A stretch of DNA of 35,148 nt from Ruminococcus sp. (GTDB lineage Bacteria; Bacillota; Clostridia; Oscillospirales; Ruminococcaceae), in contig NZ_JAFUAG010000043.1 of assembly GCF_017464355.1 (NCBI RefSeq), forward strand, positions 1-35,148. Direction: 5' to 3'. The translations under genes were made by a program, and so were the position numbers. Every line of letters begins with the position of its first letter. The stretch's first letter is position 1. The notes under the pieces were generated by a model that did not search any database, was not told the origin of the DNA, and worked only from the letters and a program-made list of their open reading frames with translations. Below, piece after piece: positions 1-35,148 of this stretch.

Positions 1-54
1 AAGTTCAGATCCCCAAACGAGGTGCTTGAAGATCACCTGTTTGTAATGTGGTGA
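1..54 (+). CDS. C-terminal end of an unidentified protein (partial)
   Basis: Frame 1 is open from the window edge to a TGA at 52-54 and gives 17 residues ending in DHLFVMW. Codon use resembles that of the coding regions downstream, and a long hairpin follows at once, as expected at a gene end. The rest of the gene lies outside the window, so the product cannot be named. The fragment is short enough that chance openness is possible. Confidence 0.35.
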   Translation, partial: KFRSPNEVLEDHLFVMW

Positions 55-57
55 GCC

Positions 58-108
58 GCAAATTTCCCTCTCTTCGTCGCCTACGGCTCCTCCAAGAGGG
101 AAATTTGC
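58..108. repeat. Long perfect inverted repeat (14-bp arms)
   Basis: GCAAATTTCCCTCT at 58-71 is matched perfectly by its reverse complement at 95-108, with a 23-nt loop between them. It follows a TGA stop by four bases. No T-run lies immediately after it (the first is near 130), so it is not a textbook intrinsic terminator. It may act as a 3' mRNA-end structure or be a small dispersed palindromic element. Confidence 0.7.
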
Positions 109-200
109 AATTATTTGCTTAACATCTTATTTTTTTGAGGGTTAGTGTCCAAGATCATTGACAAGTGTACATTTTTTCTGAAAAAAATTTTGAAAAGCCC

Positions 201-229
201 TTGCATTTTCCGAAAAAGTATGCTATAAT
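201..229 (+). promoter_or_regulatory. secG promoter
   Basis: TTGCAT at 201-206 and TATAAT at 224-229 are separated by 17 bases, and a TG sits one base before the -10 (extended -10). Transcription would start near 236, just ahead of the secG ribosome site. Confidence 0.85.
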
Positions 230-266
230 GATATAAATTATGTTATTCTTTATGGAGGAAAGTATT

Positions 267-524
267 ATGTCACCTATCGAAATCGGCGCAGGAATAGTGC
301 TTGCACTGTGCAGCGTAATAATCATACTGGTAGTTCTGGTGCAGGACTCTAAGGACGACGGTCTGACCTCTGCTATAGGCGGCGGTTACAACGATTCGTT
401 CTACGGCAAGAATACGGGCAATACCCGCGATGCCAAGCTGAACAGAATGACCAGAAATGCAGCGATAATCATGTTTATACTGACTATAGCTGTCAGCATT
501 ATTCACGGTTATCTCAGCAAGTGA
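267..524 (+). CDS. secG: Preprotein translocase subunit SecG
   Basis: SecG is the small membrane subunit that associates with SecYE and helps SecA-driven protein export. The 85-residue protein has the expected layout: a first membrane helix at about residues 5-26, a central loop with the family-typical QDSKDDGL and a glycine-rich GGG stretch, then a second helix at about residues 62-80. The ATG at 267 is chosen because GGAGGAA lies at 254-260, six bases upstream; the in-frame ATGs at 240 and 252 would put that ribosome site inside the gene. It has its own extended -10 promoter and a terminator, so it is probably monocistronic. SecG lying near rnr is a common Firmicutes arrangement. Confidence 0.93.
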   Translation: MSPIEIGAGIVLALCSVIIILVVLVQDSKDDGLTSAIGGGYNDSFYGKNTGNTRDAKLNRMTRNAAIIMFILTIAVSIIHGYLSK

Positions 525-534
525 GAATGATATG

Positions 535-563
535 AGCCCTGCCTAAGGCGGGGCTTTTATTTT
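535..563 (+). terminator. Intrinsic terminator after secG
   Basis: AGCCCTGCC at 535-543 pairs with GGCGGGGCT at 547-555 (one G-T pair) around a TAA loop, followed by TTTTATTTTT. It ends the secG transcript 11 bases after the stop codon. Confidence 0.88.
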
Positions 564-587
564 TAGAACACCGAAAGGAAATGCAAA

Positions 588-1346
588 ATGATAAAGACAG
601 AGAACAGAGAAAAAATAATGCCCATGTTTTCGGGCTTTGAAGACTCGGTGCTGATAAGCTGCGCTGAGGGCAGGGTCGGTAAGATCTACTGTGATGACCC
701 GAACTTCCCTGCTGCGGCGGTGATATGTGCGGGAGATTTTTACTTCACCGCAGGAAATGCAGGGTATGCAGCCGAGGCTTTTGCTCTTGCGGAAGACAAC
801 AGTGAGGCTGTGTTCATGCCCCTGAACGATGAGTGGACAGATGCATTGCTGGGGCTGGGCAGGGGGCTTGTGAAGACCACACGTTTCCGCACGGATATGC
901 CCGAAAAGCCCGATATGGAAAGGCTTGCCGGACTGGCTGACCTGTCAGCTTTCCCTGAATATAAGCTTGAGATGATAAATGAAGAATACTATCATCAGGC
1001 GCTGGAGGAAGTTTGGTCGAGGGCATTTGTGTATAATTTTTTGGACTATAATGATTTCTCCCGAAACGGCTTCGGCTGCTGTATCACCCATGAGGGGCGG
1101 CTCATCTGCGGGGCTTCATGCTATTCAAGCTACAGCGGCGGAGTTGAGGTGGAGATAGCCACCCACCCCGACCACCGCAGGAAAGGTCTGGCGACCATTG
1201 CGGGGGCGGCTTTCATCGCTGAATGTGCAAGGCGGGGGCTGAAAGCCCACTGGGACGCAGCCAACATGATGTCCCTGAAAATTGCGGAGAAATTCGGGTA
1301 TATACTGAAAGAAGAGTACACTGCCCTTTGCTTTGAGGAGGGATAA
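588..1346 (+). CDS. GNAT-family N-acetyltransferase
   Basis: A 252-residue protein with the acetyl-CoA binding motif of the GNAT fold in its C-terminal half. The strand EVEIATHPDHRRKGLAT (about residues 188-204) contains the Q/RxxGxG/A-like pyrophosphate loop RRKGLA, followed by a helix and by the typical late motif with AEKFGY. The N-terminal half is longer than in minimal GNATs, which fits the two-part 'GNAT acetyltransferase' family (PF12746-like). The substrate cannot be predicted. AAAGGAAA lies about 7 bases before the ATG. It begins a tight cluster: the next start codon is only three bases after its TAA, so the genes are probably cotranscribed. Confidence 0.85.
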   Translation: MIKTENREKIMPMFSGFEDSVLISCAEGRVGKIYCDDPNFPAAAVICAGDFYFTAGNAGYAAEAFALAEDNSEAVFMPLNDEWTDALLGLGRGLVKTTRFRTDMPEKPDMERLAGLADLSAFPEYKLEMINEEYYHQALEEVWSRAFVYNFLDYNDFSRNGFGCCITHEGRLICGASCYSSYSGGVEVEIATHPDHRRKGLATIAGAAFIAECARRGLKAHWDAANMMSLKIAEKFGYILKEEYTALCFEEG

Positions 1347-1349
1347 TTT

Positions 1350-2327
1350 ATGGACTACAAGGAAATACTGAGTAAAATATCGGACATATTAGGTGAGGAG
1401 CTTGACAGATATCTCTCGGGTGACAAAGAGCCTTATATGTACAAACTCATGAGGGACGAACAGTTCGGTGATGTGGACGAGCATCAGGTCAGCAGAAAGC
1501 GGCTGGTATACGCTTTGCAGTTCGGGCTGAGGGAGATCGGTGAGCCCCTGCGGGAGCAGATAGTCCGTGAATTGTTCGAGCAGGAGGTCATCTCCCGTGA
1601 AAAGAATAGTTTCCAGGGTATAGGCTCCTCTATGGAAATGCTGACAGATATGATACAGCCCTACCGCAGGCCCGAGGACAACGCTCTGCTGGAAAGAGCC
1701 AAAGATGCCAACTTTGATTGCTTCTGCGGGCTCATGAAGGACGGAGGCTATGGCTACCCCAAGGATATCTATGAGTACAATTTAGAGGCCGGCATTTATA
1801 TGGCAGGTGAAATGCAACTGCGGGAACAGGTCTGCGCACTGGTAGATATCTTCAAGGCGGGCAGGCTGGATACAAGCGGCTACGAAAAACTGAGGCATTT
1901 TGCAGAGTTCACACAGCGTCCCGATGACAGGGAAACTGCCGTACTTGGGTACTACGACTGCGTGTTCAAGTCCCCTGCAAGCGGAAAGATAATGGAAATG
2001 CGCGGGCTGACCGCAGCCAAGCACATGATATTACTGCTGTGCGATATGAACGATGCTGCCAATGCCGAGGAACTGCTTTACAAACACACTGATGTTCTGC
2101 TGAGCGCCAACGGACGGGCTTTCTATGAATGTGCTATCAAGATAATGCAAACCGACAGCAGCCGCAAAAAGAAGATATGGAGATATGTTAAGAAAAACAG
2201 CAAGCTAAAGGCAAAGGACGGCACCTTCTACCCCATATGCTACACCGACTACAAAAAATGTGCTGAGCTGGCAGGTGACAAGATAGCTGTACTGGCCATA
2301 AGTGCTCTGGAGAAAAAAGAGCAGTAG
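1350..2327 (+). CDS. Hypothetical protein, predicted helical, 325 aa
   Basis: I do not recognise this family. The protein is soluble-looking and rich in charged and alpha-helix-forming residues (runs such as EELDRYLSGDKEP and ELLYKHTDVLLS), with a basic segment RKKKIWRYVKKNSKLK near residues 271-286. There is no signal peptide or membrane segment. Several scattered cysteines do not form an obvious metal motif. The start is fixed by GGAGGG nine bases upstream, inside the end of the acetyltransferase gene. It is translationally close to both neighbours, which suggests a shared transcript. Confidence 0.8.
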   Translation: MDYKEILSKISDILGEELDRYLSGDKEPYMYKLMRDEQFGDVDEHQVSRKRLVYALQFGLREIGEPLREQIVRELFEQEVISREKNSFQGIGSSMEMLTDMIQPYRRPEDNALLERAKDANFDCFCGLMKDGGYGYPKDIYEYNLEAGIYMAGEMQLREQVCALVDIFKAGRLDTSGYEKLRHFAEFTQRPDDRETAVLGYYDCVFKSPASGKIMEMRGLTAAKHMILLLCDMNDAANAEELLYKHTDVLLSANGRAFYECAIKIMQTDSSRKKKIWRYVKKNSKLKAKDGTFYPICYTDYKKCAELAGDKIAVLAISALEKKEQ

Positions 2328-2340
2328 GCAGAGGTGCGAC

Positions 2341-2640
2341 ATGAGCAGGAGTTTCCGCAGATTTGCCGTACTCAAAGACAGGGCAAAGACAAGCAAGCGG
2401 CGTTTCAAGCCGAAGACCTGTGCGGCCAGGGCTGTCCGCCGAAGTGAGATAGGGGGCGGAAAAGGCGCATACAGGCGGTATTATTGCAGCTGGGAGATCT
2501 CTGATTACCGCATAACGGGGGAGCCTGATGAAAAGGAACTCCGCCGCCGCTGGGAAAACGGCGACAGGCACCTGCGCTATAGGTATGACAGCTACGAGCA
2601 AGCCTACAGAGATTGGAAGAAGACCTACAAGAGAAAATAA
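2341..2640 (+). CDS. Small basic hypothetical protein, 99 aa
   Basis: A short, very basic protein (many Arg and Lys, plus a Tyr/Trp-rich C-terminal half ending KKTYKRK). The ATG at 2341 is preferred over the upstream in-frame start at 2302 because GAGGTG lies at 2330-2335 and the earlier start would overlap the preceding gene. No known domain is recognised; the composition suggests a nucleic-acid or ribosome contact, which is only a guess. It sits 13 bases after the previous stop and 32 bases before rnr. Confidence 0.65.
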   Translation: MSRSFRRFAVLKDRAKTSKRRFKPKTCAARAVRRSEIGGGKGAYRRYYCSWEISDYRITGEPDEKELRRRWENGDRHLRYRYDSYEQAYRDWKKTYKRK

Positions 2641-2672
2641 GTGTCCGTATTATTGGACTTTAAGGAGAGAAT

Positions 2673-4781
2673 ATGAAGCAGGATTACAGAAAAATGATAC
2701 TGAACAAGCTGAAAGCCTCGGGCAAGAAGCCTGTGAGCTTTCAGGAGCTTGTGAAGAGTTTCCGCAAGGGGAATTTCAACTTTGACAAGTTTGCGGAGAC
2801 CGTTGACAAAATGAAGAAAAAAGGCGAGATAACCGAGGGCAAGCTGGGCTTCACCCTGAGCAAGGGAGGCAAGCTCAAAAAATGCCGTGTTACCCGCCTG
2901 CACAAAAGCTTCGGCTTTGTAAAGAATGTTGACACGGGCGAAGAGATATTCATTCCCGGTAAAAGGCTCATGGGCGCCATGCCCGGTGATGTGGTCATGG
3001 TGCAGCTGAGGGAGAGCCGAGGCGAAAGCCCCGAGGGCGAAGTCATGAGCATTGAGGAGGAGAATTTCAGCAGGTTCAGCGGCGAGATAGTCGATGAATT
3101 CGGAAAGCTGAAAATAATGCCCGATGTCATATCCAAGTATGCCCTCGATTTCGTGAACCCCATGGGACTTGAACTCCATGAGGGGGACAAGGCTGTGGCT
3201 GTCATAACCAAGCGAGGCGAAAGGCACAGCGAGCACAGGTGCGAGATAGTCAGCTGTCTGGGCAGTTCGCTTAAGGCTGCGGTATGCGCCCTGGGCATAG
3301 TGGAAGCTGCGGGTCTGACACCCGTCTTCCCTGCTGAGGTCATAGCTGAGGCAAGAAGCGTTTCCGCTGCGGGGATAAGTGCAGAGGAAAAGGAGGGCAG
3401 GCTCGACCTGAGAGAGCTGCCTATCTTCACCATTGACGGCGCTGACACCAAGGACATCGACGATGCCATAAGCGTGCAGAAGACCGATGAGGGATATATC
3501 CTCGGGGTACACATAGCTGATGTTTCCCACTATGTGACGCCGAGGTCACAGCTGGATAACGAAGCCTTCAACAGGGGCACCAGCGTTTATTATGCCAACC
3601 GTGTCATACCCATGCTGCCTGCTGAGCTTTCCAACGGCATATGCTCACTTAATCCTAAGGAGGACAGGCTGGCTTTCACCTGCCTGGCAGAGCTGGACAA
3701 GGGCGGAAACATCATCAGCTACAAGTTTGCAAAATCTGTCATACGCTCACGGGTAAAAGGTGTGTATTCGGAGATAAATGATATCTTCGACGGCTTTGTC
3801 AGCAGAGAGCTTTCAGAGAAGTATGCTGAGGTCATGGACCAGCTGCCCCTGATGAAAGAGCTGGCTGAGATACTGATGAAAAAGCGCCTTGAAAGAGGTG
3901 CCCCCCAGATAGAGACCAGCGAGAGCGCCCTGATGATAGACGAAGATAACGTCTGTGTGGGTGTGGGCGAATATTCCCGCGGCTTTGCCCAGGAAATGAT
4001 CGAGGACTTCATGCTGACCGCTAATGAGTGCGCTGCAAGATTCGGGCAGGAGAACGAGCTGCCCTTTGTTTACCGTGTACACGAGCCGCCCTCTGCGGAG
4101 AAGATAGAGGGTCTTAAGGAACTGCTGGCGGGGCTGAACATTGTGTATGTGCTGGGCGATGAGCCTAAGCCCAAACAGCTGGCTGAGATACTGGAACTGT
4201 CCAAAGGAACGGACGCTGAGAAGATAATAAACAATGCGGTGCTGCGGAGTATGTCAAAGGCCAAATACGATACTGAGCCCATAGGCCACTACGGTCTGGT
4301 GCTGGAGGATTATGCCCATTTTACCTCACCTATCCGTCGTTACCCCGACCTTTCCATACACAGGATAATGTCCGCTTTTCTGGACGGTATGACAGCTGAG
4401 GAATGCCGCAGCAGGTTCAACAAGTTCGTGTATGCCTCTGCTGACCGTTCCACCGAAACAGAGCTTACCGCCATGCAGACCGAGCGTGCCTGCGATGATT
4501 GCTACAAAGCAGAATACATGGCAGGCCATGTGGGCGAATGCTATGAGGGCGTTATAACCTCGGTGACGGATTTCGGGCTGTTCATCGAGCTTGACAACAC
4601 CTGCGAGGGTCTGCTGCACGTTGACAATATGCCCGAGGGCTACTATGAGAGCGACGGCATGATGCAGCTGAAAAACTTCTCCACAGGGCAGGTATACCGC
4701 ATAGGCCAGCGCATAGGTATAAAGGTGCTGGGTGCTAATGTTAATTCGGGCAAGGTGGATTTCGTGCCTGCGGAGGACTGA
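2673..4781 (+). CDS. rnr: Ribonuclease R (3'-5' exoribonuclease)
   Basis: RNase R degrades structured RNA in the 3' to 5' direction and takes part in mRNA, rRNA and tmRNA-linked decay. The 702-residue protein has the family order: an N-terminal winged-helix-like region (about 1-60), cold-shock-type RNA-binding segments (about 65-220), the RNB catalytic domain (about 245-570) and one S1 domain near the C-terminus (about 620-700, with GVITSVTDFGLFIEL). The RNB signature with its metal-binding aspartates is clear at TIDGADTKDIDDAIS. It lacks the long lysine-rich tail of the E. coli enzyme. AAGGAGA lies eight bases ahead of the ATG. The next gene begins one base after its stop codon, with its ribosome site inside the rnr coding end. 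Confidence 0.96.
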   Translation: MKQDYRKMILNKLKASGKKPVSFQELVKSFRKGNFNFDKFAETVDKMKKKGEITEGKLGFTLSKGGKLKKCRVTRLHKSFGFVKNVDTGEEIFIPGKRLMGAMPGDVVMVQLRESRGESPEGEVMSIEEENFSRFSGEIVDEFGKLKIMPDVISKYALDFVNPMGLELHEGDKAVAVITKRGERHSEHRCEIVSCLGSSLKAAVCALGIVEAAGLTPVFPAEVIAEARSVSAAGISAEEKEGRLDLRELPIFTIDGADTKDIDDAISVQKTDEGYILGVHIADVSHYVTPRSQLDNEAFNRGTSVYYANRVIPMLPAELSNGICSLNPKEDRLAFTCLAELDKGGNIISYKFAKSVIRSRVKGVYSEINDIFDGFVSRELSEKYAEVMDQLPLMKELAEILMKKRLERGAPQIETSESALMIDEDNVCVGVGEYSRGFAQEMIEDFMLTANECAARFGQENELPFVYRVHEPPSAEKIEGLKELLAGLNIVYVLGDEPKPKQLAEILELSKGTDAEKIINNAVLRSMSKAKYDTEPIGHYGLVLEDYAHFTSPIRRYPDLSIHRIMSAFLDGMTAEECRSRFNKFVYASADRSTETELTAMQTERACDDCYKAEYMAGHVGECYEGVITSVTDFGLFIELDNTCEGLLHVDNMPEGYYESDGMMQLKNFSTGQVYRIGQRIGIKVLGANVNSGKVDFVPAED

Positions 4782-4782
4782 A

Positions 4783-5451
4783 ATGACAGACGAAGGAAAG
4801 AAGCAGCTGAAAACGGTGCTTATGGGCAGCGGTAAACAGGAAAGCATATTTCTGTGGCTGCTGCTTGGCTCCCGCAGGGGGATAGACATGGTAAAACGGC
4901 GCTCGGACAGCTTGCACAGGGTGGTGTTCGTGCTTGAGATATGCCTGTTTTTCTTTGGGCTTGTAAGACTGCTGACAGTATATGGCGGTCTGCCTGCGCA
5001 AACGGGCATACACTTCAAGGGCGAAGCGTATATTATCGAAGATATGAGCTTTTCGGAGACGATACATACGATCCTCCATGGTTATCAGCCGATAGATGTC
5101 ACAGGCAGCAAGATCATGCTGTTCTACCCATTTGTGATCTCGGCAGCAGCGCTGCTTTTTGATATCATCATACCGAAGATAGCCGGCAGGCTTGCCAAGA
5201 GAAGGTCATCTGATAACGCTGAGGTAAGCGTAAGGATCTGGGCTGCGCTGCAAACTGCACTGGATATATCAGCATTTTCGGCAGTGCTGTATTTCAGTAT
5301 TTTATGGAACGAGTACATGATAAGACAGCTGCCCATGCGTATGCTGTTCACACATTCATATGGTTTTCTGATCGTACTTTCGCTGGCAGACATGGTGTTT
5401 TTTACCGTATCGGTAAATAAGAAATATGGAAAAAGGGAGGAAAAGAAATGA
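4783..5451 (+). CDS. Membrane protein, possibly DUF1648-containing
   Basis: A 222-residue protein with about four hydrophobic segments (near residues 47-68, 111-132, 157-175 and 190-208). The stretch GGLPAQTGIHFKGE after the first helix resembles the LPxxxxxHF motif of DUF1648, found in SdpI-like membrane proteins, but the match is loose. The start at 4783 is chosen from GGAGG at 4772-4776; an earlier in-frame ATG at 4732 would overlap rnr by 50 bases. Its stop overlaps the next start as ATGA, so it is translationally coupled to the methyltransferase gene. Function unknown. Confidence 0.75.
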   Translation: MTDEGKKQLKTVLMGSGKQESIFLWLLLGSRRGIDMVKRRSDSLHRVVFVLEICLFFFGLVRLLTVYGGLPAQTGIHFKGEAYIIEDMSFSETIHTILHGYQPIDVTGSKIMLFYPFVISAAALLFDIIIPKIAGRLAKRRSSDNAEVSVRIWAALQTALDISAFSAVLYFSILWNEYMIRQLPMRMLFTHSYGFLIVLSLADMVFFTVSVNKKYGKREEKK

Positions 5452-6677
5452 AGCAGCAGAGGAGCTTTCCCGCATTCATCGTGACTAAGCGCTGTGGGGA
5501 AAGACTTAAAAACGGTCACCCCTGGGTGTATGACAACGAGATAGTAAAGTCCCCTGAGGACGTTGAAAACGGCGTCATAGCCGATGTACTCACCGAAAAA
5601 GGCGGTTATCTCGGTTCGGGGCTGGTAAGCCTTAACAGCAAGATAAGGGTGAGGATCCTTTCTGACAATGCCAATGAGAAGTTCGGGGAAGAATTCTTCA
5701 GGCGGAGGATACGCTATGCCCTTGACCACCGCAAGACCGTCATGGGCGATGACATTTCTGCCTGCAGGCTGGTACACGGTGAGTCTGACGGGCTGTGCGG
5801 CCTGACAGTTGACCGCTACGGCGATATACTTTCGGTGCAGGTGCTGAGCTTTGGCATGGAGCAGCGCAAGGATATGCTCTACAGGCTGCTCACCGAAGAG
5901 CTGGCTAAGGACGGAGTTTCGCTGCGGGGCATTATGGAGCGCAACGATGTGGCCATAAGAGAGCTGGAGGGTCTTGAAAAGGGCAAGGGCTGGTACAAGG
6001 CTGATTTTCTGCCTGCGGAACTGCCCGACCCCGTCACCGAGATATGCGAGAACGGCATAGTCTACAAGGTGGACGTGGAAAACGGCCAGAAGACGGGATT
6101 TTTCCTTGACCAGAAGTACAACAGGCTGGCGGTGGCAAAGCTTTCAAAGGGCAAGAAGGTACTTGACTGCTTCACCCACACAGGCTCCTTTGCCATGAAC
6201 GCCGCCATGGGCGGAGCTGAACACGTTACTGCGGTGGACGTTTCGCAGTTTGCGGTGGACACTGCGAGAGCCAATGCAGAGAGAAATAATTTGTCCGATA
6301 AAATGGACTTTATCTGCGCAGATGTCTTCGACCTGCTGCCAAAGCTTGCCGAGGAAAAGGCCGGGTACGATTTCATCATACTTGACCCGCCTGCCTTCAC
6401 CAAGAGCAGAAAGACGGTAAACTCCGCCGAAAGGGGCTACAAGGAGATAAACTACCGCGCCATGAAGCTGCTGCCAAGAGGCGGCTACCTGGCCACCTGC
6501 TCCTGCTCGCATTTTATGAGGAGCGACCTGTTCGTAAAAATGCTCATGAGCGCCGCAAAAGATGCGGGGGTAAGGCTGAAGCTGGTCGAGGAGCGCAAGC
6601 AGGGTCCCGACCACCCCATACTCATGAACGTGCCCGAAACGGATTATCTGAAGTTTTTCCTGTTTCAGGTGATATGA
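5448..6677 (+). CDS. rlmI: Class I rRNA large-subunit methyltransferase, RlmI family
   Basis: Family members add a methyl group to a cytosine C5 of 23S rRNA (C1962 in E. coli) using S-adenosylmethionine. At 409 residues it is close to E. coli RlmI. An N-terminal PUA-like domain (about 1-75) is followed by a central EEHEE-like region and a Rossmann methyltransferase domain from about residue 205. Key motifs are GQKTGFFLDQKYNR, the SAM-binding VLDCFTHTGSFAMNAA, the acidic motif VTAVDVS, motif IV DPPAFTKS and the CSCSH segment. The ATGA overlap with the upstream gene indicates coupling. The target base is inferred from the family only. Confidence 0.88.
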   Translation: MKQQRSFPAFIVTKRCGERLKNGHPWVYDNEIVKSPEDVENGVIADVLTEKGGYLGSGLVSLNSKIRVRILSDNANEKFGEEFFRRRIRYALDHRKTVMGDDISACRLVHGESDGLCGLTVDRYGDILSVQVLSFGMEQRKDMLYRLLTEELAKDGVSLRGIMERNDVAIRELEGLEKGKGWYKADFLPAELPDPVTEICENGIVYKVDVENGQKTGFFLDQKYNRLAVAKLSKGKKVLDCFTHTGSFAMNAAMGGAEHVTAVDVSQFAVDTARANAERNNLSDKMDFICADVFDLLPKLAEEKAGYDFIILDPPAFTKSRKTVNSAERGYKEINYRAMKLLPRGGYLATCSCSHFMRSDLFVKMLMSAAKDAGVRLKLVEERKQGPDHPILMNVPETDYLKFFLFQVI

Positions 6678-6684
6678 CACAGAA

Positions 6685-6713
6685 ACAGACCGTATGTGCG
6701 GTCTGTTTTTTAT
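6685..6713 (+). terminator. Intrinsic terminator after rlmI
   Basis: ACAGACCG at 6685-6692 and CGGTCTGT at 6699-6706 form a perfect 8-bp stem with a 6-nt loop, followed by TTTTTTATTT. It ends the cluster that starts with the acetyltransferase gene. Confidence 0.88.
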
Positions 6714-6715
6714 TT

Positions 6716-6784
6716 CTCCCATTCTTGAAGTATATTGCCGATGATACGGAATGGCTGTTCTTTCCTATTGCTCCCCCGACTTCT
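6716..6784. repeat. Dispersed intergenic repeat, copy 1
   Basis: This stretch, starting with CTCCCATTCTTGAAG, aligns by eye almost without gaps to 11968-12034: both contain TTGAAGT.TATTGC.GATGATAC and then GAATGGCT, a T-rich patch and a CCCC(C)G..TTC end. The right part of copy 1 lacks the hairpin closure seen in copy 2; a segment resembling it (TTTCGTCGGGGAA) appears about 50 bases later, near 6832-6844. Confidence 0.7.
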
Positions 6785-6940
6785 GCGGCAGTGCCGGCTG
6801 AAAGCTGTCTTGAAAGGCACGGTAGTATCTGATTTCGTCGGGGAACACGGATATAAAGCAAATTACTTTGATAACGAATAAGTTTATGTTAAGGCGAAAC
6901 ATACATCTTGATATCAAGTTTGCTTATGGAGAGAGCCTGA

Positions 6941-7102
6941 AATGAAGACTATGACGAGGACACCGAGAAAAAGGGACTGCTTGACGGCAAGTCCACAAGC
7001 TGCACATCTAAGGGCAAAAAGACTATCGTCCGCCCTGAGATCGTGGAAAATCCGTACAATGGCAAGACGTACTATCAGTGGAAAACGGAGAGGGGTAAAT
7101 AA
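6941..7102 (+). pseudogene. C-terminal remnant of an unidentified gene
   Basis: The frame is open from just after a TGA (6938-6940) to a TAA (7100-7102) and encodes about 53 residues that look protein-like (for example VRPEIVENPYNGKTYYQWKT near the end) but has no start codon or ribosome site. The 5' part seems to have been lost, perhaps together with the disturbance that placed a repeat copy upstream. The parent family is not recognised. An alternative frame with an ATG at 6942 gives a basic, low-complexity peptide and is less convincing. Confidence 0.45.
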
Positions 7103-7152
7103 AAACAGCAAGGGTGTCCTTGCTGTTTGGAATCGTTTTACAAGATGAAAAT

Positions 7153-7368
7153 CTATTGCTGCCAGTCTATATTTAATCCATCTATTCTTTTTGATAAATC
7201 ATCGGGATTTAGATACCACTCATCATATCCCTCAGCCTGTTTGTCGCTGAAATCTTTTGAAAATAACAGGTAGCAACCTCCTGTCTCATCGGTATCTTGG
7301 ACTGGCTTCACATAATAGCCTTTCATATCTCCGGTTTGCGCCAATCCAATCGTATTCCACTTTACCAA
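7153..7368 (-). CDS. Small hypothetical protein, 71 aa
   Basis: A 71-residue soluble, acidic protein (for example KDFSDKQAEGYDEWYLNPDD) of unknown family. The start is a TTG at 7366-7368, with AAAGGA about nine bases upstream. A consensus minus-strand promoter sits about 60 bases further up, which is the strongest evidence that this is a real gene. Size and isolation are compatible with an immunity-type or orphan accessory protein, but nothing in the sequence proves this. Confidence 0.6.
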   Translation of the reverse strand: MVKWNTIGLAQTGDMKGYYVKPVQDTDETGGCYLLFSKDFSDKQAEGYDEWYLNPDDLSKRIDGLNIDWQQ

Positions 7369-7429
7369 AATACCCCGTCCTTTGCATATTACGATTATCA
7401 GGCAGTTAAACCGCCCCTAACTTACCCAT

Positions 7430-7458
7430 ATTATACCAAACTAACGCTGAAAAGTCAA
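7430..7458 (-). promoter_or_regulatory. Consensus promoter for the small minus-strand gene
   Basis: Read on the minus strand, TTGACT (7458-7453) and TATAAT (7435-7430) are separated by exactly 17 bases. The start point would be near 7423, about 55 bases before the TTG start of the 71-residue gene. Confidence 0.82.
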
Positions 7459-7707
7459 TTATTTGGCTTAAAGCAGAAAGGATGATCTTTATAAACAACT
7501 AACGGTTTTCCCGATCGCCAGAAGGCAAAGGGCTTAACAGTAACAGCGTTCAGCAAAGGCCGGGTCATAAGTGCGGTAAATTTTCTGCAAAGCCCCCGAT
7601 GTCAGTATCAGCGAAGTGATTTTATCGGCTGAGCGTCCGTTTATGTTGTGATTTGTAAAAACTTATGCGGGGCTGCCTGTGAGAAAAAAATTTTTCTGAA
7701 AAAGGTC
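7459..7707. other. Non-coding stretch, no recognisable feature
   Basis: Between the divergent promoters of the small minus-strand gene and zapA I see no convincing gene, RNA gene or terminator. The open frames are short and lack ribosome sites. Confidence 0.5.
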
Positions 7708-7736
7708 TTTATTTTTTGTGAAGAATGTTGTATAAT
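7708..7736 (+). promoter_or_regulatory. zapA promoter
   Basis: A perfect TATAAT at 7731-7736 with a weak T-rich -35 (TTTATT, 7708-7713) at 17-base spacing. It lies about 45 bases upstream of the zapA start. Confidence 0.7.
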
Positions 7737-7782
7737 GTAAGATAAGGATATTTTTATTTCTTTTGATGAGGAGGCATTTTTC

Positions 7783-8364
7783 ATGGCAACTTACAAAGTC
7801 ACTATTATGGGCAAGGAATACAACCTGACCAGTGAGGACAACAAGGACTACACAGAAAAGCTGGCGGCTGCGCTGGATAAGCGCATACGGGATATGAGAG
7901 CGAGATTTTCCAGCCTGTCAGTCACTGACTGCGCTGTGCTGACCGCCCTTGACTGCATGGACGAGCTGGGACAGTCCAACAGGAATATCGACAACATACG
8001 CACGCAGATAAAGGACTACGTTGATGACGCAGGCAGGGCCCGCAACCAGGCGGCTTCTGCCCAGAGAGAGATAAAGGCGCTGAAGGAGAGAGTTGAGCAG
8101 CTGGAGAAGGAACTGGCTGAGAGGACTAATTTTTCTTCCATGGACAACCTTGGGGAAACTGTCAGCGCTGAAGCAATGCTCAAGGGGGACATTGAAGCTG
8201 CTATCGGCGAAAAGCCCGTTAAGGAGGAACAGCCTGCCCCTGTGCAGGAGAGAAGCTTCCAGAGACCTCAGTACGGCAGCCGCCCTGTGGACGGTGCGCT
8301 GGGGGGAGGACGTTTCAATCCTGTGGGCAGCGTAAACCCCGATGTTTCGGGGAACAAGAAGTAA
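7783..8364 (+). CDS. zapA: Cell division protein ZapA-like
   Basis: ZapA binds FtsZ and promotes bundling of protofilaments at the division ring. The N-terminal 90 or so residues match the ZapA fold: the strand pair VTIMGKEYNLTSEDNKDY, then the long helix with AALDKRIRDMRARF and VLTALDCMDEL. Residues about 85-125 form a heptad-rich coiled coil (IKALKERVEQLEKELAER). The remaining 70 residues are Pro/Gly-rich and probably disordered, making it longer than the usual 80-110 aa. GAGGAGG at 7768-7774 sets the start. The next gene begins directly after its stop codon. Confidence 0.88.
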   Translation: MATYKVTIMGKEYNLTSEDNKDYTEKLAAALDKRIRDMRARFSSLSVTDCAVLTALDCMDELGQSNRNIDNIRTQIKDYVDDAGRARNQAASAQREIKALKERVEQLEKELAERTNFSSMDNLGETVSAEAMLKGDIEAAIGEKPVKEEQPAPVQERSFQRPQYGSRPVDGALGGGRFNPVGSVNPDVSGNKK

Positions 8365-10416
8365 ATGGCTGAGATATTAGCGCCCTGCGGTTCGCCTGAG
8401 GTGCTGGAGGCCGCCCTCAGGGCAGGCTGCGATGCGGTCTACCTTGGGGGTGCTGACTTTTCTGCCAGACAGAACGCAGTGAATTTTTCAGATGAAGATA
8501 TCGAGCGGGCAGTTTACGAATGCCACAAGCGGGGCGTGAAGCTTTACCGCACCATAAACACTGTCATCTTTGATGAGCAGCTTGATGCCTGCATGAAAGC
8601 GGTGGAACACTGCGCAAGGGTCGGGGTAGACGGCATAATAACCCAGGACCTGGCACTGGCCGAGATAGTGCGCAAATGCTGTCCCGAACTGCATATCCAT
8701 GCTTCCACCCAGATGACCATACACACTGCAAAGGGCATGGAGGTCTGTAAAAAGCTGGGTTTCAGGCGGGCGGTTCTTTCAAGGGAGCTGCCGCTGAACG
8801 TTATAAGAGAACTTTCCAACATGGGCATAGAAACAGAGGTCTTTGTACACGGGGCGCTGTGTATGTCAGTTTCGGGGCAGTGCTATATGAGTGCTGTAAT
8901 TGGTTCCCGCAGCGCTAACAGAGGTCTTTGCGCCCAGGCCTGCAGGCTGCCCTGCAATGCAGGGGGCAGAGGTCGTGAGAGGTATGACCTTTCGCTGAAA
9001 GACCTTTCTTACTGCGATGAACTGAGGGACATTGTTGAAGCGGGGGTAAGTTCCCTGAAAATAGAGGGGCGCATGAAACGTCCCGAGTATACTGCCATGG
9101 CTGTGGACAGCTGCAAAAAGGCGCTGGCAGGCGAGGAATACGACCGTGCCACACTGGAGGCTGTGTTCTCCCGCGGGGGCTTTACTGACGGCTATCTGCA
9201 CCACAGGCTAGGGGCGGATATGTTCGGTATGCGCACAGGTGAAGACGCTGCGGCAGGGGCAAAAGCTCTGCCTAAGATACACGAGCTTTACCGCTATGAG
9301 GAAAAGCGCGGGCAGATAGTTTTCAGCATTTTTATCCATGACGGCGAGGCTGTAAAGCTTACGGCGGAGGACGGCGAGGGTCACAGGGCTGAGGTCACGG
9401 GCGATATGCCGCAGGCTGCCCTGAACAGGGCTATAGATGAAGCGGCTGTGGAAAAACAGCTTACAAAGCTTGGGGAAACTATCTACAGCTTCGGCGGATG
9501 CAGCTGCGATATAGGTGAGGGGCTTTTTGTCAGCCCGAAAGAACTTAACGAGCTGAGGCGCAGGGTCTGTCTTGAAATGGACAGGGCGAGAGCTGAGGGG
9601 AATTCCCGCAGGACAGATTTTAAAAAGTACAATTTATTGGACTTTGAAGAATACCATGGCAAGGGCAGACAGCTGAGGGTGACAGTGAGCCGCCTTGAAC
9701 AGCTTACTGCTGTTGACCCGGAGAAAGTTCAGCTTTGCGGGGTGCCGCTGGAGCTGGCGGTGCAGGCCGCAGAGGTCTTCCCTGCTGACAAGCTGGCGGT
9801 GGTACTGCCAAGGTTCACCTTTAACGAACGAAAGATCAGCGAACGGCTGAAACAGGCTAAGGCCGCAGGAATAGGGCACATCTGGGGCACCAACCTTGCC
9901 CACGCAGAAATGGCAAGGGAGCAGGGTATGGTGCTGCACGCAGGCTTTGGTTTCAATCTGACAAATTCCTGTGCGCTGAATATGGCCAAGGAGCTGGGGG
10001 CTGTCGATGGGGTGGTAAGCTTTGAGCTTAAGGCCGCCCAGATAAACAGGTTGAAAAAGCCCTTCCCCATAGGGGTATATGCCTATGGCAGACTTCCCCT
10101 TATGCTCACGGCGAACTGCCCTGTATCAGCTTCGGTGGGCTGCAAGAACTGTACAAAAAAAGTCACTGACCGAACAGGCCGTGACTTCCCTGTAAAATGC
10201 TCAAAGAAAGAGGGCTACGTCGAGATACTCAACAGCGAGGTGCTTTATCTGGCGGACAAGACAGATGACTTCGGCGGGGCTGATCATCTCGTGCTGGACT
10301 TTACCGATGAAAGGCCTGCGCAGGTGCGGCACATCATCGAGGAATACGCAAACGGCGGCCTTAACGGACGTCCCGATAAGATCACCCGAGGGCTTTACTA
10401 CCGCGGGGTACAGTAA
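8365..10416 (+). CDS. U32-family protein, RlhA-like (with DUF3656-type region)
   Basis: U32 proteins were named as collagenase-like peptidases, but characterised bacterial members (TrhP, RlhA) take part in tRNA or 23S rRNA hydroxylation. The 683-residue length and an extra C-terminal half fit the RlhA/YdcP architecture better than the short TrhP type. The U32 domain covers about residues 1-250. Its signature is at EVFVHGALCMSVSGQCYMSA, followed by a cysteine set in NRGLCAQACRLPC that may bind an Fe-S cluster together with the later CPVSASVGCKNC. The ATG directly follows the zapA stop, so expression is coupled. The exact RNA substrate is not known. Confidence 0.85.
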   Translation: MAEILAPCGSPEVLEAALRAGCDAVYLGGADFSARQNAVNFSDEDIERAVYECHKRGVKLYRTINTVIFDEQLDACMKAVEHCARVGVDGIITQDLALAEIVRKCCPELHIHASTQMTIHTAKGMEVCKKLGFRRAVLSRELPLNVIRELSNMGIETEVFVHGALCMSVSGQCYMSAVIGSRSANRGLCAQACRLPCNAGGRGRERYDLSLKDLSYCDELRDIVEAGVSSLKIEGRMKRPEYTAMAVDSCKKALAGEEYDRATLEAVFSRGGFTDGYLHHRLGADMFGMRTGEDAAAGAKALPKIHELYRYEEKRGQIVFSIFIHDGEAVKLTAEDGEGHRAEVTGDMPQAALNRAIDEAAVEKQLTKLGETIYSFGGCSCDIGEGLFVSPKELNELRRRVCLEMDRARAEGNSRRTDFKKYNLLDFEEYHGKGRQLRVTVSRLEQLTAVDPEKVQLCGVPLELAVQAAEVFPADKLAVVLPRFTFNERKISERLKQAKAAGIGHIWGTNLAHAEMAREQGMVLHAGFGFNLTNSCALNMAKELGAVDGVVSFELKAAQINRLKKPFPIGVYAYGRLPLMLTANCPVSASVGCKNCTKKVTDRTGRDFPVKCSKKEGYVEILNSEVLYLADKTDDFGGADHLVLDFTDERPAQVRHIIEEYANGGLNGRPDKITRGLYYRGVQ

Positions 10417-10420
10417 AATA

Positions 10421-10457
10421 AAAACGGCATGAAGAGCGTTTCTTCATGCCGTTTTTG
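10421..10457. terminator. Bidirectional terminator between the U32 gene and dut
   Basis: AACGGCATGAAGA (10423-10435) and TCTTCATGCCGTT (10441-10453) form a perfect 13-bp stem with a 5-nt loop. A-rich sequence flanks the left arm and TTTTTG follows the right arm, so it works for both converging transcripts. Confidence 0.92.
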
Positions 10458-10901
10458 TTATCTGGCGCCTGTGGAGCCAAATCCGCCTGCACCTCTGGCA
10501 GTGTCGGAAAGCTCATCGGCTTCGGCTGTTTCGGGGCGGAAGATAGGTGTTACCACCAGCTGTGCTATCCTGTCCCCGTCGGATATAGTACGGGCTTCTG
10601 CGGAACTGTTGTGCAGTGCCACTATAAGCTCGCCGCGGTAGTCCCAGTCTACCACACCCACGCAGTTAGCAGGGGCAAGCCCCAGCTTTGTGGCCAGCGA
10701 GCTGCGGGCATATATGAGCAGCACCGCATTCTTCTCGCCCTCCAGCTCAGCGGAAAGACCTGTGGGTATCTTGGCGGTCTCCCCCGCAGGTAAGGTCAGG
10801 GGGGAATCAAGGCAGGCACAAAGGTCGAGGCCTGCGCTGTACTCGGTCTGGTACCTGGGTATGACCGCATTCTCACGAAGTTTCTTGAAAAGCAATCTCA
10901 T
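10458..10901 (-). CDS. dut: dUTP diphosphatase
   Basis: Dut hydrolyses dUTP to dUMP and pyrophosphate, keeping uracil out of DNA and feeding thymidylate synthesis. The 147-residue protein has all five trimeric dUTPase motifs in order: AGLDL, ARSS, the catalytic GVVDWDYRGEL, GDRIAQLV and the C-terminal P-loop-like RGAGGFGSTG. It starts 16 bases downstream of the hypE stop and is therefore the last gene of the minus-strand array. Its function has no clear link to the metalloenzyme genes, so it is probably carried along on the same transcript. Confidence 0.95.
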   Translation of the reverse strand: MRLLFKKLRENAVIPRYQTEYSAGLDLCACLDSPLTLPAGETAKIPTGLSAELEGEKNAVLLIYARSSLATKLGLAPANCVGVVDWDYRGELIVALHNSSAEARTISDGDRIAQLVVTPIFRPETAEADELSDTARGAGGFGSTGAR

Positions 10902-10917
10902 AGCCTTACCCCGCTTA

Positions 10918-11925
10918 TCAGCAGATACGGGGCAGCAGCTCGCCGCCGGGCTGGGGCAGCATGGTCTGTGCGCCTATCTCTGTTTCCATAACTACTCTGC
11001 CTGCGTTCTCAGCGGTTATCTCGCCGATGATGGCAGCGTTCTTTGAATACTTGCCCTCACGGAGTTTTTCCACCAGTGCAGGTGCTTTGTCCCCGGGGGC
11101 TATTATGACAAGTCTGCCCTCGCAGGCAAGGTACAGGGGCTCCAGGCCGAGCATTCCGCATACACCCTTTACAGCAGGGTCAACGGGGATATCGGCAGTG
11201 TTAAGGCGAACACCTACCTTGCTCTGCTCAGCTATCTCGTAAAGCACTGTGCCTACACCGCCGCGGGTAGCATCGCGGATAGTGTGTATGTCATCGGTGA
11301 CAGAATAAAGGCTCTCCACCGTGCCCCAGAGAGGCGCGCAGTCGCTGTCAACTTCTGCATCTATACCGAACTCATCTCTTGCCAGCAGAATGGTGCAGCC
11401 GTGTCTGCCGATGTCGCCTGTGACGATGACAGCGTCCCCGGGCTTGGCAAAAGCACCCGAGGTATGGGCATTGTCCATTATCCTGCCCACACCTGTGGTG
11501 GTGATGAACACCTTGTCCACCTGACCCTTGCCTGCCACCTTGGTATCACCTGCCACGATGACCACACCTGCCTCGGCAGCGGTCTTCTCCATGGCTGCGG
11601 CTATCTCCTCCAGCTTGTCCATGGGGAAGCCTTCCTCGATGACGAAAGCGCAGGTGAGATACAGGGGCTTTGCGCCCATGCAGGCCAGGTCGTTAACGGT
11701 GCCGCATATGCTCAGCTTGCCTATGTTTCCGCCGTTGAACTCAAAGGGTGAAACTATGAAGCCGTCGGTAGACATGGCAAGTCTGCCCTCGCCTATATCC
11801 AGCACAGCCGCGTCATCAGCGGTGAACTTAGGGTTTGAAAAATGAGCCTTGAATACCTGATCTATCAGCTCAGAGGTCTGCTTTCCCCCCGCACCATGGG
11901 CGAGGGTAACTGTTTTTTCTGACAT
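10918..11925 (-). CDS. hypE: Hydrogenase maturation protein HypE (carbamoyl dehydratase)
   Basis: HypE receives a carbamoyl group from HypF on its C-terminal cysteine and dehydrates it with ATP to a thiocyanate, the source of the cyanide ligands placed on iron by HypCD. The 335-residue protein has the PurM-like fold with the glycine-rich N-terminal VTLAHGAGGKQTSELI and the essential C-terminal PRIC, whose terminal Cys is the carrier residue. AAAGGAG upstream of the ATG gives the start. It lies 176 bases after hypD, with a dispersed repeat in the gap. No hydrogenase structural gene is in the window. Confidence 0.96.
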   Translation of the reverse strand: MSEKTVTLAHGAGGKQTSELIDQVFKAHFSNPKFTADDAAVLDIGEGRLAMSTDGFIVSPFEFNGGNIGKLSICGTVNDLACMGAKPLYLTCAFVIEEGFPMDKLEEIAAAMEKTAAEAGVVIVAGDTKVAGKGQVDKVFITTTGVGRIMDNAHTSGAFAKPGDAVIVTGDIGRHGCTILLARDEFGIDAEVDSDCAPLWGTVESLYSVTDDIHTIRDATRGGVGTVLYEIAEQSKVGVRLNTADIPVDPAVKGVCGMLGLEPLYLACEGRLVIIAPGDKAPALVEKLREGKYSKNAAIIGEITAENAGRVVMETEIGAQTMLPQPGGELLPRIC

Positions 11926-11967
11926 TTATATTACTCCTTTTGCCGCATAAACGGCTGTTTTATTTTA

Positions 11968-12050
11968 CTCCCAATTTTGAAGTGTATTGCTGATGATACA
12001 GAATGGCTTTTTTCGTATTGTTTCCCCGTCTTCGTCGGGGAAAACAATAC
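11968..12050. repeat. Dispersed intergenic repeat, copy 2, with hairpin
   Basis: This is the second copy of the element at 6716-6784. Its right end forms a strong hairpin: 12015-12027 pairs with 12037-12050 with one bulged base, loop GTCTTCGTC. No T-run follows on either strand, so it is unlikely to terminate transcription; it may be an mRNA-stabilising or processing element inside the hypD-hypE spacer. Confidence 0.7.
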
Positions 12051-12101
12051 ACAACCAAATTGAGATCTATTTTTTACAGAACTTCCGCCATGGGATATGC
12101 A

Positions 12102-13151
12102 TTATAAATTCTCGCCGTACTGATAGTAAGCCGCACAGGCACCCTCATCGGATACCATGCAGGCGCCTACGGGGTGTTCGGGGGTGCATACCTTGCCGAA
12201 GACCTTGCAGTCGCTGGGCTTGCACTTGCCCTGAAGCACCTCGCCGCAGCGGCAGGCAGGGTTGGGCTTGCCTGTTATTTTCGGCATATCATATTTCAGC
12301 CTTGCATCGAATTCGGCATACTCATCTCTCAGCTTCATGCCCGACATGGGTATAACACCAAGTCCCCGCCATTCGGTGTCGCAGGTCTCCATGACCTTTG
12401 CTATCAGCTTCTGTGCCGAGGGATTGCCTTCGTCCTTTACTACACGGGGGTAGCAGTTGACGAAGAAAGGCTCGCCCTTTTCAGCGTTTTTCAGAATGAC
12501 AGCTATGGCGATGAGCAGCTCGCTGGCGGTAAAGCCTGCCACTACTCCCGATACTCCCCGTTCTTTCAGCTCCTCGCAGACCTTGTTGCCTGCTATGGCA
12601 TTAACATGGCCGGGGTAAAGGAAAGCGTCTGCACTGCCCTCCAGTGCCTTGTAGGCATTGGGCATGGTCTTGTTGGCGGTGAGCAGCGAGAAGTTTTTCA
12701 GACCCTCTTTCTTTGCGGTCTCCACTGCCAGGCAGGCGGAGGGTGTGGTAGTTTCAAAGCCCACTGCCAGAAATACTATCTGCTCATCGGGGTTCTCTCT
12801 GGCCATATCCACTGCATCAAGGGGTGAATACACAGGCCTTACCTGAGCGCCCTTTGCCCTTGCCCCTGCCAGAGGCATCTCCGTTCCCGGGACACGGATA
12901 AGGTCGCCGAAAGTCGTGATGATACAGCCCTTTTCCAGCGCCAGCCAGATAGCTTCGTCGATAAAGCCCACGGGGGTGACACACACGGGGCACCCCGGGC
13001 CTGAGATCAGTTCAACATTATCGGGCAGCAGCTTGCGCAGACCCAGCCTGAATATCTCATGAGTGTGGGTGCCGCAGACCTCCATTATGCGCAGCGGTCT
13101 GCCCTTGTAGCCCGTTATGATGTCACGGGCTTTTCTTGCCTGTTCGTTCAT
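12102..13151 (-). CDS. hypD: Hydrogenase maturation protein HypD
   Basis: HypD, with HypC, forms the scaffold on which the Fe(CN)2CO unit is assembled; it carries a [4Fe-4S] cluster. The 349-residue protein shows the conserved EVCGTHTH, the redox motif GPGCPVCVTP and the C-terminal cysteine-rich cluster region with CRCGEVLQGKCKPSDC and later cysteines. Its ATG overlaps the hypC stop as ATGA, with GGAG nearby, so HypC and HypD are translationally coupled. All catalytic cysteines I can check are present, so the protein should be active. Confidence 0.96.
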   Translation of the reverse strand: MNEQARKARDIITGYKGRPLRIMEVCGTHTHEIFRLGLRKLLPDNVELISGPGCPVCVTPVGFIDEAIWLALEKGCIITTFGDLIRVPGTEMPLAGARAKGAQVRPVYSPLDAVDMARENPDEQIVFLAVGFETTTPSACLAVETAKKEGLKNFSLLTANKTMPNAYKALEGSADAFLYPGHVNAIAGNKVCEELKERGVSGVVAGFTASELLIAIAVILKNAEKGEPFFVNCYPRVVKDEGNPSAQKLIAKVMETCDTEWRGLGVIPMSGMKLRDEYAEFDARLKYDMPKITGKPNPACRCGEVLQGKCKPSDCKVFGKVCTPEHPVGACMVSDEGACAAYYQYGENL

Positions 13152-13357
13152 ATGAAATTCTCCATTACGTCTACAGCTTCGTCCTCATCGGACTCGGTTA
13201 TCTTGGCTATGGCCACACCTGCGTGTACCATGACATAATCGCCGGGCTCCAGCTCTTCCAGAATGTCAGCGCTGACCTCACGTCTTGCGCCGTTTGCATC
13301 GATAAGGGCAGTGCCGTCCTTAACGCTTACTACTTTTGCAGATAATCCAACACACAT
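13148..13357 (-). CDS. hypC: Hydrogenase maturation chaperone HypC
   Basis: HypC carries the iron unit between HypD and the apo-target enzyme. The 69-residue protein begins MCVGLSAKVV, with the functionally essential Cys2, and folds as a small beta barrel (GDYVMVHAGVAIAKI). In [NiFe]-hydrogenase systems this protein docks on the large subunit. No such subunit is seen here, so its client is an open question. The stop overlaps the hypD start. Confidence 0.95.
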   Translation of the reverse strand: MCVGLSAKVVSVKDGTALIDANGARREVSADILEELEPGDYVMVHAGVAIAKITESDEDEAVDVMENFI

Positions 13358-13423
13358 TTTAATGTCCTCCTGTTTCTATTTTACTGCTGCTTTTAAACAG
13401 CCTGATCTTCTCTATGAAAAATA

Positions 13424-15736
13424 TCACGAATTATATATGCCGTAGGCTGCCTGCCCCAGGGCTATGCCGCCGTCATTGGGCGGGACAAGGCTGTGCAGCA
13501 GCACTGTAAAGCCGTTTTTCTCCAGACGGTCGCGGCAAAGTCTTGTAAGCAGGCGGTTCTGGAAAACACCGCCGCTGAGCGCCACGGTCTTAATGCCCGT
13601 ATCAGAGCTTATCTTCCCGCAGGCAGCCTCTACCATATCGGCCAGCACCGCATGGAAGGTATAGGCCTGGGCGCCCGTTCTGCTGCCTGCCAGCTTGCGT
13701 TCGGCAATGTCGGCCGCAAGGGCTGTGGTGCAGAGGGTCACATAGTTCTCGCCGACCTTTATGAGTTTTTCGGGGCGGCGGTAGTTTTCCGCCACGGTGG
13801 GGTGTTCTTCAAGAAAACGCTCCGCTTCGCACATAAGGGCGGTGGAAGCTTCGCCCTCAAAGGTGGAAGCCCGCCTTATGCCCAGTATTGCAGATACCGC
13901 ATCGAAAAGTCTTCCGCAGCTGGTGGAACCCACTGTGTTAAGTCCCTTTTCAGCCATGGCCTTTTGCAGGCGGTATTCCCTTGTATCGCAGACACCAAGC
14001 CGCTGGGCTATGACCTCGCCGCCGTCGCCGAAAGCGTCCCGCAGCAAAGCGGAGGCTATGCGCCAGCCCTCCTTTGAGGAAAGGTCGCCTCCCGTCTGGC
14101 TGAAAGGACGTATGCTGCCTGCACGGGTGTAGCCCCTGTAATCGCAGACCAGCAGTTCCCCGCCCCAGACAGTTCCGTCGTCGCCGTAGCCTGTGCCGTC
14201 AAAGCTTACCCCTATGACCTTGCCCTCGTAAGCATTCTCAGCCATGCAGGAAAGTATGTGGGCATAATGGTGCTGGACTTTCAGCAGGGGTATTCCCCGT
14301 TTCTTTGCAATATCCTCCGCCACACGGACGGTGTTGTACTTGGGGTGGGTATCGCAGACGATGACCTCAGGCTCGGCCTCCAGCAGGCCGCACATACGCT
14401 CGGTGCTTTCCTCCAGTGCATTGACCGTGCGTATATCCGCCATATCTCCCACATAGGGCGAGGGATAAAGCAGGTCGCCGCGGGCTATGCAGAAGCTGTT
14501 TTTCAACTCGCCGCCGATAGCAAGCACCTGTCTTCCCGTGGGATTTTTCAGCATGAAGGGCAGGGGTGCGAAACCTCTTGAACGTCTTATCATGTAAGGT
14601 CTGCCGAAAAGCCAGTCGGTAACGCTGTCATCTGCCCGCAGAAGTATCTTCCTGTTGTGGGAAAGTATCAGGTCACAGAAGCCCCCTATCTCCTTCACCG
14701 CATCTTCGTCACTGCGGCAGATAGGTGCCCCGCGGACATTGCCGCTGGTCATTACCAGGCTGTCGGTCATGGCCACATCATCGGGGTAGTCAAACAGCAG
14801 CATCTGCACAGGTGCGTAGGGCAGCATGACACCCACGGTGGTGTTGTCGGGGGCTATCAGCGGGCTGAGGGTGGCGGTGCTGCGTTTTTTCAGCAGCATT
14901 ATGGGCTTCTGCCAGCCTGTGAGACAGGCCTCCTGTCCTGCCCTTACATGGCATTCACGGAGGACAGTTCCCATGTCTTTCAGCATGACCGCAAAGGGCT
15001 TTGCAGGACGGTCCTTAAGCTTTCTCAGCCTTGAAACTGCCTCTTCATTATGGGCATCACAGCACAGGTGAAATCCGCCTATGCCCTTTACAGCGATTAT
15101 CCTGCCCTCCATTATAGCACGGCGGACATAGGTGATGGCTTCTCCCCGACGGATATCCGTACCCACTATATAAACCTCCGGGCCGCACTCGTTGCAGCAG
15201 ACAGGCTGTGCATCAAAGCGGCGGGTGGCGGGGTCGTGGTATTCGGCGGCGCACTTTTCGCACATGGGGTGTTCCCGCATGGTGGTGCGCTCACGGTCGT
15301 AGGGCATGGTGTCCAGAATGGTCAGCCTGGGGCCGCACTGGGTACAGTTTATAAAAGGGTGCAGATATCTTCTGTCCGTTTTATCGAACAGTTCAGCACG
15401 GCATTTATCGCAGGTGGCTATATCGGGCGAAACGAAGATATCTCCGTATTCCTTCTCGCTCTCGATTATCTCGAAGCCCGCAAACTCGGTATATTCAGTT
15501 TCAGAAACATCTACCTCCAGCACCATGGCACGCTCGGGGGGCTCGTGGCGTATCCTGTCTGCAAGATCGTAGAGGACTTCCTCCTCCCCCGTGGCAAAAA
15601 TATCCACATAGGAGCCTTTGTTGGCCACGGTGCCTGTTATGCCCAGCTCCTCGGCAGCTAGGGCGGTAAAGGGTCTGAACCCCACACCCTGCACAATGCC
15701 GAAAGCGCGTATATTAACGGTCTTAACTATGATCTT
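13424..15736 (-). CDS. hypF: Carbamoyltransferase HypF
   Basis: HypF converts carbamoyl phosphate with ATP to carbamoyl-adenylate and transfers the carbamoyl group to HypE. All expected modules are present in about 770 residues: an N-terminal acylphosphatase domain (GIVQGVGFRPF), two zinc-finger-like CxxC pairs (CDKC/CTQC and CEKC/CNEC), a YrdC-like nucleotide domain (KGIGGFHLCCDAHNEEA) and the C-terminal Kae1-like domain with HHYAH and the FDGTGYGDDG loop. The start is uncertain: GTG at 15736 lies 20 bases after the preceding stop but has a weak ribosome site; an ATG at 15802 would overlap that gene by 46 bases. Confidence 0.94.
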   Translation of the reverse strand, partial: KIIVKTVNIRAFGIVQGVGFRPFTALAAEELGITGTVANKGSYVDIFATGEEEVLYDLADRIRHEPPERAMVLEVDVSETEYTEFAGFEIIESEKEYGDIFVSPDIATCDKCRAELFDKTDRRYLHPFINCTQCGPRLTILDTMPYDRERTTMREHPMCEKCAAEYHDPATRRFDAQPVCCNECGPEVYIVGTDIRRGEAITYVRRAIMEGRIIAVKGIGGFHLCCDAHNEEAVSRLRKLKDRPAKPFAVMLKDMGTVLRECHVRAGQEACLTGWQKPIMLLKKRSTATLSPLIAPDNTTVGVMLPYAPVQMLLFDYPDDVAMTDSLVMTSGNVRGAPICRSDEDAVKEIGGFCDLILSHNRKILLRADDSVTDWLFGRPYMIRRSRGFAPLPFMLKNPTGRQVLAIGGELKNSFCIARGDLLYPSPYVGDMADIRTVNALEESTERMCGLLEAEPEVIVCDTHPKYNTVRVAEDIAKKRGIPLLKVQHHYAHILSCMAENAYEGKVIGVSFDGTGYGDDGTVWGGELLVCDYRGYTRAGSIRPFSQTGGDLSSKEGWRIASALLRDAFGDGGEVIAQRLGVCDTREYRLQKAMAEKGLNTVGSTSCGRLFDAVSAILGIRRASTFEGEASTALMCEAERFLEEHPTVAENYRRPEKLIKVGENYVTLCTTALAADIAERKLAGSRTGAQAYTFHAVLADMVEAACGKISSDTGIKTVALSGGVFQNRLLTRLCRDRLEKNGFTVLLHSLVPPNDGGIALGQAAYGIYNS

Positions 15737-15756
15737 CACCCCACTTGTCGTTTTTA

Positions 15757-16782
15757 TCAGTAAAGTCTTCCCGATACCGCAAAATGCGGCAGGTCGATCC
15801 ATTTTCCCGCATGATCGGGCAGAGCTCTTTTCAGGCTGATATCAGCAATTATCGTATCAAAGCCCTTTGCCTTTTCGGCGAAGTCCTCTTCGTCTTTTAT
15901 ATGGAAGTCACCCTCACGGGCAGCAGCTTCGTCAAGCCCGAAGAAAGTTCCGCAGACAGCATTTCCGCCCAGCATATCACGGACGGTGTTGGCAGCGTAC
16001 TGCTGGTGTATCACCAGAGTTTTTCCCTCGGGCGAGAAAGCCTTCAGCCCCTCGGTGATCTTTTCGGGCAGGGGACAGTTCTTCGCTTCAACATCAAGGC
16101 CGAACTTTTCTTTCAGGAACTTCCCTGCCCTGACCCCAGAGGGTGCGATCACGAATATCTTCTCAAAGCGGGTGATATCCTTTATCTCCTCAAGTCCGCT
16201 GTCAAGGCCAATGCAGACTACCTCAGAAAAGCCCTCGGCCTTAACCGCCGAAATAAGCTCATCGGCAGTGGTCAGCCCTGTGTTCAGGGGGGTGGCACCT
16301 ATGAGGGCAGCGGTGCCTTTCCTGGTGGGCTGCTTTTCGGTGACGAACTTTTCAAACAGCTTAAGGTAGGCTTCTTCCTCACCCTTGTCGTAAAGCTTGG
16401 TGCCGTCGGTATGAACTGTTACGCAGGGCACCCCGATGCGCTTTTCAGCCATGCGTTCAAGGGCTTTGTAATCGGTGGCTATAACTGCGGGAACAGGTGT
16501 GCCCACCACAGCTGTGAAGCTTCTGCCAAGCTGCTGCTGAGCCGTGGCCAGCTTTGCCACAAGGCGGTCATCTCTGCCGAGGATAGCGTCCATATCTCTC
16601 AGGCCTGCACTGAACAGTGCAGACTTTTTCGTTGACCACCTGGGTTCGTCAAATCCGCAGACATTTCCTGCACAGCCGCCCGCATCGCAGATGACGGTAA
16701 TGCCGCCCAGCTCGTAAAGCACCGAGCAGGCACCTGAATCATCGGGGGCAAGGGGCGATATGAATTTGAGCAGTTTTTTCAT
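15757..16782 (-). CDS. Nitrogenase component 1-like protein, K type (second set)
   Basis: A 341-residue member of the NifD/NifK/BchN-type oxidoreductase family, much shorter than NifK (about 520). It is paralogous to the K-type protein at 18848-20020: both have Cys19, Cys37 and a DEPRW motif at residues 45-49, and both end in WIDLPHFAVSGR or IELPHFAFSGR. Cys37, in the DAGGC segment, corresponds to a cluster-ligand position. The cysteine that its paralog has at residue 93 is replaced here (VVGTP in place of LCGSP). The ATG at 16782 overlaps the upstream stop as TGATG, with AAGGAGG seven bases away; a GTG three bases earlier is possible. Substrate unknown. Confidence 0.85.
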   Translation of the reverse strand: MKKLLKFISPLAPDDSGACSVLYELGGITVICDAGGCAGNVCGFDEPRWSTKKSALFSAGLRDMDAILGRDDRLVAKLATAQQQLGRSFTAVVGTPVPAVIATDYKALERMAEKRIGVPCVTVHTDGTKLYDKGEEEAYLKLFEKFVTEKQPTRKGTAALIGATPLNTGLTTADELISAVKAEGFSEVVCIGLDSGLEEIKDITRFEKIFVIAPSGVRAGKFLKEKFGLDVEAKNCPLPEKITEGLKAFSPEGKTLVIHQQYAANTVRDMLGGNAVCGTFFGLDEAAAREGDFHIKDEEDFAEKAKGFDTIIADISLKRALPDHAGKWIDLPHFAVSGRLY

Positions 16783-18068
16783 CACTTACCCTCCTTTTCC
16801 AGTGCGGCCGATAGCTGTGCCAGCAGTTTTTCCACCATATCATAGCCGAAGGGCTGTTCCTCCTCATCAAAGGGAACATTCGGCAGGTCGGGATGATAGT
16901 AGAGCGCATCAGAGCCAACGGTGATATCGATGTGGGTCTTGCGCTCGTAGTTCAGCATGGTGGGTGAAAGATTTGAGAATATCCTGGTTTCGGGCGAAAG
17001 CTCCGCCAGCTTCTTTATAAAGAAGAAATTGCGCTCGCCCACCGTGCCGTATATCTCACTGACCTTGTGGCCGTATCCCGTCAGCGCCAGTGCCAATTCA
17101 AAGCTGTCAGCATTCACGTTCTCGCCGATGGCAAAGCTCAGCTGGCCGAACCTTTCACGAAAGCTTTCTGTCTTCTGTTTTGCATTCTCATAATATTCCG
17201 CATCATCGAACTCGACCCCCAGGGCCTGACCCAGCAGGCGGTACTGGTTGTGTATCTTATCAATGCGGTAAAATCTGTTTATCTCGATGTAGGGTATGCC
17301 CAGACGTTTTTCCATGTCCTGGGCGGCATACCTTGCCTCGGGGTTTATTACCAGGTCAAAATTTGCCTGTGACAGCTTGTGGTAATCCTCGATAGTATCA
17401 CATCGGGAAAGTTCCTGCGTGGCCACCCCCACCGACTTGAGCAGTGCATATAATTCACTGCTGTCATTTAGGGGGGCGAAATACCCCAGTATATTACAGC
17501 GGTCGCCCCGCCTTTTCTGCGGCTTCAGCAGACCGTACACCGACCTGCGCACACCTGCCATGGGGGGCAGACGCTTTTCTCTGGTCAGGGCATACATATA
17601 TGCAGGCAGTGTGGGGACGTTCGTTGCCTCCTCGCACTTGCGGCAGACCCTTTCCATATCAGTGCCCAGCAGTGCGTCAACGCAGGTTATGCATATCATC
17701 ACTGCGGTGGGGGTGTAGTCAAGGCTGTCACAGACCTCTTTGCAGGCCTTGGGTATCTTGGTGAGGTGCCTGCCTGTGACGATATCGGTGTCGTCCAGCA
17801 GCAGGTAGAAAAATCTCTCGTTGTAGCCCAGCTCGTTCAGCAGTGCGGTGTTTCTTCCGCAGCAGCCCGGGGCTACCAGCAGCATGACCGACCCTGGTAT
17901 GGCCAGCCCCGCCCTTTTTACACCGAAACCCTTTGCACCGGGAGAATTGAAATTCAGGGTGGCAGGGGAAGAATATATCAGGTGTCTGGCACTCATGAGT
18001 TCATCGGGGGTGTTCTCAAAGCCCTTTGCCGCCAGTTCAGCGGCGGTGATGTAAAAAGCCTCAGTCAT
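16782..18068 (-). CDS. Nitrogenase component 1-like protein, D type (second set)
   Basis: A 428-residue component 1-like protein. It has a GCCGR motif at residues 68-72, aligned with the first P-cluster cysteine of NifD, and [13 protein letters not shown] (Cys129) at the position of the later cluster cysteine; extra cysteines follow in VCRKC (142-145). The FeMo-cofactor ligand region of NifD is not recognisable, which argues against N2 fixation. The start at 18068 overlaps the end of the H gene and is fixed by GGAGGAG upstream; its stop overlaps the next K-type gene as TGATG. It probably pairs with that K protein and receives electrons from the adjacent H protein. Confidence 0.85.
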
Positions 18069-18825
18069 CTTTCTCCTCCTCGGCGATGAGTTTTTCTGCC
18101 AGTTCAAAAAATCGCTTTGCGGTCTCGCATTCGGGGTCGCCCTCGATGACTGTCTTACCCATATCCTCGTACTTGATTATATCGGCTGAACGGGGGATAT
18201 CAGCGGCCACATCAAGGCCTGCCGACTCAGCAAAGGCGCGTACCTTTTCCTCTTCGTTTTCCACCGCACGGCGGTTCATTATTACCCCGCGGACTTTCGC
18301 GTAGCTTCTGTCCTCGAAATTCTTCACTGCCTTGTTGATGTTGTTTGCGGCATACAGCGCCATTTTCTCTCCTGAGGTAACGATAAGCACCTTGTCGGCA
18401 TAGCCCTCACGGATAGGGGCTGCAAATCCTCCGCAGACCACATCGCCCAGAACATCATACAGCACCACATCGGGCTTGAACTTTTCAAAAAGCTCCAGTT
18501 CCTCCAGCAGGGCGAAGGTGGTGATTATGCCTCTTCCCGCACAGCCGAGCCCGGGGGTAGGGCCGCCTGTTTCTATACAGAGTATGCCGCCGAAACCCAC
18601 CTGGCTTATCTCCTCAATGGAGGTCGGCTCATCATCATGTTCACGCATATAATCCATAACAGGTGTTACAGGCACGCCCCCCAGCAGATTTATGGTAGAG
18701 TCTGCCTTGGGGTCACAGCCTATCTGTATGACCCGCTTGCCAAGGCTTGCAAAGGCCGCAGCCAGATTAGCGGTGCAGGTGGATTTTCCTATGCCGCCCT
18801 TACCGTATATCGCAAGTTTTATCAT
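18061..18825 (-). CDS. Nitrogenase reductase-like ATPase (NifH type, second set)
   Basis: A 254-residue NifH/BchL/CfbC-type iron protein. In this family a homodimer holds one [4Fe-4S] cluster and passes low-potential electrons to a component 1 partner with ATP hydrolysis. The P-loop GKGGIGKST, the switch motifs CDPKADST and the two cluster cysteines in GLGCAGRG and [11 protein letters not shown] are all intact. The Arg after the first cysteine, the ADP-ribosylation site in NifH, is also kept. It is shorter than NifH proper (about 290). It lies 22 bases after the first K-type gene and overlaps the following D-type gene. Confidence 0.93.
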
Positions 18826-18847
18826 TCAAAAAAACTCCTCATTCATT

Positions 18848-20020
18848 TTACTTTATGCCCCAGAGCGCCCTGAGGTCTTTGCCCACAAGGCCTGTCATGT
18901 TCCTTGCAAAGCACCTGCCCGAGAACGCAAAGTGGGGCAGTTCGATGAGCCCGCAGCACTCGGGGACAACATATCTGTAGAGTGGGTCGGCTATGACCGT
19001 CTTTATGCCGTTCTCTCTGAGGTATGCCTTTATGTCCTCCTCGGCATACAGCGGAAGATCTTTTTTATCCGCTATATACTCCTCATCAGCATCAGGGGGA
19101 CAAATGACATCGACCCCGCTTGCTGTCAGCAGCGACCATTCCCTTGCTATGGAGCCTGCAAGCACAGCCTCACCGATGACGGCCTTGTCTGCCTTTTTAT
19201 CACGGGACTTTCCCCGCAGCACAGGCGCAAGAGAACTTCTGCCGTCACGGGCTGACCTTTCCATTTCGGATAGACATTCCCGAAGCTGCCGCGAATTTCC
19301 CACAGGCACCCCGCAGACATAGGGTATGCCGAATTCCTTTTCCATATACTTAGCCGCAGCCAGCCCGCAGTAGGATACCACAAGATCGACCTTTGCAGAA
19401 GCGGCTTTGCGTATATCCTCAAGGGTGCTGCCCATACCTATGCCCGATATGAACCTTGCGCCCTGCCCGCCGAACTCTTTTACTATGGACTCCACAGTGC
19501 CCGTCAGGCCGAAGTCCAGGGGGGTAGCACCGAGGATATTATAGGTCAGGCCATCATAGCTGTCCTTTGGCATTTCACGGACGAACTCTTTCACCAGCGC
19601 TTTCAGCGCCATGGAAGCCCCCGACACATAGGAACGGGTGCCGTTGGTCTCCAGCCCGAAGGTGGGTATGCCTGTGCGGTGCTGAATGTCCTCCGCCACT
19701 GCACGGTAGTCAAAGCCTGTCATCATGGGCATGGGTGAACCGCACAGCGCTATAAAGGCAGGGTGCTGGTCTTTAGCCGCAGAAACTATATCTTCTATAA
19801 GCTTTTCATCGTTGCCCATGACAGCGTCAAGCTCTGTCAGGGCAGAAATATATATCATTGAACGCTTGTCGTACCAGCGGGGCTCATCGTGGGTGGAGTA
19901 AGTCGAGTTGCACCCCGATGCATCGTGGACGACAGTCATTCCCCCGTATTCATACAGCGCCGAGCATACGCCCGAGGTATCAGCTGCATAGCAGGGTATC
20001 ACAGTACTGACATTTTTCAT
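18848..20020 (-). CDS. Nitrogenase component 1-like protein, K type (first set)
   Basis: A 390-residue component 1-like protein. It has Cys10, Cys19 and Cys37 (DASGC) near the N-terminus, the DEPRW motif at 45-49, and Cys93 in ALCGSPMP, the position typical of a cluster cysteine in this fold. The C-terminal IELPHFAFSGR is shared with the other K-type protein. It is longer by about 50 residues, mainly through an insertion near residues 235-275 (SEMERSARDGRSS and what follows). It starts 16 bases after the D-type gene with GAGGT upstream. It is the likely partner of that D protein. Confidence 0.87.
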   Translation of the reverse strand: MKNVSTVIPCYAADTSGVCSALYEYGGMTVVHDASGCNSTYSTHDEPRWYDKRSMIYISALTELDAVMGNDEKLIEDIVSAAKDQHPAFIALCGSPMPMMTGFDYRAVAEDIQHRTGIPTFGLETNGTRSYVSGASMALKALVKEFVREMPKDSYDGLTYNILGATPLDFGLTGTVESIVKEFGGQGARFISGIGMGSTLEDIRKAASAKVDLVVSYCGLAAAKYMEKEFGIPYVCGVPVGNSRQLRECLSEMERSARDGRSSLAPVLRGKSRDKKADKAVIGEAVLAGSIAREWSLLTASGVDVICPPDADEEYIADKKDLPLYAEEDIKAYLRENGIKTVIADPLYRYVVPECCGLIELPHFAFSGRCFARNMTGLVGKDLRALWGIK

Positions 20021-20036
20021 AGGTACCTCTTTTTTA

Positions 20037-21350
20037 TCACAGACAGCTCTCGCAGCCTATGCCCTTGTGGGATATGAGCTTTCGCCTGTCCTTCGGTGCT
20101 TCTGCAGCCTCCTCAATGAGGGCTGCAAGGGCTGCTATGCCTGTAAAGCCGTAATATCCGCCGTTCTGCACTATGTTTACGAAATAGTCCGTATCGAAAT
20201 AGTGGGCAGCCTTCTGGCCTACGGCAACTATATGCTCGTGGTCTTCCTCGGGGAAATGCAGCATATTCACATTCACCGCCGAGAAGATAGTTATATCGGG
20301 GGCAAGTTCTTTCAGGCGGTCAAAGGCAGCGCCGTCCTCCCCCAGGGTATCATTGATGATGTACTTCACATTGAAACCGTGTTCAACAAGCAGCTTCGCC
20401 AGACCAAAGGGCTGGGTAACTGCGGTAAAGTCGATAGCTATGGGTATATCCCCCAGAGCCTTGGCAGCCTTGGCAAGGGCTTTTTCCGCGGCCTGTTCTT
20501 CGTGGGAAAGGTCGGGGCAGGCTATACCCAGCGTTTCACAGAGCTTTGCCATGTTCGCTCTTATCTCGTCATAGTCAAAGCTGTTCGGCAGATACAGCGC
20601 CTTTGTCCCCAGACGTTCGCTAAGCTCATCACAGCCAAACTTTGCGGTGGGCAGGTAGGCTATGTTCACCGCCGACCCTGCCATGTCAAGGTACTCATCA
20701 TAGGTCCTGCAGGCGGTAAGGTCTTTCAGGGTGAAGCCGTTTTCCTTTATGACCCGCACGAACTCGCTCTGCTCATCGGTGGGGCGGTCGTTGCCCAGTA
20801 TGTTCACCGACCTCGGGTCGATATCCACAGGCTTGAGGGCATTGTAGAGCTGCGCCCTCATCTTCGCATCAGGAGATATGGTCTTGCGCATGGTGGGTGT
20901 CATGTAGCAGTCAGAAAAATCTATATCGGGAAATTTTTCGGACAGTTGTCCGATAATGATATCAAAATCACAGCCTGCAAAAAGGTGTATGCAGCTGAGG
21001 TACAAAAGCACCGCACGGGGTCTGTAGGGCAGCCCCTCGATTATCTCGCTTACACCCTCCACCACATCGCTTTCAAGGGTGCCGTCGAACATATCCTGCT
21101 CCGACACGGATATCCAGCTCATACGCTCGATAGCGTTCATCTCCGCCGCCGTGAGTATCACACCTCTCAGGCAGCCCTGGGCGCAGGCGAATATCTCATG
21201 GCACTCGGGTATGAGCATACCTGTGTGTACTATGTTCCACACACCTCTGGCAGGGGGATTGTATTCAAGCCCGCCCGCAAAGAAGTCACCTCTCGGGGCA
21301 TCGCCCAGCTTCACCGAAGGGGGGCGGTCGTAGGCAAGTGTTTTCAGCAT
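20037..21350 (-). CDS. Nitrogenase component 1-like protein, D type (first set)
   Basis: A 437-residue component 1-like protein. Cys50, Cys56 and Cys60 cluster in ECHEIFACAQGCLRG, and Cys120 and Cys127 lie in LSCIHLFAGCD, where NifD has its P-cluster cysteines. Near the C-terminus, GGYYGFTG aligns with NifD's GPYHGFDG, but the cofactor-binding histidine is replaced by tyrosine. The protein ends in a CESCL tail, an unusual exposed CxxC. The start at 21350, one base after the H-gene stop, has GGAGGTGA at ideal distance; a longer frame to 21413 lacks this support. Confidence 0.87.
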   Translation of the reverse strand: MLKTLAYDRPPSVKLGDAPRGDFFAGGLEYNPPARGVWNIVHTGMLIPECHEIFACAQGCLRGVILTAAEMNAIERMSWISVSEQDMFDGTLESDVVEGVSEIIEGLPYRPRAVLLYLSCIHLFAGCDFDIIIGQLSEKFPDIDFSDCYMTPTMRKTISPDAKMRAQLYNALKPVDIDPRSVNILGNDRPTDEQSEFVRVIKENGFTLKDLTACRTYDEYLDMAGSAVNIAYLPTAKFGCDELSERLGTKALYLPNSFDYDEIRANMAKLCETLGIACPDLSHEEQAAEKALAKAAKALGDIPIAIDFTAVTQPFGLAKLLVEHGFNVKYIINDTLGEDGAAFDRLKELAPDITIFSAVNVNMLHFPEEDHEHIVAVGQKAAHYFDTDYFVNIVQNGGYYGFTGIAALAALIEEAAEAPKDRRKLISHKGIGCESCL

Positions 21351-21351
21351 A

Positions 21352-22110
21352 TCACTCACCTCCGCAAACAGCATAGACGCTTTCTGCCACAGCCCGCAGC
21401 TGTTTTGCCGCAAGGCTGTCGGGGGCGGAATTTATCACGGCTCTCCCCTGTTCTTCCGCAAGGGGTATATCCTCGCTGCGGTCTACAGCGGCGATTACCT
21501 TTGTGTCAAAATCAGCCGCCAATTCCTCAGCGGACTTATCTTCATCGGGCACCCCGCGGCGGTTGAGTATTATCCCGCCCAGGGAAGCATAGCCTCTGCC
21601 CTTGAAATTATCCACCGCCATGCAGATATTAGCCGCGGCATAGCGGGACATCTTCTCCCCCGAACAGACCACGAATATCTTATCCGCATAGCCCTTGCGC
21701 ATGGGCATGGAAAACCCTCCGCAGACCACGTCACCCAGCACGTCATACACTACCACATCGGGCTTGAAGCGTTCATAGGCCCCCAGCTTTTCCAGGCTTT
21801 CCAGCGCATTGATGATGCCGCGCCCCGCACAGCCCAGCCCAGGTACAGGGCCGCCTGCTTCAACGCAAAGCACACCGCTTTCGGTGGTTTGCACCACATC
21901 GTCCAGGGTGAACTTGCCCCCTGTCTTACGGGTCAGGTCAAGGACGGTGGGTATGCGCTCGCCGCCGTGGAGCAGCGAGGTCGAGTCCGCCTTGGGGTCG
22001 CAGCCTATCTGCATGACAGTAAGGCCTTTTTCCGCCAGCGCCGCCGAGATGTTGCAGGCTATAGTTGATTTGCCTATGCCGCCCTTTCCGTATATCGCAA
22101 ATTTTATCAT
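21352..22110 (-). CDS. Nitrogenase reductase-like ATPase (NifH type, first set)
   Basis: A 252-residue NifH-type iron protein, paralogous to the one at 18061-18825. It keeps [25 protein letters not shown] and [11 protein letters not shown], so the nucleotide and [4Fe-4S] sites are complete. Its ATG overlaps the hydE stop as ATGA, with GAGGTGA just upstream, meaning that translation of this reductase is coupled to the hydE-like gene. It is followed one base later by its D-type partner. Confidence 0.93.
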   Translation of the reverse strand: MIKFAIYGKGGIGKSTIACNISAALAEKGLTVMQIGCDPKADSTSLLHGGERIPTVLDLTRKTGGKFTLDDVVQTTESGVLCVEAGGPVPGLGCAGRGIINALESLEKLGAYERFKPDVVVYDVLGDVVCGGFSMPMRKGYADKIFVVCSGEKMSRYAAANICMAVDNFKGRGYASLGGIILNRRGVPDEDKSAEELAADFDTKVIAAVDRSEDIPLAEEQGRAVINSAPDSLAAKQLRAVAESVYAVCGGE

Positions 22111-23150
22111 ATATGGTCACCTCTCGTAACTGCTACCTCGTAGCCTATGGACTTCATGCGTGCTTCAAGACAGCCCCTGCACTGGGCGCTCTCATCGCCT
22201 GTGCATATCTTGTTGTCGTAAAGCATATATTTCTTCCTTACCGCCGTAGGGGAAAGGTTTGGCATGATTACGTTGGCCCCTGCCTTTACGCCCTCTTCTC
22301 TGCCCAGGGGAGCAATGGTGCCAAGGGCAGTGGTGGCGGGCAGCAGCACATCAGGCAGGAGTATCCTGCACAGGCTCAGCAGGAAAAGGGTCAGTTCATA
22401 GCTGCCCTTGGGTTCATCACGGAAGGGGGTATCCTTGTGGGGCAGAAAGGGGCCTATGCCTATCATCTCGGGCTTGAAGCTTTCAAAGAAGATCATATCC
22501 TCTGCAATGCAACCCACTGTCTGGTAAGGGGAACCCACCATTATGCCCGCACCTGTCTGGTAGCCCAGATCCTTCAGGGCTTTAAGGCAATCCATGCGGT
22601 GCTGCCAGGACATCTCAGCGGGGTGGAGTTTTTCGTAGTGCGCCTTGTCGGCGGTCTCGTGCCTCAGCAGATATCTGTCCGCCCCCGCTTCACGCAGTGC
22701 CTTGTAATCCTCGTACTCCAGCTCCCCTATAGAAAGGGTGACAGCACAGTCAGGGTGGGCGGCCTTTATCCTTCGGACTATGCCGCACAGCCTTTCGGTG
22801 GAATAGCTTTTGTCCTCACCGCTTTGCAGCACAAAGGTACGGAAACCCAGCTCATAGCCCTCATCACAGCAGTCAGCTATCTCATCATCGGTGAGCCTGT
22901 AGCGGCTGACATTGGTATTCGACCGCCTGATGCCGCAGTACAGGCAATCGTTCTTACAGACATTGGAGAACTCCACTATTCCTCGGATAAATATTTTGTT
23001 CCCGTAAATACCAAGGCTTATGCTGCGTGCAATGCCTGCTGCATACTCTCTGTCCTCATCGGTGAAGTTTTCAAGCACCTCCACCCACTCAGCCTTATCA
23101 AGATGTTTCTGCTCATTCAGTTTATCTATAAGCTCTGTAACTCTGCTCAT
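22107..23150 (-). CDS. hydE: Radical SAM protein HydE-like ([FeFe]-hydrogenase maturase)
   Basis: HydE is a radical S-adenosylmethionine enzyme that acts on the Fe(CO)2CN-cysteine precursor during assembly of the [FeFe]-hydrogenase H-cluster. The 347-residue protein has the SAM-cluster motif FSNVCKNDCLYCGIRR (CxxxCxxC) at about residues 60-75. It also has the accessory-cluster spacing C-x7-C-x2-C near the C-terminus (CTGDESAQCRGC), as in T. maritima HydE. Its stop overlaps the first nifH-like start, so it may serve the nitrogenase-like genes as well as, or instead of, a hydrogenase. hydG and hydA are not in the window. Confidence 0.9.
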   Translation of the reverse strand: MSRVTELIDKLNEQKHLDKAEWVEVLENFTDEDREYAAGIARSISLGIYGNKIFIRGIVEFSNVCKNDCLYCGIRRSNTNVSRYRLTDDEIADCCDEGYELGFRTFVLQSGEDKSYSTERLCGIVRRIKAAHPDCAVTLSIGELEYEDYKALREAGADRYLLRHETADKAHYEKLHPAEMSWQHRMDCLKALKDLGYQTGAGIMVGSPYQTVGCIAEDMIFFESFKPEMIGIGPFLPHKDTPFRDEPKGSYELTLFLLSLCRILLPDVLLPATTALGTIAPLGREEGVKAGANVIMPNLSPTAVRKKYMLYDNKICTGDESAQCRGCLEARMKSIGYEVAVTRGDHI

Positions 23151-23165
23151 TTTTTGCCACCCTGT

Positions 23166-23795
23166 TTACTGTATTATCTTTGCCTGATAGATCGTATCTC
23201 TGTAATAACTGAGCCTTGAACCTGCGCTCTGACCGCCGAAGCGGTCTGACCTTTCGAGCCTCAGCGAACAGGTGCCCGATTCGTCAATGACATCTGCTTT
23301 TATCTCGGTATGGGAACTGCCGCTGTATCTGCCGCCGCGCTTCAGGTATACCTCTCTTATATCCTTAAGCCTTGCCATGCCCACACCCTCAACGAAAACA
23401 TACCTGCTGCCCAGCATGACAGTGCTTCTCTCCAGACACCTCGCCGACAGCAGATCTTCATACACTGCGTCGATACCGTCGGCTGCTATGAGCATTTTTA
23501 CACGGTCAAGCTGGGGCTGGTAATGGCTGCTTTGCAGCTTGTATCCCAGCACCGCCGCAGTAATGCCAAATACGATGAAAATTATACCCATGGGCTCAAA
23601 CTTCTGAAAAATGATCCACACCAGTACGGGCACCAATGCTATCCCGATACCGCCCAGCACGGAATAGAGCCGTTTGCCGGAAAGAGCATTTTCGGAATAA
23701 TTCTCCGAAAGCTTAAGCATATTGTCTACTGTTCTGTATTTACGGCCTTCTTCGCCTTCTCTGTCAAAAAAGCCCAGCACATTATTTTTACTCAT
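23166..23795 (-). CDS. Membrane protein of unknown function, paralog B
   Basis: A 209-residue protein with two membrane segments around residues 44-85 and a cytosolic C-terminal domain. It is a paralog of the next gene upstream: both have an N-terminal FF/FY-D/E-R-x-GE motif and a matching core DGID.VYEDL followed by R-S-x-V and YxF/L. I know no domain for it. It starts 45 bases after paralog A and ends 15 bases before hydE, so it is embedded in the hydrogenase-maturation segment. A role in membrane attachment or assembly of a metalloenzyme is only a guess from position. Confidence 0.78.
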   Translation of the reverse strand: MSKNNVLGFFDREGEEGRKYRTVDNMLKLSENYSENALSGKRLYSVLGGIGIALVPVLVWIIFQKFEPMGIIFIVFGITAAVLGYKLQSSHYQPQLDRVKMLIAADGIDAVYEDLLSARCLERSTVMLGSRYVFVEGVGMARLKDIREVYLKRGGRYSGSSHTEIKADVIDESGTCSLRLERSDRFGGQSAGSRLSYYRDTIYQAKIIQ

Positions 23796-23840
23796 GCTGC
23801 CTCCTGTTATCTCTTTGTCATCTTATGTGCAGTTCTCTGT

Positions 23841-24455
23841 TTACGAGAGCCTTATCTTTGCGGATTCTATGGGCTTGTTTATCTGCTCGAACTGCTTCTG
23901 GCGCTGTACCTTTATGGCGCTGAGTTTTCTAAGTTCCAGAGTTTCCGCCCCGACCTCATCACTGACATCTACCATGCAGTAATACTCAACATCGTCGCCG
24001 CTTTCAATGTTGCTGACGTAGCACTTGCGCACATCGCTCATGCGCACCATGAAGTTGTTCTGCCTGAACAGGTAATACTCGCCAATATATACCTCGCTGC
24101 GGTCGATACGCTCGCAGTGCATCAGGTCTTCGTACACACGGTCAATGCCGTCTGTTTCGATTATCTTCTCCGTCCTCAGCAAAGGTGTGTAGGGCTTTCG
24201 GAATTTGAAATATCCGAAATAAAAGCCTATTACCAGAAATACCGCTGCGCCTATGTAAAACACAGGTCTTCCCAGCAGCACCCCGAGGCCTGCAGCAGCC
24301 GCTGCACCCAGCAGTCCCACTGTCCAGCCTGTTACCCTGGTCTTCTTTGCATTCTGCTTGTTTGCGTGCGCTGAAAGTCCCAGGAACTTATCTATCTCAC
24401 GGAACTTCTCAGCCTGCTCTCCCCCACGCTCATAAAAAGAGATGTTGTTTTTCAT
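23841..24455 (-). CDS. Membrane protein of unknown function, paralog A
   Basis: A 204-residue protein with two hydrophobic helices near residues 42-82 and a soluble C-terminal domain carrying DGIDRVYEDLMHCERIDRSE, which matches paralog B. The two genes look like a tandem duplication that has since diverged. GAGGTAAAAATG at the start overlaps the end of hydF: the ATG is two bases beyond the hydF TAA. Family not recognised. Confidence 0.78.
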   Translation of the reverse strand: MKNNISFYERGGEQAEKFREIDKFLGLSAHANKQNAKKTRVTGWTVGLLGAAAAAGLGVLLGRPVFYIGAAVFLVIGFYFGYFKFRKPYTPLLRTEKIIETDGIDRVYEDLMHCERIDRSEVYIGEYYLFRQNNFMVRMSDVRKCYVSNIESGDDVEYYCMVDVSDEVGAETLELRKLSAIKVQRQKQFEQINKPIESAKIRLS

Positions 24456-24457
24456 TT

Positions 24458-25663
24458 TTACCTCATTTCTGTTTTACCTGTTCCAGGTATCATCTCAAGA
24501 CTTCTTTCCAGTATGCCGTTCATATAGGCGATAGCTATGCCGTAATTAGTTACGGGTACCCCAGCTTCTTCCACCGTCATCATGCGGCTGGTCATCTCCC
24601 TGGCATTGAGCATACAGCCCCCGCAGTGTATGACCAGTGCATAGTCTGTCAGGTCATCGGGGAACTCCCTGCCCGAGGTAAACTCCAGCCGAAAGTCCTT
24701 GCCTGTGTATTTCTTCAAAAGCTTCGGCAGCTTGACCGTGCCGATATCCTCGCACTGCCTGTGGTGTGTACAGCCCTCGGAGATGAGTATGCGGTCGCCG
24801 TTCTTAAGGTCATCTATGGCCCGTGCCCCCCGCACCGCAGGTGCCAGGAAGCCCTTGTATCTGGCCATAAGTATGGAAAAAGATGTAAGCTTTATATCCT
24901 TTGGAGTATCCGCATCAGCTCTGGCAAACACCTGGCTGTCGGTTATGACAGCATCGGGCTTGGGGCTCAGCTTTTCCAGCACATCTTTAAGCTCCGTATC
25001 CCGACAGGTGACAGCCGCCGCACCATGCTCCAGCAGGTCGCGTATCACCTGCTGCTGCGGAAGTATCAGCCTGCCCTTGGGCGCCGCCTTGTCGATAGGT
25101 ATGCACAGCACCGCCATGCCGCCCTCACCGATGAGATCCCCCACCAGGGCTCTGTGTTCCTCCTTGTCACTGCTGAGCCTTGCCACCAGTTCTTTCAACT
25201 CGTGGATATTGCGGCCCTCCAGCGCACTGACGAATATCTCGTTCTCAGCGGCTTCGGGTATGCTCTCCAGCAGATCGGACTTATTCTTCACTATAACATA
25301 GGGTATGTTACGCTTTTTGAAAAGCTCTGTCAGCTTCTGTTCGCTTTCGTCCATAGGGCGGGTACAGTCCGTTACCAGCACAGCGCAGTCCGTTCTGCCC
25401 AGTATCTCAGCGGTCTTCCTGACCCTGAGCCCGCCCAGCTCGCCCACGTCATCAAAGCCTGCGGTGTCGATTATCATCACAGGCCCCATAGGCAGAAGTT
25501 CCATTGCCTTATAAACAGGGTCGGTGGTGGTGCCGGGGGTGTCAGAAACTATGGCAAGCTCCTGCCCCGTAAATGCGTTGACAACGCTGGATTTTCCTGC
25601 ATTTCGCTTCCCGAAGAAACCGATATGCACCCTTTCCCCCGAGGGGGTATCATTCAATCCCAT
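24458..25663 (-). CDS. hydF: [FeFe]-hydrogenase maturation GTPase HydF
   Basis: HydF is the scaffold GTPase on which the [2Fe] subcluster is completed and handed to HydA. The 401-residue protein has an N-terminal GTPase domain (GKRNAGKSS P-loop, TTTDP, DTAGFDD, NKSD), a middle dimerisation region, and the C-terminal cluster ligands CTH and HCGGC in the family's CxH...HCxxC pattern. The start at 25663 has AAAGGAGA upstream; the 35-residue longer frame has a composition typical of non-coding sequence. It heads the tightly packed part of the minus-strand array. Confidence 0.95.
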   Translation of the reverse strand: MGLNDTPSGERVHIGFFGKRNAGKSSVVNAFTGQELAIVSDTPGTTTDPVYKAMELLPMGPVMIIDTAGFDDVGELGGLRVRKTAEILGRTDCAVLVTDCTRPMDESEQKLTELFKKRNIPYVIVKNKSDLLESIPEAAENEIFVSALEGRNIHELKELVARLSSDKEEHRALVGDLIGEGGMAVLCIPIDKAAPKGRLILPQQQVIRDLLEHGAAAVTCRDTELKDVLEKLSPKPDAVITDSQVFARADADTPKDIKLTSFSILMARYKGFLAPAVRGARAIDDLKNGDRILISEGCTHHRQCEDIGTVKLPKLLKKYTGKDFRLEFTSGREFPDDLTDYALVIHCGGCMLNAREMTSRMMTVEEAGVPVTNYGIAIAYMNGILERSLEMIPGTGKTEMR

Positions 25664-25700
25664 AAACTCATCTCCTTTAAGAAAACTATACCATGAAAAA

Positions 25701-25739
25701 CACAAAAGCCCGCGCTCTCCCGAAAAAGAGAGCACGGGC
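25701..25739 (-). terminator. Terminator or attenuator between the TM1266-like gene and hydF
   Basis: On the minus strand a 12-bp stem with one mismatch (25739-25728 with 25719-25708) encloses an 8-nt loop and is followed by TTTTGTGTTTTT. It stands 143 bases after the regulator gene and 38 bases before hydF. I see no good separate promoter for hydF, so read-through from the regulator promoter past this hairpin may set expression of the maturation genes. Confidence 0.78.
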
Positions 25740-25881
25740 GGATATACCGATACAGACCCTGCGGACACAGCTGTCCCAAGGCCTTTGTGCCGACTGCTTT
25801 CACCTCAAATATGATTTTCGGTGTCAGGAGAAGTTCTGCGTTATTCTGTTGTCTGTCTTCGCCGTCAGAAAGCTCTTGGGC

Positions 25882-26127
25882 TCAGACAGTTGAATAGACC
25901 GTTTTGGCTGTAACACCCTGCAGTCTGCCTATCCTGCCTGCCAGGGTATTTATCTTGTCCTGGGGGGCATCGATGGCGATGCTTATGATGTTCACCTTTT
26001 TTATACGGTAGGGCACGCCCATTCTTCCGATGATAAATTCACCGAAATCATGGAGTATGGCGTTTATGCTTTCCACGGTACTGCTGTCCTCGATGATGAT
26101 AGAAATAACTGCTACTCTCGTCTGCAT
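25882..26127 (-). CDS. TM1266-family putative iron-only hydrogenase system regulator
   Basis: An 81-residue ACT/NikR-C-like small domain protein with the family opening TRVAVISIIIEDS and a central GEFIIGRMGVPYR, as in TM1266 of Thermotoga, which is found next to [FeFe]-hydrogenase genes. It has no DNA-binding segment of its own. The second ATG (26127) is preferred because AAAGGA lies nine bases upstream; the first ATG at 26133 is only three bases from it. Its own promoter overlaps a strong palindrome. Confidence 0.85.
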   Translation of the reverse strand: MQTRVAVISIIIEDSSTVESINAILHDFGEFIIGRMGVPYRIKKVNIISIAIDAPQDKINTLAGRIGRLQGVTAKTVYSTV

Positions 26128-26187
26128 AGTCATGCGTCCTTTCTATCGGTGTCAGCCACCGTGAATATATTTGATTTTCTACTTAAG

Positions 26188-26228
26188 ATTATACCATATA
26201 TATATTGGTTAGTCAAGCATAACCAATA
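26188..26228 (-). promoter_or_regulatory. Promoter with overlapping palindromic operator
   Basis: On the minus strand TTGACT (26216-26211) and TATAAT (26193-26188) are spaced by 17 bases. A perfect inverted repeat, TATTGGTTA at 26203-26211 and TAACCAATA at 26220-26228 with an 8-base centre, covers the -35 box. This is the layout of a repressor site blocking RNA polymerase. It controls the TM1266-like gene and possibly the whole downstream array. Confidence 0.8.
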
Positions 26229-26264
26229 CTTATGCAGTATACTTTCTGCATACATTTTTTGCAC

Positions 26265-26296
26265 AGAAAAAAGCGTGAGCAAAGGCGCTCACGCTT
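26265..26296 (-). terminator. Terminator after the histidine kinase gene
   Basis: AAGCGTGAGC (26271-26280) pairs perfectly with GCTCACGCTT (26287-26296); read on the minus strand it is followed by TTTTTTC. It lies 17 bases past the kinase stop codon. Confidence 0.9.
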
Positions 26297-26312
26297 GGCA
26301 TTTCATATTTTC

Positions 26313-27524
26313 CTACGGGCTGATAAGCTTTGCCACCTGGCTGTACAGCACAGCGGGTATGACGGGCTTTGCAATGTGGCCGTCCATGCCTGCATTTTTC
26401 GAGCGCTCTATATCCTCAGGGTAAGCATTGGCGCTCATGGCAATTATCTTCACGGTCTTTGCGTCCTGACGTTCAAGCTCCCGTATCTTCCGACAGGCTT
26501 CAATGCCGTCCATGACGGGCATTTTTATGTCCATGAGGATAAGGTCGTAATAGCCGTTCTCAGAGGCTATGAACTTTTTCAGCCCCTCAAATCCGTTGTT
26601 GACGGCGTCGGCTTCAAAGCCCACTCTTTTCAGCAGCTTTACCTCAAAAATGCGGTTTATGGAATGGTCATCTATGACGAGGGCACGCTTTCCCGAGAAA
26701 TGGTAGCTGCCCACAGGGTTCTTCCCCGCAACGGCGGTATCACCTGCGGGAACACAGTCTATCTCCACTGTAAAGGCGGTGCCCACCCCCAGCTGCGACT
26801 TTACCCGCATGGTGCCCCCCATGAGCTCGGTGAGGTTTTTTGCTATGGGCAGACCAAGCCCTGTTCCCTGTATATCTGCGGTGGCCGCAGTGCGTTCCTG
26901 CGTAAAGGGTGTGAACATATCCTTGATGAAATCCTCGCTCATGCCCACGCCGTTATCCTTTACCACAAATATGGTGCGCACCTTGCCGCTGCCCGACGCC
27001 AGCTGAGATACCGTCAGTTCCACCCGGCCCTTTTCGGGGGTGAATTTGGCAGCATTCGACAGCAGATTTAAAAATATCTGCCGCAGCCTTAATTTGTCCA
27101 CCACCAGCGTATCCGCCAGTATATCGTGGAACTCAAAACGGAAATCTATATTCTTCTGTTCCATAAGCGGTGTTATGATAGCGCTTATATTATCCGCCAG
27201 GTCTTCAAGGGCATAGGCCTCGGGATAGAGTATCACGCTGCCGCTTTCTATGCGTGCCATATCAAGGACATCGTTGAGTATCTCCAGCTGATATTCCGCG
27301 GACTCTCTTATCTGGCGGAAATATTCCTTTACTGCCCGCCCCTCGGACTCTTCCTCACCCAGCTTCGCCAGCCCTATGATAGAGTTCATGGGTGTGCGTA
27401 TCTCGTGGCTGGTATGAGACATGAATTCGCTGACAGCGGTATAGTTCCGCCTGGCCTTTGAAAGCTCGCCTTTCAGCCTGGCTATCTCGTGCTGTGCATC
27501 GAGGTATTCCTGTTCGGTATGCAT
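26313..27524 (-). CDS. Hybrid histidine kinase without a sensor domain
   Basis: A 403-residue cytosolic hybrid kinase. A short coiled coil (residues 5-30) leads directly into the HisKA domain with the phospho-accepting His40 in SHTSHEIRTPMN. The ATPase domain follows (N box LRQIFLNLLSNAAKF, G1 DNGVGM, G2 GTGLGLPIAKNL), then a receiver domain from about residue 285 with the phospho-Asp in ILMDIKMPVMDG and the conserved Lys in HIAKPV. There is no membrane segment, PAS or GAF domain and no output domain. The start is uncertain: MHTEQ (27524) is taken, but the frame extends to a TTG at 27593. A consensus promoter lies upstream. Confidence 0.9.
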   Translation of the reverse strand: MHTEQEYLDAQHEIARLKGELSKARRNYTAVSEFMSHTSHEIRTPMNSIIGLAKLGEEESEGRAVKEYFRQIRESAEYQLEILNDVLDMARIESGSVILYPEAYALEDLADNISAIITPLMEQKNIDFRFEFHDILADTLVVDKLRLRQIFLNLLSNAAKFTPEKGRVELTVSQLASGSGKVRTIFVVKDNGVGMSEDFIKDMFTPFTQERTAATADIQGTGLGLPIAKNLTELMGGTMRVKSQLGVGTAFTVEIDCVPAGDTAVAGKNPVGSYHFSGKRALVIDDHSINRIFEVKLLKRVGFEADAVNNGFEGLKKFIASENGYYDLILMDIKMPVMDGIEACRKIRELERQDAKTVKIIAMSANAYPEDIERSKNAGMDGHIAKPVIPAVLYSQVAKLISP

Positions 27525-27626
27525 ATTATTTACCCCCGTAGTCTGCATGGCAGACCGCTTTATTTGTTTATATTTCTCTTTATGGCAGGGCAAGCCTGCC
27601 TTCGTTATTTCCCTTTTGTACTGTAG

Positions 27627-27655
27627 ATTATATCACAAAATTGTGAATATGTCAA
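27627..27655 (-). promoter_or_regulatory. Histidine kinase promoter with palindromic spacer
   Basis: A perfect consensus on the minus strand: TTGACA (27655-27650), 17 bases, TATAAT (27632-27627). The spacer holds the inverted repeat TCACAA-AA-TTGTGA (27633-27646), well placed for a regulator binding between the two promoter boxes. Confidence 0.85.
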
Positions 27656-27671
27656 GAAGAGCCCGTGACCA

Positions 27672-27700
27672 TTGACTTTACTGCACCAATGTGGTATAAT
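27672..27700 (+). promoter_or_regulatory. MTA/SAH nucleosidase promoter
   Basis: TTGACT (27672-27677), 17 bases, TATAAT (27695-27700). It is divergent from the kinase promoter, with 16 bases between the two -35 boxes. Confidence 0.88.
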
Positions 27701-27735
27701 ATCATTGATATATAATTTCAATGAGGTGGTCTGCA

Positions 27736-28467
27736 ATGGCAATCATAGGAAGAAAATTTTTTACAGTAGGTGTCATAGGCGCCATGAAAGCTGAGATAGA
27801 CGCTTTGAAACCCCGTATAGAAAACTGCAAGACCCTTACACTCAGCGGCATAGAGTTCGTTTACGGCGATCTTTTCGGTATGCACGTGGTAGCTGCGGTA
27901 TGCGGCATAGGCAAGGTATTTGCGGCTATCTGTGCTGAGGCCATGATAGTTACTTTCCAGCCCGATGTCATCATAAATGCAGGTGTGGGCGGTTCGCTGA
28001 CGGACAAGCTGGAGATAGGCGGTGCAGGCATAGCTACTGCGGTAGTTCAGCATGATATGGACACCACCCCCCTGGGCGACCCCAAGGGACTTATCTCGGG
28101 CATAAACAAGGTATACTTCGACTGTGACAAGACCTGCGTGGAGCTGTTGGAGGAAGCAGCTGAGGAACACGGCATAAACCATGCCAAGGGTGTCATCGCT
28201 TCCGGTGACTGCTTTGTGAACAGCGCAGCCAAGCGCGATGAACTGCGCAAAGAGTTCAGCGCTATCGTCTGCGAAATGGAAAGCGGCGCCATAGGCCATG
28301 TGTGCTGCGTTAACGATGTGCCTTTCGGTGTGCTGAGGACTATCTCGGACAACGGCGATGAAAGCTCCCACAACGACTACTCAAAAAGTCTTGCCAAGGC
28401 GGCAGTTGCCGAACTGGAGATACTTGAGAGCTTCCTTGAAAAACTCGGCGCAAGGCACGGTAATTAA
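27736..28467 (+). CDS. mtnN: 5'-methylthioadenosine/S-adenosylhomocysteine nucleosidase
   Basis: MtnN cleaves MTA, SAH and 5'-deoxyadenosine to adenine plus the sugar. 5'-Deoxyadenosine is a by-product of radical SAM enzymes such as HydE. The 243-residue protein has the family features GVIGAMKAEID at the N-terminus, NAGVGGSL, the substrate-binding CEMESGAIGHVC and the catalytic aspartate in LRTISDNGDE. The ATG at 27736 is chosen for the GAGGTGG six bases ahead; an earlier ATG at 27721 would place that site inside the gene. It has its own promoter and terminator and is thus monocistronic. Confidence 0.93.
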   Translation: MAIIGRKFFTVGVIGAMKAEIDALKPRIENCKTLTLSGIEFVYGDLFGMHVVAAVCGIGKVFAAICAEAMIVTFQPDVIINAGVGGSLTDKLEIGGAGIATAVVQHDMDTTPLGDPKGLISGINKVYFDCDKTCVELLEEAAEEHGINHAKGVIASGDCFVNSAAKRDELRKEFSAIVCEMESGAIGHVCCVNDVPFGVLRTISDNGDESSHNDYSKSLAKAAVAELEILESFLEKLGARHGN

Positions 28468-28479
28468 AAGACAAAACAA

Positions 28480-28515
28480 AGCAGCGTTTTCATGCGGGAA
28501 ACGCTGCTGTTTTTA
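28480..28515. terminator. Bidirectional terminator between mtnN and the DUF4317 gene
   Basis: AGCAGCGTTT (28480-28489) pairs with AAACGCTGCT (28499-28508), followed by GTTTTTATT. The left flank is A-rich, so the hairpin can also stop the converging minus-strand transcript. Confidence 0.88.
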
Positions 28516-28529
28516 TTATCGGGCTTTTA

Positions 28530-29774
28530 TCAGAAGGGCGCTGCGCTGTCGTCGTCAGCGGTGTTCTCTGCGGTGATAGCTTCCTCGGGCTCCTCGTCAT
28601 TTATCATGACCATTTCGGGCGCCTGCTGACCCAGGGGCTTGTTAGCCACTGTTTTCATCTCCAGGCCGTTTATGGATATCTCGGGATCGTCCATGGCGAT
28701 GACCAGACATTTTCTGCCGCCTATCATCTGGGTCTTTACCTTGTCTATGCCGTCCTTGCCGATGTTTATGGTAACACTGGGCACCGATACCACCGTCTTC
28801 TTCTCCACCAGATTAACTGCGGTCAGAGGCTTGTTGTCAGTGGCCTGCTGAAAGACCTTGTCCAGATCCTTAAGATCCTTTTCGTCAATGCCTGCTTCCC
28901 AGAGGATACTGTTCAGCTTGTGAGCATCTATGGTAGCCACCTCGGTGTCGTTGGCGGTCTGGTCGATGAAAGTCTGTATCTTGTTGTTGACCTTTGACAT
29001 TACCTCGATGTCCAGCTTGTCCCCTGCCACATTGCCCAGTATAGAATAGAATACCTCTTTTTCGCTGGGGCCTGTCATGGTGAACTCACAGCCCAGCAGT
29101 TCCTCGATAACGGAGGTATTGGGCTTCTTGGCATTTTTTGTATAATACATTACCCCGTTGACATCGGGGGCACGGTCGTTGAACAGGGGGAAGAGGAAGC
29201 CGTCTGTAGGCATTTCAACTATCCTGTCCGAGCCCTCTTTCTTGGCAATGGCATTTTCTTCCTCATTGTAGATGAGGCCGTCGATACGCAGGTTTACAGG
29301 GCAGATAGCCACGATGATGAAATTGTAGTTCATATCCGAGTCATCATCTTCCAGCTCGTCCATTTTATTCTTTTTAAGTACCGAGTAGGTGCAGTGGGCA
29401 GCAAAAATGCTGTAGGTGGAAACATACTCCACTTTCTCAACTATAGTGCTGAGGAAGTTATCCACCACCTCATCGTCAGCCAGCTTGCTTTTCAGCACGC
29501 CCCATAAAAACTGCTGGGCGCCCCCCTCCAGTATAGCGTCCTTTGGGAAAGGATATTCCAGCAGGTTAGCACCTATCCTGCCGCTGAGTGTCTTCTTCAG
29601 CATGGCAAGTATCAGCTCGCTCTCGTCCTGGGGGATAATGTTGTACAGCTGGTTGGTCTTGCACTTGATATTTTTTTCAGCGTCCACAAAAGCTGTAACA
29701 ACGCGGTTTATGGTACACAGGTTGCTGTCCTCGGAAAAGTTCTTTTTGATCTCAGCGATCTCCTTTTTATTCAT
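28530..29774 (-). CDS. DUF4317 family protein
   Basis: A 414-residue soluble protein with the N-terminal signature of the DUF4317 family (MNKKEIAEIKKNF, then a conserved CTINRVVTAFVD). The family is common in Clostridia and has no known function. The C-terminal third carries a domain with IDAHKLNSILWEAGI and an acidic tail. GGAGGA seven bases ahead of the ATG supports the start. It has its own promoter, and a terminator-like hairpin lies in its leader. No signal peptide or membrane segment is seen. Confidence 0.85.
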   Translation of the reverse strand: MNKKEIAEIKKNFSEDSNLCTINRVVTAFVDAEKNIKCKTNQLYNIIPQDESELILAMLKKTLSGRIGANLLEYPFPKDAILEGGAQQFLWGVLKSKLADDEVVDNFLSTIVEKVEYVSTYSIFAAHCTYSVLKKNKMDELEDDDSDMNYNFIIVAICPVNLRIDGLIYNEEENAIAKKEGSDRIVEMPTDGFLFPLFNDRAPDVNGVMYYTKNAKKPNTSVIEELLGCEFTMTGPSEKEVFYSILGNVAGDKLDIEVMSKVNNKIQTFIDQTANDTEVATIDAHKLNSILWEAGIDEKDLKDLDKVFQQATDNKPLTAVNLVEKKTVVSVPSVTINIGKDGIDKVKTQMIGGRKCLVIAMDDPEISINGLEMKTVANKPLGQQAPEMVMINDEEPEEAITAENTADDDSAAPF

Positions 29775-29812
29775 GCTATGTCCTCCGTTCGGTATCTTTA
29801 TGATCTAAGAGA

Positions 29813-29840
29813 AAAGAGGGCCGCCACGCAGCAGCCCTCT
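29813..29840 (-). terminator. Terminator-like hairpin in the DUF4317 leader
   Basis: On the minus strand AGAGGGC pairs with GCCCTCT around a roughly 11-nt loop (inside 29840-29815) and is followed by TTTTCTCTT. It lies downstream of the promoter at 29897-29925 and 38 bases before the DUF4317 start, so it could be an attenuator as well as the end of the rqcP transcript. Confidence 0.75.
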
Positions 29841-29896
29841 TTCCTATAATTTCTCGCCGTCCAAAAATCATCGCCCAATGATTTCCGCCGATAATT

Positions 29897-29925
29897 AATA
29901 TACCACATTTTCGCAGATTTGTCAA
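29897..29925 (-). promoter_or_regulatory. Promoter upstream of the DUF4317 gene
   Basis: On the minus strand TTGACA (29925-29920), 17 bases, TATATT (29902-29897). The transcript would begin near 29890 with a leader of about 115 bases containing two hairpins (one formed by AAATCAT/ATGATTT near 29863-29881, then the terminator-like one). Confidence 0.8.
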
Positions 29926-29952
29926 GGGGTAAAAGAGAAATTTTTCAGACTA

Positions 29953-30201
29953 TTATCCCTGGGAGATGACCTCGTAGTTGTCAGCGGCATTTTCCTTGGT
30001 GGCATATTCGGTGACATTCAACACCTTTACCGTCAGGGGTCTTTGCCCCAGACCTATCTCGATAACGTCCCCCACCTTGACATCGTAGGAAGCCCTGGCG
30101 GCCTTGCCGTTAACGATTATCCTGCCCTCATCGCAGGCCTCGTTCGCCACGGTGCGGCGCTTGATGAGTCTTGTTACCTTTAAATATTTATCTAATCTCA
30201 T
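29953..30201 (-). CDS. rqcP: S4-domain RNA-binding protein, RqcP-like
   Basis: RqcP (YabO) binds the 50S subunit with RqcH and helps C-terminal alanine tailing during rescue of stalled ribosomes. The 82-residue protein is almost entirely an S4 domain: MRLDKYLKVTRLIKRRTVAN, then GRIIVNGKAA and the GDVIEI strand. Length and gene context (mazG and hup upstream on the same strand, as yabN-yabO in Bacillus) agree. GGAGGATAT lies just before the ATG. Confidence 0.9.
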   Translation of the reverse strand: MRLDKYLKVTRLIKRRTVANEACDEGRIIVNGKAARASYDVKVGDVIEIGLGQRPLTVKVLNVTEYATKENAADNYEVISQG

Positions 30202-30237
30202 ATATCCTCCGTTCTCTGCCGTATTACGGCATTGCTC

Positions 30238-30519
30238 TTATCTACAAATTATGACAGATACGGCTATTATCACAGCCTTGCAGGCAAGCCCCGCATAAAA
30301 GTTCCCGCCGGAAAGCCCCCGTGAAAAGGTGTTTATCAGCGAATTTGCCGGCACGCACAGCCACAGATCCCCGCTGTAATCGAATATGGCCGAAAGCATG
30401 AAGCAGTTGCGGGGTAAGGCAGCTTTTTTTCTGCCATGGGCTGAAAGGTGTAGCGCCAGCCCTGCCAGTGCTGTCTGTATCATCACAGGGCAGATATAGA
30501 AAAGTATCTTCTTATCCAC
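30238..30519 (-). CDS. Small membrane protein, unknown
   Basis: A 93-residue hydrophobic protein with two or three possible membrane helices (about residues 3-26, 50-65 and 74-92). The start is a GTG with GGGAGG six bases upstream, which is the best evidence that it is translated. It lies between hup and rqcP, where many Clostridia have no gene or a spore-coat gene such as yabP; this protein does not resemble YabP. It ends 36 bases before rqcP. Confidence 0.5.
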   Translation of the reverse strand: MDKKILFYICPVMIQTALAGLALHLSAHGRKKAALPRNCFMLSAIFDYSGDLWLCVPANSLINTFSRGLSGGNFYAGLACKAVIIAVSVIICR

Positions 30520-30550
30520 GATCCGCCTCCCTCAGTCTGCCTTACAGAAA

Positions 30551-30579
30551 TAATAAAGGCGGACAGATATCTGCCCGCC
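30551..30579 (-). terminator. Terminator after hup
   Basis: A near-perfect palindrome at 30558-30579 (GGCGG.CAGATATCTG.CCGCC) followed on the minus strand by TTTATTATTT. It separates the highly expressed hup from the genes below it. Confidence 0.82.
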
Positions 30580-30596
30580 AAAAGTTCAGTAATATA

Positions 30597-30875
30597 TTAC
30601 TTCTTGTCAACTACTGCCTTCAGAGCGCTGCCTGCCTTGAAAGCGGGTACCTTTCTTGCGGGAACTTCAACGGGAGCCTTGGTAACAGGGTTCATAGCTA
30701 CCTTAGCTGCTCTGTCTCTGACCTCAAAAGTACCGAAGCCAACGAGAGTTACCTTCTCGCCCTTCTCCAGTGCGTCAGTGATAGAATCCAGTACAGTTGC
30801 CAGAGCCTTGTCTGCTTCCTTCTTGGAATAGCCACCCTTCTCTGCAATAACGTTGATAAGTTCTGCCTTGTTCAT
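30597..30875 (-). CDS. hup: HU-family DNA-binding protein
   Basis: HU is the main nucleoid-associated protein that bends DNA as a dimer. The 92-residue protein has the full HU fold: MNKAELINVIAEKGGYSKKE, the core GFGTFEVRDRAA, the DNA-binding arm with NPVTKAPVEVPARKVPAFKAG, and the final helix LKAVVDKK. The ATG at 30875 has GGAGG nine bases upstream; a longer in-frame start adds an unrelated hydrophobic leader. Its codon use is noticeably more biased than its neighbours, as expected of a highly expressed gene. Confidence 0.97.
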   Translation of the reverse strand: MNKAELINVIAEKGGYSKKEADKALATVLDSITDALEKGEKVTLVGFGTFEVRDRAAKVAMNPVTKAPVEVPARKVPAFKAGSALKAVVDKK

Positions 30876-30946
30876 GATTAAAAACCTCCAAAAAATATTA
30901 TGCTTAACGAACAATTGCTTATTCATTAATTTCTAATGTTATCCTG

Positions 30947-31750
30947 TCAGAAAGAATACAGCTCCCCCGCTGTTTCCCTTGAGATATCCTCGCTCTTCTG
31001 CTCCAGCTCCTCAAACCTGTTAACGAAAGCATTGCAGCTGTCAGCCAGGCATTCCTCAGCGTCGCATTCAAGCCTTCTCGCCAGATTTGTACAAAGCATC
31101 AGCAGGCTGCCGATATCCTTTGAGGGGTCTTCCCCGTTCACATCGGCCTGCTGCACCTTTTTCAGCGCTGCACCGATCGCCGCATACATCTCCAGTTCAG
31201 TGCCGTCCTCTTCACTCTTGTTGAAATCGACACCTGCCCTGGCAGCACGCTTGCCCAGCTTCTGCGCCCTCATCAGTGCGGGGAAATTCCTGGGCACGCT
31301 CTTGAGCGTATCCGTATAGCTTTCCTGTCCCTTGGTCTCTTTCTTGATAGAGTCCCAGTTCTTCAGCACCTTGTCCACGGTATCAGCTTCGGTGTTCCCG
31401 AAAACGTGGGGGTGGCGGACTATAAGCTTCTGACAAAGTTCAGTGATGACATCTTCCAGCACGAAGCTGCCCCGTTCCTCTTCAAGCACCACATGAAAAA
31501 CGACCTGCAGAAGCACGTCGCCCAGTTCCTCACGAAGCATTTCGGGTGAGTCAAAGTCGATAGCCTCCATGACCTCATAGACCTCTTCAAGAAAGTCCTT
31601 CTTGATAGTGCTGTGGGTCTGCACCTTATCCCAGGGACAGCCTTTGTCCTTATCGCGCAGCACCGTCACCAGATCGACCAGGTCATCAATGCCGTAACGC
31701 TGCTTTTTCGGCAGCTCAGCTATCAGTTCATCGACCGACTTTTTCTTCAT
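30947..31750 (-). CDS. mazG: Nucleoside triphosphate pyrophosphohydrolase MazG
   Basis: MazG hydrolyses (d)NTPs, including damaged ones, to monophosphates. The 267-residue protein has two MazG-type helical domains: the first with CPWDKVQTH, the metal-binding EEVYEVMEAID and EELGDVLLQVVFH, and a second, degenerate copy ending in MLCTNLARRLECDAEECL. GAGGTGATGAA before the ATG supports the start. It is the first gene of the mazG-hup-rqcP block and has its own promoter. Confidence 0.95.
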   Translation of the reverse strand: MKKKSVDELIAELPKKQRYGIDDLVDLVTVLRDKDKGCPWDKVQTHSTIKKDFLEEVYEVMEAIDFDSPEMLREELGDVLLQVVFHVVLEEERGSFVLEDVITELCQKLIVRHPHVFGNTEADTVDKVLKNWDSIKKETKGQESYTDTLKSVPRNFPALMRAQKLGKRAARAGVDFNKSEEDGTELEMYAAIGAALKKVQQADVNGEDPSKDIGSLLMLCTNLARRLECDAEECLADSCNAFVNRFEELEQKSEDISRETAGELYSF

Positions 31751-31794
31751 TTCATCACCTCATTGACTGCACCTCTCAAAAAGGGTGCTTTAAT

Positions 31795-31823
31795 ATAATA
31801 CCTCAATTTCCGAAAAATTTCAA
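31795..31823 (-). promoter_or_regulatory. mazG promoter
   Basis: On the minus strand TTGAAA (31823-31818), 17 bases, TATTAT (31800-31795), about 45 bases from the mazG start. Confidence 0.72.
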
Positions 31824-32038
31824 GTGCTTTTTTCACTTTTTTTCAAAAAAAGGGCTTTTCCCGAGTTTTTCAGCATTTCGCACAATAATTACTAAAAAAT
31901 AACGTGTAATATGACCCGAGGTGCAGTTTTTCTGAACATTTTGCGCCTTTTGCGGCTTTTGTCGGATATCACAGAAAATACACATTTATATGTTATACTC
32001 TGCTTGATATATAATAGGCATTATGTCAATACTTTTTT
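31824..32038. other. AT-rich divergent intergenic region
   Basis: This stretch separates mazG from the plus-strand membrane genes. It contains A/T runs and possible -10 boxes for the plus strand (TATACT at 31994-31999, TATAAT at 32010-32015), but no convincing -35. I see no gene or RNA element. Confidence 0.45.
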
Positions 32039-32053
32039 AGAGGAGTGAAGTCC

Positions 32054-32626
32054 TTGCCCGAAGCAGAGAATAAAAACCGAAAGTCCTACGGCACCACTGC
32101 CTTTCGGGTAGCACTTGGAGGGATATGTGCGGCGGTGTGCCTGCTGCTCATGTTCTGCAGCTCGTTTTTCCCGGGACTGAGTTATGCCATACCTGTTTTT
32201 GCAGGGGTACTCATGGTAGTGATGATAGTTGAAACAGACAGCCGCTGGGCTTTAGCCACCTACTGTGCAGTGAGCTTGCTGTGCATATTCATCACCCCGA
32301 ATTTCGAGGCTTCCCTGCTTTTCATATTGTTCATGGGCTACTACCCTATACTGCAGTTCCGGCTGTCAAAGTCAAAGAACAAGCCACTGGTCTGGGGGGT
32401 GAAGCTGGGGGTATTCAACCTGGCGATGATCATATACTATAATCTGTTCAAGTTCATCTTCACCTCGGTGGATATGATGGAGGGCACCGAGTTTCTCGGG
32501 AAATATGCCCTGCCCCTGCTGTGGGCGGAGGCTCAGGTGTGTTTCCTGGTGTACGACAAATTCCTCACCATGGTGATAGATGTATATATAAAATGGTTCA
32601 GGAAAAAGATACTCAGAAGAAAATGA
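32054..32626 (+). CDS. Multi-pass membrane protein, unknown
   Basis: A 190-residue protein with about five membrane helices (near residues 16-35, 41-60, 66-95, 113-135 and 155-175) and basic ends (KNRKS at the start, WFRKKILRRK at the end). The overall pattern recalls small ECF-type substrate-binding membrane components, but I see no diagnostic motif. The start is taken as TTG at 32054 with AGAGGAG eight bases away; a GTG at 32045 would overlap that site. It is followed 30 bases later by a TVP38-type gene on the same strand. Confidence 0.7.
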   Translation: MPEAENKNRKSYGTTAFRVALGGICAAVCLLLMFCSSFFPGLSYAIPVFAGVLMVVMIVETDSRWALATYCAVSLLCIFITPNFEASLLFILFMGYYPILQFRLSKSKNKPLVWGVKLGVFNLAMIIYYNLFKFIFTSVDMMEGTEFLGKYALPLLWAEAQVCFLVYDKFLTMVIDVYIKWFRKKILRRK

Positions 32627-32656
32627 TACTGCAAAACGAAGGTGAGAAATTTAACA

Positions 32657-33445
32657 ATGAAAGACGCTGAAAAACACCTTGAAAATGATATAGCAATAAA
32701 CGAAGAAAAAAGCTCACATCATCTGCGTGACAGGATACGCCGCCGCAACAAGCGGACGGTGCAGATAGTTACATTTGTGGTCATACTGGCGCTGCTCATA
32801 GGCCTGACCGTCGCCAGCATACCCATTATAAAAGAACTGCGCACCCCCGAGGGCATGGACAAGCTCAAGCAGACCCTGGAAAGCAAGTACACAGGGGTGG
32901 AATCCATGCTGATATTCACCCTGATACAGGCGCTGCAGGTCATCATCGCCGTGATACCCCCTGTGCAGATAGTGGGCGGTGTGCTTTACGGCTGGTTCGT
33001 GGGCTGCCTGCTTTCCTTTGCGGGAACAGTGCTGGGCACCCTGGCCATCTTCCTGATGGTAAACCGTTTCGGCAGGCCGCTGGTGGAGGCTGTCATCGAT
33101 GAAAAGCTCCTGGGCAAGTACAAATTCTTACAGGACGAAAAAGAGCTTATCCGTGTGCTGGTGGTGCTTTACCTTATCCCGGGGATACCGAAAGATGTCA
33201 TCTCCTATATAGTACCCCTGACTAAAGTAAAGCGGCGGGATTTCTTCATGTATGTAATGCCCTGCCGACTGCCTGCCATACTCATGTCAACTGCCCTGGG
33301 CAGCAATGCCATGAACGGCAACTTCAAGATAGTAATTGCCCTCATAAGCACCGCCATGGTGCTGGGCATACTGGGATTTTTCTTTAAGGACATCGCAGTT
33401 GAAAAGCTGAACAAGCGCCGTGAGAAAAAACGCAGCGAGAAATAA
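32657..33445 (+). CDS. TVP38/TMEM64 family membrane protein
   Basis: A member of the VTT/DedA-related family of membrane proteins, some of which are lipid scramblase-like or needed for membrane homeostasis. The 262-residue protein has a charged N-terminal tail, a first helix at about residues 37-58, and then the VTT domain with PPVQIVGGVLYGWFVGCLLS, the conserved glycine and arginine of FGRPLVE, and the re-entrant-like segment YLIPGIPKDVISYIVP. The ATG at 32657 with GGTGAG ten bases upstream is preferred over a GTG at 32642. Confidence 0.88.
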   Translation: MKDAEKHLENDIAINEEKSSHHLRDRIRRRNKRTVQIVTFVVILALLIGLTVASIPIIKELRTPEGMDKLKQTLESKYTGVESMLIFTLIQALQVIIAVIPPVQIVGGVLYGWFVGCLLSFAGTVLGTLAIFLMVNRFGRPLVEAVIDEKLLGKYKFLQDEKELIRVLVVLYLIPGIPKDVISYIVPLTKVKRRDFFMYVMPCRLPAILMSTALGSNAMNGNFKIVIALISTAMVLGILGFFFKDIAVEKLNKRREKKRSEK

Positions 33446-33456
33446 CAAGCGGTCAG

Positions 33457-33486
33457 GCGGACGAAGAGATTCGTCCGCTTTTTTGC
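33457..33486 (+). terminator. Terminator after the TVP38-family gene
   Basis: GCGGACGAA (33457-33465) pairs with TTCGTCCGC (33470-33478) around a GAGA tetraloop, followed by TTTTTT. Confidence 0.93.
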
Positions 33487-33491
33487 AGGCA

Positions 33492-33524
33492 GAAAAATAT
33501 CCCGAAAGCCGCAGGACTTTCGGG
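33492..33524 (-). terminator. Terminator after the FMN-barrel gene
   Basis: CCCGAAAG (33501-33508) pairs with CTTTCGGG (33517-33524); on the minus strand it is followed by ATATTTTTC. It faces the plus-strand terminator just upstream. Confidence 0.88.
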
Positions 33525-33542
33525 ACAGATATCAGCTTATGC

Positions 33543-33938
33543 TCACGCTATGACCTCGGGGGCAGCGGTGAAGGAGCATTTTGTACAGGAAGCGTCCTCC
33601 AGTGCCAGCACCTCGAAAATGCCGTCGCCTACGCTGTACATATTTTTCAGCTCGGGGCACTGTTCAAGGAAAGCATTCCTTGACTCATCGCTGTCGTCAC
33701 GCACAGCCTTTGCTGTCAGGCGCAGCCATGTGCCGTCGGCGCCTGCACCGCTTATCTCAACGGTGGGGTGTGCTGCCATTTCCTTGTAACACTTCTTGGT
33801 GTTGTTGGTGCAGATGTATGCCTTGCCCCCTATCTCGGCTACTGCGCCGAAAGGACGTACATGAGGGTCGCCCTCTGCGTCAACGGTGGCTATATAGAAT
33901 ACGCCTACCTTCTTAAGTTCTTCAACTATCCTGTTCAT
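33543..33938 (-). CDS. Pyridoxamine 5'-phosphate oxidase-like (FMN split-barrel) protein
   Basis: A 131-residue split-barrel flavoprotein-like fold: the opening helix and strand VGVFYIATVDAEGDPHVRPFG, the central KAYICTNNTKKCYKEMAAHP and the WLRLTAKAV strand are typical of this family. Members bind FMN or related cofactors and reduce small molecules; the substrate is unknown. It lacks the extra C-terminal segment of true PdxH. The ATG at 33938 has GGAGGTG seven bases upstream. It is probably transcribed alone from its consensus promoter. Confidence 0.87.
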   Translation of the reverse strand: MNRIVEELKKVGVFYIATVDAEGDPHVRPFGAVAEIGGKAYICTNNTKKCYKEMAAHPTVEISGAGADGTWLRLTAKAVRDDSDESRNAFLEQCPELKNMYSVGDGIFEVLALEDASCTKCSFTAAPEVIA

Positions 33939-34004
33939 TGTGGACACCTCCGTGTAAAATCTGTGCAGGCAGCATTCTGTAAAAAGCCTTAGCTGCCCGT
34001 TTAT

Positions 34005-34033
34005 ATTATATCATATTTTTTCGGAAAGGTCAA
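34005..34033 (-). promoter_or_regulatory. Promoter of the FMN-barrel gene
   Basis: On the minus strand TTGACC (34033-34028), 17 bases, TATAAT (34010-34005). Confidence 0.85.
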
Positions 34034-34111
34034 TTCAGGATCAAAATGAGAATAAATCGGAAATCTTAGCAGATAATATTACCGCACCAATATTTTTCGG
34101 AGGTATTTTAT

Positions 34112-34195
34112 ATGAAAGCAACCGGGATCGTAAGAAGAATAGATGACCTCGGACGGGTGACCCGTTATCGATGTCATTGACACCAACTCTTAAAT
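34112..34195 (+). pseudogene. Truncated AbrB/SpoVT-like transition-state regulator
   Basis: From a good ribosome site (GGAGG at 34099-34103) the frame reads MKATGIVRRIDDLGRV, the exact opening of AbrB/SpoVT swapped-hairpin DNA-binding proteins. After Val16 it departs from the family, where VIPKEIRR is expected, and stops at 34180. In another frame PVIDVIDTNS runs to a TAA at 34193-34195 and may be a leftover of the same gene. About 60 or more residues are missing, most simply by an internal deletion with frame loss. A 22-residue peptide could still be made. Confidence 0.75.
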
Positions 34196-34353
34196 TCGGA
34201 ATAATAAGGCTCACGATATCAGCAAATAATTATGGGACCAGCAATTACAGATCGACCGGTAGTTATAATTATATTGAAAACTTTTTACGGCTGAAATATT
34301 AACAGTTTTGTTGATTTTCAGATGGACGAATCAATAGTTACTAAAACACTTAC
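34196..34353. other. Non-coding stretch after the AbrB remnant
   Basis: An AT-rich spacer with no convincing open frame, promoter or hairpin. It marks the change from normal base composition to the AT-rich DUF4304 gene. Confidence 0.4.
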
Positions 34354-34971
34354 TTAACGTATTCCAACAGGCAATTTCAATACTTCAATATTTTTCAATA
34401 TGATCTCACTATGATCCATACTTTTATCTAATGAATCGACCCATAACTGTTGTATATTTGACAAACGACCACCAAATTTTTTTCGTTTAACTTCCTCACT
34501 TATGAGTTCTTGTTTTAGTTTATTTACAGAAGCTCTTTCATTAAACCACGGCAATAGAAATACTTCGATCGCTTGAATAATATTGCTAAAGCTCAAAGCA
34601 GCTATGGTTTCATTTGAATAATCCCACCAAATATCTTTACCACATATTAGTATTCCCAATCTATCACCAAGATCAAATGATAGAAAATCATGTGGAACAT
34701 AAAGCGGCATTAATGCAAAATTGGCTGTTAACGTCTTAGAGCCATAACGCTCTTTTTGCAGATCAAAGTATTCCAATACATTTATTTCATTTAGTCTGAT
34801 ATAACTATTAGTCTTATATTTTAGAAAACCTTTTCCTTTGAGAAAAGAATCTAGAATTTTCTTTTGCGTTTTAAATGATTTTTCTGCTAAATTTCCATCT
34901 ATTGATCTCATTTCATCATCAGAGCGTATAGCACCTGAAACATTACCTTGTATTTTGAAACTATGATCCAT
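34354..34971 (-). CDS. DUF4304 domain protein, possibly acquired
   Basis: A 205-residue soluble protein. Residues about 35-150 match the DUF4304 pattern: ILDSFLKGKGFLKYKTNSY, INVLEYFDLQKERYGSKT and LMPLYVP. DUF4304 proteins often occur as orphan or immunity-like genes beside polymorphic toxins, but no toxin is visible here. Base composition is far more AT-rich than the rest of the window, which suggests recent transfer. AGGAGAGG lies before the ATG. Confidence 0.8.
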   Translation of the reverse strand: MDHSFKIQGNVSGAIRSDDEMRSIDGNLAEKSFKTQKKILDSFLKGKGFLKYKTNSYIRLNEINVLEYFDLQKERYGSKTLTANFALMPLYVPHDFLSFDLGDRLGILICGKDIWWDYSNETIAALSFSNIIQAIEVFLLPWFNERASVNKLKQELISEEVKRKKFGGRLSNIQQLWVDSLDKSMDHSEIILKNIEVLKLPVGIR

Positions 34972-35007
34972 TTTTCCTCTCCTAATCCTGATTTTTGATT
35001 TAGTATT

Positions 35008-35036
35008 ATTATAGCATATACTGCTGATTTAGTCAA
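35008..35036 (-). promoter_or_regulatory. Promoter of the DUF4304 gene
   Basis: On the minus strand TTGACT (35036-35031), 17 bases, TATAAT (35013-35008), with TG one base before the -10. Confidence 0.85.
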
Positions 35037-35148
35037 TGAGATTATATGAACAAATCCGCTTTTCTTTCCGTCAAATAGCGTATTGACGGGCTTTATCAGC
35101 ATTCGTGGTAGATACATATAATGAGGAAACCTTCTTTTTTTCTACCAA

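Follow-up and report, generated by a model that had tools for sequence, protein, structure and literature searches.

The window that we analysed is the 35,148-nt stretch from position 1 to 35,148 of contig NZ_JAFUAG010000043.1 of Ruminococcus sp. (GCF_017464355.1), and all coordinates are positions within it. Between positions 22110 and 15757, six consecutive minus-strand genes encode two nitrogenase-like sets in the order H1-D1-K1-H2-D2-K2. Each set opens with a nitrogenase-like Fe protein, assigned by Pfam PF00142 (Fer4_NifH) and by tree: H1 at 21352..22110 (281 bits) and H2 at 18061..18825 (298 bits). These are followed by proteins resembling nitrogenase component 1, namely D1 (20037..21350; 78 bits; alignment A2) and K1 (18848..20020; 108 bits; alignment A1) in set 1, and D2 (16782..18068; 98 bits; alignment A4) and K2 (15757..16785; 54 bits; alignment A3) in set 2, all matching PF00148 (Oxidored_nitro; 54–108 bits, cut-off 28.6). 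The start of D1 was placed at Met22 of its open reading frame (ORF), a nearly invariant residue in alignment A2, and that of D2 at Met14, a majority residue in alignment A4. From H1 to K2 the gene junctions measure +1, +16, +22, −8 and −4 bases, and the refined coordinates and Pfam matches bear out the single-strand H-D-K-H-D-K run with tiny gaps or overlaps described in an earlier sequence-only reading.

That reading also held that no relevant pathway genes were present, which was wrong, since hydrogenase-maturation genes flank the two sets on the same strand. The operon order is TM1266, HydF, HydE, H1D1K1, H2D2K2, HypF-C-D-E. Upstream lie a TM1266-family iron-only hydrogenase system regulator of 83 aa (25882..26133, minus strand; NCBIfam TIGR03959, 107.8 bits, cut-off 60.8; Pfam PF21699, 104 bits), the H-cluster maturation GTPase HydF (24458..25768; TIGR03918, 554.8 bits, cut-off 325.6) and the radical-SAM H-cluster maturase HydE (22107..23150; TIGR03956, 557.6 bits, cut-off 254.6), whose gene overlaps that of H1 by 4 bases. 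Two proteins without assigned function, TM204 (23841..24455; membrane-like by eye, found in R. albus-like loci, with homologues in 8 loci) and TM209 (23166..23795), also on the minus strand, cluster together, and neither has a Pfam match at E 0.01. Downstream on this strand are the carbamoyltransferase for CN ligands, HypF (13424..15802; TIGR00143, 731 bits, cut-off 466), the chaperone HypC (13148..13357; TIGR00074, 59.3 bits, cut-off 48), the scaffold HypD (12102..13151; TIGR00075, 418 bits, cut-off 193) and HypE (10918..11925; TIGR02124, 415 bits, cut-off 252). The true start of HypF is uncertain; its listed ORF shares 46 bases with K2. HypC begins with Met-Cys, as do 41/41 of those called, and HypE ends in the cyanide-carrying PRIC tail, as do 36/36 called. 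With TM1266, HydF, HydE and HypC/D/E/F beside the HDK genes, their most likely role is H-cluster assembly without HydG.

By motif reading, H1 and H2 were each confirmed to retain the P-loop as well as the two [4Fe-4S] cysteine motifs. Among script-called relatives, the P-loop pattern is present in 68/70 H1 and 47/47 H2 proteins and both cysteine motifs in 70/70 and 47/47, respectively. The D1 model (pLDDT 84) shows a nitrogenase fold; that of D2 has a pLDDT of 82. The claim that D and K keep some P-cluster cysteines likewise held, with three of six found in the alignment: equivalents of alpha88 and alpha154 occur in 38/38 D rows and of beta95 in 38/38 K rows, and no alignment column with six or more cysteines corresponds to alpha62, beta70 or beta153. 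In agreement with the view that a FeMo-cofactor site is not recognisable, the columns of its ligands alpha-Cys275 and alpha-His442 are gapped in every one of the 38 D rows (D1, D2 and importer type), and both NifD sequences have Cys and His there. Residue numbers for cysteines and ligands follow nitrogenase numbering.

All six proteins scored under the cut-offs of every curated nitrogenase-family NCBIfam model that they matched. The H proteins reached 313 and 301 bits with nifH (cut-off 394), 301 and 298 of 402 bits with CfbC, 210 and 178 of 345 with bchL and 197 and 181 of 331 with BchX, and the remaining models gave up to 37 of 654 bits (nifD), up to 26 of 427 (nifK), 17 of 268 (CfbD) and at most 47 of 490 (BchB). 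Placement inside a characterised clade was sought, and no protein fell within the Nif or Bch clades: in trees built without Cfb and Mar sequences, all six lie outside the Nif D/K/E and H rows and the BchL/X/N/B/Y/Z rows. Both trees contain long Bch rows, and in the D/K tree the Sporomusa and L170 rows are long too; long-branch attraction warnings in both led us to leave the placements of Bch, Sporomusa and L170 unused. True nitrogenase identity was rejected by score cut-offs, ligand columns and trees, Bch identity by score cut-offs and trees (with long-branched Bch rows), Cfb identity by score cut-offs (the trees holding no Cfb sequence) and Mar identity by the ligand columns of an alignment that, like the trees, holds no Mar sequence.

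CfbCD (F430) and DPOR/COR (Bch/Chl) are likewise nitrogenase-like reductases, serving cofactor synthesis; the proteins here differ in scoring far under the curated cut-offs and in standing apart from the Bch rows. The cluster of DPOR is ligated by three cysteines plus an aspartate, and the three conserved cluster cysteines of D and K recall those three. Methylthio-alkane reductase MarHDK shares the two-component nitrogenase-like architecture, the D/K pairing and the fold (9fmg and 9d9u are among the structure matches). An excerpt of PMC12552129 assigns Mar six P-cluster cysteines and Cys270/His429, with Cys270 on its [Fe8S9C] cluster and likened to alpha-Cys275, whereas only three of these six cysteines are kept by D and K here, and a gap stands in the alpha-Cys275 column. 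Profile searches against the PDB returned weak nitrogenase, NifE and BchB matches (K1, 74 bits; D2, 57; K2, 33; D1, 32), which did not settle function.

[FeFe]-hydrogenase is held to owe its CO and CN ligands to HydG. The source genome encodes an intact group A6 [FeFe]-hydrogenase (848 bits) with TSCCPGW, PCTAKK and MACPGGC motifs, one HydF and, by a search with the HydG model, one HydE; HydE retains cysteines 65, 69 and 72 and HydF cysteines 333, 382 and 385. It yielded no HydG match over the cut-off of 312 bits; as the genome is 91% complete, this absence leans on relatives for support. A 185-bit match considered as a hidden HydG was rejected as ThiH (TIGR02351, 509 bits, cut-off 380). The gene neighbours of this ThiH resemble ThiG and ThiE by eye. 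The operon thus agrees with HydE-HydF-HydG maturation in joining TM1266, HydE and HydF, all over curated cut-offs, in a genome with an H-cluster hydrogenase, and differs in that HydG is absent from the genome and HDK1, HDK2 and HypCDEF stand after hydE. It agrees with the HypCDEF machinery of [NiFe]-hydrogenase in its four Hyp proteins over curated cut-offs, with PRIC tail and Met-Cys start, and differs in its [FeFe] operon setting: the genome gave no HypB over cut-off and no match to a [NiFe]-hydrogenase large subunit. Comparing HDK loci with HydG loci, we found no strong diagnostic change in HydE or HydF (a few positions of HydE show mild preferences, none of HydF by the criterion used), so a change of substrate cannot be read from these sequences.

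Across a class sample of 196 genomes, the source genome included, HDK1 occurs in 10/11 HydF+HydG− genomes versus 3/121 HydF+HydG+ genomes (Fisher p 9.9e-12, in a test that ignores relatedness, on counts from tables of separate profile searches read against each other). In the three exceptions, the HDK1 loci show no hyd genes. By parsimony the state switches 6 times on the HydF tree and 4 times on the HydE tree, with only 2 and 1 of these switches forced by starred branches; both trees were built by a quick method from every second HDK row of the first scan. HydG and HDK replace each other within one genus, four of whose genomes (G100, G169, G188 and G223) carry HDK and Hyp and a fifth (G124) HydG. 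A HydG-less genome need not carry HDK1, as illustrated by G190, which has HydE and HydF and lacks both. HDK2 was not seen without HDK1: in the class sample the K1 profile picked up K2-type matches in 7 genomes, and K1 is present in every one of these as well.

Genome-level counts out of 50, 26 and 22 refer to the 50 genomes behind 50 of 80 loci, the other 30 being treated at locus level; many of the genomes are MAGs. HydG and HDK1 occur together in 6/50, comprising one double-set genome (G021, making HydG present in 1/26 of that type) and five of importer type (G030, G031, G037, G045 and G047). Matches to the HydG profile over cut-off score 319–948 bits, and the next best 222.

The loci fall into two types. 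Among 92 HDK1 loci, 60 have HDK2/Hyp, 31 have an iron-type ABC importer, none has both and one, truncated, has neither. HDK2 genes themselves are visible in 58/92 K1 loci, so the pairing of the sets is not chance; a hyp gene is visible in 52 of these 58, and the remaining 6 loci end at most 622 bases from HDK2. HydE directly precedes H1 in 45/49 loci that have both genes and is not adjacent in 4/49, and the HDK1 loci of Clostridium show no hyd genes. HypD is present in 26/26 double-set genomes and, anywhere in the genome, in 0/22 of importer type. Both HydG and HypD are missing from 17/22 importer-type genomes, so Hyp cannot be the sole ligand source. In 15/31 importer loci the importer ATPase match and the TM1266 match fall on one and the same ORF, and in one locus (L079) the domain fusion was demonstrated. 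When ORFs of the 80 loci were clustered, the only families above 150 aa recurring on the operon strand in at least 10 loci were HDK, hyd, hyp and importer. The sequence-only interpretation stands as regards six proteins outside the tested clades and lacking FeMo-cofactor ligands, and falls short in having missed the pathway genes and the HDK1-only loci.

Uncharacterised HDK sets beside Fec-type importers occur elsewhere, in Treponema saccharophilum (pTS1), Sporomusa termitida (pSPTER) and four Clostridia, and share the H-D-K arrangement with FecB/FecD/FecE-type genes. The D/K tree held five of these six; four group with D1+D2 and with K1+K2 in 22-row clades (100/100), and Sporomusa does not. 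They differ in that no hyd or hyp genes were seen in their loci and in lacking (6/6) a C-terminal cysteine that is present in 20/20 D1 proteins.

We infer from these patterns, with a probability of roughly 0.75, that the Fe-CO-CN unit of the H-cluster is reached by a route independent of HydG: HypCDEF and HDK2 would build the unit or, alternatively, an importer would bring it in, and HDK1 would then convert it for use by HydE/HydF. In established Hyp systems, HypE and HypF make cyanide from carbamoyl phosphate, and HypC and HypD carry an Fe(CN)2CO unit; the same would apply in this operon. HDK2 would then deliver ATP-driven, low-potential electrons to the HypC/HypD scaffold, most likely making CO from CO2 or an Fe-bound C1 group, a step we hold tentatively and at less than even odds. 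Its CO2 variant is weakened by analogy, as an excerpt of PMC12134894 reports that labelling in Ralstonia eutropha ruled out exogenous CO2 as the direct CO source. HDK1, which sits after hydE, where hydG is found in ordinary operons, might reductively turn the Fe(CN)2CO-type unit into the input that HydE usually receives from HydG, approximately Fe(CO)2(CN), with a ligand removed or exchanged; this exact step is equally tentative. HydE and HydF would complete and deliver the cluster. In other genomes a Fec-type importer stands in place of HypCDEF and HDK2, so it seems that the HDK1 substrate can be imported instead of made. Our best guess is that the duplicate HDK sets perform two linked reductions. 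The substrate of HDK1 or of HDK2 could also be a different molecule.

Of the alternatives, the one that fares best, itself improbable, is that HDK1 and HDK2 merely supply electrons or iron to HydE/HydF and HypD, an unrelated, unseen enzyme replacing HydG as the maker of CO and CN. Nitrogenase Fe proteins are indeed ATP-driven electron donors, and in genus g53 loci a single Fe-protein gene stands with both DK pairs; according to part of PMC12134894, the electron donor of HypD is an open question. However, complete DK partners with invariant cluster cysteines exceed what an electron donor needs, and CN in the double-set type is already accounted for by HypCDEF. We consider it very improbable that HydE, HydF, Hyp and HDK jointly build not the H-cluster but a novel organometallic cofactor that some other enzyme uses. 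To our knowledge, Hyp, HydE/HydF and two nitrogenase-like reductases have no precedent as a combination, so the product could differ from the H-cluster; against this, the source genome has, alongside its one HydF and one HydE, a group A6 hydrogenase in which every H-cluster motif is present, and 50/50 carrier genomes hold an [FeFe]-hydrogenase. An excerpt of the review PMC6288185 moreover reports that HydABC operates in R. albus and that an [FeFe]-hydrogenase complex was isolated from C. autoethanogenum. Least probable of all is a mere grouping of genes, with HypCDEF serving a [NiFe]-hydrogenase, HydE/HydF serving the [FeFe]-hydrogenase together with an undetected HydG, and HDK carrying out an unrelated tetrapyrrole, sulfur or like reduction: single genes of each group have separate known roles, and double-set genomes include [NiFe]-hydrogenase in 6/26 and HypB over cut-off in 7/32, yet 20/26 have HypD without [NiFe]-hydrogenase, HydG matches over cut-off start at 319 bits against 222 for the next best, HDK1 tracks HydG absence in the class sample and no other same-strand family above 150 aa recurs in at least 10 of the 80 loci.

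Acetogens without recognisable HydG are on record, with explanations that part of PMC9431212 offers only tentatively. A search of the open-access literature found no description of this nitrogenase-like/hydrogenase-maturation system and nothing relevant on HDK beside siderophore transporters, and excerpts of a C. autoethanogenum essentiality study (PMC9004356) do not mention these genes. The HydG-independent route that we favour can be stated most specifically as a second natural path to the H-cluster Fe-CO-CN unit, in which HDK2 makes CO for HypCD, HDK1 makes the substrate of HydE from Fe(CN)2CO and HDK1-only bacteria import iron-carbonyl-cyanide, or an equivalent, through a dedicated Fec-type transporter; in this complete form we regard it as unlikely. 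If HDK2 does make CO for HypCD, the anaerobic origin of the carbonyl would be answered for these anaerobes, and Fec-type import of ready-made iron-carbonyl-cyanide would imply an organometallic metabolite exchangeable within communities. Our findings suggest that the CO- and CN-bearing iron centre of [FeFe]-hydrogenase can be made in a way not yet described, which concerns R. albus and other H2 producers of the rumen as well as industrial gas-fermenting clostridia.

The sequence-only reading described six genes running H-D-K-H-D-K on one strand, and this arrangement was borne out: H1, D1, K1, H2, D2 and K2 follow one another on the minus strand (22110-15757) with tiny gaps or overlaps at their junctions, and Pfam assigns all six products to the nitrogenase family. 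Identity between the two sets, HDK1 and HDK2, is 51% for H1 and H2, 33% for K1 and K2 and 24% for D1 and D2, which marks them as old and distinct and led us to reject a recent duplication as their origin. The same reading found no pathway genes in the window, a claim that did not hold. On the same strand, HydE (with a 4-base overlap into H1), a pair of related unknown proteins, HydF and the iron-only hydrogenase regulator TM1266 lie 5′ of H1, and HypF, HypC, HypD and HypE lie 3′ of HDK2; all seven Hyd, Hyp and TM1266 proteins exceed curated NCBIfam cut-offs. The two unknown proteins between HydF and HydE (23166-24455) occur in R. albus-like loci (8 loci), and one locus, L010, has six ORFs of this type in a row. 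A dUTPase gene beside hypE (10458-10901) is on the operon strand here and on the opposite strand in six relatives (L010, L011, L012, L015, L016 and L017).

The window corresponds to contig C24 in a genome of 3.48 Mb (49 contigs, 91% complete). HydG was not found over cut-off in the window or the whole genome, where the best match is ThiH, and the genome yielded neither a [NiFe]-hydrogenase nor HypB over cut-off. It encodes a group A6 NADH-dependent [FeFe]-hydrogenase (848 bits) with all three H-cluster motifs. By this gene content, the organism has a hydrogenase that requires the H-cluster; HydE and HydF are present but HydG is not, and the Hyp proteins have no [NiFe]-hydrogenase to mature. 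We interpret the operon, at a probability of about 0.75, as a HydG-independent route to the Fe-CO-CN unit of the [FeFe]-hydrogenase H-cluster. Elsewhere in the genome, contig C8 (stretch L139) encodes a second TM1266-like protein and, in a frame of 564 aa, another [FeFe]-hydrogenase-like protein, which is perhaps a sensory hydrogenase and whose H-cluster motifs are altered. Contig C39 carries a third H-D-K set (L137:4571-9795, and to 12277) that looks Mar-like (sulfur salvage); its D keeps the Cys275 equivalent, and beside it are a NifB-like protein (268 bits against a cut-off of 344) and cysteine-synthase-like and cystathionine lyase/synthase-like genes.

We scanned species genomes for K1 and used the best 80 of 346 relatives; the HydG content of 50 genomes, behind 50 of these loci, was then determined. 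All 50 have an [FeFe]-hydrogenase. HydG exceeded its cut-off in six, a co-occurrence with HDK1 that counts against replacement of HydG: one of 26 genomes with double-set loci, which pair HDK1 with HDK2/Hyp (G021, C. drakei), and five of 24 others. Two of the latter derive from truncated double-set loci beginning inside hypE (L086, L088), leaving 22 genomes of importer type, in which HDK1 adjoins a Fec-type ABC importer; HydG is present in 5/22 and absent from 17/22. HypD was detected in 27/50 genomes, namely all 26 double-set genomes and G046, whose locus starts inside hypE, and in 0/22 importer-type genomes. [NiFe]-hydrogenases occur in 6/50, all double-set and two of them partial matches, and HypB exceeds its cut-off in 7/32 double-set genomes (the window's own and five class-sample genomes counted in).

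The second test used 196 genomes of the class, evenly drawn and at least 90% complete, of which 132 have HydF and 126 have HydG over cut-off; many of the genomes counted are MAGs. HDK1 (at least 290 bits) is present in 10 of the 11 genomes with HydF and without HydG, the window's own included, and a K1-type match (370-389 bits) in 3 of the 121 with both (G167, G181 and G113), an association with a Fisher's exact p of 9.9e-12 when relatedness is ignored. Those three sets are importer-linked, with D identity of 28-29% and no hyd genes seen in their 15-16 kb stretches; a fourth genome with such a set, G175, has neither HydF nor HydG. One class-sample genome, G230, is probably G016 of the first set, since one match has the same place and score. 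The sole HydF-positive genome lacking both HydG and HDK1, G190, also counts against replacement. Its locus (L136) reads TM1266-HydE-HydF, and the genome is 99% complete; it may have another way of doing without HydG, or a piece may be missing. A single genus contains both arrangements: TM1266-HydE-HydG-HydF in G124, and H2D2K2-HypFCDE-TM1266-D1K1-HydF in G100, G169, G188 and G223, in whose loci just one gene for an Fe protein was found. The HydF tree requires six changes of state and the HydE tree four, of which starred branches force two and one, respectively; independence of the exchanges is partly shown.

Three layouts recur among the best 80 of 346 and the fetched loci. The first, TM1266-(HydF)-HydE-H1D1K1-H2D2K2-HypFCDE, is found chiefly in Ruminococcus and relatives. 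The second, H2D2K2-HypFCDE-H1D1K1, is that of Clostridium carboxidivorans, drakei and luticellarii, and hyd genes were not seen near it; in C. ljungdahlii and C. muellerianum, the stretch with this layout starts at D2. The third comprises TM1266, a permease and an ATPase of Fec type, HydE, H1D1K1, a Fec-type binding protein and HydF; it includes an iron-type ABC importer and no HDK2/Hyp. HydE lies directly 5′ of H1 in 45/49 loci having both, and a hyp gene is present in 52/58 loci with HDK2 genes, the remaining six ending at most 622 bases from HDK2. In L127-L130 (genus g53), the two DK pairs were found with only a single Fe protein, H2, which may serve both.

The scan supplied 80 of the 92 K1 loci compared, and 12 more were added. 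HDK2 and/or Hyp without FecB/FecD are present in 60, FecB/FecD without HDK2/Hyp in 31, and neither in one, on a 5.7 kb contig. Within the stretches around K1, the two never occur together (0/92). A single ORF matches both importer ATPase and TM1266 in 15/31 importer loci, with the TM1266-like domain at the C-terminal end of the ATPase by Pfam in L079; this fusion physically ties the importer to the hydrogenase system. The importer-type stretches (L124-L126, L079 and others) include hydE or hydF in 18/31 cases. Plasmid H-D-K sets with Fec-type importers, in Treponema saccharophilum pTS1 (L160) and Sporomusa termitida pSPTER (L161, with TonB siderophore receptors too), have no annotated hyd genes and represent an uncharacterised relative family that may act on imported metal complexes.

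In the H tree, the H1 rows make up one clade (16 rows, 100/97) and the H2 rows another (11 rows, 100/100), both apart from NifH, with which the third H of this genome groups. D1, D2 and four of the five importer-linked D rows fall together in one clade (22 rows, 100/100), and the same holds for K1, K2 and the corresponding K rows. Outside these fall Nif D/K/E, BchN/B/Y/Z, the third D and K of this genome, and the Sporomusa D and K. The phylogeny proposed from sequence alone separates all six proteins from Nif and Bch rows, in trees with long Bch branches, bootstrap not fully settled, and no Mar or Cfb sequences.

Also upheld was the retention of some P-cluster-type cysteines: equivalents of alpha88 and alpha154 are present in 38/38 D rows and of beta95 in 38/38 K rows, the other three not being conserved in this alignment. 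In D rows, the columns for the Cys and His of the FeMo-cofactor contain gaps, in line with the earlier failure to recognise such a site. In DPOR, three cysteines and a further ligand bind the interface cluster. Together, the three retained cysteines and the gapped columns suggest a DPOR-like interface cluster and no FeMo-type cofactor. Other conserved cysteines are D1 Cys433 (20/20 D1, 0/6 importer-type D), D1 Cys56 (20/20 and 2/6), D2 Cys69 and Cys126 (12/12 D2) and K2 Cys43 (12/12 K2). Predicted models of D1 (pLDDT 84) and D2 (pLDDT 82) adopt the nitrogenase component-1 fold and are 12-19% identical to the Nif, NifEN, Mar and DPOR chains among the structure matches listed.

Passages of PMC9431212 report that five of eight Clostridium acetogens lack HydG and that several with HypCDEF have no HypA or HypB, for which several hypotheses are offered; 'nitrogenase' appears once in its text, in a reference title. 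Atypical HydG candidates are proposed there; our search of C. ljungdahlii (G023) gave no match above 68 bits. [FeFe]-hydrogenases are described as active in R. albus and as isolated from C. autoethanogenum (PMC6288185). Among the open-access matches listed, none links nitrogenase-like genes to H-cluster assembly in its title or the start of its abstract.

The H-cluster [2Fe] unit contains three CO and two CN (PMC3105041), and literature passages give the HypCD cargo as Fe(CN)2CO. HydG normally produces CO and CN from tyrosine and passes them on either within an Fe(CO)2CN synthon or as free diatomic molecules (PMC9431212). Comparison of HydE and HydF between HDK loci and HydG loci (50 versus 11 and 42 versus 15 sequences) revealed no strong diagnostic change, so the HDK route probably leads to the substrate that HydE normally takes. 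Conversion of Fe(CN)2CO to Fe(CO)2CN would require removal of one CN and addition of one CO. Nitrogenases can convert cyanide into methane and ammonia and can also reduce CO2 to CO, and by this analogy two nitrogenase-like enzymes would be chemically reasonable for the two steps. HDK2 would act on the HypCD side, because it accompanies hypFCDE, and HDK1 on the HydE side, because it occupies the place of hydG. Since the importer and HDK2/Hyp never share one of the 92 loci, the HDK1 substrate may come from two alternative sources, synthesis by HypCDEF and HDK2 or uptake by the importer.
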